The notes under the pieces: generated by a model | The model's database searches: none | What the model was told of the DNA's origin: nothing | Seen by the model: only the letters and a program-made list of their open reading frames with translations | Assembly (NCBI GenBank): GCA_017515105.1 | Contig: JAFWHO010000001.1 | Coordinates: 124,001-188,000 of the forward strand | Length of the DNA stretch: 64,000 bases | Reading direction: 5' to 3' | Source of the DNA: Candidatus Saccharimonadota bacterium | GTDB taxonomy: Bacteria; Patescibacteriota; Saccharimonadia; Saccharimonadales; Saccharimonadaceae | Made by a program: the position numbers and the translations under genes | Shown here: in pieces, positions 1 to 64,000 of the stretch | How the letters are laid out: the number at the start of each line of letters is the position of its first letter | How positions within the stretch are numbered: the first letter of the stretch is position 1

Positions 1-1
1 A

Positions 2-115
2 ACAGCAAAACTATCCGGCGCCTTCAAACAAGCCGCAGATATGAACAATAACAACAAGGTCGATATCATCGATTACATCAGAATTAAGAAGAAAGTTATG
101 GGAGAAAATTCATGA
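2..115 (+). CDS. C-terminal end of a dockerin-like protein (partial)
   Basis: Only the last 37 codons lie in the window; the 5' part is outside. The end reads DMNNNNKVDIIDYIRIKK, which fits one calcium-binding loop plus helix of a type I dockerin (alternating D/N ligands, then IID and a basic helix). Dockerins bind cohesin domains on surface proteins or scaffolds. The stop codon overlaps the ATG of the next gene by four bases (ATGA), so the two are probably translationally coupled and expressed together. What the rest of the protein does cannot be seen. Confidence 0.6.
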   Translation, partial: TAKLSGAFKQAADMNNNNKVDIIDYIRIKKKVMGENS

Positions 116-735
116 AAAAAACAGTCCTAGGAATAATAATCCTTTTCGCAGTAACATTATTAACACCGATTAAAACCTTCGCAGCTGGCGGATTCAGCGT
201 ATCAACTGAAGAGATAAATTTGCATCCAGGCGATACCGCCTCCTTCACCGTCACCGCCACTAATTCTGTCGGAAAAATAGATCTGTTATCTAGTGACGCG
301 AATATCGCATCCATCGATACCGATTCCATCTTTCTCGATCAAGACTCAGCAGAAATCACAGTAACCGCTACCGGTGTAGGATCTACGTCGATCTCGGTCA
401 CCGCCACCGCCAACTTCGCAACCTACGATGAAGAGATCCTAGAGGGCCAATCCTACCAAATTTCAGTTAATGTCACCGAAACCCCACAACCAAGTGACGA
501 CCCTGAAAACAACGAAACGATCACCGACCAAGACAACCAAGACGATCAAAATGATCAAAACAACCAGGGCGACAGCGTCAAAAACACCGTAGCAAACACC
601 CCAGACACCGGTAGCAACTCGCAATCCGGCGGTGGCGCCACCCAAATAATCATCTCTAGCATTGTCGGAGTTTCCCTCATCACCGCATTATTCGTAGCAT
701 TCTTTTTACATAAGCGCGCAAAAGCACGCCAGTAA
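112..735 (+). CDS. Secreted, wall/membrane-anchored Ig-like (BIG2-like) surface protein
   Basis: A 207-aa protein with a clear signal peptide (MKKTVLGIIILFAVTLL, then TFAAGG), a beta-rich domain at residues 25-125 rich in V-T-A-T motifs as in bacterial Ig-like (BIG2) domains, and an acidic N/D/Q-rich linker. The C-terminus holds TPDTG, a hydrophobic segment and the basic tail HKRAKARQ. That tail is arranged like a sortase-type LPxTG signal, although the first residue is not L. The gene overlaps the dockerin-like gene by 4 bp, suggesting a cohesin-like partner role; this pairing is inference. Without sortase cleavage it would simply be a C-terminally tethered membrane protein. Confidence 0.7.
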   Translation: MKKTVLGIIILFAVTLLTPIKTFAAGGFSVSTEEINLHPGDTASFTVTATNSVGKIDLLSSDANIASIDTDSIFLDQDSAEITVTATGVGSTSISVTATANFATYDEEILEGQSYQISVNVTETPQPSDDPENNETITDQDNQDDQNDQNNQGDSVKNTVANTPDTGSNSQSGGGATQIIISSIVGVSLITALFVAFFLHKRAKARQ

Positions 736-752
736 AGCGAGTTTATAAACGC

Positions 753-780
753 TTGCATTTCCCGAAAAACATGCTACAAT
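753..780 (+). promoter_or_regulatory. Promoter of the leader ORF
   Basis: TTGCAT (753-758), a 16-bp spacer and TACAAT (775-780) preceded by TGC (extended -10). The ATG at 787 lies 6 bases after the -10 hexamer, so the transcript would start at or beside the start codon (leaderless). Confidence 0.65.
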
Positions 781-786
781 AAAAAT

Positions 787-897
787 ATGAATAGATTTAA
801 TCCTACACACGAGTCATGGACAAAAAGGGCCATTCTTCTTATGGGTCTTGGTTCCTATGCTCCACTTCGTGCGCGGGATGCATCTAAAATCTCTTAA
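787..897 (+). CDS. Possible 36-aa leader peptide upstream of the MFS gene
   Basis: A short ORF (starts MNRFNPTHESWTKR, ends DASKIS) that begins directly after a good promoter and is followed 21 bp later by an 18-bp perfect hairpin and then by the transporter gene. There is no Shine-Dalgarno site, consistent with leaderless initiation as elsewhere in the window. No family is recognised. Position and size fit a regulatory leader peptide controlling an exporter by ribosome stalling, but a short independent protein or no protein at all is possible. Confidence 0.4.
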   Translation: MNRFNPTHESWTKRAILLMGLGSYAPLRARDASKIS

Positions 898-918
898 CCA
901 CAGTCGAAATCGTCATCA

Positions 919-996
919 CTAGATAAATCCCGAAGTCACAACTTCGGGATTTATCTAGCCGCACACGACCACAATAAACAAGGTCACAGCGGCTAG
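919..996 (+). promoter_or_regulatory. Candidate attenuator with two mutually exclusive hairpins
   Basis: Hairpin 1 is a perfect 18-bp stem (919-936 with 941-958) around the loop CACA. Hairpin 2 pairs CTAGCCGC (955-962) with GCGGCTAG (989-996). They share CTAG at 955-958, so they cannot both form completely. No U-tract follows hairpin 1, so a classical intrinsic terminator is not evident. The arrangement between a small ORF and the transporter's ribosome binding site suggests attenuation or control of translation. Confidence 0.45.
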
Positions 997-1040
997 CACA
1001 TTAAAAGTTAAGTTTTGCGGGATCCAGAAAGGAGATAACC

Positions 1041-2246
1041 ATGAAAAACAAGCATAATACCTTAGAACAGTCCGCCATACATAACCTCCGCCTCGTGATG
1101 GCCGAATCTAGTATCACCGCCGGACTGCTCGCCATGTCGGTACTCACCCCATTCTTCAATTCCATCGGGTTAAACCAAACCCAAATATCCGAAACTCAGA
1201 TGGCATTTACCGTCATCACCATGCTCCTGAATCTTCCGTTGGGCTATCTTGCAGATCGCGTTAGCCGCAAATGGGCAAACATTATCGGAGATTTCGGCCA
1301 CGCCCTAGTTATGTTAATCTACTCCACGGTAGGTAGTTTCTGGGGCGCCGTCGCCTGTGAGTGTATCTTTGGTATCTCTTCCGCCCTCACCGACGGCGTA
1401 GACCAAAGCCTTCTCAAGCATTTCATCGATAAAGTTGCTAAAAACACCGGCAAGTCCGAACCCCATTTGTTAAAAACCAAAACCGCCCAACTTGAGGCAT
1501 GGAGACAAGCCTGTAGCCTATTCCTAATCATGCTCGGTGGACCGATTGGTGCTATTGACCTAAGACTTGCGATCGCACTCTCAGCGGTCAACCACATTAT
1601 CGGTGGTATCATCAGTATCTTCATCAAAGACGACAGCCCCAAGCTAAAACCCACCCACAAAAACCCCTTAAAAGACATGGCTAGTGTTATCAAAACAGCT
1701 TTTGCCACCCCAATGCTCCGTCGGCGAATCTTTGCTTTTGCCATTGCACGAGAAATGACCCACAGTATCGTCTGGATTGCTACACCACTATTCTTAAAAA
1801 CCGGCGTGCCAATAAGCCTCGTCTCATTTGTGTGGGCCGGAAACACCCTAATGGCAATTCTAGGCGCTCACCTCGCATCAAAACATGGCAAGCGCCTCAG
1901 CGACCCTGTTCTTCTTGCCATCCCAATAGGCCTGATGACTATCAGTATGATAATTGTAGGTTTAAGCCCAAACATTTTTACAGTCTGGCTTTATGGCATA
2001 ATGGGCATCATCCAAGGTTGGACAGCGGCCACCATGCCGCCAATGGTCCAACACTACGCCAAAGCGTCCGAGCAAACTTCCGTATTGTCCCTAGCCAAAA
2101 TGGTCGCTCAGCTTCTCTATATCCCAGCAGTTTGGATTATCGGCTTCGTTGCAGATATCGAAATAAACTTCGGTCTCCTCGCCACAGTCGCCATTTTCCT
2201 ACCGCTTGGCCTTTTGTCAATAAAAACTTTAACTAAGCCCGCCTAA
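1041..2246 (+). CDS. MFS transporter (drug/metabolite exporter type)
   Basis: A 401-aa polytopic membrane protein with about 12 hydrophobic segments. The loop after the second segment reads GYLADRVSRKW, which matches the conserved major facilitator motif A (GxLaDrxGRkx). The start is supported by a strong ribosome binding site (AAAGGAGATAACC) just before the ATG. Substrate cannot be told; family members of this size export drugs, sugars or metabolites by proton antiport. It is followed by a GC-rich terminator, so it ends its own transcription unit. Regulation may involve the leader ORF and hairpins at 787-996. Confidence 0.8.
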   Translation: MKNKHNTLEQSAIHNLRLVMAESSITAGLLAMSVLTPFFNSIGLNQTQISETQMAFTVITMLLNLPLGYLADRVSRKWANIIGDFGHALVMLIYSTVGSFWGAVACECIFGISSALTDGVDQSLLKHFIDKVAKNTGKSEPHLLKTKTAQLEAWRQACSLFLIMLGGPIGAIDLRLAIALSAVNHIIGGIISIFIKDDSPKLKPTHKNPLKDMASVIKTAFATPMLRRRIFAFAIAREMTHSIVWIATPLFLKTGVPISLVSFVWAGNTLMAILGAHLASKHGKRLSDPVLLAIPIGLMTISMIIVGLSPNIFTVWLYGIMGIIQGWTAATMPPMVQHYAKASEQTSVLSLAKMVAQLLYIPAVWIIGFVADIEINFGLLATVAIFLPLGLLSIKTLTKPA

Positions 2247-2253
2247 CTTAACC

Positions 2254-2277
2254 AGCCCCGCGAAAGCGGGGCTTTTA
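2254..2277 (+). terminator. Rho-independent terminator after the MFS gene
   Basis: Stem AGCCCCGC / GCGGGGCT around a GAAA tetraloop, followed by TTTT. Confidence 0.85.
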
Positions 2278-2292
2278 ATCGAGGAGGAAAAT

Positions 2293-2592
2293 ATAAGACC
2301 TCTAATTGGTTACCTCTTGAACTGTGGTCTTGCGTACAGCGCCGAGGACACAAAAGACGGTGACACAATCATCTATTTGACAGCTACTTTCGAAACGGGA
2401 GGACGCGAGAGCAATAGTGATTGCATCACTATCGAGCCTTATCAGGAGCCTAAGCTCATCGAGAAGGATGACTTCAAAAAAGTCTACGAACCCTTCCCGT
2501 TAGAGAAGTGGGCCAAACTTGAGCCCGGACACTACGCAGATCTTAGTTTTTTATTACGAATCCCTTCTTTGCAATATGTTATAATATACTTT
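2293..2592 (+). pseudogene. Open frame upstream of the pseudopilin, apparently without a start codon
   Basis: A GAGGAGG site at 2281-2287 is followed by an open frame that begins at ATA (2293) where an ATG would be expected, and runs in frame into the pseudopilin. The translation (RPLIGYLLNCGLAYSAED, later GHYADLSF) has a protein-like composition but no recognised family. The pseudopilin has its own promoter and a short prepilin leader, so this stretch is unlikely to be part of it. It could be a start-loss gene remnant. TTG at 2317 is an alternative but poorly placed start. Confidence 0.3.
2577..2585 (+). promoter_or_regulatory. Extended -10 promoter of the pseudopilin gene
   Basis: TGTTATAAT with no clear -35. 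The ATG at 2593 is 7 bases after the hexamer, implying leaderless initiation. Confidence 0.55.
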
Positions 2593-2982
2593 ATGAACAA
2601 CAAAAAAGGCTTTACAGTTCTAGAACTCATCATCGTGGCAATCTTTGCTTCCCTACTTTTGATTCTATTCTTCGTCCAAAAGTCCAACATCGACGCCATG
2701 GAGCGTGACGAAGATCGCAAGACCGCCATCAATGCTATGTACTACGCTCTCGAGGAAAGCTTCTACAAAGAGCACAATTATTACCCAGAAACCATCTCCG
2801 AAGACAACATCAAGGTTATCGACCCGGCCCTCTGGACCGATCCTACCGGCATCAATCTCGGTACCGGCGGCAGCTCCTACTCATACGAAGCCGCCGATTG
2901 CAAAGATGGCAAATGTAAAGAATATACCCTAAAAGCCACCCTCGAAAAAGAAGACGACTACATCAAACACAACCGCAACTAA
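2593..2982 (+). CDS. Type IV pilin-like / pseudopilin
   Basis: A 129-aa protein beginning MNNKKGFTVLELIIVAIF. This is a textbook prepilin leader: short basic leader, cleavage after KG, then F at mature position 1 and E at position 5 inside a hydrophobic N-terminal helix. The soluble part is short, with two cysteines near the end (C-KDGK-C), as in minor pilins. Prepilin peptidase would process it and a type IV pilus or DNA-uptake machine would assemble it; no other pilus assembly gene lies nearby. The start was chosen from the leader peptide and from the extended -10 promoter directly upstream. Confidence 0.85.
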   Translation: MNNKKGFTVLELIIVAIFASLLLILFFVQKSNIDAMERDEDRKTAINAMYYALEESFYKEHNYYPETISEDNIKVIDPALWTDPTGINLGTGGSSYSYEAADCKDGKCKEYTLKATLEKEDDYIKHNRN

Positions 2983-2993
2983 AGAATCATCTT

Positions 2994-3020
2994 AAAAACC
3001 CGAATTACTTTCGGGTTTTT
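2994..3020. terminator. Bidirectional terminator
   Basis: AAAAACCCGAA / TTTCGGGTTTTT with loop TTAC, lying between the convergent pseudopilin and PH-domain genes. It overlaps the end of the latter. Confidence 0.75.
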
Positions 3021-3589
3021 CTTACTACGGTCTTTTCCTTCGCATCCGAAATTAAATCGGTCACCGCCCTAAGTTCTGTCGGCTTGATATCAGAATACTT
3101 AAAAGTATACGTGGTTTCCTCACCCACCGTCGCGAGACGCAGCGTCCCATAGCGGAACAACTTCTGCCAAAGGTTTTCCTGTCTAAAACTCGCATCTTCC
3201 ACCGAGAACAAATCAATCACATTAATCGATGTCGACACCGGCGAGTTCATCACCATCTGAATCGCACGCTTATTTGTAATATATAACTTATTCCCATAAT
3301 AAACTTTGAGCGCCAAAAGCAAAAATAGAAAATTCGCCGCAAGCAAAGAAAACAAAATAATCGACAAGAAATTCCTACCCATATCATCAAGCTGCGATTG
3401 CCCTATGAGAACAAGCAAAAACCCTAACAAGATAAAAATCAACCCCGCAACGGCTATCACCCATATCATCGTAAATGCTATTTTTGCTCGCCTAAAGAAA
3501 AATTCTACGTATTCATCCTCTTCTAATTTCAACCCTGGAAAGTCCTTCTGGCTCCTACTGTGTCTAATTTTCACCAAAGATTCATCCAT
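3005..3589 (-). CDS. Membrane protein with bacterial PH (bPH2/DUF304-like) domain
   Basis: A 194-aa protein with a soluble N-terminus, two adjacent membrane helices (about residues 35-60 and 72-92) and a C-terminal stretch (YYGNKLYITNKRAIQ onward) that fits the bacterial pleckstrin-homology fold of the YdbS/YdbT type. The following NVIDLFSVEDASF and YGTLRLATVGEE segments fit the same fold. The molecular function of these proteins is unknown. The gene is downstream of ruvB on the same strand, and a TATAAT-like box inside the 18-bp gap region (near 3602-3607) may give it its own promoter. Confidence 0.7.
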   Translation of the reverse strand: MDESLVKIRHSRSQKDFPGLKLEEDEYVEFFFRRAKIAFTMIWVIAVAGLIFILLGFLLVLIGQSQLDDMGRNFLSIILFSLLAANFLFLLLALKVYYGNKLYITNKRAIQMVMNSPVSTSINVIDLFSVEDASFRQENLWQKLFRYGTLRLATVGEETTYTFKYSDIKPTELRAVTDLISDAKEKTVVRKTRK

Positions 3590-3607
3590 ATAGACTCCTT
3601 TTTCCTA

Positions 3608-4627
3608 TTATAACTTAATCTGGGGGTTTTGTAAATATTTCTTCCCCTTTTCAGTCACCACTCTCCCCTTAGGAGTCCTCATAATAAGCCCCATTTGCAT
3701 CAAATATGGCTCATAAAAATCTTCAATCGTCGCGGCTTCATCACCAGTAAGGGCCGCTATGGTCGTAAGCCCCACCGGCCGATCGCCATAATTCTCGTAC
3801 ATCAGCCTCAACATATTCCTATCCGCCGGATCAAGCCCAAGCGAATCTATCTCCATTAGTCCAAGCGCATCAGTCGCCACATTCTTATCAATAATCCCGT
3901 CGCCATTCACATCCGCATAGTCTCTCACTCGCTTAAACAAACGGTTTGCAATTCTAGGCGTAAGGCGCGACCGCGTCGCGAGAAGTTCCGTTGCTTCTGG
4001 TTCAATTTTCGTCTTCAAAATCCCCGATGTCCTCTTAATAATCTGCTCAATTTCCGGCTCTTTATAATATTCAAGCCGATGAATAATTCCAAACCTATCC
4101 CTAAGCGGTCCCGCCAAAGACCCAGTCCTCGTCGTCGCACCAATCACTGTAAACTTCGGTAAATCAAGTCTCACCGAACGCGCTGCCGGCCCTTTTCCGA
4201 TCACAATGTCCAATTTATAATCTTCCATCGCCGAGTAAAGTACCTCTTCCACTGTCCGACGCAAACGATGAATCTCATCTATAAATAACACGTCGCCATC
4301 TTTCAAATTAGTCAAAATCGACGCAAGATCCCCCGCCCGCTCAATCGCCGGCCCTGAAGTTACCCTAAGAGAGGCCGCAAGTTCATGTGCGATCACTCCC
4401 GCCATCGTAGTCTTACCAAGCCCCGGTGGCCCATACAATAATACGTGGTCAAGCGTCGAGCCATCAGCCCGCTTCTTCACCGCTTCAATAGCCAGTTTCA
4501 AATTATTCTTGAGGTGTTCCTGCCCGATATACTCATCAAAAGTCACCGGCCGAAGACTGATTTCAATCTTCTCCTCTTCCGCATCATCGCGAGCCGCTGT
4601 CGGCTCCACTAACCTCTCTATTGCCAT
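3608..4627 (-). CDS. ruvB: Holliday junction branch migration ATPase RuvB
   Basis: 339 aa, the usual RuvB length. It carries the RuvB signature [15 protein letters not shown] near the N-terminus, Walker [10 protein letters not shown], Walker B DEIHRL, sensor 1 GATTR and a C-terminal winged-helix domain with RTPKGRVVT. RuvB hexamers drive branch migration of Holliday junctions together with RuvA; neither ruvA nor ruvC is adjacent. The -10 box TATAAT lies just upstream of the ATG (complement of about 4635-4641), so the leader is very short. Divergent from dnaK across an unusual palindromic element. Confidence 0.97.
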
Positions 4628-4650
4628 ACTATATATTATACTACAACCAG

Positions 4651-4803
4651 AGGTGATTATAAACTTTTTCTAAGCTTGCCATAAGAAGGCTGAAAATTTG
4701 AAAAAATAGTGATGGAAAGCCGGTACTGAAATACCGGAAGGCTTCCATCAAATTTTTTTTCAAATTTTCACCAAGGCAAGCGTGGAAAAGTTTATGACCA
4801 CCC
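4651..4803. ncRNA. Rod-like, near-palindromic 153-nt element (candidate structured RNA or small mobile repeat)
   Basis: The whole stretch between the ruvB and dnaK promoters folds on itself. The outer arms 4651-4680 and 4775-4803 pair through ATAAACTTTT / AAAAGTTTAT and GCTTGCC / GGCAAGC. A perfect 15-bp inner stem joins 4692-4706 to 4755-4769. The tip pairs GATGGAA with TTCCATC and CCGGTA with TACCGG. Asymmetric internal loops separate the stems. No protein frame is evident. It resembles rod-shaped RNAs such as 6S RNA in outline, or a palindromic repeat element; neither is shown by the sequence alone. Confidence 0.5.
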
Positions 4804-4808
4804 CTGTT

Positions 4809-4835
4809 TTAGCACTCTTGCATTATGACTGCCAG
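4809..4835 (+). promoter_or_regulatory. Degenerate second CIRCE-like site upstream of dnaK
   Basis: TTAGCACTC, nine bases, then GACTGCCAG. The left half is perfect; the right half deviates at three of nine positions from GAGTGCTAA. It overlaps the -35 of the dnaK promoter, the expected place for a repressor. Confidence 0.5.
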
Positions 4836-4846
4836 TATGCTACAAT
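4818..4846 (+). promoter_or_regulatory. dnaK promoter
   Basis: TTGCAT (4818-4823), 17-bp spacer, TACAAT (4841-4846), with an extended TATGC before the -10. It is sandwiched between the two CIRCE-like sites. Confidence 0.8.
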
Positions 4847-4855
4847 AGATAGTAA

Positions 4856-4882
4856 TTAGCACTCACACACTCCGAGTGCCAA
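4856..4882 (+). promoter_or_regulatory. CIRCE operator (HrcA site) of dnaK
   Basis: TTAGCACTC, nine bases, GAGTGCCAA: 17 of 18 consensus positions. It sits just downstream of the -10, so HrcA bound here would block transcription of dnaK. No hrcA gene is in the window. Confidence 0.9.
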
Positions 4883-4908
4883 CACAATTTAAAAGAAAGT
4901 GAGGATAA

Positions 4909-6798
4909 ATGAGTAAAATAATCGGTATTGACCTCGGTACTACTAACAGTGCCTTTGCCTACATGGTCGCAGGCAAACCCGAAGTTATCACAAACGCCGA
5001 AGGCGATCGCACTACTCCATCAGTAGTTGCCGTCACCAAAAAAGGCGAAAGATTAGTGGGTAAGGTCGCTCAGCGCCAACGCGTCACTAATCCAAAGAAC
5101 ACTATTTATGGTATTAAGCGCCTAATCGGTCGTAAATTCACCGATAAAGAAGTCGAACGCGACAAAGAAATCAGCCCATACAAAATTGTAAAGAAAGGCA
5201 ACGGCGTCGCTGTTGAAATGGACGGTAAAGAATACACTCCAGAAGAAATCAGCGCCATGGTCCTTTCCAAAATCAAAGCTGATGCCGAAGCTTTCCTTGG
5301 CGAGCCAGTCACCGAAGCTATCATTACTGTCCCAGCTTATTTCGACGACTCTCAGCGCCAAGCTACCAAAGATGCTGGTAAAATCGCTGGTCTCGAAGTA
5401 AAAAGAATCATCAACGAGCCAACTGCCGCAGCTCTCGCTTACGGCCTCGAATCTAAGAAAGACGAAAAAATCGTTGTCTTCGACCTCGGTGGTGGTACAT
5501 TTGATGTTTCCATCCTTGAGCTCGGTGACGGTGTCTTCGAAGTGATGTCCACCAACGGTGATACCCACCTCGGTGGTGAAGATTTTGACAACGTTATCGT
5601 TAACTTCCTAGTCGACGAATTCAAGAAAGAATCCGGCATCGACATCAAAAAAGACGCTGCCGCCATGCAGCGAGTCAAGGACGAAGCCGAGAAAGCCAAG
5701 AAGGAATTGTCGAGCTCTACTTCGACCGACATCAACCTTCCATTCCTTTCCGCCGACGAAGATGGTCCAAAGCATTTTGAATACACTTTGACCCGTGCCA
5801 AGCTCGAAGAATTGGTAAATGATCTCTTGGAGCGCCTCGAAGAGCCAGTCAAGAAAGCATTGAAAGACGCCAAGCTCGACACCAAAGATATCGACGAAGT
5901 TGTCATGGTCGGCGGTATGACTCGTATGCCAGCCGTCATCGAAAAGGTCAAGAAAATCTTCGGCAAAGACCCGATGCAGGGTGTCAACCCTGACGAAGTC
6001 GTAGCCGTAGGTGCTGCCATCCAAGGCGGTGTTCTCCAAGGCGACGTCAAGGATATCCTTCTTCTCGATGTCACTCCGCTAACTCTCGGTATCGAGACCA
6101 TGGGCGGCGTCCGCACCCCATTGATTGATCGTAACACCACTATTCCGACTTCCAAGTCCGAAGTCTTCTCTACCGCTTCCGACAACCAGCCACAGGTCGA
6201 AATCCACGTCCTCCAAGGCGAACGCGAATTTGCCGCCGACAACAAATCTCTCGGCCGCTTCATCTTGGACGGTATCGCTCCGGCCCCACGTGGTGTCCCA
6301 CAAATCGAAGTCACCTTTAACCTCGATGCAAACGGTATCTTGAACGTTACCGCCAAGGATAAAGGCACCGGCAAAGAGCAGTCCATCACCATCCAAAACT
6401 CTGGCAACATGAGCAAAGATGATATCGAAAAAGCTCGCAAAGAAGCCGAAGCCCACGCCGACGAGGACAAGAAAAAGCGCGATTCTATCGACGCCAAGAA
6501 CCACCTAGAAAATGCCATCTATCAAGCCGAAAAAATGCCGACTGAGTACAAGGACAAGATATCAGACGACGATAAAGAGACTATCAAGAAAGCCGTCGAA
6601 GAAGCAAAGAAAGTCCTAGAAGACGCCGACGCCGACAAGGACAAATACGAAGAAGCTGCCAAAGAATTAGGCGACAAGATCATGCCAATCGGCGCTAAGC
6701 TCTACCAGGCAGCAGCGGATGACGACAAAAAAGATGACGACAAAAAATCATCAAAGTCTGACGACGAACCAGTCGAAGGCGAAGTAGTCGACAAATAA
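4909..6798 (+). CDS. dnaK: Chaperone DnaK (Hsp70)
   Basis: 629 aa with all Hsp70 signatures: [13 protein letters not shown] at the N-terminus, [15 protein letters not shown] in the nucleotide-binding domain, [13 protein letters not shown], the substrate-binding domain ([14 protein letters not shown] onward) and an acidic lysine-rich tail ending in EGEVVDK, close to the usual EEVxxK end. It refolds proteins in an ATP cycle with DnaJ (gene at 31.7 kb) and GrpE (not seen). AGTGAGG precedes the ATG. Control by HrcA is indicated by CIRCE sites around its promoter. A bidirectional terminator follows. Confidence 0.98.
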
Positions 6799-6810
6799 TC
6801 CCCGTCTTAC

Positions 6811-6844
6811 ATAAAAATAACTCTCCTCTAGAGAGTTATTTTTA
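6811..6844. terminator. Bidirectional terminator after dnaK
   Basis: AAAATAACTCTC / GAGAGTTATTTTT with loop CTCTA, between convergent dnaK and the NUDIX gene; it overlaps the last codon of the latter. Confidence 0.85.
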
Positions 6845-7345
6845 TTCCTCAAATACCATCTGTATCTCTTCAGTCATAATAAATTTTTCATAGGCATCCA
6901 ACATCATCAGTTCCCTCTTACTAGTCACATTCTTTCGCGCTTGCTCTATGTCCATCCATTTTGCCTCTATTATTTCTTCGCTATCAGAAAAAGAAATCTC
7001 TTTTTCCCAATCACGACAAAGAAAACAAACCGTAAATGATTGTGTAGTTCCATCATTATAGCTAAATACTCTACCAGGCCCGCTCACTATAGCACAAATT
7101 TTCAAATCGCCGACGTTGGCAATAATGCCAACTTCCTCTCTTAATTCTTTAAGTGCAGCGCTCTGCCAACTATCCCCAAGTTCTACGTGTCCACCAGGGA
7201 TGCTCCATCCTTCAATATCTCTTGAGCGGACAAACTTTATCTGGTTCTTCTTGTTTACCGGTACAACTTCAACCCCCGCCGTAATCAATCTCATATCCCC
7301 CACTTTTTGTCTTAAACTATAAACGAAAGAATTCTCATAACTCAT
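6842..7345 (-). CDS. NUDIX hydrolase
   Basis: A protein of about 167 aa (from the ATG at 7345) with the complete Nudix box: G-x5-E-x7-REExG read here as GHVELGDSW...LKELREEVGI. Nudix enzymes hydrolyse a nucleoside diphosphate linked to another group using metal bound by the REUxEE glutamates; the substrate cannot be assigned. The ATG at 7345 follows a TATAAT box by about 6 bases, preferred over an upstream TTG at 7351. The promoter is divergent from and nearly overlapping that of pta. Confidence 0.85.
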   Translation of the reverse strand: MSYENSFVYSLRQKVGDMRLITAGVEVVPVNKKNQIKFVRSRDIEGWSIPGGHVELGDSWQSAALKELREEVGIIANVGDLKICAIVSGPGRVFSYNDGTTQSFTVCFLCRDWEKEISFSDSEEIIEAKWMDIEQARKNVTSKRELMMLDAYEKFIMTEEIQMVFEE

Positions 7346-7370
7346 GGCCAAATTATATCATACCAACATA

Positions 7371-7379
7371 TGCTATAAT
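7371..7379 (+). promoter_or_regulatory. Extended -10 promoter of pta
   Basis: TGCTATAAT with the ATG at 7386, six bases beyond, so a leaderless mRNA is expected. A reverse-strand TATAAT for the NUDIX gene lies only about 20 bp away. Confidence 0.6.
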
Positions 7380-7385
7380 TACCCT

Positions 7386-8141
7386 ATGAAGATAATCTTT
7401 CCCGAAATCACTAGTAATCAATATGCAAAAGAAGCCATCAAGGCCTTTCCCGATATCAATTTTATCCCATCTGAAAATTTAGAGCACGCCGTCAGCCTCT
7501 TGCAAAACAGCGCGGCCGATTCTATGGTCTCCGGCCTCGATTATTCCTCCCGCGACGTCGTCCTAGCTTGTAAAGCCAAAATCCCTCTAAAATCTAAATA
7601 CTTCTCTAGCTGCTTCATCTGCGAAAAAGACGGTCAAACTCTCGCTATCGCCGATGGTGGCATCAATAAGATCCCTACCGAAGAACAGCTCTATACCATC
7701 GTCGAAGACACCGCCACTACTTACGAAAACTTCACCGGCAACACTCCAAAAATCGCCATGCTTTCCTATTCTACCTACGGCTCTGGCGGCAAAAACCCAG
7801 ACTTAGACAAAATAAAATCAGTTATCGTGAGAATCCGTGAGAATCACCCAGACTGGCTCATCGATGGCGAAATGCAGCTCGACGCCGCCGTGAACCCTCG
7901 TGTCGCCGATAAAAAGACCCCAGACGGCCCACTCGAAGGCGCAGCCAACATCCTCATCACCCCAGATCTTAATTCCGGCAATATCCTCTATAAATCCCTC
8001 GAACAATTTGGCGGATTCACCATCGCCGGCCCTATCATCCAAGGTTTTAAAATCCCTCTCGCCGATCTTTCCCGAGGTAGCACGGTCGAAGACACCATTT
8101 TGACAATCAAAGTTATTAGTAAACAGTTAAAGGAGGACTAA
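7386..8141 (+). CDS. pta: Compact phosphate acetyltransferase (Pta)
   Basis: 251 aa, about 70-80 residues shorter than usual Pta because the N-terminal part is condensed. The body matches the PTA_PTB family: VSGLDYSSRDV, KIAMLSYSTYGSG, IDGEMQLDAAV, ANILITPDLNSGNI, GPIIQG and LSRGSTVEDT. The enzyme interconverts acetyl-CoA plus phosphate and acetyl phosphate plus CoA. With AckA (60441-61637) it would make ATP from acetyl-CoA. It is directly followed by glmM with no gap (TAA then ATG), so the two are co-transcribed. The start is set by the leaderless promoter. Confidence 0.85.
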   Translation: MKIIFPEITSNQYAKEAIKAFPDINFIPSENLEHAVSLLQNSAADSMVSGLDYSSRDVVLACKAKIPLKSKYFSSCFICEKDGQTLAIADGGINKIPTEEQLYTIVEDTATTYENFTGNTPKIAMLSYSTYGSGGKNPDLDKIKSVIVRIRENHPDWLIDGEMQLDAAVNPRVADKKTPDGPLEGAANILITPDLNSGNILYKSLEQFGGFTIAGPIIQGFKIPLADLSRGSTVEDTILTIKVISKQLKED

Positions 8142-9458
8142 ATGGACCATTTTGGCACCGACGGCATTCGTGGTAAAGCCGACCAATTCGATTTAACATT
8201 CATCGTTTCAATCATAGAAGGCCTCGTCGACTACGCCGGCGATAACATCAAAGTACTAATCGGTGGTGATACCCGCGAATCCAGCGAATGGATTTTGCGC
8301 GACCTAGAAATCGCCCTCGAAACCTTCGGCATCGAATACTCCAGCGTCAACGTCCTTTCCACCCCTGCTATCAACTACTGTTTCTACGAAATGGGCTACG
8401 ATTTCGCTATCGACGTCACCGCCAGCCACAATCCATACACCGACAACGGCATCAAAGTCTTCGAACGCGGCGACGGCCAAGGTATCAAACTCTGCGAAAA
8501 AGGCCGCAAAGCCATCGAGAAATCCCTAAAAGAACCCAAAGAATACAACATTATTTCCCCTAGCCCCCGCGAAGATCTCCAAACCGAGGCAATCGATATT
8601 TACAAAGAACACCTATTAAATTACGTCCAGCCGGCAGATTTCACGGGCCTTCATCTTGGCCTCGACTGCGCCAACGGCGCCACTAGCGTCATCAGCAGTT
8701 CTCTTTTCGAACAACTCGGCGCCAAAGTCAAACGCATCCACGCCGACCCTCATTACGGCACCAAAATCAACAAAAACTGCGGCAGCACTCATCTCGAATC
8801 ACTAAGGAAAACCGTCCTAGACAACCATCTCGATTTCGGTATCGCCTTCGACGGCGACGGCGATCGCTGTATGTTCATTGACGAAAAAGGTGGCGTTGTC
8901 GATGGCGACCAAGTCATCGCCATTCTAGCTGAATATCTCAAATTAGATACCGTAGCCACCACCGTCATGGTCAACCAAGGTTTCATCAGCTGGGCCAAAA
9001 AGAACGGCATCAATATTGAAATCACCGCTGTTGGCGACACCAACGTCAAGATCGCCATGGACGAAAAGCACATCAAACTTGGCGGCGAACAATCCGGCCA
9101 CATCATCCTCCCAGGTGAAGCCACCGGCGACGGCATGCTAACCGCTCTCGTCATTACCAAAATCATCTCCGAGACCAAGAAGACCCTAAGCGAACTAGCA
9201 AGCTCATTCGTCAAATTCCCGCAAATCGTCATCAACATGCCAGCAACCCCTGACCAAAAAGCCAACCTCAAAGAAAAAGAACCAGCGAAAAAGCTTCTCC
9301 TCGAATACAGCGAAAAGCTAAAACCCATCGACGGCCGTCTCCTTGTCCGCCCATCCGGCACCGAATCTCTAATTCGTATCACCCTGTGGGGCGACGATGA
9401 ATCCGCCATCACCACTATGGCAAACGAACTTAAAGATAAACTAACGGAGATCCTATGA
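8142..9458 (+). CDS. glmM: Phosphoglucosamine/phosphohexose mutase (GlmM-like)
   Basis: 438 aa, alpha-D-phosphohexomutase family. GTDGIRG opens the protein. The active-site serine is in TASHNP (about residue 95), the metal loop DGDGDR is at about 237-242, and the phosphate-binding RPSGTESLIRI is near the C-terminus. GTDGIRG and RPSGTE are typical of GlmM, which converts glucosamine-6-P to glucosamine-1-P for peptidoglycan precursors; the presence of glmS at 14 kb supports this. A phosphomannomutase/phosphoglucomutase role is the alternative. AAGGAGGAC precedes the ATG. It overlaps the GNAT gene by 4 bp. Confidence 0.85.
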   Translation: MDHFGTDGIRGKADQFDLTFIVSIIEGLVDYAGDNIKVLIGGDTRESSEWILRDLEIALETFGIEYSSVNVLSTPAINYCFYEMGYDFAIDVTASHNPYTDNGIKVFERGDGQGIKLCEKGRKAIEKSLKEPKEYNIISPSPREDLQTEAIDIYKEHLLNYVQPADFTGLHLGLDCANGATSVISSSLFEQLGAKVKRIHADPHYGTKINKNCGSTHLESLRKTVLDNHLDFGIAFDGDGDRCMFIDEKGGVVDGDQVIAILAEYLKLDTVATTVMVNQGFISWAKKNGINIEITAVGDTNVKIAMDEKHIKLGGEQSGHIILPGEATGDGMLTALVITKIISETKKTLSELASSFVKFPQIVINMPATPDQKANLKEKEPAKKLLLEYSEKLKPIDGRLLVRPSGTESLIRITLWGDDESAITTMANELKDKLTEIL

Positions 9459-9898
9459 GAATTGAAACGCTAACAAAATACGACCAACAAACCGCTAACA
9501 GAGTCAGGGAGCTCCTCATTCAATTATCCCGTAGCGGCAAAGATCGCGGCGAAATCCCAAAAGAATGGTTTGACGACCTTATCAGCTCAAACAACCACGA
9601 CATGCTTCTCGCCCTCGACGACACCGGCCGCATCGTCGGCATCGCCACTCTCTCCGTCATCATGGGCCCCATCGTCAGAAAAGCCGCCTACCTCGAAGAC
9701 TTCGTCACCGATTCATCAGTCCGTGGCCAAGGCATCGGCAGCAAACTCTGGGAAGCTATGCTAACCTGGGCCAAAGAAAAAGGCTGCACCGAACTCTGCT
9801 TCACCTCAGGTTACGGCCGCGAAGCCGCCCAAGAGTTCTACAAGAAAAAAGGCGCCGAAATCTACGACACCAACTACTTCCGAAAAACTATCGATTAG
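9455..9898 (+). CDS. GNAT family N-acetyltransferase
   Basis: 147 aa. The acetyl-CoA binding motif A is seen as VRGQGIGSKLWEAML, and FYKKKGAEIY closes the fold, as in GCN5-related acetyltransferases. The start overlaps the glmM stop (ATGA), so it is made from the same message. That linkage makes an amino-sugar acetylation role possible (a GNA1-like step on glucosamine phosphate), but no residue seen here proves the substrate. Its 3' end overlaps the convergent O-antigen-ligase-like gene by 11 bp. Confidence 0.8.
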   Translation: MRIETLTKYDQQTANRVRELLIQLSRSGKDRGEIPKEWFDDLISSNNHDMLLALDDTGRIVGIATLSVIMGPIVRKAAYLEDFVTDSSVRGQGIGSKLWEAMLTWAKEKGCTELCFTSGYGREAAQEFYKKKGAEIYDTNYFRKTID

Positions 9899-11348
9899 CC
9901 TTATCAAACACCGCCCACAACAATACCGGCATCAGATAAATTTGAATTGCATTTGGCAGTCCTGCAAAGAACAATAAACTCACAACATAACAAACCGAGA
10001 GAGAAAGGAGAAGTCCACTCTCTCTGTTTTTTATAAACATCCTAACAACTAGCACGCCAGCCAATGCTAATAGCAAAGCACCTATCACCCCCGTTTCAAG
10101 CAGTAACGACACGAATTGATTTTGCACAATCTCTTTCGGTGACCCAGTCAAACCGTTGTCACACATCGCCTGTCCAGCGCCACCAAGTCCCACCCCGAAC
10201 ATCACCGTACCAAAATCACGAGACCATGTCTGAAGCGCAAATCTATTCATTTCCACTCTAATATCCGTAGAAGCTGCCACATACCCATTGAACACTGCCT
10301 CATCCGTGTCATCCAGCTCAACTTCACCCCCGTTCTCACCCAAGTTTTCCACAATGTTTTCCTCAGACTTTTCCACAGAGTTTTCCACAGCTCCACCCCT
10401 GATATCGATAATTCCAAGAGATAGATGGTTAATCACCTTAGCTACCCCTGTTTCATATGTATCATTTGTTGGACCAACCGCCGCCATTACCCCTTGAATA
10501 TTAAGAGCCACCACAAACGAAAGCACCGTGGCCACCCATACTACACCAATTCTTTTCCCTATAATCCCCCGTTCCTTCTTCTTCGCCCTCATCAGTACGA
10601 ACCCAGTCATGAATAAAAGTCCCACGATAAATGCATAAATCGCTCCCCTAGAGAATGTCAAAAATAGCGTCATAGATATAAGTATCAGTAGCACCATGCC
10701 TCGAGCTCTAGAGAAACCACAGTCCCACTTATCCTTCAGAAGTAGCCAAATCGCCACAAACAAAGGTGCAAGTAGCAAATTCCCCATAAACTGTGGCTCA
10801 ATCGCAAACCCATTCGGATGCGGAAACCCAAACATCTGAGTCGTACATCCTTCGCAAATCAGCGAATACTCCCTCGACACCCCCGTAAGATCCAGCACGC
10901 ACTGCACCACACACCAAAGGCAGGCAACTAAAGTACTAATAAACAGCCACCGGAGAAACGTCTTTTTAAACCCAGCATCAAACACCCCCCTCAGGTTCCA
11001 AACCGCATACCCAGCAAAGAATATCAACCACAAAATCCCCGCCGTAAGTATCCCTCGTAAACTATTCGCCGACCATATCACCGACAAACTCGCCCATACC
11101 GGCAAAGTCAGCCACAACCAACCAAATCGCTTCTTAAACAAGTTAAGTAACGTCCCCCGCTCTATCATCATTACGACCGACACCGCGAAAAACACCACCA
11201 ACCATATCAGAGGTAGCGATAGTTCGAAATTCATCGCTTCGCTCCCACCAAGCGAAATCACCGGAAAATACGAAAAAAACAACACCGCCGGCAATATATA
11301 CAATAGATACCGGAAACATTTACAAATGAAATTACTTTGTTTTTTCAC
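9888..11348 (-). CDS. O-antigen ligase / Wzy-like polymerase membrane protein
   Basis: 486 aa with about ten hydrophobic helices and a large hydrophilic loop. HPNGFAIEPQFMGN followed by a FLTFSRGAIYAF segment is the layout of the Wzy_C/O-antigen ligase family, which joins or polymerises lipid-linked glycans at the outer face of the membrane. It is the last gene of a three-gene surface-polysaccharide group and overlaps the GT4 start by 17 bp. Odd: the loop contains a four-residue repeat (VENS VEKS EENI VEN) encoded by four tandem 12-bp units at 10344-10391. Confidence 0.75.
   Translation of the reverse strand: MKKQSNFICKCFRYLLYILPAVLFFSYFPVISLGGSEAMNFELSLPLIWLVVFFAVSVVMMIERGTLLNLFKKRFGWLWLTLPVWASLSVIWSANSLRGILTAGILWLIFFAGYAVWNLRGVFDAGFKKTFLRWLFISTLVACLWCVVQCVLDLTGVSREYSLICEGCTTQMFGFPHPNGFAIEPQFMGNLLLAPLFVAIWLLLKDKWDCGFSRARGMVLLILISMTLFLTFSRGAIYAFIVGLLFMTGFVLMRAKKKERGIIGKRIGVVWVATVLSFVVALNIQGVMAAVGPTNDTYETGVAKVINHLSLGIIDIRGGAVENSVEKSEENIVENLGENGGEVELDDTDEAVFNGYVAASTDIRVEMNRFALQTWSRDFGTVMFGVGLGGAGQAMCDNGLTGSPKEIVQNQFVSLLLETGVIGALLLALAGVLVVRMFIKNRESGLLLSLSVCYVVSLLFFAGLPNAIQIYLMPVLLWAVFDKANR
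10344..10391. repeat. Four tandem 12-bp units with DnaA-box-like core
   Basis: Units GTTTTCCACAAT, GTTTTCCTCAGA, CTTTTCCACAGA and GTTTTCCACAGC follow each other without gaps. Three contain TTTTCCACA, which fits TTWTNCACA. They lie in frame inside the O-antigen-ligase-like gene. Confidence 0.85.
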
Positions 11349-12486
11349 TGATAAATTCCTTTATTTCTTTATCAAATCGCGAAACACCATAATCTTTCAC
11401 CGACTTCGACACTTTCGTGCGATCAAATTTCATCTTTTCAAATTTCAAAATCGCCTCCGCCATAGATTTCGCCGTTTGTTTCTCAAACAAGAGCCCATTC
11501 TCTCCATCAATCACATAATCTTGGGCTCCACCTTCGCCATACGCAATTACTGGGCAACCAGCCGCAAGTGCCTCCACCGGTGCAATCCCAAACGGCTCCA
11601 TACTCGGGAACAAATACCCGCGAGCCTCCTTAAGGTAAGAGGCCAATTTCGTCTTACCCATCAACGGCAAAAACTCCACTAGCCGAGTCCCCTTCCCCAT
11701 TTTCACCAATTTCTCATGCTCAGGCCCCTCGCCAATCACTACTAATTTACGCTGCGTCATAAGGGACGCTTTCACCGCAAGGTCTAACCTCTTCCAGTTC
11801 ACCTGCCTTGAAGTTACAATATAATAATCTCGCGAAGAAGCTTCCTTGCCCGACTTCTTGCCAGACTTTCCGCCCATAAAATCTTCCACTTCCACCGGCG
11901 GATGAATCACGGTCGCTTCCCTCCCGTAATATTTTTTCATCGCTTCCTTTGCATACTCCGAAATCGTAATATAATAGTCTGGCCTCTGCGCCGCCTTAAA
12001 ATCTGCGGACCTTAGCGGCCTCACAAATAATTTAAAGAAAAACCTCACAAACGGATTCAACACCCCAAATCCTGGATTTTTCACATAATCATCATACATC
12101 TGCCAATAATATTGTGTCGGCACATGACAAAACGACACATGAATCCCATTCGGATTCTTTGATTTCTTTCCGTGCTCGTGAAGCCACTTTCCTGACTTCA
12201 CGGACTTCGCCTCCGCCCCTGTTACCGAGATGATCAAATCATATTCCGATAAATCAAGATGCGAAAAATAAAGCTGCCTAAACATGCCGAGTATCCGCCT
12301 CATCCCAGTAGGAAAATGCTGCATCCATCCCGTCCTCACATCCGCGTCAGAAAACCAATCAATTCCCTTCGGGTTATACTTCGAAGTATAAATTGGCGCC
12401 TCCGGATAAAGCTTGTGTACCCGAAGTAGCACCTTTTCTGCACCCCCCACATTTGTCAACCAATCGCAAACAATCGCAACTTTCAT
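11332..12486 (-). CDS. Glycosyltransferase family 4
   Basis: 384 aa, GT-B fold. The N-terminus KVAIVCDWLTNVGGAEKVL is the usual GT4 opening with a glycine-rich acceptor-side loop. The C-terminal domain carries PSMEPFGIAPVEALAAGCPV and YGEGGAQDYV, the E-x7-E sugar-nucleotide motif. It would add a sugar to a lipid-linked or surface glycan in the cytoplasm. It lies 3 bp downstream of the polyprenyl glycosylphosphotransferase gene and overlaps the next gene, so it is in one operon. The sugar is unknown. Confidence 0.9.
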   Translation of the reverse strand: MKVAIVCDWLTNVGGAEKVLLRVHKLYPEAPIYTSKYNPKGIDWFSDADVRTGWMQHFPTGMRRILGMFRQLYFSHLDLSEYDLIISVTGAEAKSVKSGKWLHEHGKKSKNPNGIHVSFCHVPTQYYWQMYDDYVKNPGFGVLNPFVRFFFKLFVRPLRSADFKAAQRPDYYITISEYAKEAMKKYYGREATVIHPPVEVEDFMGGKSGKKSGKEASSRDYYIVTSRQVNWKRLDLAVKASLMTQRKLVVIGEGPEHEKLVKMGKGTRLVEFLPLMGKTKLASYLKEARGYLFPSMEPFGIAPVEALAAGCPVIAYGEGGAQDYVIDGENGLLFEKQTAKSMAEAILKFEKMKFDRTKVSKSVKDYGVSRFDKEIKEFISEKTK

Positions 12487-12489
12487 GCT

Positions 12490-13914
12490 TTATTTGGCTC
12501 CTTCACCTCGAAGCACTACACCAATCGTCCTAAAGAAAATCGCACAATCCAGCATCAACGACCAATTCCTCACATAATAAATATCTAGCGCCCTGCGTTC
12601 TTCAAACGGAATATCCCGCCTTCCACTCACCTGCGCAAAACCAGTCAACCCAGACTTCACCGTAAGAATAAGTGACCTATCACCATAATCACGCAGCTCA
12701 CCAGGAAGCAACGCTCTCGGCCCAATCAGCGAAATATCGCCCTTCAAAATATTAAATAGCTGCGGCAATTCATCGAGAGATGTTTTCCTAAGAAACTTTC
12801 CAATCTTCGTGATCCTCGGATCGTTCTTCATATAATCACCATCTTTACGATACTTTTTAATAAGCTGCGGCTTCCCCATTTTCGTAAACGCCTCCTCAGC
12901 CGTCATGCCACTATATTCCGGCCTCATCGTCCTAAACTTATAGCACTTGAACTTCCGATTATATCTTGTCAACCTCTCGTCTGCATAAAATGCTGAGTGC
13001 TTGAAATCCGAAAGCTTAATCACGAGCCAAATAATAAACATCGGAATCGCCGCAAGAATAATCCCAACTAGCGAGAACAAAATGTCAAACGCCCGTTTAA
13101 CAAATGCTGCCCCGCCCGACAGAGGCGTTGCCATCACTAGTACCGCCGGAGTGTTACCGATTAATTCCATCTCACCAAAATGCGACGAAAGCGCCGTCTC
13201 GCTCGGCACGAAATAATACAAAAGATGCCTATTCACCGCCTGCTTATACACATACTCGGTAGACTTCTCATCTGTCTGGATAATCACATCCGCGTGCGCT
13301 TTCCTGAGTGCATCCTTGAGGGATGTGTATTGATGCGTCTTCAAATCATGCGGCACATATTTTCGTCCCGCCACAATACCAGCCAACCGAAGCCCCGACT
13401 CGGGATGTGACGAAATATAATCCGCCAAATACTCAGTACTTTTCGCATTACCAATAATAATCGCTCGCTTCGTACCATAATCGCTTCTAAAGATCGCCCT
13501 TATAATCAGTCTCACGATCAAACGTTCTATAAGCAAAAACACAAACGAAAGAGCCATCGCCGTCACTGCCATCACTCTCACCGGGAACAATTCTCTACCC
13601 ATAAAGAAATCATACACAATTAGCGCCGCCACCGACAAAATCGCCGCGAGCACCAACCGCCCATTTTCCGGCAGCCTCGTCTTACCTAGAATAATAGACT
13701 TTTTATAAAGCCCCAATGCCGCAATGATAATCAGCATCACCGGAATCACCACAAGCGTAGTCAGCGTAAAATCAAAAAGCTGCGCTTCAAACTCATACGG
13801 CCTCGGATCCACATGTACGCGGATAAAATACGCCGAAGCAAATGACAGTATCAATGCCAACGCATCCCCAATAATCAAACACAGTCGTAGAATAAAACCA
13901 GACTTTTTCTGCAT
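12490..13914 (-). CDS. Polyprenyl glycosylphosphotransferase (WcaJ/WbaP-like initiating enzyme)
   Basis: About 474 aa. Four N-terminal membrane helices are followed by a CoA-binding-like domain (GTKRAIIIGNAKSTEYLADYI), another membrane segment and the catalytic bacterial sugar transferase domain: YKFRTM, LRKTSLDELPQL, SLIGPRALLP and GLTGFAQVSGR. It transfers a sugar phosphate to undecaprenyl phosphate, the first step in capsule or exopolysaccharide synthesis. The ATG at 13914 lies 6 bases after a GTGGTATAAT box, so I chose it over one 18 bp upstream. Confidence 0.92.
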   Translation of the reverse strand: MQKKSGFILRLCLIIGDALALILSFASAYFIRVHVDPRPYEFEAQLFDFTLTTLVVIPVMLIIIAALGLYKKSIILGKTRLPENGRLVLAAILSVAALIVYDFFMGRELFPVRVMAVTAMALSFVFLLIERLIVRLIIRAIFRSDYGTKRAIIIGNAKSTEYLADYISSHPESGLRLAGIVAGRKYVPHDLKTHQYTSLKDALRKAHADVIIQTDEKSTEYVYKQAVNRHLLYYFVPSETALSSHFGEMELIGNTPAVLVMATPLSGGAAFVKRAFDILFSLVGIILAAIPMFIIWLVIKLSDFKHSAFYADERLTRYNRKFKCYKFRTMRPEYSGMTAEEAFTKMGKPQLIKKYRKDGDYMKNDPRITKIGKFLRKTSLDELPQLFNILKGDISLIGPRALLPGELRDYGDRSLILTVKSGLTGFAQVSGRRDIPFEERRALDIYYVRNWSLMLDCAIFFRTIGVVLRGEGAK

Positions 13915-13972
13915 AACCAAATTATACCACATTACCGCTAGAATTTCACCTAGCGCCCACCTGTCAAAGCCC

Positions 13973-15799
13973 TTATTCTACCGTCACCGATTTCGCCAAA
14001 TTCCTTGGCTGATCCACGTCATAACCCTTCGCAATGGTCATATAATATGCAAATAATTGTGATACCAAGTTCATGAGAAGCGGCATAAATAACTCAATAT
14101 CGCTGTTAATCTTAATCACGCTCTCTACCGGCAAATCAAATTTCTCAACATTTGTCACAGCGATAATGTGACCACCACGCGCCAACACTTCCTGCACGTT
14201 AGAGACAGCCTTGTCGTAAAGCTCACCCTTATTAAGAAGAGCAAATTCAAAGAATCTGTCGTCGATCAAAGCCAACGGTCCGTGTTTCAGTTCCCCAAAT
14301 GCATATGCATTGGCGTCAACATACGCAATTTCCTTCAACTTCAAAGCACCTTCCATCGCCGTCGGGTAAGCCGTATCACGACCAAGATAAATCCCGTGCT
14401 CGTAATCTGCATACTTTTTCACGATGTCCTTGACTGCTTTTTCGCTCTCTTTCAAAGTCTTACCAATCTCTTCCGGCAGTCTCGCAATTTCCGTCACATA
14501 TGGTTTCAAAATCGAATGCTTCACACCCTTCGCCTGCGCAATCGTTAGCCCAAACATCACCATCGCAATCACCTGCGAAGTAAAGGCTTTTGTAGAAGCC
14601 ACCGAAATTTCCGGCCCCACGTGCACATAAGTACCCCCATCCACTTCACGCGCAATTGTCGATCCGATCGCATTTACAATCCCAACTGTCCTCACGCCAC
14701 GCTTCTTGATCTCGCGAAGACACGCCAAAGTATCCGCCGTTTCACCAGACTGCGAAACAATGAGAGCCACCGAATCTTCCGGCACATAAGCCTGCCTATA
14801 TCTATACTCCGATGCAATCACCGTTTCAACCGTAATCTCCGGCGTAAATTTCTCAATATAATACGACGCCAGAAGCCCAGCATGGTAAGCCGTACCGCAG
14901 CCCACAATCACGAGATGCTTTATTTTCCTAAGTTCCGCTTCCGAAATTCCAGGACCGCCAAGATGCACAATTCCCTCTTCCAGATTAACCCGTCCACGCA
15001 AAGTCTCCGTCAGCGAATCCGGCTGCTCCATAATTTCCTTTAGCAAGAAGTGCTCGTATCCGCCTTTCTGAATCGCCGCAAGATTCGTCTCGATCTTCTC
15101 AACTTTCGCCGACACCGGCTCCGCATTCAAAGTCTTAATATCAACACTATTTGCAGTTACAGTTGCGACTTCACCATCATTCAAATAAATTGCCTGTTTC
15201 GTGTGACCAAGCAAAGCTGAAGCGTCAGACGCAATCAAAGTCTCATCATGTCCCACGCCAATCACGAGCGGCGAACCGCTTCTTGCTACCACTACTTCGT
15301 TTGGATTCTTTTTCGATACCACCGCAATTCCATAAGTACCCTTCACTAGCTTCAAGGCCTGCACCACCGCGTTCACCAAAGGATATTTCCCATCCTCATA
15401 GAACGAATTAATCAAAGCTGCCAAGACTTCCGAATCGGTCTCAGACTCAAACTTATGATCCGAAAGCTCTTTCTTAAGTTCCTTGTAATTTTCAATAATG
15501 CCATTGTGAACCAAAAACAAATCCCCAGCCCTATGCGGATGTGCATTTTTTTCGCTTGGTTCACCGTGCGTCGCCCACCTCGTGTGACCAATTCCAACTT
15601 TATCCGCAGTTTTATTGCTCTTTAATTTATCTTCCAAATTAATAATCTTGCCCTTCGCACGCACCAAAGTATCCTTGCCATCTTCCCCGAGTGTCACAAT
15701 ACCAGCTGAATCATATCCTCTATACTCAAGTCGTTTAAGTCCCGAAATCAAAAAATCCTGCGCCTTTGCTTTTCCAACATAACCAACGATTCCACACAT
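13973..15799 (-). CDS. glmS: Glutamine-fructose-6-phosphate aminotransferase GlmS
   Basis: 608 aa, full length. It begins MCGIVGYVG with the catalytic Cys2 of the class II glutaminase domain, which also has HTRWATHGEPSEKNAHPH and HNGIIENY. Two SIS domains follow (VGCGTAYHAG, VSQSGETADT, KHGPLAL) and the end is PRNLAKSVTVE, the conserved GlmS tail. It makes glucosamine-6-phosphate from fructose-6-phosphate and glutamine, feeding GlmM (8142-9458). GGAGGAGCT lies before the ATG (complement of 15804-15812). The TGTGATATAAT promoter is near 15827-15836. No glmS ribozyme is visible in the short leader. Confidence 0.97.
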   Translation of the reverse strand: MCGIVGYVGKAKAQDFLISGLKRLEYRGYDSAGIVTLGEDGKDTLVRAKGKIINLEDKLKSNKTADKVGIGHTRWATHGEPSEKNAHPHRAGDLFLVHNGIIENYKELKKELSDHKFESETDSEVLAALINSFYEDGKYPLVNAVVQALKLVKGTYGIAVVSKKNPNEVVVARSGSPLVIGVGHDETLIASDASALLGHTKQAIYLNDGEVATVTANSVDIKTLNAEPVSAKVEKIETNLAAIQKGGYEHFLLKEIMEQPDSLTETLRGRVNLEEGIVHLGGPGISEAELRKIKHLVIVGCGTAYHAGLLASYYIEKFTPEITVETVIASEYRYRQAYVPEDSVALIVSQSGETADTLACLREIKKRGVRTVGIVNAIGSTIAREVDGGTYVHVGPEISVASTKAFTSQVIAMVMFGLTIAQAKGVKHSILKPYVTEIARLPEEIGKTLKESEKAVKDIVKKYADYEHGIYLGRDTAYPTAMEGALKLKEIAYVDANAYAFGELKHGPLALIDDRFFEFALLNKGELYDKAVSNVQEVLARGGHIIAVTNVEKFDLPVESVIKINSDIELFMPLLMNLVSQLFAYYMTIAKGYDVDQPRNLAKSVTVE

Positions 15800-15860
15800 T
15801 CTAGCTCCTCCAGTTAATTTTTTCTCATTATATCACAAATCTTCCCTTTTTCCCCATTAT

Positions 15861-15870
15861 GTGATATAAT
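15861..15870 (+). promoter_or_regulatory. Extended -10 promoter ahead of the tRNA region
   Basis: GTGATATAAT ends 8 bp before the tRNA-like copy at 15879. It is divergent from the glmS promoter. Confidence 0.5.
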
Positions 15871-15878
15871 AAGTAAAT

Positions 15879-15923
15879 GGTCCGGTAGCTCAGCTGGCTT
15901 TAGTCATGACAGCACGAGCCTCT
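15879..15923 (+). pseudogene. Broken 5' copy of tRNA-Lys
   Basis: The first 15 bases (GGTCCGGTAGCTCAG) and a later 13 bases (AGCACGAGCCTCT) are identical to the intact tRNA-Lys 91 bp downstream. Between them about 9 extra bases are inserted, and the anticodon loop and entire 3' half are replaced by unrelated sequence. It cannot form a tRNA cloverleaf. It sits at the position where the promoter would naturally deliver the tRNA start. Confidence 0.7.
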
Positions 15924-15969
15924 GGCACCGTAGAAACGTTACACATTAATATCAAAATAACCAGAATTT

Positions 15970-16046
15970 GGTCCGGTAGCTCAGTTGGTTAGAGCACGAG
16001 CCTCTTAAGCTTGGTGTCGTGGGTTCGAGCCCCACCCGGATCACCA
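15970..16046 (+). tRNA. tRNA-Lys (anticodon CTT)
   Basis: A full cloverleaf can be drawn: acceptor GGTCCGG / CCGGATC, D stem GCTC / GAGC, anticodon stem CGAGC / GCTTG around the loop CTCTTAA (anticodon CTT), T stem GTGGG / CCCAC with TTCGAGC. An encoded ACCA end follows. The promoter is probably the one upstream of the broken copy. Confidence 0.95.
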
Positions 16047-16084
16047 AATGAAGAAACTATTAAACCTGCCGCAAGGCAGTGTTT

Positions 16085-16537
16085 TTATTTAAGCGCTTTG
16101 ACCGCTTTCAGTAACTTTGCAGTAGCTTTTCTGTCTGTGTTGTCTTGGTACGTTACTTTCTCTTTGGTGACCATTTCAACTACTTTGCGGCCAACAAAAC
16201 CCATTTTTGGCGGGTTGGTGCCACCTTCAAAATAGTATAGTGGAGTGTCACCTAGTTTATTATCTTCGGCCATTTTCTTTAAGTCTACTTTGGCTTTCGG
16301 TGTAAAACCGACACCAAATACGATTAATTGTTTTGGAGCGAAGCTTTTAATTTTTTTGTATCCACTAATTGCCCCACCAAATATCCACCCGCCATGAATC
16401 ACGAGATCATATTTTGCGACATCTTTAGGGGAAACATTTTTTATATCTTTCGTCTCACAGTTTAGTTCTTCGGCAATCCATTTTGCATACTTTTTCGTAA
16501 ATCCAGTTTTGCTTTTATAAGTAACTAAAATTTTCAT
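16085..16537 (-). CDS. Flavodoxin-like protein
   Basis: 150 aa starting MKILVTYKSKTGFTKKYAKW, with the phosphate-binding loop (T/S-K-T-G-F/Y-T) of flavodoxins that hold FMN. Later YDLVIHGGWIFGG and a GVGFTP segment fit the FMN isoalloxazine loops. It is probably a low-potential electron carrier or FMN-dependent quinone or protoporphyrinogen-type oxidoreductase. Start 16537 is chosen because the conserved strand begins there. It is third in a unit with a PNPOx-like and a Zn-ribbon gene, just downstream of tRNA-Lys on the other strand. Confidence 0.8.
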   Translation of the reverse strand: MKILVTYKSKTGFTKKYAKWIAEELNCETKDIKNVSPKDVAKYDLVIHGGWIFGGAISGYKKIKSFAPKQLIVFGVGFTPKAKVDLKKMAEDNKLGDTPLYYFEGGTNPPKMGFVGRKVVEMVTKEKVTYQDNTDRKATAKLLKAVKALK

Positions 16538-16542
16538 AATAT

Positions 16543-16959
16543 TTATACTCCAAAATCCTCCGTTTTGAGGTCGCAATAATATCGACCGCTTGTTGTGGTG
16601 AATTTTAGCACACAGTAATCCGGATCTGTAACGCCTTTCTTATAGAACATCGTGTCGCCACGCTTCCAAATCATATCCTTTGTCTTCTGGTCTGTTAAAA
16701 CTTCCATTTTGCCTTTCAACATAACACCAACGTACTTGATTAGACCTTTGTGATAAAAATAGATACTGGCTTTTGGATTCTTTTTGTATTGACTTACCCT
16801 CATAGATGAAGTGTTAGTAGAAAAGTAAAACTCTTTCAGCCCATTTCGTTTTCTAGGTTTTAGCATTGCCTTAACGTTTGGATATTCTTGATCGTCAATA
16901 GAGCAAATAATGCTAACTTTTTGCTTGTCGATAAATCTTTCAATCTTTTTTAGATCCAT
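16543..16959 (-). CDS. Pyridoxamine 5'-phosphate oxidase-like FMN-binding protein
   Basis: 138 aa, split beta-barrel of the PNPOx-like superfamily. The segments VSIICSIDDQEYPNVKAM, EFYFSTNTSSMR and KASIYFYHKG are typical of small general-stress FMN/F420/heme-binding members. True PdxH residues are not evident, so a vitamin B6 role is not claimed. It is one base downstream of the Zn-ribbon gene and six bases upstream of the flavodoxin start, implying one transcript and shared flavin chemistry. Confidence 0.8.
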   Translation of the reverse strand: MDLKKIERFIDKQKVSIICSIDDQEYPNVKAMLKPRKRNGLKEFYFSTNTSSMRVSQYKKNPKASIYFYHKGLIKYVGVMLKGKMEVLTDQKTKDMIWKRGDTMFYKKGVTDPDYCVLKFTTTSGRYYCDLKTEDFGV

Positions 16960-16960
16960 A

Positions 16961-17218
16961 TTACACTTTCTTCCATCTTTTGAGAGTTGGAAAAACCTTA
17001 GCGCAATACTCTTTCATTTGCTCATTAGTCATACCGGCCTGTTCGCCAAACTTCGAGCACATCTCGATATACTCTTCCATAGAAACTTTATCTATAAATT
17101 CACCGTCTTTGTAGCACCATTTACAGTAATCTTTATTAATACTGCCATCTTTTTCAGTAGAATACATATCTTCTGAAGTTAGTGGCATTGCACAGCTTTG
17201 GCAAATAGTTTGTTCCAT
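16961..17218 (-). CDS. Small zinc-ribbon protein
   Basis: 85 aa with CQSCAMPL near the N-terminus and CKWC about 20 residues later, forming a four-cysteine zinc site. The GS-xNKDYCKWCY context resembles the putative zinc ribbon family (PF12674 type). Function unknown. It is the first gene of the cassette with the PNPOx-like and flavodoxin genes. AAAGGATCTTTT precedes the ATG, and a GGTATAAT box lies about 20 bp further upstream. Confidence 0.75.
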   Translation of the reverse strand: MEQTICQSCAMPLTSEDMYSTEKDGSINKDYCKWCYKDGEFIDKVSMEEYIEMCSKFGEQAGMTNEQMKEYCAKVFPTLKRWKKV

Positions 17219-17415
17219 AAAAGATCCTTTGTTTATTTATTATAATTATACCATTGACATTGTATTTCTTTTATTTTCTTCATTGTCATTGTTTTAAGCC
17301 TCTGCGGCTCCAATTGAGCTGTATTTTCTTAAAAGTTCGAATGGAGGAGCTAAAGCAATGACATCCCTGCCCCACCCAAAATCCATTCTGGATTCTTCGA
17401 GCCACGAAGCCCGGA

Positions 17416-17439
17416 AGACTTTTGCTTTAGCAAAAGTCT
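17416..17439. other. Perfect 10-bp hairpin in a 230-bp gap
   Basis: AGACTTTTGC / GCAAAAGTCT around TTTA, just downstream of the GIY-YIG helicase gene. There is no U-tract, so it is only a weak terminator candidate. The rest of the gap (17219-17448) holds CATTGACATTG / CATTGTCATTG repeats and no gene that I can see. Confidence 0.4.
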
Positions 17440-17448
17440 AGCCCCAGC

Positions 17449-19185
17449 CTACCTATAAGTTTTTATATATTTCTTCAAATACTTTCGCAATCCCTCGTCG
17501 CAAGCATAGATATATGTACCACAAATACCTCTCGTACATAGTACGGCATAAATATTAAATATATATTCACGAAGTTCTTTGTCACCAGTCTTATTCTTCC
17601 CATTCACATCAAAATATTGTTGCTTATCTACATAGAGCTTACCACTAGCTTCATCATATTTCAGATCATTCCCGATAATAACCCCAGCGTAATTTAGGTC
17701 AAAGCCTTGTATGGTATGGATACAACCAATTTCGTTCCTCGAATTCTTAGTGCCAACCCAATTTAGATATTTAATATTCCAAATATATTTATTCCCATCG
17801 ATATCGATATCGTAGAATCCTCTTCTTATCGCTTCTTCAGTTTGCTCTTCATTTTCCGGATGTATTTTTCCCTTCGTCTTCCACGGCCAAGCATAACCCG
17901 CCACATTCCTGCATAGTCCACATTCATCATTTTTCTTTTTTATCAAGTCTGTCATTTGTTTAACATCATCAAAAATCTGAAAATCATAATCCAATCCTCT
18001 GTCCTTATCTTTAAACTCTACATATTCCTCGGGCTGATTATCGCTAAAAATATCCCTGACGTACTTTATATATTTCTCACCGCCCTTGCCGCAACGCATC
18101 TGAGTATCCAAATAAAAAACATCTGAAGTCTTTTTAAGTTCATCAAATCTCTCTTTTTCGACATCGGTTCGTTTGATCGACTGAAATTCGTCATAAAACA
18201 AAATCTGATATCTGCTCTTCTTCAGAATCCAATCCAACTGAGTTCCATTATTTCTACTTAAACCCAAATTCACGTTATGATTTCTAATATTACTCATTTC
18301 CGTCCCCATCATATTGCGAGGAGCTTTTAATCTGTGTGCCTCATCCACGATCAAAAGATCAAAATCTTCAAGAGAGCTCGCAATATTACTTGGAGTCTTT
18401 ACCATGTCAGCACTCAGCCCATAAGTAGATTTAAACACATCCTGCAAAGCCTCACGCAAATTAGACATCGAAACCACGATGCCAATTTTCGGTTTTGGCA
18501 TAATCTGACGAATCTTCATTAGATCTTCAATCAACCCTTCGTCTTCCGAATCGAGATCATTATCAACATCAGTCGTAAGAAGTTTCATCAGATAAATCGC
18601 TAACACCGTTTTACCAGTTCCGGGACCACCACTTACCAAATAAGAACTTTTCTTCCCCTTTTCGATATTTTCTACTAACCCATGCACGATATGACAAGCA
18701 GCAAGATACTGATCACTAGTCAAGGTCTTATATGGAGAAAACTTAAACAAATTTTCGTCTTCGATTCTATCGATTTCCTTATTGGCCAAACCGCTCCTTT
18801 GTAAACTTCTCCAAACGCCAGCAAACTTCGACTCATACATTTCTTTCTGATAATAATTGTGACGTTGGTGACCAGCATTTCCATTTTGCAAATTTTTGAA
18901 TCTAGTATCCGCCGCCATGTGAGAAATGAGAAAAGCCTCAAGATCAAGAACCGCAGATTTGTTAAATTGCTCGTCGGCAATTATTCTGACATTCTTTAAT
19001 TTGCGCCGTCGAGGGTTTTCATAATGTTGAGCCATACGAACGCTTGCATCAACAGTTTCTCCCACATAAGCCTCTTCATCATCGTAAATAATATATACAA
19101 TCGGCCACTCCTTGCCATATTTAATAACCGATATTTCATTGCCGACTTTTTGGGAAAACTTTAATTCATTAGATAATTCTGCCAT
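17449..19185 (-). CDS. GIY-YIG nuclease-DUF2075 helicase fusion
   Basis: 578 aa. Residues 28-100 look like a GIY-YIG endonuclease (VYIIYDDEEAYVGETVD and a conserved E-A-F-L-I helix). The rest is a superfamily 1 type DUF2075 ATPase: Walker A GGPGTGKT at 186-193, Walker B LLIVDEAH at 277-284, a QMRCG motif, and CIHTIQGFDLNYAGVIIG with a final R-bearing segment TRGICGTYIY. Such fusions occur in phage-defence and mobile regions. Start 19185 is chosen over 19257 because it follows the MazG-like stop by one base. The two form an operon. Confidence 0.85.
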   Translation of the reverse strand: MAELSNELKFSQKVGNEISVIKYGKEWPIVYIIYDDEEAYVGETVDASVRMAQHYENPRRRKLKNVRIIADEQFNKSAVLDLEAFLISHMAADTRFKNLQNGNAGHQRHNYYQKEMYESKFAGVWRSLQRSGLANKEIDRIEDENLFKFSPYKTLTSDQYLAACHIVHGLVENIEKGKKSSYLVSGGPGTGKTVLAIYLMKLLTTDVDNDLDSEDEGLIEDLMKIRQIMPKPKIGIVVSMSNLREALQDVFKSTYGLSADMVKTPSNIASSLEDFDLLIVDEAHRLKAPRNMMGTEMSNIRNHNVNLGLSRNNGTQLDWILKKSRYQILFYDEFQSIKRTDVEKERFDELKKTSDVFYLDTQMRCGKGGEKYIKYVRDIFSDNQPEEYVEFKDKDRGLDYDFQIFDDVKQMTDLIKKKNDECGLCRNVAGYAWPWKTKGKIHPENEEQTEEAIRRGFYDIDIDGNKYIWNIKYLNWVGTKNSRNEIGCIHTIQGFDLNYAGVIIGNDLKYDEASGKLYVDKQQYFDVNGKNKTGDKELREYIFNIYAVLCTRGICGTYIYACDEGLRKYLKKYIKTYR

Positions 19186-19186
19186 T

Positions 19187-19501
19187 TTATAACTCCGTAT
19201 ATTTTTTACTATTACCTTTTGACTTGCCCACCGGATACTTCCTTGAATTCTCTTCAAGCTTCTTCATAATAATATCCTCAAGACTAACATCAAGTTTATC
19301 AGCCAAAAGAATCGCGTAGTTTACCACGTCAGCTAACTCATCACAAACCCTTTCTTTATCAAAATCATCGTCCCACTGAAAACACTCTAATAGCTCGCCC
19401 GATTCAATCGCAATAGATTTTGCCAGATTAGCAGGAGAATGAAATTGATCCCAGTCTCGATCTTTAGTGAACTTCACCACCGCCGCTTTGACTTCTTCCA
19501 T
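19187..19501 (-). CDS. MazG-like nucleotide pyrophosphohydrolase
   Basis: 104 aa, all-alpha NTP-PPase of the MazG/iMazG type. The metal-binding E-x-x-E and E/D-x-x-D pattern is visible as SIAIESGELLECFQW followed by DELADVVNYAILLAD. Family members hydrolyse (d)NTPs to monophosphates and PPi, for house-cleaning or as part of defence. The ATG at 19501 lies 6 bases after TACAAT of a TGTGCTACAAT promoter (leaderless), so it is preferred to an upstream start. It is co-transcribed with the GIY-YIG helicase. Confidence 0.85.
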   Translation of the reverse strand: MEEVKAAVVKFTKDRDWDQFHSPANLAKSIAIESGELLECFQWDDDFDKERVCDELADVVNYAILLADKLDVSLEDIIMKKLEENSRKYPVGKSKGNSKKYTEL

Positions 19502-19551
19502 GCTATTATTGTAGCACAATGTGAAGCCCATTTATTATCCACCCCGAAACA

Positions 19552-19854
19552 CTACCCCATATACTCAAACAGCACACTTCCCGCAGCCTTCCCCCTCAGC
19601 CCCTCATCCCGGACCAGAATCTCCCGCTGCAAAACAAATTCAAATCTTCTATCATCAAACTTCAAAAGATGCGGAAAAACCTCAAACTCATAATCACCAA
19701 GATAATCAGTCACAACCAAAAGATACTTTTTTCCGTCATTCTCATAAAGATAAATCCAAGTACCAGGACCGACCATATAGTGATTGTCTTCCACAAAACC
19801 CTCGCAACCATATGCCGCCATGATTTCATTTCGCTCTGATTTAGTCAAATACAT
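19552..19854 (-). CDS. Hypothetical 100-aa protein
   Basis: Not recognised. From the ATG at 19854 it starts MYLTKSERNEIMAAYGCEGF and continues with alternating beta strands (TWIYLYENDGKKYLLVV, YEFEVFPHLLKFDDRRFEFV), suggesting a small alpha-beta fold without membrane segments. A TATAAT box lies about 7 bases before this ATG (leaderless type). Its position next to the MazG/GIY-YIG operon in an accessory stretch does not by itself reveal a role. Confidence 0.55.
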   Translation of the reverse strand: MYLTKSERNEIMAAYGCEGFVEDNHYMVGPGTWIYLYENDGKKYLLVVTDYLGDYEFEVFPHLLKFDDRRFEFVLQREILVRDEGLRGKAAGSVLFEYMG

Positions 19855-20031
19855 ACCTATATTATATAATATACGGCCAACCCTTAGAAACAGCCCACAC
19901 ATAGCACTCCCCACAGCCCCAAAACTCTCATGTTTTCACAATCCACCAGAAGATGTTATAATCATCTAAATTTCCCTGGGCAAGAAAAGAACATTAATAT
20001 TTTGCTGTTAGAAATACGAGGAGGTACAAGA

Positions 20032-21183
20032 ATGAAACGTACGGGATATAAAGAAATATTAAGAAATGACGATACAGGACATGAAAATGACGAGAAACGA
20101 GAAAAAACCTTTTACGAAGAGCCACTGGCGATTTTTAAAAAATACCCGCCAGGATCAGTAGGCCCCAAAGACAAAACATTTGATTACGCTCTCGTCGAAT
20201 CATCCGACGACAGCGAATCTTTTGAGGACTGCTTCAGAGCATCCAACAAAAAAACTTATATTCATGGGGCAACCACTACAAAACTCCAAATTAAAAAAAT
20301 TTTTAATTTAAGTGAGTTCACTACTGAAGCAACAAACTACATAACGCAAAATTCACAGGTAGGCCCGCAGCACACCCTCACCGAGAAAAAAACCGACCGG
20401 AAGATACTAGTTTACGGCACAGACGATCGTTTGGCGGTCAAAAATTGCGGGCCAAAAGCCATTGCGCTCAGTGAAGGCGACCACTCCGCATCAATCATAG
20501 AGCTACGTTACAACAAAGAACCAGGCGCTTCATTCGCCATCGCAAACGGCATTATGTCAACCGCAAAAAACGAAGATGATGAGTCTGGCGCAATCAACGG
20601 CGGCTTATATGGTATAGCTACTAGCAGGGGGACAGGTTCTGTCGCAGCCACGCTTAGACCTAACTCTGTAGCAACCAGCTTTGGATACCATTCAATTTCC
20701 GCCTCTACGGGCTCCTCGGCTGCTGCAACTATCTCCAAACGCGAAGATAAAGCCATGGTAGGCTGGTGTATTGCAGCTTGCTCCGAACAACTCGGACACT
20801 CAATACTAGAAGACCATACCAGCTTCAGTATTGCAGCCTGCTCTTGCATAGAATCCATATCCGAAGTCAAGGGTGGATTCAATGTTGCGCTCACTGTCGA
20901 CGATAGCAGTACATCTAAAACTCTGGGGACCAGCAAAAACTGCGTCGCAATCACAACCGGTTCAAACTCCACCGCATCAGCTGATGGCGAAAACGATATC
21001 GCAATCGCAACTGGCCCAAATTCAAAAGCCAAAGGGGCCCTTGGCAACTGGATTTTTTGCGTCGAGCGTAATCCCGAGGATTATAAGATAATAGCCGCAA
21101 AAACTGCACAAGTAGACGGCAAGGCCATCAAACCAAACGTCTATTACACCCTGAAAAATGGTGAATTTGTAGAAGTTGAATAA
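20032..21183 (+). CDS. Repeat protein with ATGxxS-type solenoid and DUF7666-like end
   Basis: 383 aa. A soluble N-terminal part (1-130) is followed by many short beta-turn repeats such as VAITTGSNSTA, IAIATGPNSKA and VAATLRPNSVA. A terminal module follows (GALGNWIFCVE, then DYKIIAAKTAQVDGKAIKP and YYTLKNGEFVEVE). This combination is known from phage and gut-bacterial proteins with DUF7666-type ends; the function is unknown, and adhesive or structural roles are guesses. Start 20032 is supported by GAGGAGG eight bases upstream. No signal peptide is seen. A strong terminator follows. Confidence 0.65.
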   Translation: MKRTGYKEILRNDDTGHENDEKREKTFYEEPLAIFKKYPPGSVGPKDKTFDYALVESSDDSESFEDCFRASNKKTYIHGATTTKLQIKKIFNLSEFTTEATNYITQNSQVGPQHTLTEKKTDRKILVYGTDDRLAVKNCGPKAIALSEGDHSASIIELRYNKEPGASFAIANGIMSTAKNEDDESGAINGGLYGIATSRGTGSVAATLRPNSVATSFGYHSISASTGSSAAATISKREDKAMVGWCIAACSEQLGHSILEDHTSFSIAACSCIESISEVKGGFNVALTVDDSSTSKTLGTSKNCVAITTGSNSTASADGENDIAIATGPNSKAKGALGNWIFCVERNPEDYKIIAAKTAQVDGKAIKPNVYYTLKNGEFVEVE

Positions 21184-21201
21184 CAGCAAAATAATCAGCC
21201 C

Positions 21202-21233
21202 AAAAGGTCGGCTTGAATCGCCGACCTTTTCCC
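21202..21233 (+). terminator. Rho-independent terminator
   Basis: AAAAGGTCGGC / GCCGACCTTTT with loop TTGAATC after the solenoid protein gene. Confidence 0.85.
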
Positions 21234-21246
21234 TTCTTTAAAGAAC

Positions 21247-21275
21247 AAAAAAGCTGACGAATCCGCCAGCTTTTA
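21247..21275 (-). terminator. Rho-independent terminator of the transglutaminase gene
   Basis: Read on the minus strand: AAAAGCTGGCGG, loop, then CAGCTTTTTT. Confidence 0.75.
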
Positions 21276-21309
21276 AGCAGGTTGGTGATTTTTTAATTCT
21301 TGGGCACAA

Positions 21310-22680
21310 TTAAACGATCTTGAACTTAATCTTGATCTTCCCGCTATATCCACCTTTTAAAGTAATAATAGCGACCCCCCAACCCTTTTTCTTGTTATGA
21401 CTATAGCGGACGCTATAGTCCAGGCCTCGTTTCAATGTCAAACCCTTCACCATTTGCACATTCGTAGATATTGTGTAGTATCTATAAACTTTCGCGAAAG
21501 GTTTAAACGTCTTATCGAATGGCCTCGCCGTTTTAGCCTTGCCAAGTTTATACTTCTTGGTAGACTTGACCGTACCAAAAATCTCACTCCGATACAGACT
21601 AATGAAAGGCCAATCCATGCCCTCGTACCGAGAGTCCGTAGCTCTCTCAGGATAATACGTATAATACCCCGATGCTTTTTTGCCCGGATGCCCCGGCAAA
21701 AGTCCATTATCGCTTACAAGAAAATACGCAGTGCGTCCCGTAGAAGGACCACCGATTGGATCATCCCACGTCGCATCCACATGGTACCACTGATTCCCTA
21801 GTTTAACACGATTCCATACGTGTAGATAAAGTGTATCGTAAACAAACTCGCACTTTATCTTCGCATTCGTCTGCCTAACCAGCTCATCGACCAATACCTT
21901 GAAAGCCAAGGCATATCCTTTGCAGACCGCCTTGCGATTCACAAGGGCCCCATACTCATTAAAGAGCACCTTATATCTCTTGTCTCCTTTGTGAAAAGCG
22001 TCAATCCCAGCAGTATCATATTCCACGTTTAAAACTAGCCAGTCATGAATCGCCTTCAAGCGCTGAATAGTATTTAGCGGTTTCCCATTATACCGAACAG
22101 CTATAACTTTTGATACCACATCCTTCACGACTTTCTCGTATTTCCCATAGCAAGCAACAGCCTTACTCCTCGAGCACTCTCGCTCATCCGGACCACGCCA
22201 CCGAGTTACGGAAATCGAAGTAATTACACTACGATAATTGTCTTCTCCAACTTTCCGAGTCTGGATAGTGTAATCCATCCCACTGATGAGCCACATTCCT
22301 TGTGGGTCTTTGTTCAGTGAGAATAGCATTTCCCCACCCTGCTGCGTGTAGAAGTACGCAAAATAATTCATACGACTTTCAGCGGATATCTCATAATAAT
22401 TTTCAACGTAAAACGGAGACTTTTTAAAACTCCAGGTAATTTTATCACCATGAACTCTTCCGGACTCCAACTTCTTGTACAAAGGCAGCAGATAATCTCG
22501 CATCGCCCTCTCCATATTCCCGCCATAAAGCGTCGTGTGAACATCAAACTCCTCATACTTCTTCACGACTTTAATGGCTTCAGGCGTCGCTGCCGCCTTT
22601 GTTGGTGGCGAAAACCAGATCAATGCTCCGATAAATAACAATACAGCTATAATACATATTTTCTTTTTCAAAAAAATCAC
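21310..22680 (-). CDS. Secreted transglutaminase-like protein with C-terminal Ig-like domain
   Basis: 456 aa. A signal or anchor segment (KKKICIIAVLLFIGALIWF) is followed by an extracellular region. The transglutaminase/cysteine-protease core shows Cys in KAVCKGYA, His in LYLHVWNRV and Asp in YHVDATWDD, a complete catalytic triad. The last 80 residues (YKLGKAKTARPF to KIKIKFKIV) look like a small Ig-like repeat found in surface proteins of Firmicutes. Such enzymes cleave or cross-link surface peptides; substrate unknown. It is a single-gene unit with its own terminator. Confidence 0.8.
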   Translation of the reverse strand: MIFLKKKICIIAVLLFIGALIWFSPPTKAAATPEAIKVVKKYEEFDVHTTLYGGNMERAMRDYLLPLYKKLESGRVHGDKITWSFKKSPFYVENYYEISAESRMNYFAYFYTQQGGEMLFSLNKDPQGMWLISGMDYTIQTRKVGEDNYRSVITSISVTRWRGPDERECSRSKAVACYGKYEKVVKDVVSKVIAVRYNGKPLNTIQRLKAIHDWLVLNVEYDTAGIDAFHKGDKRYKVLFNEYGALVNRKAVCKGYALAFKVLVDELVRQTNAKIKCEFVYDTLYLHVWNRVKLGNQWYHVDATWDDPIGGPSTGRTAYFLVSDNGLLPGHPGKKASGYYTYYPERATDSRYEGMDWPFISLYRSEIFGTVKSTKKYKLGKAKTARPFDKTFKPFAKVYRYYTISTNVQMVKGLTLKRGLDYSVRYSHNKKKGWGVAIITLKGGYSGKIKIKFKIV

Positions 22681-22797
22681 CTTCCTTATAAAAGACCTTA
22701 GGTCAAAAACTCGTTATTTCAAAACCTACACTATTATTATGCCATAATTATTTATACTTTTCAAGAGGCACAGCCAGATCCGAGGACGCTTCAGAAT

Positions 22798-22825
22798 TTG
22801 CAACAATAGATAATTGTGTTATAAT
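22798..22825 (+). promoter_or_regulatory. Promoter of the coiled-coil protein gene
   Basis: TTGCAA, 16-bp spacer, TATAAT preceded by TGT (extended -10). Confidence 0.6.
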
Positions 22826-22879
22826 ATACACAGTATTTGGTTGCAATAGTTCCTTAAAATCAAAAAGGGGGTCTTATCG

Positions 22880-23764
22880 TTGATAAACAAAATTGATTTT
22901 GATACTTTAAAAAAGAAAGAGTCGAAAGCGTACCAAGAGCAAAAAAAGGCGTACAAAGAATACAAACAAGCCCGCGACTGTACTAACGACCTGTATGAGG
23001 AGCGAGGTAAGACTATTAAGGTTCGGGCAGAGGCAAGAAGAATAATGCTGGAAGAGTCAGAAAAATTAGATAAATACAATCAGTATTATAGAGAAATCTG
23101 GGACGAGTTTGGAAAAACTCGTGACCAATTAAAAGCCAAAATAAAGGATCTTGAAAAAAAAGAAAAATCCGAAAACAGGAAAATGCTGGATTCCTTTGAT
23201 ATCGCTGTCCTGGATGAAGGAAAAACAGCCCAGAAGGCCTCAATGGATGCGCACAGGCACAAAGACAAAAGAAATTCGACCCGAAAGAAGATCAAGGAGG
23301 CTCGCTCGAAAATCAATAGGGCAAGAGAGGAAGCCGAGCGGAATGCTCCGCAGACTGATTCCTCTGATTATCAAAGGGCTAAAGCTGCCTTCAATCGCGC
23401 AAGGGATCGAGACGAAGCCACCTATGCGGATTTCGTAAAGTCAAAAGAGGAGCGGAACAGGCTGAAGGCCGAGCACGAACAGCTCAACGAAGTATTTCTT
23501 CAAATAAAAGAAGAAGTTCAACGCCAGCTGAACGAATGCTACCAAGAAATCATATCCAAGGAAAAATTCAAGGAAAGACCAAGAAAAGATGGGTCTGGCA
23601 AAATCGATATTTACTTCGGCGGGCTAAGCGACTCAGGCGACGGCCCCGGCCATGGACATATCGTCATAGAACCTGACGGGAATGTTTCACACATTAGACT
23701 CGCCTGGTCCGATGTGTCGTTCTCGACCACGGAATATGAGTTTAAAAACAAAATAAGGAAGTAA
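22880..23764 (+). CDS. Long coiled-coil protein with conserved-looking C-terminal domain
   Basis: 294 aa, starting at TTG with AGGGGGTC upstream. Residues 5-235 are almost entirely charged K/E/R/A heptads, predicting a long coiled coil without membrane segments. The last 60 residues switch to a glycine-rich, beta-type module (KIDIYFGGLSDSGDGPGHGH, then IVIEPDGNVSHIRL). I do not recognise a named family. The architecture suggests a filament or spacer carrying a binding module. It is monocistronic, ended by a strong terminator. Confidence 0.6.
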   Translation: MINKIDFDTLKKKESKAYQEQKKAYKEYKQARDCTNDLYEERGKTIKVRAEARRIMLEESEKLDKYNQYYREIWDEFGKTRDQLKAKIKDLEKKEKSENRKMLDSFDIAVLDEGKTAQKASMDAHRHKDKRNSTRKKIKEARSKINRAREEAERNAPQTDSSDYQRAKAAFNRARDRDEATYADFVKSKEERNRLKAEHEQLNEVFLQIKEEVQRQLNECYQEIISKEKFKERPRKDGSGKIDIYFGGLSDSGDGPGHGHIVIEPDGNVSHIRLAWSDVSFSTTEYEFKNKIRK

Positions 23765-23799
23765 GTTTGTATTGTTAACTAGACCAACCAAATACATTT

Positions 23800-23829
23800 A
23801 AAGGCCGGCTCATTTGCCGGCCTTTTTTA
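23800..23829 (+). terminator. Rho-independent terminator
   Basis: AAAGGCCGGC / GCCGGCCTTTTTT around TCATTT. Confidence 0.9.
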
Positions 23830-23839
23830 TCTCTAATAT

Positions 23840-24514
23840 CTACTCCCCGCCTGACCGTCTCATATTGGAAATAAGTTGCTGAATTCTGAAAATCTTTTCG
23901 TCAGCACCTCTAGCCGCACGAGCTACGTCAGTAATTGTGTCCTCATTTTGAGTAACATATTTTCTTTCAGCCTCAAACCTTTCCCTCGGAAGATTTTTCG
24001 AACCATTCACAACATCAAGATCATAATTTGAATTATTCAATGCAAATTTCCTCGCAGACGCCTCTAGTTCCTCGTGCGCCCGCTTAAGAGCGTTCAGCTT
24101 GTACTCAAGCAAATCAACATCTTTCATCTGATCCCCTCCTTGTGTAATCTCATCTAATTCAAAAAGGGCCATCTTGAATTCTTCAGAAACATCGATCATA
24201 TTAGCTCTCAATCTCTCAAGATCAGTCTTTGCCGCGTCAAGCTGCTGCTCTACTTCGATCTTCTGCGCTTCATTCAACTCTTGCTCATTTTTTCGTTCCA
24301 GATTCTCCTCCGACGGCAAATCAACTAGACCGCCATTTTCTAAAGCCTCCTGCGAATCAACTGGCTGCCCCGCTCCTAAGTCACTCGAAACTTCAGATTG
24401 AGCCTCAGACTGCTCGCCCGCATAGGGAACGCTCCCCAAAGTATCCCACTTTGTAGGTTCCGAACTAGTTTCTTTTGGCACATCATACTGCTCAAGCTTA
24501 TTCCCGTCATTCAT
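23840..24514 (-). CDS. Hypothetical acidic, helical protein
   Basis: 224 aa, no recognised family. The first 90 residues are acidic and disordered-looking (many E, S, Q); residues 90-224 form amphipathic helices (EQQLDAAKTDLERLRANMID and others). No signal or membrane segment is seen, so it is probably cytosolic. The ATG follows a CGTGGTATAAT promoter at very short distance. It is convergent with the coiled-coil gene; both are helical proteins of unknown function. Confidence 0.55.
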   Translation of the reverse strand: MNDGNKLEQYDVPKETSSEPTKWDTLGSVPYAGEQSEAQSEVSSDLGAGQPVDSQEALENGGLVDLPSEENLERKNEQELNEAQKIEVEQQLDAAKTDLERLRANMIDVSEEFKMALFELDEITQGGDQMKDVDLLEYKLNALKRAHEELEASARKFALNNSNYDLDVVNGSKNLPRERFEAERKYVTQNEDTITDVARAARGADEKIFRIQQLISNMRRSGGE

Positions 24515-24625
24515 GTACCAATATTATACCACGACAAACACCTCCCTAAACACGGAGGAATCGCTCTTAAAAATTACAAGAACATCCCAATATGCTATAA
24601 TCACAAATGTAAAAAGGTTTAAAAA

Positions 24626-25264
24626 ATGAAAAAGATATTAATTGCAACTACAAATCCTGCCAAAATCATCACAATCAAAAAGATACTAGAAAAACTAGGC
24701 TACGAAGGCCTATCCTTTGCTGACCTGGATCTTCATCTCGAAGAGCCCGAAGAGACTAAACTCACAGCCGAAGAAATCGCCGCCGAAAAAGCCCTAGCCT
24801 ACGCCGAGCAATATAAAGATCTCCCCGTCCTCGCAAGAGACGACACTAACCAGCTAGTAGGTGTAGACGAAGAAGATGATCCCAAAAACCACAACAAAGA
24901 ATTCATCGCTCGCAGAATGGGCGAATACACCGACGAAAACGGCGAAAAGCTATTATCCGAAATTGCACACAAATACGGCGGCGAAATCCCCCTTCGTTTT
25001 GACTGGGGCTACGCTCTCGCTTGGCATAAAGACGGCGAGATCAAAGTCGTTTCTTCCCTTGCCACTACCGGCACTAAAATCACCAAACTAGTCGACAAAA
25101 TCTCCGACCACAAAGTTCCTGGTTTTTGTTACGGCCCAGTCACAAAAGTCCTAGTTGACGGCGAATGGAAATACGACTCCGAATGCACCGACGAAGACTG
25201 CTGGAAATCATATTGGGGCACCCAAAAAGACAAAATCAAAGAATTGCTAGATCAACTAGACTAA
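24626..25264 (+). CDS. Ham1/RdgB-like non-canonical purine NTP pyrophosphatase
   Basis: 212 aa. The opening KKILIATTNPAKIITIKKIL is the phosphate-binding loop of the Ham1 family (T-x-N-x-x-K), and VLARDDTNQLVG holds the catalytic-metal D-D region (usually DSGL). The rest is divergent, so this is a Ham1-like enzyme rather than a certain RdgB. It would hydrolyse XTP/dITP-type nucleotides to monophosphates. A TATGCTATAAT promoter lies about 25 bp upstream and AAAAGG acts as ribosome site. Its stop overlaps the convergent deaminase by 4 bp. Confidence 0.75.
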   Translation: MKKILIATTNPAKIITIKKILEKLGYEGLSFADLDLHLEEPEETKLTAEEIAAEKALAYAEQYKDLPVLARDDTNQLVGVDEEDDPKNHNKEFIARRMGEYTDENGEKLLSEIAHKYGGEIPLRFDWGYALAWHKDGEIKVVSSLATTGTKITKLVDKISDHKVPGFCYGPVTKVLVDGEWKYDSECTDEDCWKSYWGTQKDKIKELLDQLD

Positions 25265-25728
25265 TAAAGCGTCTTATCCATCTTGGCATATTCATCAAAT
25301 AGCATAAGGCATAATTCCCGATCATGCTCTTCCATAAAGCCTTCCGGAAGATGCGAACGCTCGCCGATTAAATGCTCTATCCTCGCATCGCGAAACCCAA
25401 TCTTAGCATTGTCTTCTAAATTGCAACCATAATACACCTTCCCGATGTTTGCCCAAAGAATCGCCGCAAGACACATCGGGCAAGGCTCACCCGTCGTATA
25501 AAGCTCACAACCGTCTAAATTATAAGTGTCAAGCTTTTTCTCAGCCTCACGAATAGCGGCAATCTCACCGTGACAAGTTGAATCGTTATTAATGAGTACC
25601 TGGTTATGGCTGACGGCCACTACTTCACCATTTTTTACAACCACAGCGCCAAATGGCCCGCCATCACCTTTTTCTATCCCAGCTTTCGCCTCAGCGATCG
25701 CTAGTTTCATAAATTCAGGGTTATACAT
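25261..25728 (-). CDS. Nucleoside/guanine deaminase (CDA superfamily)
   Basis: 155 aa. The zinc and catalytic motif HGEIAAI (H/C-A/G-E) and the second motif EPCPMCLAAILWA (PCxxC) are both present. The overall match is to small guanine-deaminase or TadA-like enzymes; HGE instead of the common HAE is noteworthy. Guanine deaminase converts guanine to xanthine; tRNA adenosine deamination is the alternative. The start MYNPEF at 25728 lies 6 bases after TATAAT (CGTGCTATAAT), so the earlier in-frame start at 25761 is rejected. Confidence 0.8.
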   Translation of the reverse strand: MYNPEFMKLAIAEAKAGIEKGDGGPFGAVVVKNGEVVAVSHNQVLINNDSTCHGEIAAIREAEKKLDTYNLDGCELYTTGEPCPMCLAAILWANIGKVYYGCNLEDNAKIGFRDARIEHLIGERSHLPEGFMEEHDRELCLMLFDEYAKMDKTLY

Positions 25729-25789
25729 ACCAAAATTATAGCACGTCAAAAAGCATAGCAAAACAAACGAAAAAGCCCCGACTCATTTT

Positions 25790-26749
25790 TTACGCCACAA
25801 GTCTCACGGCAATAGTCGTGATGTACTTGCTACTCTCACAGCTAATTATCCAGCCGTTCCGTTCACAAAGCGCCTTTGCAATCGCAAGCCCGAGCCCCGA
25901 CCCGTCTTTCGTCTTATCAGTCTGATAAAACCGATCAAATACTTTTTCCTGGTCTTCTTTGGGAATCGTCGCACCATCATTCGAAATGGTAAACCCTGCT
26001 TTAGAAAGTACAATCGAGATCTTTTTCTCCCCATATTTCGTAGCATTATCGAGCAAAATATCCATCACTTGAAGTACATCTTGCTTCGGCAACATATATT
26101 TCCCAATTTCGCTATCAGTTTTAAAAGAAATCCCGCCAGCAAATTTCGGCTTAAACATCTCGACCCGCTTACGAATTTCCTCCTTCAAATCCACTTCTTC
26201 GGACACTTCTTTCTCATTATTCCCCGCATCCATCCTCGCAAGCGTCAATAAATCTAGCACCAACTTATTTGCATGAGTAATTTCACTCTCAATGTTATCT
26301 TTCCATTTTTCATTTTTCTTGTCCACGTCAAGCGCTTCCATGTTGGCCTGTATAATTGCAAGTGGAGTTTTGAGCTCATGCGATGCGTTTGCGATAAATA
26401 GTTTTTGCTTTTCATACGAATCCTTCACCGGCTCCACCATTTTTTGCGAGGCAAAATAAATCGTCAAAAACACCGCAACTTCGATAACAACACCCACCGC
26501 AAGCAGAGTAAACAGCAATCGTTCACTTCCCTCCCGGCGATCATTTTTGATAAAGACTTCCAAATCTTGATTACTAAACGATGTCGGATCCGGCATATTT
26601 ATGTCGAGCTCCAAGTACGGCTTCGGCTCCGGTCGCATCGTCGACGAAAACGTCATAATAAGCACACCCGACAGCACCAAGACCACCGTAGTAACGGCCA
26701 TCGTAATTATTATGATTCTATTTCTTAATTTCCTAAACATTTTATTCAC
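25790..26749 (-). CDS. Sensor histidine kinase
   Basis: 319 aa. Two membrane helices (about 12-35 and 80-103) flank a short extracellular loop of about 45 residues. The phospho-acceptor His is in FIANASHELKTPL. ATP-binding boxes follow: N box (DILLDNATKYGE), G boxes (FTISNDGATIP, GSGLGLAIAKAL). It autophosphorylates and passes phosphate to the response regulator encoded just upstream, whose 3' end overlaps this gene by 8 bp. The signal sensed is unknown; the short loop suggests sensing within or near the membrane. Confidence 0.92.
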   Translation of the reverse strand: MNKMFRKLRNRIIIITMAVTTVVLVLSGVLIMTFSSTMRPEPKPYLELDINMPDPTSFSNQDLEVFIKNDRREGSERLLFTLLAVGVVIEVAVFLTIYFASQKMVEPVKDSYEKQKLFIANASHELKTPLAIIQANMEALDVDKKNEKWKDNIESEITHANKLVLDLLTLARMDAGNNEKEVSEEVDLKEEIRKRVEMFKPKFAGGISFKTDSEIGKYMLPKQDVLQVMDILLDNATKYGEKKISIVLSKAGFTISNDGATIPKEDQEKVFDRFYQTDKTKDGSGLGLAIAKALCERNGWIISCESSKYITTIAVRLVA

Positions 26750-27401
26750 TCGTTAATTTATATCCTAGCCCACGAATCGTCACAATCCGTGCCTTACTGT
26801 TAATCTTTTTGAGTAACCTCCGAATTCTAGACATATAAGCCTCTACGTAATTATCTTCACCAAGCCCATCTTCTCCCCAAACTTTCGCCAGGAAATGCTC
26901 CTTACTAATCAAAGCATCCGGAGTCTTCATAAATTCACTAATAATTTTCGCTTCCTTAGCCGTAAGTTGCTCGCCATTCAAAGTCGCATTCGTCTTATCA
27001 AGCACCAAATCGCCATAAGTTATATCCGATACTTCAATATTTTTCGGGCGGCGAATCAGAGCCTTAATTCTCGCGACAAGTTCCGCAGTCTTAAACGGCT
27101 TCGCCAAATAATCATCTGCACCATGATCAAGATGACTAATCTTCGTTTCGACTTCAGAAAGCGCCGAAAGCATAATTACTGGCGTTTGAACCTTTTTCTC
27201 GCGCATGCGTTTCAATATATCCGTCCCCGACATTTTCGGAAGCATTATATCAAGCACGACACAATCATAAATATCGCTCAAAGCATTTTCCAAACCATCC
27301 TCACCATTGTCCGCAAGGTCAACTGTAATCCCCTGCTTCTCCAAATTATATTTCACTGCTTCCGCCAGGAAGGTTGCGTCTTCAACATAGAGTACTCTCA
27401 T
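26742..27401 (-). CDS. OmpR/PhoB-family response regulator
   Basis: 219 aa. The receiver domain has acidic residues near the start (YVED), the phospho-Asp in VVLDIMLPKMSG (about residue 52), S/T and K in MLSAL and KPF. The C-terminal winged helix ends RRLLKK...IVTIRGLGYKL. It is the partner of the histidine kinase downstream. The unit is divergent from the PPE-tail and beta-helix surface genes at 27545-29181, which are therefore likely targets (inference from position). Confidence 0.95.
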   Translation of the reverse strand: MRVLYVEDATFLAEAVKYNLEKQGITVDLADNGEDGLENALSDIYDCVVLDIMLPKMSGTDILKRMREKKVQTPVIMLSALSEVETKISHLDHGADDYLAKPFKTAELVARIKALIRRPKNIEVSDITYGDLVLDKTNATLNGEQLTAKEAKIISEFMKTPDALISKEHFLAKVWGEDGLGEDNYVEAYMSRIRRLLKKINSKARIVTIRGLGYKLTSE

Positions 27402-27544
27402 AGTATTCTCCTTATTTAATTATAATATAATTCTGCTCCCTCTAACTAAAACAAAACTGAAATCATCCCCTGAGTAACTTTTAAGCTTTCTTTCAGTAAG
27501 CTAAACCATAATAATAGTATAATAATAAAAAAGGAGCCATCATC

Positions 27545-27832
27545 ATGGAAAACGATAACAACAAAATCAATAACGATACTGGCAGAAAAGATCCTGCCAA
27601 AGAAAAAATCATTCTATTCATAATCGGCGTACTCGTTGGCGCAGTTATTTCAACCGGCGCATTTTTCGCATATATTAAACTAGCTGGCGTCGGAACTAGT
27701 AGTAATGGCCAACCAGCCGAAATGCAAGGCGGTACCCCACCAGAAATGCCTAGCGGCGAAGACGGACAAAGTGGTCAAGGTGGCACCCCGCCAGAAAAAC
27801 CAGGCACCAGCACCGAAAGTACCAATAACTAA
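27545..27832 (+). CDS. Small membrane-anchored protein with G/P-rich tail
   Basis: 95 aa. A charged N-terminus is followed by a single membrane helix (KIILFIIGVLVGAVISTGAF) and a 45-residue external tail rich in G, P, E, Q with GGTPPEMP and GGTPPEKP repeats. No family is recognised. AAGGAG precedes the ATG and a TATAAT lies close upstream. It is followed after 14 bp by the beta-helix protein gene, and the two probably form one operon divergent from the two-component system. Confidence 0.65.
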   Translation: MENDNNKINNDTGRKDPAKEKIILFIIGVLVGAVISTGAFFAYIKLAGVGTSSNGQPAEMQGGTPPEMPSGEDGQSGQGGTPPEKPGTSTESTNN

Positions 27833-27846
27833 AAAGGAGAAAAGCG

Positions 27847-29181
27847 GTGAATAAAAAACAAGCTATTACATATGTGTCCATCATCGCCGCCCTGGTCATA
27901 ACCCTGGGCGTGCTATGGTTCTTCATCATTGACACAGTTAATAATACAAACTCGAGCAGCACGCCCGCTATGAACGGTGGAGGGTCAACCTCATCAGCAT
28001 CCTACTCAGCGGTCACAGAAATAACGTCCGACACCGACATCACGAGCGGCGATTTTTCATCGACCAACGCTGATGAGAATGCCATTTCCGCTTCGGGCAA
28101 TATCGAAGTCAATCTATCAAATATTACCGTGACAAAAACCGGCGATTCGGACGGTGGCGACAACACTAGTTTCTATGGCACCAATTCAGCCATTATCGCA
28201 AAAAGCGGCGCCACGTTAAACATCAAAAACGCCACCATCACCACCGATGCCACCGGCGCCAACGGCGTGTTTAGTTATGGCGGCCAAGCCACAACCAACA
28301 ACTCCACATCAGACAGCACCACGATCAACATTTCCGATTCCACTATTAATACCAAAAAAGACAACTCCGGTGGTATCATGACCACTGGCGGCGGCACCAT
28401 GAACGCCGAAAATCTCACCATCAATACAGCCGGCACTTCCAGCGCAGCGATCCGTTCAGATCGCGGTGGCGGCACCGTCACTGTTAATAAAGGTACCTAC
28501 AAAACAACCGGCAAAGGTTCTCCAGCCATTTACTCCACAGCCGACATTACCGTAAAGAATGCCACGCTCATCGCCGAAGCAAGCGAAGGCGCCATCATTG
28601 AAGGCAAAAACAGTATCACCCTCGAAAACGTCACCCTAACTGATACAAATAACGCCCTAAATGGCCAGTCAACTACCTACAAGAACATTTTCTTATACCA
28701 ATCCATGAGCGGTGACGCAGCGACCGGCAAAGCTGTCTTCACGGCCAAAGATTCCACGATTACGACAAATAAAGGCGATAGTTTCTACGTTACAAACACA
28801 ACTGCCGAGATCAATCTCGAAAACAACGAGATCATCAACAACGATTCAACCGGCAACTTCCTCAGAATCCAAAAAGATTCTTGGGGCAACTCCGGCAGCA
28901 ACGGTGGCACTGTTACTCTAAATATGAATAATCAAGCCGCCACTGGCAACATCGTCGTTGATTCCATCTCCACCCTCACCATGAACCTCGCCAACGGTTC
29001 TGCGTTCAAGGGCGCCATTAATAGTGAGAATACCGGCGAAGTCGAACTCACCCTCGATCAGTCAAGCACCCTCACCTTAACCGGTGACACCTACGTAAAA
29101 TCGCTCACAAATGAGGACAAGACAAACAACAACATCAACCTAAACGGCTACAAGCTTTATGTAAATGGTGTTGCACTCTAA
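27847..29181 (+). CDS. Membrane-tethered right-handed beta-helix surface protein
   Basis: 444 aa, starting at GTG with AAGGAG upstream. One N-terminal helix (residues 6-30, VSIIAALVITLGVLWFFII) anchors a long extracellular region of short repeating strands. Examples are NIEVNLSNITVTKTG, LNIKNATITTDATG and ITLENVTLTDTNNAL. This is the pattern of pectate-lyase-like beta-helices, as seen in adhesins and carbohydrate-binding proteins. No catalytic residues could be identified. Threonine/asparagine richness suits an exposed surface. It is probably controlled by the adjacent two-component system. Confidence 0.75.
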   Translation: MNKKQAITYVSIIAALVITLGVLWFFIIDTVNNTNSSSTPAMNGGGSTSSASYSAVTEITSDTDITSGDFSSTNADENAISASGNIEVNLSNITVTKTGDSDGGDNTSFYGTNSAIIAKSGATLNIKNATITTDATGANGVFSYGGQATTNNSTSDSTTINISDSTINTKKDNSGGIMTTGGGTMNAENLTINTAGTSSAAIRSDRGGGTVTVNKGTYKTTGKGSPAIYSTADITVKNATLIAEASEGAIIEGKNSITLENVTLTDTNNALNGQSTTYKNIFLYQSMSGDAATGKAVFTAKDSTITTNKGDSFYVTNTTAEINLENNEIINNDSTGNFLRIQKDSWGNSGSNGGTVTLNMNNQAATGNIVVDSISTLTMNLANGSAFKGAINSENTGEVELTLDQSSTLTLTGDTYVKSLTNEDKTNNNINLNGYKLYVNGVAL

Positions 29182-29183
29182 CC

Positions 29184-29216
29184 AAAAAGCCGACCGGTTC
29201 TTCCAGTCGGCTTTTT
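29184..29216 (+). terminator. Rho-independent terminator
   Basis: AAAAAGCCGAC / GTCGGCTTTTT closes the surface-protein operon. Confidence 0.9.
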
Positions 29217-29228
29217 GTTGCCACTTCT

Positions 29229-29786
29229 TTATTTACGTTTCTTTTTCTTAAACGGATTAAACTTTTCGCTATGCGCCCTAAATCCATATTTGCTCGTAAT
29301 CGGATCCTTAAATAAGGACAATTCAAGCGGCATTAATGTTAGTACCGCATACCCGCCGAATACAATAAACACGCCAATCGTCGAGAAGTACTGCGCAGAA
29401 TGCGAAATCGGATCACAATTAATAATTCCATAGAACGCCAACTGACTTAAGAAAACCGCAACATAAAAGATAATAATGCTGAGCGCCATGACATCTTTTT
29501 TTAGAATCAACTTATATCCATAAAACAAACACGGAATCAACACGATCGGAATTATAAGCGACACAAATTTTGCCAAGAAATAATTCGGATTCTGCCCATA
29601 CATATAACCATCATACAGCCCGCAAAATAGTATCGGCGTCAAAGCAATTTTTACATGTTCCCAAGTACTTTCATTTACTGCAGCAAACAAACCGATAAAT
29701 TTATTATGGTGAGACAAATCATAGAAGAAGTGCGCTAGAGTCCCTACCAATGATATTACGATAGTGGTTATTATTACCTCCAGCAT
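29229..29786 (-). CDS. DUF6512-like integral membrane protein
   Basis: 185 aa with about five membrane helices and a basic tail (NPFKKKKRK). The motif HFFYDLSHHNKFIGLFAAVNE followed by STWEHVKIALTP is characteristic of a family of small membrane proteins (DUF6512) of unknown function. The ATG at 29786 is chosen because a GGGAGGAGT ribosome site lies just before it; an upstream GTG is two codons earlier. It is 20 bp downstream of rny on the same strand and may be co-transcribed. Confidence 0.65.
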   Translation of the reverse strand: MLEVIITTIVISLVGTLAHFFYDLSHHNKFIGLFAAVNESTWEHVKIALTPILFCGLYDGYMYGQNPNYFLAKFVSLIIPIVLIPCLFYGYKLILKKDVMALSIIIFYVAVFLSQLAFYGIINCDPISHSAQYFSTIGVFIVFGGYAVLTLMPLELSLFKDPITSKYGFRAHSEKFNPFKKKKRK

Positions 29787-29805
29787 GCCCACTCCTCCCT
29801 ACATA

Positions 29806-31323
29806 TTATTTTGCGTATTCAACCGCGCGTGTCTCGCGGATTACATTAACCTTAATCACGCCCGGATAGCTCATGGTTGCTTCAATCTTGTTTGCAATAT
29901 CACGTGCAAGTTTCAAAGCCGACAAATCATCGATCTGCTTCGGTTCTACCACCACGCGAATTTCACGACCAGCCGAAATTGCATAAGCCTTGTCAATGCC
30001 TGTAAATGAAGTAGCAATGTTTTCAAGGTCACGCATTCTTTCGGCAAAGTTCTCTGCAGAAATGTTGCGTGCGCCTGGCCTTGCTGCCGAAATCGCATCC
30101 ACGATTTTCACAATGATGGCTTCTGGCGTCGTCGGTTCAATGTCATCATGATGTGCCGCCATTGCATGCACTACCTCATCCGGCATACCATATTTCTTTG
30201 CAAGCTCCGCACCAATCTCTGCGTGCTTACCTTCAATCTTATGGGTCACTGCCTTACCAATATCATGGAGAAGAGTTGCAGTCTTTGTAATTCTCTTATC
30301 GGCACCGATTTCTTCTGCGATCATCCCAGCCATGTGTGCCATTTCAATCGAATGAAGAAGTACGTTCTGGCCATATGAAGTCCTGAATTTAAGTTCACCA
30401 AGAAGATGCAAAATCTCACGCGGAATACCAACTACGCCAACTTCGCGTGCTGCGTCCTCACCTGCTCTTACAACTTCCTTTTCAATCTCACGTTCTGCCT
30501 TAGAAACTGCTTCTTCAATTGAAGCCGGATTAATACGACCGTCTTTCATCAATCTTTCCAAAGCATATCTAGCAACCTGTCTTCTAATCGGATCAAATGA
30601 CGATAAAACAATCATGCCAGGCGTGTCATCAACCAACACATCCACACCGGTTGCTCTTTGCAAAGCCTGAATGTTGCGCCCTTCCTTACCAATGATTCTA
30701 CCTTTCATGTCATCATCAGGCAACTTTAACGCCGTCACGGTTCTGTCAGCCGTAACCTCAGAAGACATTCTCTCCATCGCCGTAAGCAACACTGCCTGTG
30801 CAGTTTCATCGATTTCATGCTTGATTTCTTTTTGCTCTTTCGCAACCAAACCAGCCAAATCTTGCTTGATGTCGTTTTCCGTCATCTTCATCAATTTATC
30901 TCTCGCGTCTTGCTTTGAAAGACCTGCGATCTTTTCAAGCTTCTCGTGCTGTTTGGTTCTAATGTTGCGAACCTCGGTCTTGAGCTCCTCAAGTTCTTTC
31001 TCCTCTTTACTTAGCTTCTCGGTCTTCTTCTCAAGCTGATCGAGTTTCGCATCAAGCGTAGTCTCTCTTTCCGCTAAACGATTCTCCGTTCGCTTCCATT
31101 CTTTGCGCCGTTCATTCTCTTCGCTTTGATTTTTCTCGGTTACTTTCGCAGCTTCTTTCTTCGCAGCGAGTACGATGTCCGATGCTTCACGCTTTGCCTT
31201 CCGCACTAAATCGTCGGCCTTTTCCTTCCCCCCATTCTCATTGCGCTTGTTGTACGCAAAAATACCGCCAGCACCCACCGCCAATCCAGCGACCGCCGCG
31301 ATAATCGGAATTACAATTTCCAT
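29806..31323 (-). CDS. rny: Ribonuclease Y
   Basis: 505 aa. N-terminal membrane helix (IPIIAAVAGLAVGAGGIFAY), long charged coiled coil (residues 35-200), KH domain (DDMKGRIIGKEGRNIQALQ), then an HD phosphohydrolase domain (LLHDIGKAVTHKIEGKHAEIG, AAHHDD) and the conserved end YPGVIKVNVIRE. RNase Y is the membrane-bound endoribonuclease that starts mRNA decay. GAAAGGGAA precedes the ATG. The TTTGTGGTATAAT promoter near 31412-31424 leaves a leader of about 80 nt, long for this genome. Confidence 0.97.
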   Translation of the reverse strand: MEIVIPIIAAVAGLAVGAGGIFAYNKRNENGGKEKADDLVRKAKREASDIVLAAKKEAAKVTEKNQSEENERRKEWKRTENRLAERETTLDAKLDQLEKKTEKLSKEEKELEELKTEVRNIRTKQHEKLEKIAGLSKQDARDKLMKMTENDIKQDLAGLVAKEQKEIKHEIDETAQAVLLTAMERMSSEVTADRTVTALKLPDDDMKGRIIGKEGRNIQALQRATGVDVLVDDTPGMIVLSSFDPIRRQVARYALERLMKDGRINPASIEEAVSKAEREIEKEVVRAGEDAAREVGVVGIPREILHLLGELKFRTSYGQNVLLHSIEMAHMAGMIAEEIGADKRITKTATLLHDIGKAVTHKIEGKHAEIGAELAKKYGMPDEVVHAMAAHHDDIEPTTPEAIIVKIVDAISAARPGARNISAENFAERMRDLENIATSFTGIDKAYAISAGREIRVVVEPKQIDDLSALKLARDIANKIEATMSYPGVIKVNVIRETRAVEYAK

Positions 31324-31449
31324 AAATTCCCTTTCTAATTGTTTTTGTCGATATTTTTCTCTATATCAACGGGTTAACAAATAACATCAAATAATAATAT
31401 TCCAAGTCTAATTATACCACAAATGCCAAACTTTCTTTTACCAAAAATA

Positions 31450-31668
31450 TTACGCAGCAATTCTCATCACCACTGTATTAGTAGAACAACTCCGAACTAC
31501 TAGATCTACACCATTACTTGCACGCTCCACTCTGTGAGTAATACGCCCCGTAGAATCCTTCACAACTAACGAATTAGATAATATGCTCCCCTCAATATAG
31601 GATCTGCTGCCATCTGGTGCATGATAAATCAGCCCATTCCTGAGCAGCATTTCTTCCAAATAACCCAT
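31450..31668 (-). CDS. Hypothetical 72-aa protein
   Basis: Not recognised. Short beta-rich protein starting MGYLEEMLLRNGLIYHAPDG, then NSLVVKDSTGRITHRVERA and VDLVVRSCSTNTVVMRI. A GTGGAG site precedes the ATG. It is soluble, without signal peptide. It could be a small DNA- or RNA-binding or regulatory protein, but nothing in the sequence shows this. Confidence 0.5.
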   Translation of the reverse strand: MGYLEEMLLRNGLIYHAPDGSRSYIEGSILSNSLVVKDSTGRITHRVERASNGVDLVVRSCSTNTVVMRIAA

Positions 31669-31754
31669 TTTTTAAACTCCACTTAACACTTATCACCCTC
31701 AGTCTACTACGTCATTTTGGAAAAAGCAAGCACAGCCACAATCAATAATTATTT

Positions 31755-32669
31755 TTAGCCCCAAAATCCACGTTTCTTTGTTTTTTTGAATTCTTCCAAA
31801 AGCTCTTTTTGTTTACGCGACAAGTTCTTCGGCGTCTCCACGATCACCGTAACAATGTGAGGACCACGATCTCCATCAGAACGAAACGGCACACCGTGTC
31901 CAGATAGTTTAAATGGCGTTCCGCTCTGCGTCCCAGCCGGAACCTTCATCGTAACTACGCCATCCACCGTTTCGACTTCAATCTCGCATCCCAGCGCTGC
32001 ATCTACCATGCTAATCCGCTGTTCAGACAAAATGATTGCACCTTCCCTCGTCAAATGCTTGTGCGGCTTCACCCGAATTCTGACATATAGATCCCCCGGC
32101 CCCGAACCACCTTCTGGCGCCGGACCACCTTTACCACTTAGTCTTATCGACATTCCGTCATCAATTCCCGCCGGAATTTTCACTTTCAAATCTTCACTAT
32201 TCACAGATACAGTTTTTGTCGTACCAAAAATCGCTTCTTCAAATGTGAGCGTCACCGTCGTCTGAAGATCCGGACCCTTACGCGGTCGCCTAGCCCCCGC
32301 AGCACCAAATCCAAACAAGCTCCCAAGAATGTCATCAAAAGCACCCCCACCACCAAAATCAAAGTTAAACGTCTGACCGTTATAATTAAACCCACCACCA
32401 AACGGATTACCGCCACCCGAAAACGGATTCCCGCCAGCCCCACCAACTCCAGCATGGCCAAACTGATCATAACGAGCTCGCTTCTGTTTATCCGAAAGCA
32501 CATCGTGCGCCTCATTAATTTCCTTAAACTTAGCCTCAGCCTCCTTATCGCCAGGATTCTTATCGGGGTGATATTTAACCGCTAACTTACGATAAGCTTT
32601 TTTAATTTCATCATCAGACGCGTTCTTCGAAACGCCCAAAACTTCATAGTAATCTTTTTTACCTGTCAT
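31755..32669 (-). CDS. dnaJ: DnaJ co-chaperone lacking the zinc-finger domain
   Basis: 304 aa. The J domain carries [21 protein letters not shown] and the essential HPD. A G/F-rich linker ([19 protein letters not shown]) follows, then directly the two beta-barrel substrate-binding domains ([27 protein letters not shown]-like [13 protein letters not shown]). The four CxxCxGxG repeats of type I DnaJ are absent, so this is a type II (CbpA-like) protein. It stimulates DnaK. The ATG at 32669 follows TATAAT closely; a CIRCE operator overlaps the -35 region, matching dnaK and groES. Confidence 0.92.
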
Positions 32670-32689
32670 AGTAATCCCATTATAACCCA

Positions 32690-32716
32690 CTGGCACTCAA
32701 AACGCAAGAGTGCTAA
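32690..32716 (-). promoter_or_regulatory. CIRCE operator of dnaJ
   Basis: CTGGCACTC, nine bases, GAGTGCTAA (plus-strand reading); 16 of 18 consensus positions. The dnaJ -10 (TATAAT, complement of 32679-32684) lies directly downstream, so the operator covers the -35 region. Confidence 0.85.
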
Positions 32717-32724
32717 TTATCCCC

Positions 32725-34578
32725 TTATTGTACTTGTTGAACCTGTTGCGCTGCCTGCTGAGTTTGTTGACCAGGCGTAGTCGTAATCAAAGCTTCTTCT
32801 GTCTCCGAAGCAATAATCTGAATATGCACGTGATTCTGCCCAGCGAAGAATAACCCTTGCCCAACCGGGAAATTAGACAACCTCCTCTTCTCTTCTTCAG
32901 TCAACTTAAACACATCCGAAAGCACATCCACTGCCGACGCCGATTGCTTGAGGAGTAGCTGCATCGACGAGTTTGCTACAATCGCGCGACCCATCTTAGA
33001 ACCCATGAAATCTTCCACGTCCTGCGTAATTGTCGTGAGGCCAAGATAGTACTTTCTTGCTCTCTTCGCAAGCGAGAACAAGAAGTTGGACGAATCCTCA
33101 TGCTGCATCAATTGCCAAGCCTCATCCACGATCAAGAGACGTTTCTTTTGCTCAGCACGTACCACATTCCAAATATGAGATAGAACGATATACATCGCAA
33201 CCGGACGGAGCTCTTCCTCAAGATCACGAATATTAAATACCACCATTTGGTTATTAATGTCCACATTGGACTGCTGCGAGAAAATACCCGCAAAGGTCCC
33301 ACTTGTATACTTACGAAGTCTCTGCGCAAGCTGAGGACCAGAACCTTCCATGTGCAGCAAAGTATCATACAAATTCGCAATCGTTGGCGGAGTAGACTGA
33401 TGCGTCAAAGGATCAGACGTGATCCCCGCCCTTGCATAAGTATCAATCAAAGCTTGATCAAGGTCTGCTTCTTCATTCGCCGTTAGCGCCGGCACCATTT
33501 GTCCAGAGCTTGTTACTTGGTTACCACCAAGCATCAATCTAAACAAACCATGCAAAGTCACGAGGTTAGCCCTCAAAGCATCATTTGAATCCTCCGAATC
33601 AACCACCTTAGGCAAATCAAACGGGTTAATCCTTGCGTCAGAATTTAGAGACAATCTAATGTGCGAACCACCCACCGCATCAGATAGCTTCTGATACTCA
33701 TTCTCAGGATCAATAATAATGATATCCGCCCCCACCATCATCGAACGAAGCGCTTCAAGCTTCACGGTAAACGACTTACCCGCACCAGACTTCGCGAATA
33801 CCACCATATTGGCGTTCTCAAGGCTAAACCTATCAAAGATCACGAGACCATTATTGTGCATATTCACGCCATAAAGGATTCCTTTGTCCTGCGTCAAATC
33901 TGCCGACGTGAATGGGAACGATGTTGAAATCGCACCAGTATTCATATTACGTCGAATTTGCAACTGATCGGTACATTGTGGCATCGTCGAGTTAAGCCCT
34001 TGCTCCTGCTGCGAATTCGCCACTTTTGAAAACACCATCTGTTGCCCAAAAATCGTTTCAATCTTTTGTTGTACAAACTTCAGTTCATCCAAAGAGTCTG
34101 CCCAAATAGTCACATAAAGCCCGAAGCGGAAAAACTTTTCAGCGCCTAACTGCAACTGATCACGCAGTTCCTCGGTATCAGCAAGTGCCGCCTCAAGTTC
34201 CGGATCACGCACCTTCCCCTTTTCTGCGTTAAGATTCATTGATGCTTCAAGCTGAGTCGCCTTCGTGCGCAAATTCTTCATCACCACTGCCGACTCCACC
34301 GGATAAATATACATAGACACGTCGACTACTTCATCGATATTAATAATCGGCGAGAGCCACCCAGTGTATAGGGACCTCGGATAACCATATATATATAATG
34401 TACGTCCATATTTATTCCCTAATCTAAAATAATCCGAATGAATTTCAATCGCCGACGGAGAAATCAAATCCCTGAGCGTATTCGTACCCTGCTCAAACGC
34501 TCTCTGTATTTCCGCAGCCTCCATCGCTTCAGCCTGCGCTGCGATTTCTGCTGGAGTTAATTGTTTCTTCCTAGCCAT
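32725..34578 (-). CDS. VirB4/TraC-type conjugation ATPase, large ATPase part
   Basis: 617 aa. RecA-like ATPase with Walker A AKSGAGKSF at about 262-270, followed by IIIIDPENEY, and Walker B RLLIVDEAWQLMQ at about 480-492. TTITQDVEDFMGS and a Q/A-rich end follow. It belongs to the VirB4 family, which powers pilus biogenesis and substrate transfer in type IV secretion systems at the inner membrane face. The N-terminal VirB4 portion is encoded by the upstream gene (8-bp overlap), so the protein is split in two. PrgI and VirB6-like genes upstream complete the module. Confidence 0.88.
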   Translation of the reverse strand: MARKKQLTPAEIAAQAEAMEAAEIQRAFEQGTNTLRDLISPSAIEIHSDYFRLGNKYGRTLYIYGYPRSLYTGWLSPIINIDEVVDVSMYIYPVESAVVMKNLRTKATQLEASMNLNAEKGKVRDPELEAALADTEELRDQLQLGAEKFFRFGLYVTIWADSLDELKFVQQKIETIFGQQMVFSKVANSQQEQGLNSTMPQCTDQLQIRRNMNTGAISTSFPFTSADLTQDKGILYGVNMHNNGLVIFDRFSLENANMVVFAKSGAGKSFTVKLEALRSMMVGADIIIIDPENEYQKLSDAVGGSHIRLSLNSDARINPFDLPKVVDSEDSNDALRANLVTLHGLFRLMLGGNQVTSSGQMVPALTANEEADLDQALIDTYARAGITSDPLTHQSTPPTIANLYDTLLHMEGSGPQLAQRLRKYTSGTFAGIFSQQSNVDINNQMVVFNIRDLEEELRPVAMYIVLSHIWNVVRAEQKKRLLIVDEAWQLMQHEDSSNFLFSLAKRARKYYLGLTTITQDVEDFMGSKMGRAIVANSSMQLLLKQSASAVDVLSDVFKLTEEEKRRLSNFPVGQGLFFAGQNHVHIQIIASETEEALITTTPGQQTQQAAQQVQQVQ

Positions 34579-35527
34579 TTACCTCTCCCTTTGCTTCCTC
34601 ATTTGGGTTACCCTTTTTAACATACATCGTTGCGACCTTAGAGAAATCCACTAGCGGTTCCCTCACGGCGGTATCCGGGTTGTTGTAGTTGTAGTAAAGC
34701 TCCGCTAATTCCCTAGTGTTAAGTCTCACAGAATGAATACCAATTTGGAATAGCCCAGACATCACCGCGTCAACTCTGTTATTAATCTCAGTCATTGCCT
34801 TATCATAAGTAGCTCTATCAATCTTGATTGCGGTTGCAGGCTTATTTTTTGAAAATGCCTTAAAGAAACTCTTCGTTTGCTGCACCACTTTCTCCGCATC
34901 GAGCGACGTATAATATGGAATCACCACAAAGAATGACTTATCCATAATATTTGCCTCCTGTGACAAAACATCAATAAAATTAATGTAGTCATCCATGAGG
35001 ACACCAAGCAACATATTGTCGTTATTGCGACGAATATCATTTAGCCTATCAATATATGGACCAATATCAACTCTTTGCGAACGAATCAAAATCTGAGTAG
35101 TAAACTTCAAAGAGTTCAAGAAATTCTGATAAGAATACTCCACCCCTTCTCTCTCCACGTCAGACATAAGATCAAAGTTAATCGATTTACACGCCACCAC
35201 CGCTCTAAAAGAACCGTCCTTCATAATCACCACATTGTCACGAAGCTCCGAAATCATCAATGTCGACTGAGTCGCAGTAGGTGATTCCTTATTTGGTGAA
35301 ACCGGATTAGCCTGTGCTGCATTTACCGCCGCTGCACCAAGGTTCGCCGCACCAGGATTCTGCATCGCACCTTGCCCCGGCATCATAATTTGAGGCTCAG
35401 CTGGCACCGCACCTTGATTTGGCATAATCATCTGCGGACCATTCGGCACTGCACCCTGACCACTAGCCATTGGCTGTGGCATCTGCTGCATATTCGCATT
35501 ATTCTGATTCATTTGTTGTGGATCCAT
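34571..35527 (-). CDS. VirB4 N-terminal domain protein (split VirB4)
   Basis: 318 aa. The first 90 residues are an M/Q/N/P-rich, low-complexity stretch. Residues 95-310 (RDNVVIMKDGSFRAVVACK, NFLNSLKFTTQILIRSQRVD, YIDRLNDIRRNND) match the N-terminal region of VirB4/TraC proteins that normally precedes the ATPase in one chain. It overlaps the ATPase gene by 8 bp and starts 3 bp after prgI, implying one operon and a two-subunit VirB4. No P-loop is present here. Confidence 0.8.
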   Translation of the reverse strand: MDPQQMNQNNANMQQMPQPMASGQGAVPNGPQMIMPNQGAVPAEPQIMMPGQGAMQNPGAANLGAAAVNAAQANPVSPNKESPTATQSTLMISELRDNVVIMKDGSFRAVVACKSINFDLMSDVEREGVEYSYQNFLNSLKFTTQILIRSQRVDIGPYIDRLNDIRRNNDNMLLGVLMDDYINFIDVLSQEANIMDKSFFVVIPYYTSLDAEKVVQQTKSFFKAFSKNKPATAIKIDRATYDKAMTEINNRVDAVMSGLFQIGIHSVRLNTRELAELYYNYNNPDTAVREPLVDFSKVATMYVKKGNPNEEAKGEVNG

Positions 35528-35530
35528 AAT

Positions 35531-36454
35531 TTAGTGTAACGATATAAAAACTTCGCCCTCTTCTTTATTATTTATACGATTAGCCTCCTTTGCAATAGTT
35601 GCAACAGAATAACTTGGATTGTTCGACAATTCTATTATACTAGATTTCGGCTGATTTTCGTTTATTTCATTAGCGTTTTCCACAGCTTTTGTCAAATGGT
35701 CCGGTTGCACTACCACATCGCTCTCTTCTTTATGGAAATCCTCGAATTTCGCCAGTGGATCAAATTCTTCCTTCGGCTCTTCGCGACTGCTAGCTCCAGC
35801 CGGCTCAAACATGTTGTTTTTCGTTTCGTTATGCTCGTTTACATCTGTTTTGCCATAAAGCGATTCATTCTTATCGATCGCTTCTCGCATTTCCCTCATC
35901 ACCTCAGCATGGCGATCATTCTCATCTCGCATGATCGAATCAGCTAGATCATCGAAATGATTAGTTTCAAACATATCCTTCACGGTCTCCGCCTCAGCTC
36001 TTAGGTCCTCCTGCATCGAATTTGCCGCTACACCCTTAATCGCATACCCCTCAGTATCAACAATATCCGCAAGGAATGACAATCTATGTGTCGCTTCCTC
36101 ACCGCTAATTTGCCTTCTCCTATCATCATTTTCAATCTTCGGGGCCATAATATTAATATTTGAACTCGTATGCCCCGGTTCCCATTTTCTTGTTCTCGGT
36201 TTAAGATAATACGAAACCAAAGCTGCAAGATATGTTTCCATTGGCTGGTCCTTCTTGATCGGCAAAGCCAAAGCGCCAAACAATAGCAGTGGTGGTAATG
36301 GGACGATTACGAGCAACGGGAAAATCTGAAATAGCCCCACCGCGATTGCAACCAATCCACCGCATATCAAAAGATACACGAACTGCCGAAAACTAAACGG
36401 CCCGAGAAGTTTATCATCCGCCTCAACATCCTGAGGCACCTTATACTGCGCCAT
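35531..36454 (-). CDS. PrgI family membrane protein
   Basis: 307 aa. The N-terminus (QYKVPQDVEADDKLLGPFSF, then RQFVYLLICGG) with two close membrane helices (about 27-65) is typical of PrgI proteins of Gram-positive conjugation systems, the VirB3-like partner of VirB4. The following YYLKPRTRKWEPG fits too. The C-terminal 190 residues are acidic, Asn/Glu-rich and probably disordered in the cytosol, an extension beyond the core family. The promoter TTTGTGTTATAAT lies about 10 bases before the ATG. It is the first gene of the prgI-virB4 unit. Confidence 0.85.
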   Translation of the reverse strand: MAQYKVPQDVEADDKLLGPFSFRQFVYLLICGGLVAIAVGLFQIFPLLVIVPLPPLLLFGALALPIKKDQPMETYLAALVSYYLKPRTRKWEPGHTSSNINIMAPKIENDDRRRQISGEEATHRLSFLADIVDTEGYAIKGVAANSMQEDLRAEAETVKDMFETNHFDDLADSIMRDENDRHAEVMREMREAIDKNESLYGKTDVNEHNETKNNMFEPAGASSREEPKEEFDPLAKFEDFHKEESDVVVQPDHLTKAVENANEINENQPKSSIIELSNNPSYSVATIAKEANRINNKEEGEVFISLH

Positions 36455-36573
36455 ATACTATATATTATAACACAAACGTTATGCCATTATGCTCTTATAA
36501 ATAATTAACCCTCCTTGTTACCAAAAAATCTTTAAACAGACAAACTCTTGAATGGATACTGCCGAAACAGAAA

Positions 36574-39500
36574 CTACCTAGCCACACAACGAACGCTATA
36601 TCCGGATCCGCGAGAGATGAGGGTGTAGTCAGGATCGACGCTACCACCATAGTAGAACAATTTCAGGCCGGACGCGAAGTTGCCAAGATTTTCCTCCACA
36701 ACTGGCGACCAATAGTTGCCAAAATCGCCAATTTCGGCCAGCGAACCGTGCCAGTTCCCGGCAAGGGGGAGTTTGATTGGTGAGTCCCAGATATAAGGAT
36801 CAGTCATTTTATCATCAGACCAACCATACTGGCTAACAAGGTACCGGAAAGAACCACTCGGTGCGTTATATAAGATATTGGAGACTTTTGGTAGAGTCCA
36901 ACCGGACGGACAGATAGATTGGTTGACGTCTGTTTCAGGGCCTTTATAGCTAGAGCTATCATTCATGGCAACTGCAGCGGTCCAGTTATAATAGTTACCT
37001 AGGTGATAATAAGGGCTACCGGTGGATACTGGAGTATTGTCTCTTAATGTTCCGCTCCAATACTGTTCGCCTGGGTCATAGGATTCTGGGTTGGTATTTG
37101 AGCCATTCCAAGTCGTAGTTCCAGTTGGATAGGTGGCAGCACTAGGTGACCAAGAAGCAGAACTATAACCAGAACCATTCCAACCTATGTCTGTAGTGGT
37201 GTTGTCGTAAATAACTGAGCCGTCTGTCTTGATGTCATGGTCTAGGTTTTGGAGCATCCAATAATTACCGTCAGCTAGCTTACCTACGATATACATCTTA
37301 CCATCCCTAGAATCACGAAGAATGGTTGAATCACCTTCATTCGGCATAGCGGCAGCAAGAGACGAAACCGTCTGATCTTGCATAGTTTTATATTTAATGC
37401 ACCTAACATAAAACCCGGAGAATCGACCACCACTACTATTATTAGTGCCAAGAATACTACCATTCCAGAATAGGCGGTAACGATTTGAAATGCTAAACGC
37501 AGTAGTAGACCACCAGTAACCGTGGCCTGAGTCGCTTAGCGTGCCGTTGTTGTAGGCGCCACCAGAAACAGGGTTAAAGATGTCTCCATAAGACGTAATG
37601 CCATTAAATTCATTGCTTGTAGGTAACCGCCAACCAGCCGGACAGATATCGTAAATTGCATCTGTGTCATTAGGATACCCAGTCACAGTCATGGCCGAAG
37701 CTGCTGCATAGTTATACCAGACCGTAGGATCACCATTATCATCCATCCCGGTATGAATCCTAGCCTCATCATAACTAACACCGGAAGTAAGATTCCCATA
37801 AGTAATCGTAGTAGCAGAAGCCACATTGGAAGTAGCAGGATCCAAATTAGTACCAGTGAAGCGAAGGTTCTGAGTCATCCAATAATCCCCATTAATTTTG
37901 GTAATTTCATACTTCTTATTATCGCGATCGTCTTTAAATGTTGCCTTATCACCCTCATTCGGCATAGCGGCAGCAAGAGACGAAACCGTCTGATCTTGCA
38001 TCGTAGGCGTTATATCTTTTATACAACGAATAGCCTGCCCTCTTGCCTTAGAATAATCAACTACACTGCCCTGTTGTTGATCTTCTACAAAAGATAGAGT
38101 ATCAGCGGTGCTACTACCATGAGGAAAAGCTGTCCACAAATACCCCTCAACCCCTCCATCAACAAATGAATCACCACTATAATAGCCAGAAAGGGCACCG
38201 TTGAAGTATTCTGGCCAATCCAAGCTTATTCCTTGCTCATGAAGCACTCTCCCCAAATAATCAGACTCAACCAAAGACGGTAGTCTCCACCCCCTAGGGC
38301 AAATATCACTTGTGGCTCTATCATTAGAAGGATTCGTCCCAGCCGTAGCAGCAGCAAATGAATAATAACCACCGCAAGGCTGAGTACTCGAACATGGCCC
38401 CTTGCCTGCATTATAAACTTTCTGAGCAGTTTCAGACGAGAATCCAGTATTGGAAGATGCGGGAAGCGCATAATGTACCAACCCATCATTTAAGTTAGTA
38501 TCTTCCTCTGTAAGAAGCATCGCATTTTCCCCTCCCAAAGACAAGTTTTCCGCCATCCAGTACCGACCGCCTATTTTTATAACACGATATCTATTTCCAT
38601 CTCTACTATCATTTAACGTCGCAACATCCAATTCATCTGGCATCATACTATCAAGATCAGAAGTTGCTATATTCTGCATATTTTTATAACAGGCACCTTG
38701 AAGCGCAATATTATCACTTGGTACCACTGTTGCACCAGACTCATAAACCACACTTGCATCATTCACCTTTTGCCACTCACAAACATACCCACTTTTCGTG
38801 ATCGTTGGTAGAGTCACTTGCGAAAATGCTCCAGTACTTATCGTCCACCCAGCATGTAAAACAGCATCAGAGTCCCTAATCCAACGGCTTGATGAATCCG
38901 TGTAGCCTGACACGCTTGGCTGCAATTGTGGGGTCGTGCCAGTTGACGCGACCAGCGTCCCAGTGCCAGAAGTCTCATGCCAACCATCAAAAGTATATGT
39001 AGTCGCACTAGAAGACACACAATTATTTGCAGCAGTACAATTACCACTAGACGGGAAAGTCACAGTCGCACCATCAGCACCACGACCATTAGTATTAAAA
39101 TTCGAAATGGTCCTATTACTAATTACGTCGGCACAGGTTGGTGCTTGAATTTCGCCAAGCGCAGTATCACCAATAGTAACTGTAGTAAAAGTAGACCCAG
39201 TAGCAGTAGTATAGCAATTTCTGTCAAGCGTTACATAATAAACTGAACGAGTCCAAATCGCATAAAGCCTGATGTTACTTCCATCCACAGTTTGGTCAAC
39301 ACCATACTCATCCCCAGCTGCATAAGTATTACCAGAGCAAATATAATCACCAGTATTGCTATCTACTGTAGTAGCTACGTCACACCAACCGCTAAATGTA
39401 TAATCATCTCTTGTCGGAGTAGCATCACTAAGAATCGCGACGCTCTGTGCAGTTGTAGTCCCGCCCTCAATCTCAACTATTTGAGGATTAGGCGTAGGCA

Positions 39501-40158
39501 TATCATTTACTGTGCCAGCAGTATTCTTATCATAGTTAATGTTATAAACTACATCATTAGCAAGAGCTATAATTGTTAGACTATTAGTATATATTCCAGG
39601 CAATGTATCATAATCCACTTTCACACCAAAATCAAGCGTATATGTCCTATCAATAGTGCTATTTGCACCAGTAGTTATATCAATCACATCTCCAGCACTT
39701 CCAGGCGCAGGCAAGAAATTAGTATTCGGAATAACACTAGAAACCCCACCACTGGTGCTTACAATTTGGCTTGGACGATACCCCCATGTATTATTATAAT
39801 CACTATCAGTAGAAAAAGTCTCTTCATCAGCCCCATCACCCTCAAGAGATCCTATACTTCCCCCTGTACCATTCGTAAGATCAGTCGTACCATCCGTAGC
39901 AATATAAAGCGAATATCCAGAATAATTATCCGTCCTCACCCTAATCGTAGCAGCATTTGATTTGCCAAACGTGCCTTCGGCATGTGGTGTAAGCTCAACG
40001 GACAAACTGTTACTAGATAAGGAAAGGGTGAGTGAACTCTGTTTCGCCTCAGCAAAAGTTGGCGCAGAATTAACTAATCCCATAATAACAAAAACAGCAA
40101 GAAGCGACACACTCCCCAAAACTTTTGCACTCTTACAAAATATTTTTGTATTTAACAT
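36574..40158 (-). CDS. Giant secreted surface protein with Flg_new-like and three FISUMP modules
   Basis: 1194 aa. A signal sequence (about 1-38, VSLLAVFVIMGLVNSAPTFA) precedes a beta-rich domain (40-220). Two Listeria-Bacteroides (Flg_new) repeats follow, with YNINYDKNTAG...YTFSGWCDV and a similar unit. Then come three copies of the Fibrobacter succinogenes major paralogous domain, recognisable by RDGNRYRVIKIGGRYWMAENL-like, ICPRGWRLP and RCIK/RCVAR motifs. Copies 2 and 3 share the lead-in TMQDQTVSSLAAAMPNEGD. There is no C-terminal anchor. It is likely an adhesin or host-contact protein. It lies between prgI and the VirB6-like gene. Confidence 0.75.
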   Translation of the reverse strand: MLNTKIFCKSAKVLGSVSLLAVFVIMGLVNSAPTFAEAKQSSLTLSLSSNSLSVELTPHAEGTFGKSNAATIRVRTDNYSGYSLYIATDGTTDLTNGTGGSIGSLEGDGADEETFSTDSDYNNTWGYRPSQIVSTSGGVSSVIPNTNFLPAPGSAGDVIDITTGANSTIDRTYTLDFGVKVDYDTLPGIYTNSLTIIALANDVVYNINYDKNTAGTVNDMPTPNPQIVEIEGGTTTAQSVAILSDATPTRDDYTFSGWCDVATTVDSNTGDYICSGNTYAAGDEYGVDQTVDGSNIRLYAIWTRSVYYVTLDRNCYTTATGSTFTTVTIGDTALGEIQAPTCADVISNRTISNFNTNGRGADGATVTFPSSGNCTAANNCVSSSATTYTFDGWHETSGTGTLVASTGTTPQLQPSVSGYTDSSSRWIRDSDAVLHAGWTISTGAFSQVTLPTITKSGYVCEWQKVNDASVVYESGATVVPSDNIALQGACYKNMQNIATSDLDSMMPDELDVATLNDSRDGNRYRVIKIGGRYWMAENLSLGGENAMLLTEEDTNLNDGLVHYALPASSNTGFSSETAQKVYNAGKGPCSSTQPCGGYYSFAAATAGTNPSNDRATSDICPRGWRLPSLVESDYLGRVLHEQGISLDWPEYFNGALSGYYSGDSFVDGGVEGYLWTAFPHGSSTADTLSFVEDQQQGSVVDYSKARGQAIRCIKDITPTMQDQTVSSLAAAMPNEGDKATFKDDRDNKKYEITKINGDYWMTQNLRFTGTNLDPATSNVASATTITYGNLTSGVSYDEARIHTGMDDNGDPTVWYNYAAASAMTVTGYPNDTDAIYDICPAGWRLPTSNEFNGITSYGDIFNPVSGGAYNNGTLSDSGHGYWWSTTAFSISNRYRLFWNGSILGTNNSSGGRFSGFYVRCIKYKTMQDQTVSSLAAAMPNEGDSTILRDSRDGKMYIVGKLADGNYWMLQNLDHDIKTDGSVIYDNTTTDIGWNGSGYSSASWSPSAATYPTGTTTWNGSNTNPESYDPGEQYWSGTLRDNTPVSTGSPYYHLGNYYNWTAAVAMNDSSSYKGPETDVNQSICPSGWTLPKVSNILYNAPSGSFRYLVSQYGWSDDKMTDPYIWDSPIKLPLAGNWHGSLAEIGDFGNYWSPVVEENLGNFASGLKLFYYGGSVDPDYTLISRGSGYSVRCVAR
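37338..37384. repeat. Direct repeat, copy 1 (FISUMP lead-in)
   Basis: About 45 bp (CATTCGGCATAGCGGCAGCA onward) are repeated essentially unchanged near 37957-38002, marking the start of modules 2 and 3 of the surface protein. Near identity at DNA level suggests recent module duplication. Confidence 0.75.
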
Positions 40159-40311
40159 GTATGACCTTATATTTGTGTATGTATTTAATGACCTTTTCCC
40201 CGATTATAGCACAAGTTTTTTAAAATGCAACAATAATCTACACTTTTTTGAAAAAAGTCAAAATAATGCCCTACCCCTATAAGTTCCAAAAAACACTGTA
40301 TATTATACATA

Positions 40312-43300
40312 CTAAGCGTCAGGGTAATTGCCTTCATCCGACAAGAGTTCTACCAACTGATCGTAAAGCTCAAGGTTGTCCGCATTCGGTCTATCATCAT
40401 GATAGAATCTCTCATATTTCCTCACAATAACCGAATCCTCACCAAACCATTCTTCAAGCTGGAACCTCGTATCCTCAAAGAATATCATCGGTTCTTCACT
40501 AGAAATATTATTCCTTAGTATCTCCATCTGATTCAAATACGACGCTCTATCTGCGGCCGAATAAACCGGTGTGCGTTCTTCCGTCTCTTCGCCCTCAGAG
40601 TTCATCGTGCGCCTTTGAGCCTGTCGCCTACTATTCCTCTGATCGTAGTAATCCACTTCTCGCCTCAACGCTTCCTCGTCATCCAGAAGCACCAATTTAC
40701 GTAGCCAGTCTTTTGCGTTAATAGCGGTACCACTCGGACGCGTGCGATAAATCTGTTTCAACTTACCAGTTTCACCTAGGACCTTTCGTATTTGCTTACC
40801 AGCCAACGATAGCTTGAGATCCTTCAAATCGTTAGCGCGCTTCTTCTCTGCATCCTCAGGAGATTCATTGCTATACCTCGTTTGGATCTCTGCACGCTTT
40901 TCATCATATTTACGACGACGTTCCCTACTACTTTCTCCATCCGAGCTTCCATTAAGGTAATTTTCAAGCATATGTTCTACCATAGCATCCCTAAAGTCAG
41001 TTCTCATACTAAGAATCTGCCCAGTCGTTTGGTCCTTAAAGTAATCACTAGCCATACCATTATAATAATCTTTAACTCTATCCTTATGGTCTCTAAATTC
41101 TTCATTTTCCCAAACCGGCTTCAAATTGTAGCTGATGTTACCGTCAGCATCGTACTGCGGCTCCATCTCATAACCAGTCCAGAATTTCACACCACTGCTG
41201 ATCTGTTCGCTACCAGACATCCACTTAAGACTGGCCGACAAGAATGCAGGCTCAAACGCCCTCTGCAAATCTTCACGCCTCTTCAAATAACCTTCCACAT
41301 CCCACGGCTTAGTCTTGTTCTTCGAGTCATACCCATACGCCTTCTTCAACGAGTCATCCAAGCTCGAAAGCGCCGTACGCTCAATGTTATCCAGCGACGT
41401 ACCTTCAAGCAACTTAGCCGCATCCTTCTTAGCATACATTCTCGTGCCATCCGGCTCAACATGATAACCCCTTATATACTCATCGTATGTGACATACTCT
41501 TCTTTACGATCACTCTTATTATAGACCTTTGCAGTCTCGAGGTTAATATGCTTACCAAACCTCCTTAGGAACGGGTCGTTATCCTTCACTTCAAACATCA
41601 AGAAACTAGCCAACGCCTGTGATGCATGAGTACCCAACTTCACACCACCACCGATGTTTTTCGTGAAAATATTATCAAGCTGCAATTTCAACATATCGGT
41701 ATCACCACGCTGGTTCAATACACGGAGGCCAGCCACGATAGAATCGATATTCTTAGTAGCATTAACTTTCCCAGTTAGCTCATTCAACCTATATTCCACA
41801 TCCTTGGTTGGCGGTGTTAGGTCAAAGTATTTAAACATCTTCGCATCAACAAGTTTCTTCTGAGCATCATAAGCTTGCGCCGCATATGCCGCCGCGTACT
41901 GGGTATCGTGAAGGTCGCCCTCCATAATACCCTTAGCCATTTCATAACGCGCCGCAGCTTCTGCTCTTTTTTCTGCAGATCCGAGATCGTGACGTTTATA
42001 ACCCTTGGTGTCCTTATTCTCCTCATCAAAATGCGCATTTACAGCATCCTCCATCCTCTGGTGGAAGCTAAGTGCATTGTTATATTCAATCGTCTCGCCT
42101 CTAGCTTTCTCCATCTTCAAATTATCACTTGCATTAATATTCTCAACATCAAGCTGCTTTAGTCTCATAGCTAGAGCGGTCTTCTTTGGCTGAAATTCAA
42201 GATCACCGAGACCCTTGTTCAAATTGTTCTTGTGCCTCTCAATAGCCCTATTATATACCGCATTATCCGCCTGTTGCTCATATTCCCTTGCTCCTCTCTT
42301 ATTAGCAGCACCATCCTGATCATAGGCCCTAGACGCCTTATAGGCAAGACCTCTGTTCTTAATCGTCTCCTGGTTCTCAGCCATCTCCGCCTCTCTGGCG
42401 ACCTTCCTATTTGACAAATACTGCATCAAAGCTAGTGACGGCGTGTACGAACGCCTAGACGCCAAATGCTTTGCCTTGGTGGCTTGGCGATGCGAATCCG
42501 CCCAAGTCCTCGTAGATGCCAACGGCTTGTCGGCAAGTCCACGCATTTTGGTATTGATTGTACCAAGGAACGTACCAGACATTTTCATTAGTGACCAGGA
42601 AAAGAACAGCGGGAACACCTGAACGGCAATACCAACAATCACCCAGAATGCATCCTTTGCACCCGCAATAATCGCAAAACCAGCCAAGCTAGACGCTCCG
42701 AACAGCAGCGAGAACACCGGATAGAACACCAACATCTGCACTAGCAAGTCTTTCCACTTTTTAAACCACTTCTCTGTATTTGGTAGAACATTCGCCACTA
42801 TAGCAAGCGGTGCCACCATCACAAGTAGTGCCACCACTGCCTGACGAAGAGCAATCGTAATAAGCCCCGATGCAACTGCCACTACAGCACCAAGCACGAT
42901 AGGAATGAGCATCCAAATTGTACCATTTTCAAACGATACCGCCCCAGCCCCCACCGTAATCATCGCGCCACCAGCAAGAGCACCATACGCCTCAGCGTAA
43001 GTAAGATTCATGCTCTCGACCGCTTCAGGCGACACTTCCATATTCGCAATTACAGTATCTTGCACCGAAGTAAACACCCCTCGAAGTCCATCACCAATAA
43101 TGTTAGACAAATCAATACCTAGTTGACAAACCAAGAAGCTGAGGTTCACCAATACCGCCGCCACAATCAGCTTCGGCAATGCCTTCTTTAGTCCATAGTT
43201 ATTAATCCCTAACCCCGTAAGCTGCGAATAAATCACCACAAGCAGGAAAATGATAAAGATAATATTGGTTAGCCCCCTACAATACTTCCAAATTTCATAA

Positions 43301-43767
43301 ATCGGCGTGCCATCCTTGGCTTCAACCGGGTTCACTACCAATAATTTCTCGATGGTACCATAAAGCCAATCCACCGCCTCAGCAATTTTCCCTGTAGTCG
43401 GACAAACCAACCAACCAATCGCTTCAAGATCAGACTTACATTTATTCTCCCCCATCTTCTCCTTTTCCTTCTTCTCCTTCTCCTTCTCTTCCTGTTCCTT
43501 TCGTTCCCTTTCTTCCTCCTCCTTCTTCCTTTCCTCTTCAGTCTTCTCTACGGTAGCCTCTTCGCCCCCGTTGTTATCACTATTTTCGTCAGCACTATCA
43601 GACCCATCAATAGTAGTTATCTCTGTCGTCTCAGGTTCCGCATAGGCATCACTCACAAGAAGCGTACTCGTAATACCAAAAACCCCACCAATCATCACAA
43701 TAAAAGCAAAAAAGTACCCTAAAAAGGACTGTTTGATTCTCTCTTTAAAACACTTCTTTTCTCTCAT
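40312..43767 (-). CDS. VirB6/TrbL-like polytopic membrane protein with long cytosolic tail
   Basis: About 1151 aa from the ATG at 43767. A signal or membrane segment (SFLGYFFAFIVMIGGVFG) and an E/K-rich linker precede a cluster of about six or seven membrane helices (about 150-420; IIFIIFLLVVIYSQLTGLG, LPKLIVAAVLVNLSFLVCQL and others). Roughly 700 residues of charged helical tail follow. This layout fits VirB6/TrbL channel components found beside PrgI-VirB4 in CPR genomes. The GTGTGCTATAAT promoter is about 30 bp upstream. An in-frame ATG at 43971 is rejected because it adds a cysteine/tryptophan-rich stretch upstream of the promoter. Confidence 0.75.
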   Translation of the reverse strand: MREKKCFKERIKQSFLGYFFAFIVMIGGVFGITSTLLVSDAYAEPETTEITTIDGSDSADENSDNNGGEEATVEKTEEERKKEEEERERKEQEEKEKEKKEKEKMGENKCKSDLEAIGWLVCPTTGKIAEAVDWLYGTIEKLLVVNPVEAKDGTPIYEIWKYCRGLTNIIFIIFLLVVIYSQLTGLGINNYGLKKALPKLIVAAVLVNLSFLVCQLGIDLSNIIGDGLRGVFTSVQDTVIANMEVSPEAVESMNLTYAEAYGALAGGAMITVGAGAVSFENGTIWMLIPIVLGAVVAVASGLITIALRQAVVALLVMVAPLAIVANVLPNTEKWFKKWKDLLVQMLVFYPVFSLLFGASSLAGFAIIAGAKDAFWVIVGIAVQVFPLFFSWSLMKMSGTFLGTINTKMRGLADKPLASTRTWADSHRQATKAKHLASRRSYTPSLALMQYLSNRKVAREAEMAENQETIKNRGLAYKASRAYDQDGAANKRGAREYEQQADNAVYNRAIERHKNNLNKGLGDLEFQPKKTALAMRLKQLDVENINASDNLKMEKARGETIEYNNALSFHQRMEDAVNAHFDEENKDTKGYKRHDLGSAEKRAEAAARYEMAKGIMEGDLHDTQYAAAYAAQAYDAQKKLVDAKMFKYFDLTPPTKDVEYRLNELTGKVNATKNIDSIVAGLRVLNQRGDTDMLKLQLDNIFTKNIGGGVKLGTHASQALASFLMFEVKDNDPFLRRFGKHINLETAKVYNKSDRKEEYVTYDEYIRGYHVEPDGTRMYAKKDAAKLLEGTSLDNIERTALSSLDDSLKKAYGYDSKNKTKPWDVEGYLKRREDLQRAFEPAFLSASLKWMSGSEQISSGVKFWTGYEMEPQYDADGNISYNLKPVWENEEFRDHKDRVKDYYNGMASDYFKDQTTGQILSMRTDFRDAMVEHMLENYLNGSSDGESSRERRRKYDEKRAEIQTRYSNESPEDAEKKRANDLKDLKLSLAGKQIRKVLGETGKLKQIYRTRPSGTAINAKDWLRKLVLLDDEEALRREVDYYDQRNSRRQAQRRTMNSEGEETEERTPVYSAADRASYLNQMEILRNNISSEEPMIFFEDTRFQLEEWFGEDSVIVRKYERFYHDDRPNADNLELYDQLVELLSDEGNYPDA

Positions 43768-43911
43768 ATAAAAACGCCCCCAATAAAGGCTTGTCGTAAT
43801 TATAGCACACATAAGCTTTTTTGTCAATACAAAAATTGGCCTTTTTCCCCAAGAACACCATCTTGACAAAACCCCATTTTTACCTTCATTTTTAAGCAAA
43901 AGCACCAGCTC

Positions 43912-43940
43912 TTGACAGCCAAAATGCTTAACCATATAAT
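43912..43940 (+). promoter_or_regulatory. Consensus sigma-A promoter of the WXG100 operon
   Basis: TTGACA (43912-43917), exactly 17 bp, TATAAT (43935-43940): both hexamers perfect, unlike the extended -10 promoters elsewhere. A strong AAAGGAGGT follows at about 43950 with no start codon at proper distance. The first gene begins 100 bp later. Confidence 0.9.
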
Positions 43941-44048
43941 AGTACCTGGAAAGGAGGTCCCTACACCACAATACACACTCTATAAAAACTCTAATACAGA
44001 AAAAATAATATGACAGAAGTAATCGCTGGAATAAAAAAAGGAGAATTA

Positions 44049-44384
44049 ATGGCTCTCAGTGTTGAAATACTGAGATACCATGACGATATTGGCACAATCT
44101 TCGATGAGCTTAATAATCTCATGAAAGAATTGCCAAATAATTATCGGAGTCCTTCGTGCACAACAATCATTTCACAATACAACGCGCTCAAATCCCAGTA
44201 CCCAAATGTCAAGTCCAATCTGAGAAACTACTCAAGAGACTTGCAAAATGTAGTTAAGTTCTGGGAAATGAGAATGAAGAAAGCCGCCGTAGGTTTCAAC
44301 GAGGCAGCCAGCGAAACACAACAAAGTATCAAGTCGGAAAAAGAAATAATACCAAATCAACAGTCCACAGAAAGGAGAATATAG
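44049..44384 (+). CDS. Small helical protein, first gene of the T7SS-like operon
   Basis: 111 aa from the ATG at 44049, chosen for AAAGGAG seven bases before it (an earlier ATG at 44010 has none). All-helical composition (IFDELNNLMKELPNNYRS, LRNYSRDLQNVVKFWEMRM), no signal peptide and no WxG turn. Size and position next to a WXG100 gene recall the helical chaperone or partner proteins of T7SSb substrates, but family membership is not shown. It is one base upstream of the next gene. Confidence 0.6.
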   Translation: MALSVEILRYHDDIGTIFDELNNLMKELPNNYRSPSCTTIISQYNALKSQYPNVKSNLRNYSRDLQNVVKFWEMRMKKAAVGFNEAASETQQSIKSEKEIIPNQQSTERRI

Positions 44385-44385
44385 T

Positions 44386-44703
44386 ATGGGGACAGATATC
44401 GGAGCATTAAGCGATGCAGTAAAAGCATCCGGTGCGGCAGAATTAATTAAACAAATCAATACGATAGTCATAGACAAAGGGGCTAAACAATTAGAAGCAC
44501 ACTGCAATACGTTATGCACTGGGCTTGATCCTATTTGGGTAGGTCCATCCGCCGATAACTTTAAGGCAAACATGAAATCCGATGTTGGCAAAATCGTCGA
44601 AGCTCTTACAACAACCAAAAACGCGATCGAAAACGAAATCAATGCCGCAATGCAAAAAATCATGGAAGCCGAAGAAAAATTAGTCAATAAATATGGAGAA
44701 TAA
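44386..44703 (+). CDS. WXG100-family protein (EsxA-like) 1
   Basis: 105 aa, close to the 100-aa family norm. Two amphipathic helices are joined by a turn with WVG (in PIWVGPSADNFKANM, W at about residue 51), followed by F and a long second helix ending in KYGE. W-x-G near the middle with a following hydrophobic/F position defines WXG100 proteins, which leave the cell as helical-hairpin dimers through type VII secretion using EssC. AAAGGAG precedes the ATG. No C-terminal YxxxD/E signal is obvious. Confidence 0.8.
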   Translation: MGTDIGALSDAVKASGAAELIKQINTIVIDKGAKQLEAHCNTLCTGLDPIWVGPSADNFKANMKSDVGKIVEALTTTKNAIENEINAAMQKIMEAEEKLVNKYGE

Positions 44704-44717
44704 AAGGAGAGAAACAA

Positions 44718-45182
44718 ATGACACAAAATACAATAGATGTAGCGAACAAAACTATCAATATTGGAGAAGATGTCTCTGAAGCAAAAAAAGGCATTGAAAA
44801 CATCACAGGTATAACTAATTTCAAAGGTTTCACTCCTAAGCAGGATGTCGTCGGTATGGCGAGCGAAGAACAAGTAAATGGTTATGTAAAGTACATAAAC
44901 ACCTATGTAGAAAATGTCAACTCTATTCTTGATGGGATGAATACAGAAGTAGATATAAATCTCGCATTCAAAAACCAAAAACTAGAAAACGATATTCGCA
45001 CATTCCTTGATGAATCAAAGAAACTATTACAAAGATACGTTAATGCACTCAATAAAGAAAGCGTAAATCTTCTAAGTGCACAAAGCGCATGGAAATCAGT
45101 ACTCGGTGTAGCCGGAAGCAACTTTTCCAAAGATGCCTCTTCGATTTCAAACCTAGCCAAAAATATCGGCGATATCGGTTAA
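44718..45182 (+). CDS. Helical protein of the T7SS-like operon
   Basis: 154 aa, no signal peptide or membrane helix. It is predicted mostly helical (NGYVKYINTYVENVNSILDG, DIRTFLDESKKLLQRYVNAL) with one central-to-late tryptophan (AWKSVLGVAG) but no WxG. AAAAGGAG precedes the ATG; it is 14 bp after the first WXG100 gene. It may be a longer ESX-like substrate or an accessory partner; the family is not recognised. Confidence 0.6.
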   Translation: MTQNTIDVANKTINIGEDVSEAKKGIENITGITNFKGFTPKQDVVGMASEEQVNGYVKYINTYVENVNSILDGMNTEVDINLAFKNQKLENDIRTFLDESKKLLQRYVNALNKESVNLLSAQSAWKSVLGVAGSNFSKDASSISNLAKNIGDIG

Positions 45183-45208
45183 ACAACAATTATTAGGAGA
45201 ATTTTACA

Positions 45209-45667
45209 GTGACTACCAAGGCAGATTATCAAGAAAACATTAGAAAATATAACATTATTAAGGAACAACTGGGTAAAATTACTCCTAAATTATCGTCGGC
45301 GTCACCACTTTTAGGTAGTGTCAGTCGTGAGATTGGGACTACCTATAAAGTGAATGGCGACAGTGCTATAATTACTTCCCGCGCTGACAGCCTTAAAAGA
45401 ATCGTCAACACGACCTATTCAAATATAACCAAAATAGTGCTCCCTGCCCTAGGCAATGCCATCCAAGGTGCAAAAACCGAAGTACAAAAAATAGAAGCAG
45501 CCGAAGCAGAAGCAGCACGCCTAGCGGCTGAAGCAGCCGAAGCAGAACGCCAAGCAGCCGAAGCGGCCGAAGCAGAACAAACTACAACACTGCCAACAGA
45601 TCCTAGCCAAGTTCATCCATCGACGGACCCGAACAAGCTTCGATACAAAAGAGGAGCACAAGAATGA
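45209..45667 (+). CDS. Helical protein with Ala/Glu repeat tail, T7SS-like operon
   Basis: 152 aa beginning at GTG with TAGGAG upstream. Residues 1-90 are helical (YNIIKEQLGKITPKL, ADSLKRIVNTTYSNITKIVL). Residues 92-125 form an A/E-rich coiled coil (EAEAARLAAEAAEAERQAAE), then a polar tail. Its stop overlaps the start of the second WXG100 gene (ATGA), indicating coupled translation and perhaps a partner relationship, as often seen for Esx pairs. No known domain is recognised. Confidence 0.6.
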   Translation: MTTKADYQENIRKYNIIKEQLGKITPKLSSASPLLGSVSREIGTTYKVNGDSAIITSRADSLKRIVNTTYSNITKIVLPALGNAIQGAKTEVQKIEAAEAEAARLAAEAAEAERQAAEAAEAEQTTTLPTDPSQVHPSTDPNKLRYKRGAQE

Positions 45668-45948
45668 TTTCATATATTAACACGAGCGAAGTTGAAAGAA
45701 TCGCGACAGAAATGTCTAAACGCATCAACACCCTAGACGGTTATTTTAACTCCCTATTCAAAAGACTCGAAAATGTCCCAGATGTTACCAGAGAATGGGT
45801 TGGCGACTCATCAAAAAAATATTTTAGCACGCTCGCACGCGACAAAGTAGCATACCTCAACCTTGTTAGTGATCTAAAAAAAATCAGCAAAGAGCTAAAA
45901 AATGAAGCATCCAGCACAGAAACTCTCATCACAAAAATTAATAAATAA
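45664..45948 (+). CDS. WXG100-family protein (EsxA/B-like) 2
   Basis: 94 aa. A helical hairpin with the turn EWVGDSSKKYFSTL: W-x-G at about residues 44-46 followed by the hydrophobic pattern typical of the second helix. The N-terminal helix reads VERIATEMSKRINTLDGYF. It is a second, diverged WXG100 paralogue in the same operon; it could form a heterodimer with the first or with the coupled upstream protein. GAGGAG precedes the ATG. Confidence 0.8.
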   Translation: MISYINTSEVERIATEMSKRINTLDGYFNSLFKRLENVPDVTREWVGDSSKKYFSTLARDKVAYLNLVSDLKKISKELKNEASSTETLITKINK

Positions 45949-45960
45949 TGGAGCAAAGTA

Positions 45961-46278
45961 ATGACCAAGCTAGTTTATCCATCAAACGGCATCTGCCCAC
46001 AGTGCAAGTCCAATCTCAATGACTGCAAAAACGATCTATCATCGGCAGCTAACTATGCTATCTTTGACGTGCCAGAAGATTTCCCATACAAAGAATTCTT
46101 AGATAATCTACATACACTTCTAACAAATCTCAGCACTGGATGCGAGAATTTAAAAAATAAATTGAAAGCAATTGATACCTGCTACGAAACTCTTTCTGAA
46201 ACTTTCGAAACAAATACATCACGTTTAACCACTACGAAGATTACTAAAAACAGCCCAAGGGTAAAAATAACAGATTAA
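45961..46278 (+). CDS. Helical CPxC protein of the T7SS-like operon
   Basis: 105 aa. It opens with NGICPQCKSNLNDCKNDL, a CxxC pair plus further cysteines (C-x6-C), then two long amphipathic helices (YKEFLDNLHTLLTNLSTG, LKNKLKAIDTCYETLSE). There is no WxG. The cysteines could bind zinc or form a disulfide after export. TGGAG precedes the ATG. Function unknown; position argues for a T7SS-associated role. Confidence 0.55.
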   Translation: MTKLVYPSNGICPQCKSNLNDCKNDLSSAANYAIFDVPEDFPYKEFLDNLHTLLTNLSTGCENLKNKLKAIDTCYETLSETFETNTSRLTTTKITKNSPRVKITD

Positions 46279-46282
46279 ACCT

Positions 46283-47176
46283 ATGGAAAACGCCGAATTC
46301 TCAGTCAATCACGAAAATAATCAAGAAAACCTCGCGATGAATGAAGCGGAAATCGCAATCAATCATAGCGATGAAACATCGAGTAGCGACCAAATACCTA
46401 CTGCCCCAGAAAGTGAAACTACTATTAGCGACACAATTCCCGAAGAGACCCCAGCAAATCCAGCTATCGAAGAGATCGATTCCGAAGAAATCTCGATCAA
46501 TCATGGCGAATCACCGATTGCGCCTGCATCTGAAGCCTCCGCCGAAGAGACACCAGTTATGACAACTGATGAGACCCCAGTTGAAGAGGCGCCAATTACA
46601 TCGACCAACGAAGCGCCAACCGAAGAGACGCCAACTGCATCGACAAACGAAGCGCCAACCGAAGAGATACCAATTGCATCGAGCAACGAAGCGCCAACCG
46701 AAGAGATACCAACTGCATCGACAAACGAAGCGCCAACCGAAGAGATACCAATTGCATCGACCAACGAAGCGCCGACCCAAGAAATCCCAAACTTAGCGAG
46801 CCCTCCAGAAAAACAAGACAATTACCCTCTTCCTAACGAAAAAACCGCCCAACAAACTCCACCTCCTCCTCCAGAAACCAGTTCCGCGGCAGAAGTAAGA
46901 GCCGTAGAGGCAAACAAAAAATCTCAAGAAGAAGAGCAGGAATTATCATTACCAAGCCCAGAGACCAACAATAACAATAAACCATCCGAAGAGAGCTCGA
47001 AAGAACCTGACCCAAGTTCAAGTGAGACTAAAACCGAGCCGACCGACGTCACGTCAGATGTTTCGGAGCCCAGCCCAGAGCCATTGGAAAGCGAGGTAGA
47101 AACTCTCGCGCCAGACACTGAACTACCAGCAATTGGCTCAGAACCATCTGAAACGGAAGCAATAACCGAATCATAA
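46283..47176 (+). CDS. Acidic repeat protein closing the T7SS-like operon
   Basis: 297 aa, very rich in E, T, P, S, A, without signal peptide or membrane helix. Three N-terminal motifs share (V/I)NH (SVNHENNQ, AINHSDET, SINHGESP). Residues about 107-171 are five copies of a 13-aa unit of the type STNEAPTEETPTA. The rest is polar and probably disordered. No Shine-Dalgarno is seen; it starts 4 bp after the previous stop. It may be an extended secreted or surface spacer, or a cytosolic scaffold. A strong terminator follows, so it belongs to this operon. Confidence 0.6.
   Translation: MENAEFSVNHENNQENLAMNEAEIAINHSDETSSSDQIPTAPESETTISDTIPEETPANPAIEEIDSEEISINHGESPIAPASEASAEETPVMTTDETPVEEAPITSTNEAPTEETPTASTNEAPTEEIPIASSNEAPTEEIPTASTNEAPTEEIPIASTNEAPTQEIPNLASPPEKQDNYPLPNEKTAQQTPPPPPETSSAAEVRAVEANKKSQEEEQELSLPSPETNNNNKPSEESSKEPDPSSSETKTEPTDVTSDVSEPSPEPLESEVETLAPDTELPAIGSEPSETEAITES
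46602..46796. repeat. Five tandem 39-bp repeats (13-aa units)
   Basis: A unit containing AACGAAGCGCCAACCGAAGA recurs every 39 bp with a few substitutions, all in frame. Spacing equals the repeat length, so this is a coding minisatellite and not a CRISPR array. Confidence 0.9.
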
Positions 47177-47181
47177 AAACG

Positions 47182-47218
47182 AAAAAGACCCGAGCCAATA
47201 AGAGCTCGAGTCTTTTTT
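47182..47218 (+). terminator. Rho-independent terminator of the WXG100 operon
   Basis: AAAAAGACCCGAGC / GCTCGAGTCTTTTTT with one mismatch and a loop of about 8 nt. Confidence 0.85.
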
Positions 47219-47220
47219 GA

Positions 47221-47676
47221 CTATCCGGCAATGCCGAAGTAGTCAATCTCACCAAATTGTGTGTTGTACATTCCGATCATAGGGTTACTGCCCCTTTTGA
47301 TCTTTCCTTCGATCAGCCACTGCACGCTTGCGTGGTCGATATCATAGACATCCAACCCTTCCTGGAAGTATACTTCCCCATCATCAGTGAGGAATTTTAC
47401 CCCAGTAGCCGAATCCATAACAAGCTTATTGGTTTCGACTTGCTCCACAAATAGGCACTCACCGGCACCGGCCTCCTTAAGTCCTTCCACGAGGGCCGGG
47501 ATTTTTTCATCGCTAATGATGAATCCTATCTCCGAATTTTCAAGGAAAATTGTCTTTCCTTTAAGTGAAACCGGAGCCTCAACCTTGGTACTCGAAGACG
47601 CAAGAACAACACCCGATACTGCCAACACTGCTACTGCTACTACAACTACAAACGCCATAATTATTCTCTTCTTCAT
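47221..47676 (-). CDS. Hypothetical exported protein
   Basis: 151 aa. An N-terminal membrane or signal segment (KRIIMAFVVVVAVAVLAVSG, then VVLASSS) is followed by a small soluble domain (KGKTIFLENSEIGFIISDEK to QFGEIDYFGIAG). No family is recognised. TAGGAGGAAGC lies before the ATG and a TATAAT-type promoter near 47741. It sits between the convergent WXG100 operon and the yukD-essC pair, so an extracytoplasmic T7SS accessory role is possible but unproven; it does not resemble EsaA, EssA or EssB. Confidence 0.5.
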   Translation of the reverse strand: MKKRIIMAFVVVVAVAVLAVSGVVLASSSTKVEAPVSLKGKTIFLENSEIGFIISDEKIPALVEGLKEAGAGECLFVEQVETNKLVMDSATGVKFLTDDGEVYFQEGLDVYDIDHASVQWLIEGKIKRGSNPMIGMYNTQFGEIDYFGIAG

Positions 47677-47802
47677 AATAAGCTTCCTCCTAAAATCGGT
47701 GTATTAAAGAACAACAGTTACTAACTTATAGTTACTTAGCTAAATTATATCACACTTAAGCATAAATGTCAATAGTAATACCATATTTAGCCGATAAAAC
47801 GA

Positions 47803-47834
47803 CCCCAGTAATCAAGTCTCAACGATTACAGGGG
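47803..47834 (-). terminator. Probable terminator of yukD-essC
   Basis: CCCCAGTAATC / GATTACAGGGG with one A-A mismatch; read on the minus strand it is followed by GTCGTTTT. Confidence 0.6.
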
Positions 47835-47841
47835 TGCAACC

Positions 47842-48099
47842 CTATAATATCATCACCAGTTCAGTCCCATTTCTGATATCGGTATCTCGAATCAAAGTAT
47901 CACCTGAATAACATGCCCCAGTTTGCCTATTGATAAGATAGATTTCATCTTTTATCGGCAGTATACCAGATGACATACTATTGGTCAGCTGGTTTATTGA
48001 TTCCACAACTTCGCCCACAAATTTGTTGATCGGGATATAAATCTCGTATTCTTCCCCTATTTCCGGCACAAATAGTCTCACAAGTACTTTATATTCCAT
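47842..48099 (-). CDS. YukD/EsaB-like ubiquitin-fold protein
   Basis: 85 aa with a ubiquitin-like pattern: first strand YKVLVRLFVPEIG, second EIYIPINKFVG with a helix (EVVESINQLTNS), then YLINRQTGACYSGDTLIRDT and DIRNGTELVMIL. The last motif (I-x-N-G-T-E-L) is characteristic of YukD/EsaB of Firmicutes T7SSb, where it helps EssC-dependent secretion. The start codon overlaps the essC stop by a single base, so the two are translationally coupled. This linkage is the strongest support for both assignments. Confidence 0.8.
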   Translation of the reverse strand: MEYKVLVRLFVPEIGEEYEIYIPINKFVGEVVESINQLTNSMSSGILPIKDEIYLINRQTGACYSGDTLIRDTDIRNGTELVMIL

Positions 48100-51000
48100 T
48101 ATTCATCCTTATCCATCATAGTCTTAATTACCTTGTAGTCGCCGTCAGCAATATTAAATGCAAGACCTTCGAAGTCATACTTCTTATCTTCATCAAGTAC
48201 TTCTTTGCAGTCAAACAAGCTCTGGTTCGCAAGACCTTGCCCAAGCCACACCCCTCTGCTATTAAACATCGTAAACCATTCTTCAAGCTGCAACTGCCTC
48301 ACCTTGTCATAATCATCAATGAGCACATATGACAAATTCTTACTTTCTCCTAGATGTTCGAACACACTCTTGAACTTCTCAATCCCCTCATTGGATAAGA
48401 AATTCTTGTATTGACCCGCCCCAATAACCAAGCTGACAGCGTAATCCTGCGTATCTGTTCTAGTCCTAACATCATTTTCGAGCGCATCAAACAAAGCATC
48501 AAAATTCTCATTAAAGAACTTAATATCAAGCATCGGCTTCTTAAATATACCGAGCATATCAATAACACGCACTTTCACTTTGGATATTTTCGACATAATA
48601 GAGGCCAAAGCGTAGATAAACGAAATATTCTCTGCTATATTCTTCCCTGTGACAATGTGAAGCTTGTCGCTAATGAAATCATACCTGGTGATATCTTTCT
48701 CTCTAATATCGAGCCCTATCGGCACACCAGAAAGATCCGACAAATACTTAACAAGATCCTCACTCGTCACGTCATCTGGAATCTTTGTTAACTGCTTCAC
48801 CTTACACTTATAATAGTCAATGCATTGGTCCGCGTATGTCCTTAATGTCTCAATCTCCTTCTCCTCACTATCAATCAAAGCCGTCTGGAACTCACAATAA
48901 GAATCAACATTCGATGCGTCTGTTTTGCAAATGCCTCGGCCCACCACCTTTTTCGGAATCAATCCTTTTCTACAATCAGTCAAATTCCTATACTGGCTAT
49001 CATCCGCCATCTGCATCACAATATGATGATTAAAGAACTGCAACAATCTAGTACTAATAGCATTTGTAGTATTTGACGTGATTATAAAAATGATTCCATA
49101 TCTTGGCGCATCCCTAAACAATTCACCGATCGAATCCATCGCCCTAGGCAATACCTCACCAAAGACATCATAGTTATTTATAATCACCACCATCAAATTC
49201 ATCTTGTCCTGTTGAACTTTATTGTAATACTCAAACGAACCATTATAATCCGACAGGATGCTCTTTCGTCTTTCCATCTCTTCTGTTATAAGATCAAATA
49301 CTCCCGCCACTTTATCGATCTCATCCTGGAATACTACCTCGCCTACATGCGGAAATCTCGAAAACTTTTTCATCGTTTCCGTACCGAAATCAATAATATA
49401 ATAAGAAATCTCAGCAGGAGTATGATCAACAATACTAGACCATATAATTACGGACAACAATTTTTCAATACTAGAATCAGCCTTACCGACAATCGCTATA
49501 TTCCCACCCGCAAGATCAATCTTAAGAGGCCCTTGCTGCTGTTTTCTCGGTTCGTCATACTCACCGATAAGTGTTTCATAGGTGTATTTCGCCCCAGGTT
49601 GAAGCCCATATTTTTTCTTCAAATCAGCCAGCATCACAATCGGATCAATATTAGTAAGCCATAGCGGCTGCCCTTTCAAAGTCACCTGCTTACTCACTTC
49701 CGAGATGTAACCCACGATATTAATCAACTCCTCACCCTGAGCTTCCTTTACCTCGGCTTTCTCTTTTAATGATTCCACCACGCGACCAATATCATTAATA
49801 CATTCAATCGACTCATCAATTTGATGTTCAACCACATCCGAAGGATAGTACTTTGCCCCAGCCCAGGCAACTTGCCCCAAATTATAATAATCATCATTCC
49901 CTACCTGCAAATAGAACGTACCAGTTTGCTTGAGGTATGCTGCATCCGGCTTCTTCAAAATTTCCTGCGAATCACTTCTATCTTGAACTTTGAGGCATAC
50001 CTTAAACTTCGAGTTAGACCAAATCTGATCATTTACCACACCACTCGGCTTCTGTGTAGCAAGAATCAGGTGTACCCCAAGCGAACGCCCGACCCTAGCC
50101 GTCGATATTAACTGGTCCATGAAATCCGGCTCTTGTTGCTTAAGCTCGGCAAACTCATCACAAATAATCAGGAGATGACTCATCGGCTGATCCACCATAC
50201 CCTTCCTATAGTACTGCTGATACTTATAAATGTTCATCGACCCCTCTTTGAGTTTCTCACGCGCCGCGTTAAATATTGATTGACGACGCTTAAGTTCCGA
50301 CTCGATAGCAGAAATTGAACGGAAAATCTCCGATTTATCAAGGTTTGTAATCGTCCCAGCAAGATGCGGTAACTTAATATTCAATTCCGCATTCTCAAAG
50401 CTCTTCGCAAGACCGCCACCCTTATAATCGATCAACACAAATTGCACTTCATCCGGGCTAAAGTTCACCGCAAGAGATAGAATATAGGTCACGATCCATT
50501 CCGACTTACCAGAACCAGTCGTACCCGCAATCAACCCATGCGGCCCATAAGCTTTTTCGTGAATATCCATCGTGAATATCTCATTATTTTGATCAATCCC
50601 GATCGGCACCGAGAGGCTCACAGACGGATTATTATTATTCCATCTCGCAAGGCTGTTTAATTGCTCCACTCGGCCAAAATTATAAAGCTCAAGGAATGAT
50701 ACCGATTTTGGTAACTCAAATTTTCCCTTCTCAGCCGGCACTGGAATATTAGCAAGACTCTGAGCGACAAGATGCATATTGACTCGCCCATTGTTGAAAT
50801 CAGCCATGAACATTTCTTTGCCTGTATTAGTATCACCAGAAGTAACCGTCGAAGCTTGACGAGAAACAAAGACAAAATCAGTCGTCTCATTCGGTAGTGA
50901 CGAGACACTCTGTGTCGTCGCAATGATTGAAAACCCAATATTTCTCCTATAATGAAGTATCTTGTTAATTATCGGCACATTCCTGACCGCTGCCATATCA

Positions 51001-52670
51001 TCCACTACAAATAAATAATATGGTCTAAAATCCTTATAGCTTGATTTCGACTCATGTTCAGCCCCATCATCTTCAAGTTGTACTTCCTCGTCATTTGCCG
51101 CTCTCGCATTGAATACCTTCTCGAGTTCACCGGATATAGTCGTCATTTTATCCACCGAAGTACAAAAATACCTACTTGTCCTCTGCCCATTCCAGCAATG
51201 TGGCACCGCCCTAAGATAATCCCATTTACGTGGCTCTTTTGTGAAGACCACGATCTTAAGGTCATTATACGCATGGAATGTAAGAAGCTGCAAGAAAAGA
51301 CAGTCCATGAAGCTATTGACTATCCCACTATCACCCACAATTGCACTAATATTGCTTGTCTTCAAATCATAAAGAATTGGTGCAGCATCAATAGTCAATG
51401 CGTCGTTTACTGTCTTCTTTAAAGCCAAGAATAACGAATCGTCGTCGTCAATAGAAAATTGTTCCTTGGGTCTCTCAATCTGAATTGCCGTCGGTACTTT
51501 ACCAAGCCCCAGTCTAACGGTCAAGAAATCGCCATGGCTAATATTTCTCTGCCACAATTCCTTTGTCTTCCCCTCAATAATTGTCGCGCATTGCTCTGGC
51601 TCCGGATGGTTTTCTACCATCGTTTGCTTTTGATTTGCTTTAATAAAGTTAATCAAATTCTGTTTTTGGTTCAAGTACTCTTCGTACTTCTTCTGGCGTT
51701 TCTCTTCCTTTTTCCTCAGTCTTCGCTTGTTGAACTTTCGCGTAATCATTGGCCAAAGCAAGGTCCCAGTCAACGTAAGTATCATCGTACCAATAGAAAT
51801 GCCCATCATCATCTTACCGCCATTACCAGACGACGCAGACATAATCATTCCTATCATTGACATCACCGACACGCCCGCCATAGTGAGCTGTGGCCCAACC
51901 GTCAAAATCACCGGCATATCATTACCTTTGTCAGGCTCTGGCGGCGCATCAATCTCCACCGCCACTGGTTCAACCATATAATTAAGTCGTGGTGATTTAT
52001 AAAAATAATCCTTTTCACTATAAAGCGGCACCGCCTCCTGCGCAACTGGTTTTTCGCTACTCTTCATTAATGATGACGGCGCACTCCTCTCGCTCACCTT
52101 CAATTTGATCGTTTCCTTTTCGACCAATTCCTTCGAAGAGTCAATGAGTAGCTTCCCATTCAAGAAAATCACCTTTACGCCATAGAAGAAAATCGTATCC
52201 CCACTCAAAATCTCCTGCCCACTTCTCGCCCGCTCACCAGAAATGAAGAAAAACGGTGAATTGGTCTCAACCAGCCACCTGGAGTCAACCAGCTTAATTT
52301 GCATATATTCAGTCTTACTAAACTCCAACGGAAAATACACATCACAATTTGGGTCGGTGCCGATCGTCACAGCATTAAAAATATCGTATGACTTAAGCTC
52401 AGAGTTAAACCTCGGCGTCATAATCAGGAAGAAACTTTCCCCGCTGATCTTCGAAGTCAAAATATAAATCTTATAAGGCTCTAGCCTCGGTTGTTCAAAA
52501 TAAATATCCTTTGAAGAAAACTTATGCGACAGTTTAATGGTCCAATTATCTTTGTCAGCAATAATATTGGCAACCAGCTCGCCACCAATATACACCGGAT
52601 ACATACCACCACCTTTTGAAGATAAGACCTGCGAAACAAAAGCCCTATCATTGAAAATATGTACGATCAT
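48099..52670 (-). CDS. essC: EssC-like T7SS ATPase (FHA + FtsK/SpoIIIE domains)
   Basis: 1523 aa, matching the EssC length of about 1480-1500. Residues 1-180 hold FHA-like cytosolic domains (VTIGTDPNCDVYFP, GDTIFFYGVKVIFLNG). Two membrane helices lie at about 252-310, then a basic linker and a first degenerate ATPase-like region. The main FtsK/SpoIIIE domain has Walker A AGTTGSGKS (715-723), VLIDYKGGG and Walker B LLIICDEF (833-840). Two further modules are degenerate: GKADSSIEK near 1062 and VTGKNIAEN near 1340. EssC is the inner-membrane motor that recognises and exports WXG100 proteins. No EsaA/EssA/EssB gene is adjacent. Confidence 0.88.
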   Translation of the reverse strand: MIVHIFNDRAFVSQVLSSKGGGMYPVYIGGELVANIIADKDNWTIKLSHKFSSKDIYFEQPRLEPYKIYILTSKISGESFFLIMTPRFNSELKSYDIFNAVTIGTDPNCDVYFPLEFSKTEYMQIKLVDSRWLVETNSPFFFISGERARSGQEILSGDTIFFYGVKVIFLNGKLLIDSSKELVEKETIKLKVSERSAPSSLMKSSEKPVAQEAVPLYSEKDYFYKSPRLNYMVEPVAVEIDAPPEPDKGNDMPVILTVGPQLTMAGVSVMSMIGMIMSASSGNGGKMMMGISIGTMILTLTGTLLWPMITRKFNKRRLRKKEEKRQKKYEEYLNQKQNLINFIKANQKQTMVENHPEPEQCATIIEGKTKELWQRNISHGDFLTVRLGLGKVPTAIQIERPKEQFSIDDDDSLFLALKKTVNDALTIDAAPILYDLKTSNISAIVGDSGIVNSFMDCLFLQLLTFHAYNDLKIVVFTKEPRKWDYLRAVPHCWNGQRTSRYFCTSVDKMTTISGELEKVFNARAANDEEVQLEDDGAEHESKSSYKDFRPYYLFVVDDMAAVRNVPIINKILHYRRNIGFSIIATTQSVSSLPNETTDFVFVSRQASTVTSGDTNTGKEMFMADFNNGRVNMHLVAQSLANIPVPAEKGKFELPKSVSFLELYNFGRVEQLNSLARWNNNNPSVSLSVPIGIDQNNEIFTMDIHEKAYGPHGLIAGTTGSGKSEWIVTYILSLAVNFSPDEVQFVLIDYKGGGLAKSFENAELNIKLPHLAGTITNLDKSEIFRSISAIESELKRRQSIFNAAREKLKEGSMNIYKYQQYYRKGMVDQPMSHLLIICDEFAELKQQEPDFMDQLISTARVGRSLGVHLILATQKPSGVVNDQIWSNSKFKVCLKVQDRSDSQEILKKPDAAYLKQTGTFYLQVGNDDYYNLGQVAWAGAKYYPSDVVEHQIDESIECINDIGRVVESLKEKAEVKEAQGEELINIVGYISEVSKQVTLKGQPLWLTNIDPIVMLADLKKKYGLQPGAKYTYETLIGEYDEPRKQQQGPLKIDLAGGNIAIVGKADSSIEKLLSVIIWSSIVDHTPAEISYYIIDFGTETMKKFSRFPHVGEVVFQDEIDKVAGVFDLITEEMERRKSILSDYNGSFEYYNKVQQDKMNLMVVIINNYDVFGEVLPRAMDSIGELFRDAPRYGIIFIITSNTTNAISTRLLQFFNHHIVMQMADDSQYRNLTDCRKGLIPKKVVGRGICKTDASNVDSYCEFQTALIDSEEKEIETLRTYADQCIDYYKCKVKQLTKIPDDVTSEDLVKYLSDLSGVPIGLDIREKDITRYDFISDKLHIVTGKNIAENISFIYALASIMSKISKVKVRVIDMLGIFKKPMLDIKFFNENFDALFDALENDVRTRTDTQDYAVSLVIGAGQYKNFLSNEGIEKFKSVFEHLGESKNLSYVLIDDYDKVRQLQLEEWFTMFNSRGVWLGQGLANQSLFDCKEVLDEDKKYDFEGLAFNIADGDYKVIKTMMDKDE

Positions 52671-52821
52671 TTACAGTATCTATCCCATTCTTCCTTTACT
52701 GTCTTTTATAAGCATAACAATATTATACAAATTCCAACCTGTTAAGTCAATGAATTTTCGAAAAGAAACCTGGACTTTTTATAGGTTTATGATAAGATAA
52801 TTATATAAAAGAATTAACAAA

Positions 52822-53586
52822 ATGAATAAGATCCTCAAAAAAATATCCGCAGTTCTAATTTCGATGTCTAGCGTCCTTTTTGTTGCTTCTACCCCAGTAT
52901 CCGCCGCACAATATGTTGATGTCGGCAGCTGTTCAGAATCTTTCGCTGGTCTCACTTCATGGTGCTATGGTATAACCGACATTAATGACGAGACAACTCT
53001 AAAGACTAACATTTGGAAAATCGCCGCTAATGTTGCCGCCGACATTACCGTCCTAGCCGCCTATCTCGTCCTAGGATTCGTTATTTATGGAGGCTACCTC
53101 TATCTTCTTTCTGGCGGGGATGCTACCAAGCTCGCAAACGGCAAAAAGACTATTACTAACGCTTTCATCGGTCTCGGCATCGTTCTTACCGCAAACATTA
53201 TTTTCAATGCTCTTAGGTTTGTCCTAATTGGCGCAAATGGCACCCTTTCGCAATGCTACAGCGAAAAAGGTTGCGTTACAGCCGCAACTATGATTTCCGG
53301 TACCATCCAATGGGTTATTGGTGTCGCCGGACTTGTCGCCGCTATTTTCATTGTTATCGGTGGTATCTCGTATATGACTTCCTCTGGCGAAGCTGCCAAA
53401 GTTGAAAAAGCTAGAAAAACCATTCTCTATGCCGTCATCGGCCTCGCCATTGTCGCCCTCGCCGAAATCGTCACAGGCTTTGTTACTAGCGTCATCAACA
53501 ATGCCAGAACTCATGCCTACATTAACAACAGTTACATCTCATATCAAATAAACAAGGAGGAACAAAATGTCCAAAAAACTACTTAA
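52822..53586 (+). CDS. VirB2/TrbC-like pilin with two modules in tandem
   Basis: 254 aa. A signal peptide (KKISAVLISMSSVLFVASTPVSA) is followed by two copies of a two-helix pilin module. Module 1 has helices at about 70-95 and 112-135 with GGYLYLLSGGDATKL; module 2 at about 158-182 and 200-222 with GGISYMTSSGEAAKVEKARK. VirB2/TrbC proteins build the T4SS pilus and normally have one module. Four cysteines lie in the extracellular parts. Its end overlaps the next pilin gene by 20 bp. Confidence 0.8.
   Translation: MNKILKKISAVLISMSSVLFVASTPVSAAQYVDVGSCSESFAGLTSWCYGITDINDETTLKTNIWKIAANVAADITVLAAYLVLGFVIYGGYLYLLSGGDATKLANGKKTITNAFIGLGIVLTANIIFNALRFVLIGANGTLSQCYSEKGCVTAATMISGTIQWVIGVAGLVAAIFIVIGGISYMTSSGEAAKVEKARKTILYAVIGLAIVALAEIVTGFVTSVINNARTHAYINNSYISYQINKEEQNVQKTT
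53374..53450. repeat. 77-bp repeat in pilin genes, copy 1
   Basis: Nearly identical to 53837-53913 (offset 463 bp), covering the ATGACTTCCTCTGGCGAAGC to CTCGCCAT stretch that encodes the loop and second helix of the pilin module. Identity at synonymous sites suggests recent duplication or gene conversion. Confidence 0.85.
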
Positions 53587-53980
53587 AATAATTATGCCGG
53601 CAGTGCTATTACTTGCAAGTCTAGCATCGTTTTGCCCTGTCGCACCTACTCTTGCAGCAAAAGAACCAAACAGCAACGTCTGCAACCTTGATGTGCCGAA
53701 GTCCGTTAAAGAAGCAGCTGGCTGCAACAATAACGCAGACAAGGTACCCGGCATAGTCATTGGTATTATCAACGCCGTCATCAGTGTCCTCGGCTTAGTA
53801 GCCGTAGTGTTTATCATTATCGGCGGCATTTCTTACATGACTTCCTCTGGCGAAGCTGCTAAAGTTGAAAAAGCCCGGAAAACTATTCTCTATGCCGTTA
53901 TCGGTCTCGCCATCTGCGTCCTCGCTTTCGCCATAGTCAACTTCGCAGTTGGGATCATTAATAGCCCACCAACCAGTTAA
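53567..53980 (+). CDS. VirB2/TrbC-like pilin
   Basis: 137 aa. Signal peptide (KIIMPAVLLLASLASFCPVAPTLAA), a short cysteine-containing extracellular segment, and one two-helix module: VIGIINAVISVLGLVAVVFIIIGG, then ISYMTSSGEAAKVEKARK, then TILYAVIGLAICVLAFAIVNF. The G-x-Y-M-T/S-S-G-E/D motif between the helices is the typical TrbC/VirB2 loop in CPR genomes. AAGGAGG precedes the ATG. It is translationally linked to the two-module pilin and shares a 77-bp near-identical stretch with it. Confidence 0.85.
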   Translation: MSKKLLKIIMPAVLLLASLASFCPVAPTLAAKEPNSNVCNLDVPKSVKEAAGCNNNADKVPGIVIGIINAVISVLGLVAVVFIIIGGISYMTSSGEAAKVEKARKTILYAVIGLAICVLAFAIVNFAVGIINSPPTS

Positions 53981-54005
53981 TAATCATAAAAATAAGGATG
54001 AGCAC

Positions 54006-54034
54006 TTGCTAATTTTCAAAAATCGCATTATAAT
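54006..54034 (+). promoter_or_regulatory. Promoter of the third pilin gene
   Basis: TTGCTA, 17-bp spacer, TATAAT. It gives the 54062 gene its own transcription start. Confidence 0.7.
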
Positions 54035-54061
54035 ATAACCAAACTTAAATAAAGGAACAAA

Positions 54062-54373
54062 ATGAAAGATATAGTATCAAAATTCGCCGCATACACTTCT
54101 GGTGAACACAAAGTAAATACTTTTGGAAACGAAAAACCTCTAAACGAAACTATAGTTAACATCATTAATGCAGTTATTGGCGTGCTTGGTCTCGCTGCAG
54201 TAGTAATTATCATCATCGGTGGTATCAACTATATGATGTCTTCTGGCGAAGCTACGAAAGTCAAAAAGGCTAGAGATACTATATTATATGGTGTAATTGG
54301 TCTTGTCATTTGTGTCCTTGCCTTTGCTATTGTCAACTTCGTAATCGTAAACATTCTTAAAAGCGGTCAATAG
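54062..54373 (+). CDS. VirB2/TrbC-like pilin without signal peptide
   Basis: 103 aa. One module: IINAVIGVLGLAAVVIIIIGG, INYMMSSGEATKVKKARD, TILYGVIGLVICVLAFAIVNF. Unlike its neighbours it has a hydrophilic 33-residue N-terminus and no cleavable signal. It may insert by the first helix or need another route; it may also be an adapted subunit of a different pilus. AAAGGAAC precedes the ATG, and it has its own promoter and terminator. Confidence 0.8.
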   Translation: MKDIVSKFAAYTSGEHKVNTFGNEKPLNETIVNIINAVIGVLGLAAVVIIIIGGINYMMSSGEATKVKKARDTILYGVIGLVICVLAFAIVNFVIVNILKSGQ

Positions 54374-54375
54374 CC

Positions 54376-54401
54376 AAAACGCCCCATCAGGGGCGTTTTT
54401 C
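54376..54401 (+). terminator. Rho-independent terminator
   Basis: AAAACGCCCC / GGGGCGTTTTT around ATCA. Confidence 0.9.
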
Positions 54402-54447
54402 TTGTTACTATCAATAACACCAAGATACTTCTTAAAATTTTTGCATC

Positions 54448-54476
54448 AAAAAACCCTTCAATTACGAAGGGTTTTT
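54448..54476 (-). terminator. Rho-independent terminator of the Hsp20 gene
   Basis: AAAAAACCCTTC / GAAGGGTTTTT around AATTAC, U-tract on the minus strand. Confidence 0.85.
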
Positions 54477-54477
54477 C

Positions 54478-54990
54478 TTACTGAATAGCGATTTTCTTTG
54501 GTTGCTCAGTCTTTTCCTTTTCGAAAGTAATCGTAAGGACACCGTCTTTTAGCTCAGCCTTTACACTGTTCTCGTCTTCGCGTACCTGTACTGGAAGAGC
54601 AATCGTTCTCGAAAACTCACCCCAATAACATTCCTGAATATGCCATCTAGTAGTTTGCTCGTCCTCACCCCCTGACAAAACACCGGAAATAGTCAAAATA
54701 TTGTCAGAAATACTGACATCGAGATCTGATTTTGAGATGCCAGCGGTCCTAGCTTTTACTACTAATTTATCGGCGGTTTCATAGACATCTACAGCTAGTT
54801 GTCCTGGGAAATCGTCGGTATTGTCCCACTCATCTTCTACTGATTCGCCGAGTTCATCTTGAGGGATTTCTTCCTCAATGATCGCAGTCTCCTCGGTCTC
54901 AACTGGAGCCACTAGCTCCTCATCATTGCCAAGGAAAGCCGCAGCGAGGTCATCCTCCATCAGCAAATCGTCACTATTTGTACGAGCCAT
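54478..54990 (-). CDS. Small heat-shock protein (Hsp20/alpha-crystallin)
   Basis: 170 aa. An acidic N-terminal arm of about 65 residues precedes the alpha-crystallin domain: LAVDVYETADKLVVKARTAG, LDVSISDNILTISG, FSRTIALPVQV and AELKDGVLTITFEK, with the A/G-x-L motif as DGVLTI. A short tail has KIAIQ, resembling the I-x-I/V assembly motif. It acts as an ATP-independent holdase. No CIRCE is found upstream, so it is not in the HrcA group. Divergent from comF. Confidence 0.88.
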   Translation of the reverse strand: MARTNSDDLLMEDDLAAAFLGNDEELVAPVETEETAIIEEEIPQDELGESVEDEWDNTDDFPGQLAVDVYETADKLVVKARTAGISKSDLDVSISDNILTISGVLSGGEDEQTTRWHIQECYWGEFSRTIALPVQVREDENSVKAELKDGVLTITFEKEKTEQPKKIAIQ

Positions 54991-55055
54991 ATTTCCTCCA
55001 CTTATATTGTTATGCTTGTATTTTATATCATATTCGTAGTAAAATCAAGCAAATC

Positions 55056-55766
55056 ATGCCAATTAATGTAAATAATACAACATTCGCTAGCATTTTGGAT
55101 CTTCTCTCGCCTCACTCTTGTAGGGGTTGTGGCCGTATCGGTGACGCTCTTTGTGATCATTGTAAAAAATACATTCTAGACCACCACCAAAATCTTTGTC
55201 CAATTTGCAAAAACACAAACGCTAGCGGCACTTGTCCCCATTGCAACAAAGTCAAGTCGCACGATCCCCTACCGCCCACTTTTATCCTTGGCGAACGCTC
55301 CGATCTCCTCGCCGCGCTCATTCACGACTACAAATACAAATCTGTCCGCCCCCTAGCTCACCATCTCGCTGATATGATAGACCAAATCCTCCCGCCCTTC
55401 ACTGGCCCCACTTTTATTGTTCCCTTGCCAACAATTCACCGCCACGTCCGCGAGAGAGGGTTCGACCATACTCTACTAATAGCCAGGCACTTAGCAAGAA
55501 AACGCCCCAATTTCTCAGTGCAGAAAGCTCTCATAAGGACCGACTCCAAAGTCCAAGTCGGCTCAAACATGAGAGACCGTAAAGCTCAAGCAAACTCCGC
55601 CTACGAAATAAATCATAAAGCTAAGCTAGACCCTCTAGCAAACTATATCCTCTTAGACGATGTCTGGACCACAGGCGCCAGCCTAAAAGCGGCAACCAAA
55701 AAACTCCGCAGTTGCGGAGTTTCCAAAACTACTTTATCAATTCTCGCTCTAAGCCGTCTCGATTAG
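55056..55766 (+). CDS. comF: ComF-family phosphoribosyltransferase-like protein
   Basis: 236 aa from the ATG at 55056. The N-terminal zinc-binding part has four CxxC pairs (CRGCG, CDHC, CPICK, CPHC). FILGERSDLLAALIHDYKYK follows, then the phosphoribosyltransferase fold: RERGFDHTLLIARHLA and the PRPP loop YILLDDVWTTGASLKAA. ComF is needed for DNA uptake in transformable bacteria, and the family is usually found with competence or pilus genes. It overlaps the convergent pilin gene by 18 bp. An ORF extension upstream to 54978 is rejected: it would overlap the Hsp20 start. Confidence 0.9.
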   Translation: MPINVNNTTFASILDLLSPHSCRGCGRIGDALCDHCKKYILDHHQNLCPICKNTNASGTCPHCNKVKSHDPLPPTFILGERSDLLAALIHDYKYKSVRPLAHHLADMIDQILPPFTGPTFIVPLPTIHRHVRERGFDHTLLIARHLARKRPNFSVQKALIRTDSKVQVGSNMRDRKAQANSAYEINHKAKLDPLANYILLDDVWTTGASLKAATKKLRSCGVSKTTLSILALSRLD

Positions 55767-56171
55767 ATAAGAGGTTTGCGCCTGTTCACCTGCAGACTTC
55801 GAACTCGGTAGTGCCGAAATTACAAAGTTCACGATTGCAAACGCTAGAAACGCAATAATAAGACCAATAATCGCATAGAGAACAGTATTTTTCGCATCGG
55901 TTACTTTCTTAGAGTCGCCACCAGATACAACATATTTAATACCACCAATAATTAGCATAATAACAGCAATAATACCTACGATATAAAGCACAGTGTTCGT
56001 AACTTGCTTAAACACACCAGTATCACCGAAAAGATCTTCTGGACATCCATCACAGCGTGCGGCTTCTGCGCCCTCTTGTAAAGTCATAGCAGAAACGCTA
56101 GGCATTAATACTAACCCAACCATCCCCGCAATTAATAATACTGGTAATATTACTTTTAGCATCTTTTTCAT
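55749..56171 (-). CDS. VirB2/TrbC-like pilin (fourth gene)
   Basis: 140 aa. Signal peptide (KVILPVLLIAGMVGLVLMPSVSA), a CxxC-containing extracellular segment (ARCDGCPEDLFG) and one two-helix module: VLYIVGIIAVIMLIIGG, IKYVVSGGDSKKVTDAKN, TVLYAIIGLIIAFLAFAIVNF. It is transcribed opposite to the other three from a GGTATAAT promoter just upstream, so it is probably regulated separately. Subunit of a T4SS-like pilus. Confidence 0.85.
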   Translation of the reverse strand: MKKMLKVILPVLLIAGMVGLVLMPSVSAMTLQEGAEAARCDGCPEDLFGDTGVFKQVTNTVLYIVGIIAVIMLIIGGIKYVVSGGDSKKVTDAKNTVLYAIIGLIIAFLAFAIVNFVISALPSSKSAGEQAQTSYLIETA

Positions 56172-56274
56172 ACCCTCATTATACCATATTTTGAAAAAGT
56201 GTAAATCCTAAAAATGGGAGGTACATAATCTCGCCACTCCTCAAGCGCCCAAAAAAAAAGAGCTCGCCAGAGCT

Positions 56275-56404
56275 TGGCGGAGGGTGGGAGATTCGCACCG
56301 AAGGTACGAATCGACCATAAAAAAAGGCCCTTCAGGGCTTGGCGGAGGGTGGGAGATTCGCACCGAAGGTACGAATCGACCATAAAAAAAGGCCCTTCAG
56401 GGCT
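56275..56404. repeat. Two extra 65-bp copies of the tRNA-Ser 3' end plus terminator
   Basis: TGGCGGAGGGTGGGAGATTCG occurs at 56275, 56340 and 56405, exactly 65 bp apart; the third is the real tRNA-Ser 3' end. Read on the minus strand, each copy gives the last 21 nt of the tRNA including CCA and then a hairpin with a U-tract: GCCCTGAAGGGCC plus T7 twice, then GCTCTGGCGAGC plus T-run. Units one and two are essentially identical and also carry a small ATTCGCACC / GGTACGAAT hairpin. Confidence 0.9.
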
Positions 56405-56497
56405 TGGCGGAGGGTGGGAGATTCGAACTCCCGCTCCAGATCACTCCAGACTAACGATTTAGCAAACCGTCCCCTTCAGCCACTTGGGTAACCCTCC
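56405..56497 (-). tRNA. tRNA-Ser (anticodon GCT)
   Basis: 93 nt with encoded CCA. Acceptor GGAGGGT / ACCCTCC, long variable arm typical of tRNA-Ser, anticodon stem-loop CGGTTTGCTAAATCG with anticodon GCT, and T arm GGGAGTTCGAATCTCCC. Three tandem terminator-like units follow its 3' end. Confidence 0.95.
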
Positions 56498-56545
56498 ATT
56501 CACACTATTCTACCACATTTTATGCATTTATGATACAATGAAATC

Positions 56546-57013
56546 ATGGCAAAAGCATTAAAGGATATCTCTTGGCAAGCCGAAGAATACATCGTTCGCG
56601 ACCGCAGCGCATGGTGGTACGTTGGCCTATTTGTCATTTCAGCCGGCCTCTGCGTTCTTTCAGTTTTCCTAGGTTGGTGGACTTTTCTTATTTTAATCAT
56701 CCTCAGCGTCATTGTAATTCTTGTTTCAATCTTCCGCCCACCCCGTAAAATCAATTACAAACTAGACAACGAAGGTCTCACCGAAGGTACAACTCTACAT
56801 AAGTTTGCCGACTTCAAAGCTTTCGGCATCCTCAAAGAAGACGAATACTTCTCTGCTGTTCTTATCCCCAAGAAACGTTTCGGTCTCAGCACTAAAGTCT
56901 ACTTCAGCGAAGGCAACGGCGAACAAATCGTAGACATCCTAGGCAACCACTTACCGATGGAAGAAGTCAAGTTAGATTTCCTGGATAAAATCGTAAATTT
57001 CTTGCGCATTTAG
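56546..57013 (+). CDS. Hypothetical membrane protein
   Basis: 155 aa. A short cytosolic N-terminus precedes two membrane helices (about 23-40 and 45-62; LFVISAGLCVLSVFLGWW, FLILIILSVIVILVSIF). A soluble beta-rich domain follows (INYKLDNEGLTEG, FADFKAFGILKEDEYFSAV) that resembles a PH-like fold. No named family. The promoter is ATGATACAAT about 8 bases before the ATG, so initiation is nearly leaderless. Confidence 0.6.
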   Translation: MAKALKDISWQAEEYIVRDRSAWWYVGLFVISAGLCVLSVFLGWWTFLILIILSVIVILVSIFRPPRKINYKLDNEGLTEGTTLHKFADFKAFGILKEDEYFSAVLIPKKRFGLSTKVYFSEGNGEQIVDILGNHLPMEEVKLDFLDKIVNFLRI

Positions 57014-57062
57014 AAATCTGTGCTATAATTAACATAAGTATTAATATTAAAAGGTGGGCAAA

Positions 57063-57665
57063 ATGGACCAAAATCAACCAACAGTAGACAACAATCTGCA
57101 AAAAGCAATCGACGACATTACAAACAACACTAACATAGACCCTGTTTTTTCAGACCCAGTAGCTGCTCCATCTTCTGTACCAGAAGGTGACACCGGCGAA
57201 CTAGGTGAACCAGTCGGGCCATTCCCAGAAGCAACGCTCGAAGTCGTCGCCCCCGCTGAGGAAACGATTGCTCCAATCGATGCAGTCAATATCCCAGATT
57301 TGAATGCTCCTGCCCCCGCTCCTGCCCCAGAACCGGCTCCAGTTGAAATGGCTATGCCGCCAGCCCCTGAACTAGCTCCTACCCCCGCTCCAATCATCGA
57401 AGCCCCAGTCGAAACTAAGGAACCAGAACCAGCTTCTCTTAACATGCATCAAATCAAAGAAGCCGCGCTTCGCGATTTACTTCCTCTCCTCGACAGGCTA
57501 GACATGAATGCTTCCCAAAAATTCGGCATTTATCGCGATGTATTCGAAGATTTGCGCGATTACACTATTTTGGAACCCGCCTACAAAGCCGCCAAAGATA
57601 TCTCTGACGACACCGAACGCGCTAATGCGCTTCTCTACCTCATCGAATCTATCGACAAGATGTAA
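57063..57665 (+). CDS. Hypothetical protein with Pro/Ala-rich linker and helical C-domain
   Basis: 200 aa from the ATG at 57063 (AAAAGG upstream). Residues 1-115 are P/A/E-rich and disordered (APAPAPEPAPVEMAMPPAP). The last 75 residues (HQIKEAALRDLLPLLDRLD onward to LYLIESIDKM) form a compact helical domain. No signal or membrane segment. Not recognised; the C-domain looks conserved rather than random. TGTGCTATAAT gives a promoter near 57012-57022, and a strong terminator follows. Confidence 0.55.
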   Translation: MDQNQPTVDNNLQKAIDDITNNTNIDPVFSDPVAAPSSVPEGDTGELGEPVGPFPEATLEVVAPAEETIAPIDAVNIPDLNAPAPAPAPEPAPVEMAMPPAPELAPTPAPIIEAPVETKEPEPASLNMHQIKEAALRDLLPLLDRLDMNASQKFGIYRDVFEDLRDYTILEPAYKAAKDISDDTERANALLYLIESIDKM

Positions 57666-57675
57666 GCAACAAAAC

Positions 57676-57708
57676 AAAAAACCTCCGACTTCATTCGGAG
57701 GTTTTTTA
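57676..57708 (+). terminator. Rho-independent terminator
   Basis: AAAAAACCTCCG / CGGAGGTTTTTT with loop ACTTCATT. Confidence 0.9.
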
Positions 57709-57775
57709 ACCATAATCTTTTGGATTATTGCTAAAAGATTTGATATAATAAATTTATAATAAATGTGGAGGAAAA

Positions 57776-58405
57776 ATGGATAATCATAACGAGCAGCCAA
57801 CAGTCAGCCAGGCAAAAGCACCTAAGAAAAAAGGTAACAATAAAAATCTAATCATAACTATTGTCACCATCGTAGTGCTCTGTATTATTGCCGGAGTAAT
57901 AGCATTCGTAATCATAAATAATAATAAGAATAATATCGGTGGCGAAGGAGATGATTCTCAAGGTCAACGCTTAAGCGAAGAAGAGAGAAAAGAAACCGAA
58001 GATACCCTGAAGCAATATGCTGAAGTCACCATCGAGGGCTACAAAGATATTGATAACCCTGACACCGAAAAAAACAAAGCCGTTGTCGTCAAAGTTAAAA
58101 ACATCTCCAAAGAGACAACTTCCATCGCTGCGACTATCGGTGCATATGACAGAGATGGCAATCTTCTCGAGACATCCTCAACCTACGCCGAAGGTCTTGA
58201 ACCAGATCAATTTGTGATCTTTGATACCTTTATCTACACAGAGTTAACCGAAGATCAGCTCAATTCCGCCACATTCAAAGTCTTTACCGCCAAAACCTAC
58301 ACAGCTGAAGGCTTAGTAGAAGAAACTGGTGAAGGAACCGAAGAGCCAGCCGAAGAGCAAGCCCCAGCAGAATCCGAGCCCACCGAAACAAACGAAAACC
58401 AATAA
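57776..58405 (+). CDS. Hypothetical membrane-anchored extracellular protein
   Basis: 209 aa. A basic N-terminus with one membrane helix (NLIITIVTIVVLCIIAGVIAFVII, residues about 24-47), a beta-rich external domain (KAVVVKVKNISKETTSIAAT, IGAYDRDGNLLETSSTYAEG) and an acidic E/P-rich tail. The domain layout resembles FxLYD-type domains of Gram-positive surface proteins; this is tentative. GTGGAGG precedes the ATG, and a TTTGATATAAT promoter lies about 30 bp upstream. Confidence 0.6.
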   Translation: MDNHNEQPTVSQAKAPKKKGNNKNLIITIVTIVVLCIIAGVIAFVIINNNKNNIGGEGDDSQGQRLSEEERKETEDTLKQYAEVTIEGYKDIDNPDTEKNKAVVVKVKNISKETTSIAATIGAYDRDGNLLETSSTYAEGLEPDQFVIFDTFIYTELTEDQLNSATFKVFTAKTYTAEGLVEETGEGTEEPAEEQAPAESEPTETNENQ

Positions 58406-58411
58406 TAAACC

Positions 58412-58446
58412 ATTAAAAAATGAGACCTCACGGCCTCATTTTTTAA
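58412..58446. terminator. Bidirectional terminator between hypothetical gene and groEL
   Basis: ATTAAAAAATGAG / CTCATTTTTTAAT around ACCTCACGGC. Confidence 0.8.
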
Positions 58447-58451
58447 TGCAT

Positions 58452-60071
58452 CTAGTACATTCCTCCCATATCGCCACCGCCGACAGTTGGCTTCTCTTCT
58501 GGAATTTCACAAATTAAAGCACCCATCGTAATTGCCGTCGCCGCTATCGAAGTAGCATTCTTAACCGCTTCCTTTGTTACCTTAGCCGGGTCAATCACAC
58601 CTGCCTTTTTAAGGTCTACCAAGCCCTTCTCCGGCGTCATTACGTTAACTCCGAATCCAACCTTCGCATTCTCAACCTCAGCGAGCAAAGCCTGCGCATT
58701 TAGTCCTGCGTTCTCCATGATGTGTACAAATGGTGCCTTAAGGGCGTCACGCACAATCCTAGCACCTGCATCTTCTGCGTCTAGCTTGCTAGCGAGATTC
58801 ACCAAAGTAACGCCACCACCGGTTACAATTCCCTCAGCTAGCGCTGCCTTAGTTGCAGCCACCGCATCGTCCACGCGGAATTTCTTTTCGTCGATCTCAG
58901 TTTCAGTCGCCCCACCTACCTTAATCACGGCTACCTTGCCAGATAGAGCCGCCGCTCTCTTCTCGAACTCTTCACGCTCATAATCGCTTCTAGCATTTCC
59001 AGCAAACGTATGAATCAGTGCAATCCTATCAGCCACCGCCTTCTTGTCGCCAGCGCCCTTAATGATAGTCGTTGAATCTTTCTCGGCAATAACTTTATTT
59101 GCGGTGCCAAGCACCTCAAGCCCCACTTCCTCTAGTTTCAGTCCCTTGTCAGCCGACACCAAAGTCGCATCCGTCAAAATAGCGATGTCTTCCATAATTT
59201 CTTTTCGTCTATCACCAAACGAAGGAGCCTTAAGCACCAAAGAGTTAAACACACCCTTAAGCTTGTTGAGGACGAGCAGGCTCAATGCCTCACCTTCAAC
59301 TTCCTCAGCAATAATTACTAGATCCTTCTTTCCAGTCTGAGCTACTTTCTCAAGCAAAGGCAAAATATCATTCGCTGCCGAAATCTTCTTATCGGTTACC
59401 AAGATTAGTGGCTTCTCAAACACCGCCTCTTGCCTATTTACGTCTGTCACAAAGAATGGTGAAGAGTATCCCTTATCATATGAGAACCCTTCCACAATTT
59501 CCTGCTCCATTTCAAGCCCCTGACCAGCTTCTACTGTCACTACGCCATCTTTGCCGATCTTTGAAATTACCTCAGCAATTAGCTTACCAATTTCATTATC
59601 ACCAGCTGAAATAGTTGCAACTTCTGCCACCTTCGAAGAATCCCCCTCAATCTTCTCAGAAACTTTATCGATCCCAGCTACAATATCCGCGCCAGCTTTT
59701 TCGATCCCACGGCGAAGTTCCATCGGATTCATCCCTGCCGCAATCAACTTATTTGCTTCATTCAAAATATTATAGGTCAACACCGTCACAGTAGTAGTAC
59801 CATCACCCGCAACCTTATTAAGCTTCTGTGCAGCCGTCTTGATTAATTTCGCCCCCACAGCTTCACCGAGAGTCTCATCCTTATTTGGAAGCTCCACCGC
59901 TTCAGCCACAGTTACGCCGTCGTGAGTGATCACTGGTGAACCATATTCTTTCTCAATAATCACATTTTTACCCTTAGGGCCAAATGTCACTTTCACTGCA
60001 TCGTATAATTGTTTTGCGCCAGATAGCACCTTCTCACGCGCTTCTGCTTCATAATAAATCTTCTTTGCCAT
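58452..60071 (-). CDS. groEL: Chaperonin GroEL
   Basis: 539 aa. Typical features: KVTFGPKGKNV near the N-terminus, the ATP site GDGTTTVTVL, apical domain with EQEIVEGFSYDKGY, DDAVAATKAALAEGIVTGGG, and the glycine/methionine-rich tail GGGDMGGMY. The 14-mer folds proteins in its cavity with GroES. It is 20 bp downstream of groES and shares its CIRCE-controlled promoter. AAGGAGAAAAAATG supplies the start. Confidence 0.98.
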   Translation of the reverse strand: MAKKIYYEAEAREKVLSGAKQLYDAVKVTFGPKGKNVIIEKEYGSPVITHDGVTVAEAVELPNKDETLGEAVGAKLIKTAAQKLNKVAGDGTTTVTVLTYNILNEANKLIAAGMNPMELRRGIEKAGADIVAGIDKVSEKIEGDSSKVAEVATISAGDNEIGKLIAEVISKIGKDGVVTVEAGQGLEMEQEIVEGFSYDKGYSSPFFVTDVNRQEAVFEKPLILVTDKKISAANDILPLLEKVAQTGKKDLVIIAEEVEGEALSLLVLNKLKGVFNSLVLKAPSFGDRRKEIMEDIAILTDATLVSADKGLKLEEVGLEVLGTANKVIAEKDSTTIIKGAGDKKAVADRIALIHTFAGNARSDYEREEFEKRAAALSGKVAVIKVGGATETEIDEKKFRVDDAVAATKAALAEGIVTGGGVTLVNLASKLDAEDAGARIVRDALKAPFVHIMENAGLNAQALLAEVENAKVGFGVNVMTPEKGLVDLKKAGVIDPAKVTKEAVKNATSIAATAITMGALICEIPEEKPTVGGGDMGGMY

Positions 60072-60090
60072 TTTTTCTCCTTCTTATCTG

Positions 60091-60345
60091 CTACATCGTA
60101 GCCAAAATATCTTCTTCTTTCAAAATAATATATTCTTTGTCGTCAATCTTAAGATCAGTAGTTGAGTACTCTTTGTAAACGATCTTGTCGCCCTTCTTTA
60201 CGGCCTTAACTTCAGGACCTACCGACTCTACCACTGCATATGCCGGTTTCTCTTTTGCCTCACCAAGTAGTATTCCGGATTTAGTCTTTTCTAGCGGTTT
60301 CTCCACTACCGCTACTACGCGATCTTTTAACGGTTTTAGTGTCAT
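60091..60345 (-). CDS. groES: Co-chaperonin GroES
   Basis: 84 aa, about ten residues shorter than most GroES. LKPLKDRVVAVVEKPLEKTK is the N-terminal signature; the mobile loop (EKTKSGILLGEA) and VKKGDKIVYKEY match the family. The shortening falls in the roof/loop region between VESVGPEVKAV and the end. It caps GroEL. First gene of the groESL operon; the -10 TATAAT (complement of 60387-60392) and a CIRCE site lie upstream. Confidence 0.95.
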   Translation of the reverse strand: MTLKPLKDRVVAVVEKPLEKTKSGILLGEAKEKPAYAVVESVGPEVKAVKKGDKIVYKEYSTTDLKIDDKEYIILKEEDILATM

Positions 60346-60401
60346 TTTTCTCCTTTCAGGGCCTAAATAACCCTCTTTCTACCCCAATTATAGCACAAAA
60401 A

Positions 60402-60428
60402 TTGGCACTGTAAACCCCCGAGTGCCAA
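60402..60428 (-). promoter_or_regulatory. CIRCE operator of groESL
   Basis: TTGGCACTG, nine bases, GAGTGCCAA (plus-strand reading): a perfect inverted repeat apart from one arm-end mismatch, lying 10 bp upstream of the -10 as at dnaJ. Confidence 0.88.
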
Positions 60429-60440
60429 TTATTGTTTTTA

Positions 60441-61637
60441 CTATTCAGCGTCCAATAATTCCGAAGCTTTCTTAATCATATAAGCCGCTTCGTTTGTCGG
60501 AATAATATATACTGGCTTCGATCCCTCAGTAGCGATATTCGCATATCCTGCGCTCTTGTCAACCGAAACGTCGCCCCTAAGCTTAAAGCCCATAAACTCC
60601 AATTTATCCATTATTGCGTTACGTACTGGGAAAGATCTCTCGCCAATGGTTGCTGTAAATACAATCGCATCTACTCCGCCCATCTTTGCTGCAAACTCAC
60701 CAATCTTACCGGCAACCCCATCAATAAACATATCAAATGCCTTTGCAGCTTTTTCATCATCTTCTTCAGCTCCAGCAATAATCTCGCGCATATCCGAAGA
60801 ACCAGCAAGTGCTACGAGCCCAGATTGCTTGATCATTACCTTAATTGCCTCCTCAGCACCTAGTTTCTCACCAAGAAGAGCCCCGATCGTCGGGTCAATC
60901 GAACCAGTCCTCGTAGACGACATCAATCCTTCAAGCGGAGTCTCGCCCATCGAGGTGTAAGCCGGTTCACCGTCGATAAATCCAGTCACCGAGCAACCAG
61001 AACCAAGGTGACACACGATCATCTTGTCTGCCAAAATCCCGAGTTCTTTTACCCTACCAATGATAAAGCCATATGATGAACCATGCGCACCATATCTTGC
61101 TAACTCAAATTCTTCCACCACCTCAGCCGGCAAAGCATAGTCGTTGTCACGACGCGAATCTCTGGTAAGCGCCTCTGAATCACTCATCGTAAGCACTGGA
61201 ATACCAGGAAATGCCGCCATTGCATTTTTGAGCCCTCTAATGGCGCCCGGTACATGTAACGGATAAGTAAGTTTTGCTTTCTCAAGCTCCACAAACGTTT
61301 CATCATCTGCAATGTGATGCTGCGTGAAATATTTCCCTGCCGCTGGCGTCCTTACTAAGATACCATCTAGAGGATGCGCCTCATTAATAAAGCCTTCCTT
61401 CTCGAAGATTGCCTTGGCTTCCTTAAACGCCTCGTCTAGGGAATCCCATTTCTTATCGATCAATTCTTCCGAACCATCTGCCCGCGTAATCGTACAGATA
61501 AATTTCTTCTTGCCATCCTCTTCGATCCCCTCAAAATAGAGCGAACAGACCTCATCTTCACCCTCATAAAGCGAAAACTTCTCCGAAGATGACCCGGAAT
61601 TAAGAACTAAAAAGATTTTTGTAATATTTGTTGCCAT
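60441..61637 (-). CDS. ackA: Acetate kinase
   Basis: 398 aa from the ATG at 61637 (AAAGGAG seven bases before). Family motifs: LVLNSGSSSEKFSLY at the N-terminus, HPLDGILVRTPAAGKYF, IVCHLGSGCSVTGFIDG with GETPLEGLMSSTRTG, and DAIVFTATIGERS near the end. It makes ATP and acetate from acetyl phosphate and ADP. With Pta at 7386-8141 it forms the acetate branch, likely a major energy route in a fermentative reduced-genome organism. It has a TTTGTGGTATAAT promoter. Confidence 0.96.
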   Translation of the reverse strand: MATNITKIFLVLNSGSSSEKFSLYEGEDEVCSLYFEGIEEDGKKKFICTITRADGSEELIDKKWDSLDEAFKEAKAIFEKEGFINEAHPLDGILVRTPAAGKYFTQHHIADDETFVELEKAKLTYPLHVPGAIRGLKNAMAAFPGIPVLTMSDSEALTRDSRRDNDYALPAEVVEEFELARYGAHGSSYGFIIGRVKELGILADKMIVCHLGSGCSVTGFIDGEPAYTSMGETPLEGLMSSTRTGSIDPTIGALLGEKLGAEEAIKVMIKQSGLVALAGSSDMREIIAGAEEDDEKAAKAFDMFIDGVAGKIGEFAAKMGGVDAIVFTATIGERSFPVRNAIMDKLEFMGFKLRGDVSVDKSAGYANIATEGSKPVYIIPTNEAAYMIKKASELLDAE

Positions 61638-61697
61638 TTTTTCTCCTTTCCGCAATTATACCACAAAATAGCAGGTTGCGCCCCCATCCCATTCTAT

Positions 61698-62354
61698 TTA
61701 TAATAGTACAACCTTAAACCCACCTTCTTTTGCGCCGCCCCATTCGTCCACCGCCTTTTTCACCCCTGGAAGAGCCGGATTACTATAATCATGTATCACC
61801 ATCACGCCACCCTTACTCATCTTCGGTGCCACCAGTCTCAAAGAATCCCGAATCGACTCATAAAAATCTCCATCTAGAAAAGAAAACGAAATCACCGGTG
61901 GCAAATCATCAGAGGTCAAATCCGAAAACCACGCCTTTGTAATCACTGGCACAGGTAGCCCTGCCCTGAGAAACCTTTCCTTCACTCCCCTCTTTGTCAC
62001 CGTGAGCTCCCCACCCTTAAAATCCACACCAAGTACCGACTCATCATACTTACTCTTCTCTGGTAAACCCTCAAAAGAATCATAAATCCACAGCCGTTTC
62101 TTTAGTTTTCCACCACCATCCTTATCCACTACTTTTTCACCACTTTTCCACAAGTTATCCATAGACTTATCCACAGGGTTTTCCACAGAATTACCCCTGT
62201 TATAACTCTTCAAAACCTCCGCGAGAAGCAGCGAAGTGTCACCTTTATAGCATCCCATTTCAACAAAATCCCCCTCCGCTCTCAAGCACTTCTCAGCGAG
62301 TTCCACTATCTTTTTAGTTTCGTCCGCCGAAACCTGATCATTTTTCCAAGCCAT
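61698..62354 (-). CDS. Class I SAM methyltransferase, TylF-like
   Basis: 218 aa. The SAM-binding loop FVEMGCYKGDTSLLLAEVL, then LWIYDSFEGLPEKSK, SFLDGDFYESIRDSL and GGVMVIHDYSNPALPGVKKA fit macrocin-O-methyltransferase (TylF/MycF)-type enzymes that use an Asp-rich metal site (DGD, HDY). The substrate may be a sugar or polysaccharide. Odd: between the SAM loop and the next strand lies a hydrophilic insert with four-residue repeats (SVEN PVDK SMDN) encoded by 12-bp units that resemble DnaA boxes. It starts 6 bp after uvrA. Confidence 0.75.
   Translation of the reverse strand: MAWKNDQVSADETKKIVELAEKCLRAEGDFVEMGCYKGDTSLLLAEVLKSYNRGNSVENPVDKSMDNLWKSGEKVVDKDGGGKLKKRLWIYDSFEGLPEKSKYDESVLGVDFKGGELTVTKRGVKERFLRAGLPVPVITKAWFSDLTSDDLPPVISFSFLDGDFYESIRDSLRLVAPKMSKGGVMVIHDYSNPALPGVKKAVDEWGGAKEGGFKVVLL
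62122..62189. repeat. 12-bp periodic repeats with DnaA-box-like cores
   Basis: TTATCCACT, TTTTCACCA, TTTTCCACA, TTATCCATA, TTATCCACA and TTTTCCACA follow at a 12-bp period. One is a perfect TTATCCACA. They are in frame within the methyltransferase gene and match the repeat at 10344-10391. Confidence 0.8.
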
Positions 62355-62360
62355 AAGAAC

Positions 62361-64000
62361 CTAATTCTTTAGATATTTCCTCAAATATTCCCCTGTTGGC
62401 GTCTTTGCCGACTTCGCTAAATCCTCTGGCGTTCCCTCTGCTACCACCTGTCCACCCTTGAGGCCCCCTTCTGGCCCCATATCTATAATCCAGTCCGCTG
62501 ATTTTATCACATGTAAATTATGCTCAATCACAATCATCGTATTTCCACCGTCCACCAATCGGTTCAGGATCGAAAGAAGCCTCTTTACATCATCAGAGTG
62601 GAGCCCCGTAGTCGGCTCATCGAGAATATACAAAGTCTTCCCAGTTGAGCGCCTTGATAGCTCCGTCGCGAGCTTAATCCTCTGCGCCTCACCACCCGAA
62701 AATGTCGTCGCCGGCTGACCAAGACGGATATAGCCTAGCCCCACCTCTTGAATCGTTCGAAGTTTCGAAGCAATCGACGGCACGTTAGAAAAGAATTCCA
62801 CCGCCTCATCAATCGTCATATCGAGCACCTGTGAAATATCCTTCCCCTTGTATTTCACTTCCAAGGCCTCCGCATTATACCTCTTACCATGACAAGCCGG
62901 ACATGTCACATACACATCAGGCAAGAAATGCATTTCAATCTTATTTACGCCGTCCCCCTGACAATGCTCGCACCTACCACCCTTTACGTTAAATGAAAAC
63001 CTGCCAGCCTTATATCCACGTATCTCCGCCTCAGGTTGAGAAGCAAATAATTCACGAATCGCAGTAAACACCCCAGTATAAGTTGCTGGGTTGGAGCGCG
63101 GCGTCCTACCGATCGGCGATTGGTCAATCACGATCACCTTATTCAAATTCGATATCCCCTCAATCTTATCGTGTAGCCCCGACACCGTTTGTGCACGGTG
63201 GAGACGCGCCAAAAGCTCATTTGCCAAGATAGAGTTCACCAAAGTAGACTTCCCTGATCCACTCACTCCAGACACCACCGTCATTACTCCTAGCGGGAAA
63301 TGCACATCGATATTCTTCAAATTGTTTTCTCTAGCTCCCACCACTACAAGTTCTTGGCCACGTTTTGCTTTTCGCCTCTTCTTCGGTACAGGGATCGTCA
63401 AAGCCCCAGACAAATATTTACCCGTAATGGAATCTGGATTATTCATCACTTCTTCCGGAGTACCAGCGGCCACCAACTTACCACCTAGCGCACCCGCACC
63501 AGGTCCAATATCAATAATATAATCGCTAGAAAGCATCGTATCTTCATCGTGCTCCACTACAAGCACGGTGTTTTTCAAATCTCTTAAATGCTTCAAAGTC
63601 GCAATCAGCTTGTCATTGTCTCTCTGGTGTAAGCCAATTGAAGGCTCATCTAGCACATATAACACACCCTGAAGCCCCGAGCCAATTTGTGTCGCCAACC
63701 TAATTCTCTGAGCTTCACCGCCCGACAAAGTATTAGCTGCGCGCCCCAGCTCCAAATACCCAAGCCCCACATCCTGCATGAATTTCACCCTCTCGCGTAT
63801 TTCCTTCAAAATTGGGTCCGCAATCATCTTCTCAGATTCAGAGAATCCCAAATCCTGCGACAATACTTCAAGCGCCGCATCCACATCAAGATTGCACATA
63901 TCCACGATATTAAGATCGTGTACCGTCACCGCAAGAACCACAGGTTTAAGTCTCGCCCCGTGACATTCTTGGCACTGCCTTACTCTCATGAACCTCTCAA
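62361..64000 (-). CDS. uvrA: UvrA excinuclease subunit, C-terminal part (cut by window end)
   Basis: The visible 546 codons cover the second half of UvrA. There is the end of the first zinc module ([11 protein letters not shown]), the ABC signature [18 protein letters not shown] with [14 protein letters not shown], a second P-loop [14 protein letters not shown], a CxxC zinc finger (CEHCQGDG and [10 protein letters not shown]), and a second signature [15 protein letters not shown] with [12 protein letters not shown]. UvrA dimers find bulky DNA lesions and load UvrB. The N-terminal half is beyond the window. It is upstream of the methyltransferase by 6 bp, probably co-transcribed. Confidence 0.97.

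Follow-up and report, generated by a model that had tools for sequence, protein, structure and literature searches.

The window analysed here is a stretch of 64,000 nucleotides from a genome of Candidatus Saccharimonadota (811 kb in four contigs, 99% complete). Between a VirB6-like and a VirB2-like gene it carries an 8.7-kb cassette of ten genes, predicted to encode a type VII secretion system (T7SS). The genes and signals are, by position in the window:

40312-43971, minus strand: left flank, VirB6-like T4SS gene, outside the T7SS; homologues in 14/14 congeners searched
43912-43940, plus: promoter of the hairpin operon, sigma-70-type TTGACA-N17-TATAAT, 12/12 consensus positions
44010-44384, plus: ORF1, 124 aa, WXG100/LXG-like helical hairpin; Y-x-G turn in orthologues
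44386-44703, plus: ORF2, 105 aa, WXG100 protein, W-V-G turn
44718-45182, plus: ORF3, 154 aa, WXG100/LXG-like protein, F-K-G turn
45209-45667, plus: ORF4, 152 aa, hairpin-like, Ala/Glu-rich tail; weakest assignment of the six
45664-45948, plus: ORF5, 94 aa, WXG100 protein, W-V-G turn
45961-46278, plus: ORF6, 105 aa, helical hairpin without WXG (AlphaFold2); conserved C-terminal I-x-x-R-x-R-x-I
46283-47176, plus: ORF7, 297 aa, acidic, Pro/Glu-rich (alignment of 7 orthologues)
47182-47217, both strands: bidirectional intrinsic terminator between ORF7 and TMp; 15-pair stem and T tail on the minus strand, overlapping terminator on the plus strand
47221-47676, minus: TMp, 151 aa, N-terminal signal/TM segment and small outside domain
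47744-47772, minus: TMp promoter, 12/12, TG ahead of the second hexamer
47842-48099, minus: EsaB/YukD (TsxB)-like ubiquitin-fold protein, 85 aa (AlphaFold2 model, fold search, family matches)
48099-52670, minus: EssC (TsxC), 1523 aa, FHA region, two TM segments and three ATPase domains (TIGR03928, YukB homology)
52722-52750, minus: EssC-EsaB promoter, 11/12
52822-53586, plus: right flank, VirB2-like pilin gene; adjoins the VirB6 gene in cassette-free congeners

Seven plus-strand ORFs span 44010-47176 behind the first promoter, and the terminator at 47182-47217 closes transcription of both ORF7 and TMp. Three transcription units are predicted from these signals: ORF1-7, TMp and EssC-EsaB. An earlier note made from the letters of this DNA had described two WXG100 proteins and five others in one operon behind a perfect promoter; this observation is confirmed, and its coordinates were right for every gene that it named. 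It overlooked TMp, the tenth gene, with its own promoter, as well as the EssC promoter and the two-way terminator. The ORFs are not due to chance, since other genomes carry orthologues of ORF1-7, EsaB and EssC in an identical order and dN/dS between close relatives is 0.05 for EssC and 0.15-0.34 for ORF1-7 (TMp, 0.13). Judged by these ratios, the gene set is under purifying selection and its function maintained. No Rfam family was found in the locus. Right behind the -10 element of the operon promoter lies a strong Shine-Dalgarno-like AAAGGAGGT (43950-43958) that has no start codon within its range, the start of ORF1 being some 50 bases farther along.

ORF7 contains 24% D+E and 3% K+R and is probably disordered. 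Its conserved motifs are a repeated N-terminal E-[IF]-x-[IV]-x-H and a C-terminal YPLP...PPPPP, and a 39-bp tandem repeat within the gene (46592-46790; 5.1 copies, 89%) codes for TNEAPTEEIPIAS-type repeats. The Bacilli loci described below gave no match to ORF7, which was seen in Saccharibacteria only. TMp was likewise seen in Saccharibacteria only; orthologues, some of them with a lipobox, accompany most of the other Saccharibacterial loci; the cassette of the nearest EssC-bearing relative, a member of the same genus (G442), has none beside it.

Components of the predicted secretion machinery

The large ATPase matches the NCBIfam model T7_EssCb_Firm (TIGR03928) with 900 bits against a cut-off of 778, and its best PDB match is B. 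subtilis YukB (9qks, E 1e-144). FtsK and TraB models score it low, far under the EssC-specific match, so that the possibility by which the earlier note would have let itself be overturned, an FtsK or TraB protein in place of EssC, did not materialise. The locus encodes the EccC/EssC FtsK-type membrane ATPase by which a T7SS is broadly defined. A motif survey of the protein located an intact Walker A in the first ATPase domain only (residues 716-723).

The gene which overlaps EssC by one base had been called YukD/EsaB-like, and this assignment is confirmed by fold and family evidence. Alone, the protein matches YukD weakly; members of its family reach 4e-7. A fold search was used because a PDB sequence search with EsaB missed YukD: the first and second PDB matches of the AlphaFold2 model (pLDDT 94) are the ubiquitin-like domain of EccD5 from ESX-5.

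On the evidence of family profiles and invariant residues, ORF2 and ORF5 are WXG100 proteins, as proposed from their WVG turns. WXG100 is matched by 17 of the 23 ORF2 family members, W51, G53 and F59 are invariant across 23 orthologues, and EsxA is among the best PDB matches. ORF5 matches TIGR03930 (E 6.6e-7) and PF06013 (8e-5), both below cut-off; EsxA/EsxB are its best PDB matches, and W45 and G47 are invariant across 19 orthologues. A WXG100 protein is consequently encoded alongside the ATPase, the second part of the broad T7SS definition. The expectation that the WXG100 candidates would score in profile searches came true for families and for ORF5, although most single-protein matches fall below the curated cut-offs.

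The other small proteins, ORF1, ORF3, ORF4 and ORF6, are related hairpins, ORF4 being the weakest case. ORF1 matches ESAT6_2 (NF035934) with E 7e-6, below cut-off, and 5 of 23 family members match WXG100. Within the ORF3 family, DUF6507 is matched by 8/23, WXG100 by 5/23 and LXG by 3/23 (best 2e-5). Both families show weak LXG matches; the C-terminal toxin domain of an LXG toxin was not found in the locus proteins. Profile comparison linked ORF1 to ORF3 (95%; reversed controls about 8% or less), ORF5 to ORF6 (91%), ORF2 to ORF3 (69%) and ORF2 to ORF5 (68%; reversed-sequence controls for these three 10% or less). The AlphaFold2 model of ORF6 (pLDDT 85) has helices at 12-32 and 44-91; a search of the PDB with it returned nothing significant, EsxA, HP0062 and ESAT-6 being among the weak matches. 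The ORF4 family is conserved, with Y14 and L28 invariant, gave no convincing family match, and its profile relation to ORF1 and ORF6 is weak, hardly above controls.

EssB, EsaA and EssA, none of which the earlier note could recognise at the locus, were searched for with profiles, and B. subtilis was recovered as a control. In the whole genome and in seven EssC-bearing relatives, neither EssB nor EsaA gave a match over cut-off, which extends the earlier observation genome-wide; EssA gave sub-threshold matches only, taken together as noise. Among Bacillota of the wider EssC clade, 0 of 22 genomes held EssB over cut-off and 0 of 16 held EsaA. Two Bacillota genomes have sub-threshold EsaA-like matches which may be YhgE/Pip relatives. 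Membrane proteins beyond the reach of profiles could be encoded elsewhere in the genome.

Relatives, origin and subtype

Among 192 genomes sampled across the phylum, ours alone exceeded the EssC cut-off, the others scoring at FtsK level. Within the family, EssC is carried by 9 of 394 genomes, in 2 of 61 genera; a tenth match (G534), with 29% identity and one stop on a short contig, was set aside. A scan of named genomes returned MAGs of Saccharibacteria, several of rumen or gut origin, followed by gut Bacilli at 48-60% identity; viral contigs held no relative. The gut Bacilli have genomes of about 1.1-1.6 Mb and the cluster EssC-EsaB-ORF1-2-3-4-5-6. Four such clusters from uncultured gut Bacilli (L069, L073, L075 and L083) share these eight genes in the same order, with EssC about 60% identical to ours, and lack EssB. 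Two of them (L069, L075) have a membrane-anchored HExxH protein beside EssC, whereas Saccharibacteria have ORF7 and usually TMp instead; the HExxH protein was looked for in Saccharibacteria and not found. This protein is conserved, has 460-575 aa, one TM segment and the motif H-E-x-x-H, belongs to no Pfam family and adjoins EssC in Bacilli (L069 8551-9966; L075 8509-9960; L076 1112-2503; L079 14862-16280; L080 13352-14761; L086 1448-3175). It may be a counterpart of the mycosin protease.

Some Bacilli have two sets of the small genes, because one genome (G589) carries a complete ORF1-6 set (L198 77-2184) on another contig than its main cluster (L096). In a further genome (G590; L202/L203), ORF2-like sequences begin longer polymorphic proteins that are broken in part, with two small DUF4176-like proteins behind them. 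Iterating the profiles a second time led off into general WXG100 proteins, and the distant loci are not based on that round.

In a tree of EssC, rooted by midpoint, the eight Saccharibacterial sequences form one clade (support 100), sister to four Bacilli and nested among Bacillota. Because of this nesting, on which the direction rests, transfer from Bacillota to Saccharibacteria is the simplest reading; the cassette would have been gained horizontally from gut Bacillota as one block. That a T7SS-type locus lies in a Saccharibacteria-type genome, as the earlier note supposed, is corroborated by EssC, EsaB and the WXG100 proteins. Its further idea, a T7SSb reduced within the CPR lineage, is not supported: the EssB-less set is already present in gut Bacilli, EssC falls outside the T7SSb clade, and the absence of EssA, EssB and EsaA is known from other subtypes. 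Garrett and others described T7SSc-T7SSj in Bacillota and Actinomycetota, some of them without EssA, EssB or EsaA (PMC11217815), and hence this absence is not new by itself.

Six core parts of T7SSb are listed in a review (PMC10765036). Our locus resembles T7SSb systems (S. aureus Ess, B. subtilis Yuk) in EssC architecture, EsaB and a WXG100 protein, but differs in having no EssB or EsaA, no convincing EssA and several hairpins instead of one EsxA. Six small hairpin proteins stand here in place of the usual one or two. With three T7SSb references in the tree (Listeria, Limosilactobacillus, Enterococcus), our EssC clade is separate, on a long branch with support 100, and is placed near Clostridial T7SSe-like loci. 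With T7SSe (related T7SSd/j; PMC11217815) it shares an FHA-bearing EssC and EsaB (TsxB), and in two Clostridial loci of the wider clade (L126, L130) WXG100 genes directly follow EsaB. Both of these also have PP2C and DUF6382-FHA genes, and L130 additionally kinase and Ig-domain genes, a pattern known from T7SSe; no T7SSe kinase, PPM phosphatase, DUF6382-FHA or Ig-domain gene was found among our ten locus proteins. Our locus differs further in its six hairpins, a degenerate FHA phosphothreonine site and the missing Walker A of the second ATPase domain (D2). Clostridial EssCs retain the FHA signature GR..SxxH..NG[TS] and most retain the D2 Walker A; both are absent from the EssCs of ORF1-6-bearing Bacilli and of Saccharibacteria. 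Judging from this distribution, phospho-control was probably lost earlier than the transfer, a loss that comparison with the Clostridial outgroup would allow to be tested. The extra components described for T7SSf-T7SSj (PMC11217815) were not seen at the locus, which may nevertheless belong to one of these subtypes. The LXG-Lap modules of T7SSb are similar in that small helical partners lie beside an LXG-like protein, and the module is duplicated near EssC in relatives; the Saccharibacterial copies differ in having no toxin domain.

Proposed working and purpose

Saccharibacteria, of the candidate phyla radiation, live on other bacteria, and little is known of the means by which Patescibacteria act on other cells (T4SS, type IV pili). 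Published T7SSs come from Actinomycetota and Bacillota. For Saccharibacteria, Patescibacteria or CPR, the literature searched, in which subscription papers and preprints are thinly covered, yielded no account of a T7SS, WXG100 or EssC system. If the locus is a real secretion machine, it suggests a way for such symbionts to export proteins.

We read the locus as a compact T7SS machine acquired horizontally from gut Bacillota (probability roughly 0.7), with secretion and targets predicted. By analogy with established T7SS biology, EssC hexamers would form a membrane channel, EsaB would dock on the first ATPase domain, where the sole intact Walker A lies, and the channel would be opened and fed by pairs of hairpins that are exported in folded, dimeric form. 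In distant Bacillota the 4-5-6 block lies apart from the 1-2-3 block, which is duplicated in one locus (L091) and partly in another (L095), and in a Bacillota rumen MAG (L086) a second ORF2 domain forms the N-terminal part of a 547-aa protein that has a CHAP hydrolase (40 bits) at its other end. These arrangements suggest that 1-2-3 is a cargo carrier, which may act like LXG-Lap complexes, and that 4-5-6, kept together in divergent relatives, is a core export and gating set. The fusion in the rumen MAG (10262-11905) consists of a WXG domain, a long Ser/Thr/Gln/Glu-rich linker and the C-terminal CHAP, and is followed by a 185-aa TM protein; it is a candidate T7SS cell-wall-hydrolase effector, of which the TM protein is a possible immunity partner.

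In each of eight Saccharibacteria genomes the ORF2 domain occurs once and without fusion. For this reason the hairpins themselves, perhaps together with ORF7 and TMp, may be what reaches the outside or is put on display, neighbouring or host cells being the most plausible destination. Such a machine would manage with neither EssB nor EsaA, apparently with no EssA, and with no kinase, phosphatase or Ig-domain protein like those of T7SSe. As a natural system of this kind, with a single intact Walker A, it would show which T7SS parts are dispensable. Points against the compact machine are that nothing known spans the envelope past EssC, that Saccharibacteria have no known effector, and the weak matches of ORF4, ORF6 and most single WXG100 candidates given above. 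A more specific form of this proposal has nearly even odds in our estimate: an unnamed T7SS subtype of uncultured gut Bacillota (EssC, EsaB and six hairpins, no EssA, EssB or EsaA, phosphorylation control lost) crossed into epibiotic Saccharibacteria, where EssC alone would be the translocon and the hairpins would be exported toward the bacterial host.

The earlier note had thought of possible use against the host bacterium or in attachment to it. Another reading accepts the machinery and differs in its purpose, which might be surface display, adhesion or nutrient acquisition and not antagonism. It is a serious contender, with somewhat lower odds than the specific form just given: no toxin domain was found in the locus proteins, the missing ORF2 fusions agree with it, and TMp is an outside protein specific to Saccharibacteria. 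The tie between the ORF2 domain and a cell-wall hydrolase in the Bacillota relative speaks against it.

A canonical T7SSb whose EssB, EsaA and EssA have diverged past recognition, with TMp for example as EssA, is improbable. EssC does exceed a T7SSb equivalog cut-off, and TMp has an EssA-like size and one TM segment. We rejected this explanation on the separate EssC clade and the genome-wide searches, which returned no profile match over cut-off; moreover, no membrane gene is found next to EssC in every member, TMp being confined to Saccharibacteria and missing beside one cassette.

Insertion site

Six congeners have the VirB6-like gene adjoining the VirB2-like gene and no cassette, with one ORF between the two in one of them (L171); such empty sites permit comparisons with and without the cassette. 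Three genomic contexts were seen in independent assemblies: in G442 the cassette lies beside ftsZ, and in the other genus it lies among ribosomal-protein genes, after rpsH and before rplF (L046, L047, L048; gene names read from sequence). The T4SS neighbourhood is no sign of joint function, given these other sites and the uninterrupted T4SS locus of congeners. That EssC serves the neighbouring T4SS as an ATPase for coupling or DNA transfer, as the position between VirB6-like and VirB2-like genes might suggest, is very unlikely and was rejected on the same grounds, the EssC-specific match also lying far above FtsK and TraB. Contamination, chimeric assembly or a decaying relic, to which the rarity of the cassette and the prevalence of MAGs among its carriers might point, is just as improbable and was rejected: Saccharibacterial genes flank the cassette on both sides on one contig, independent assemblies show it in three contexts, EssC is monophyletic, and the ORFs are intact and under selection (dN/dS 0.05-0.34).

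In the stretches compared, the ends of the cassette show no direct repeats of at least 10 bases, and its G+C content (41% vs 44%) is slightly lower, within the range of other windows; it therefore bears no mark of a mobile element. Thymidylate synthase and dihydrofolate reductase look-alike genes are also present at two of the ribosomal-protein sites (L046, L048). Beyond the right flank of our cassette lie more VirB2-like two-TM pilin genes (53567-54373, 55749-56171), beside HSP20-type and ComF-type genes, in an order largely conserved in congeners.
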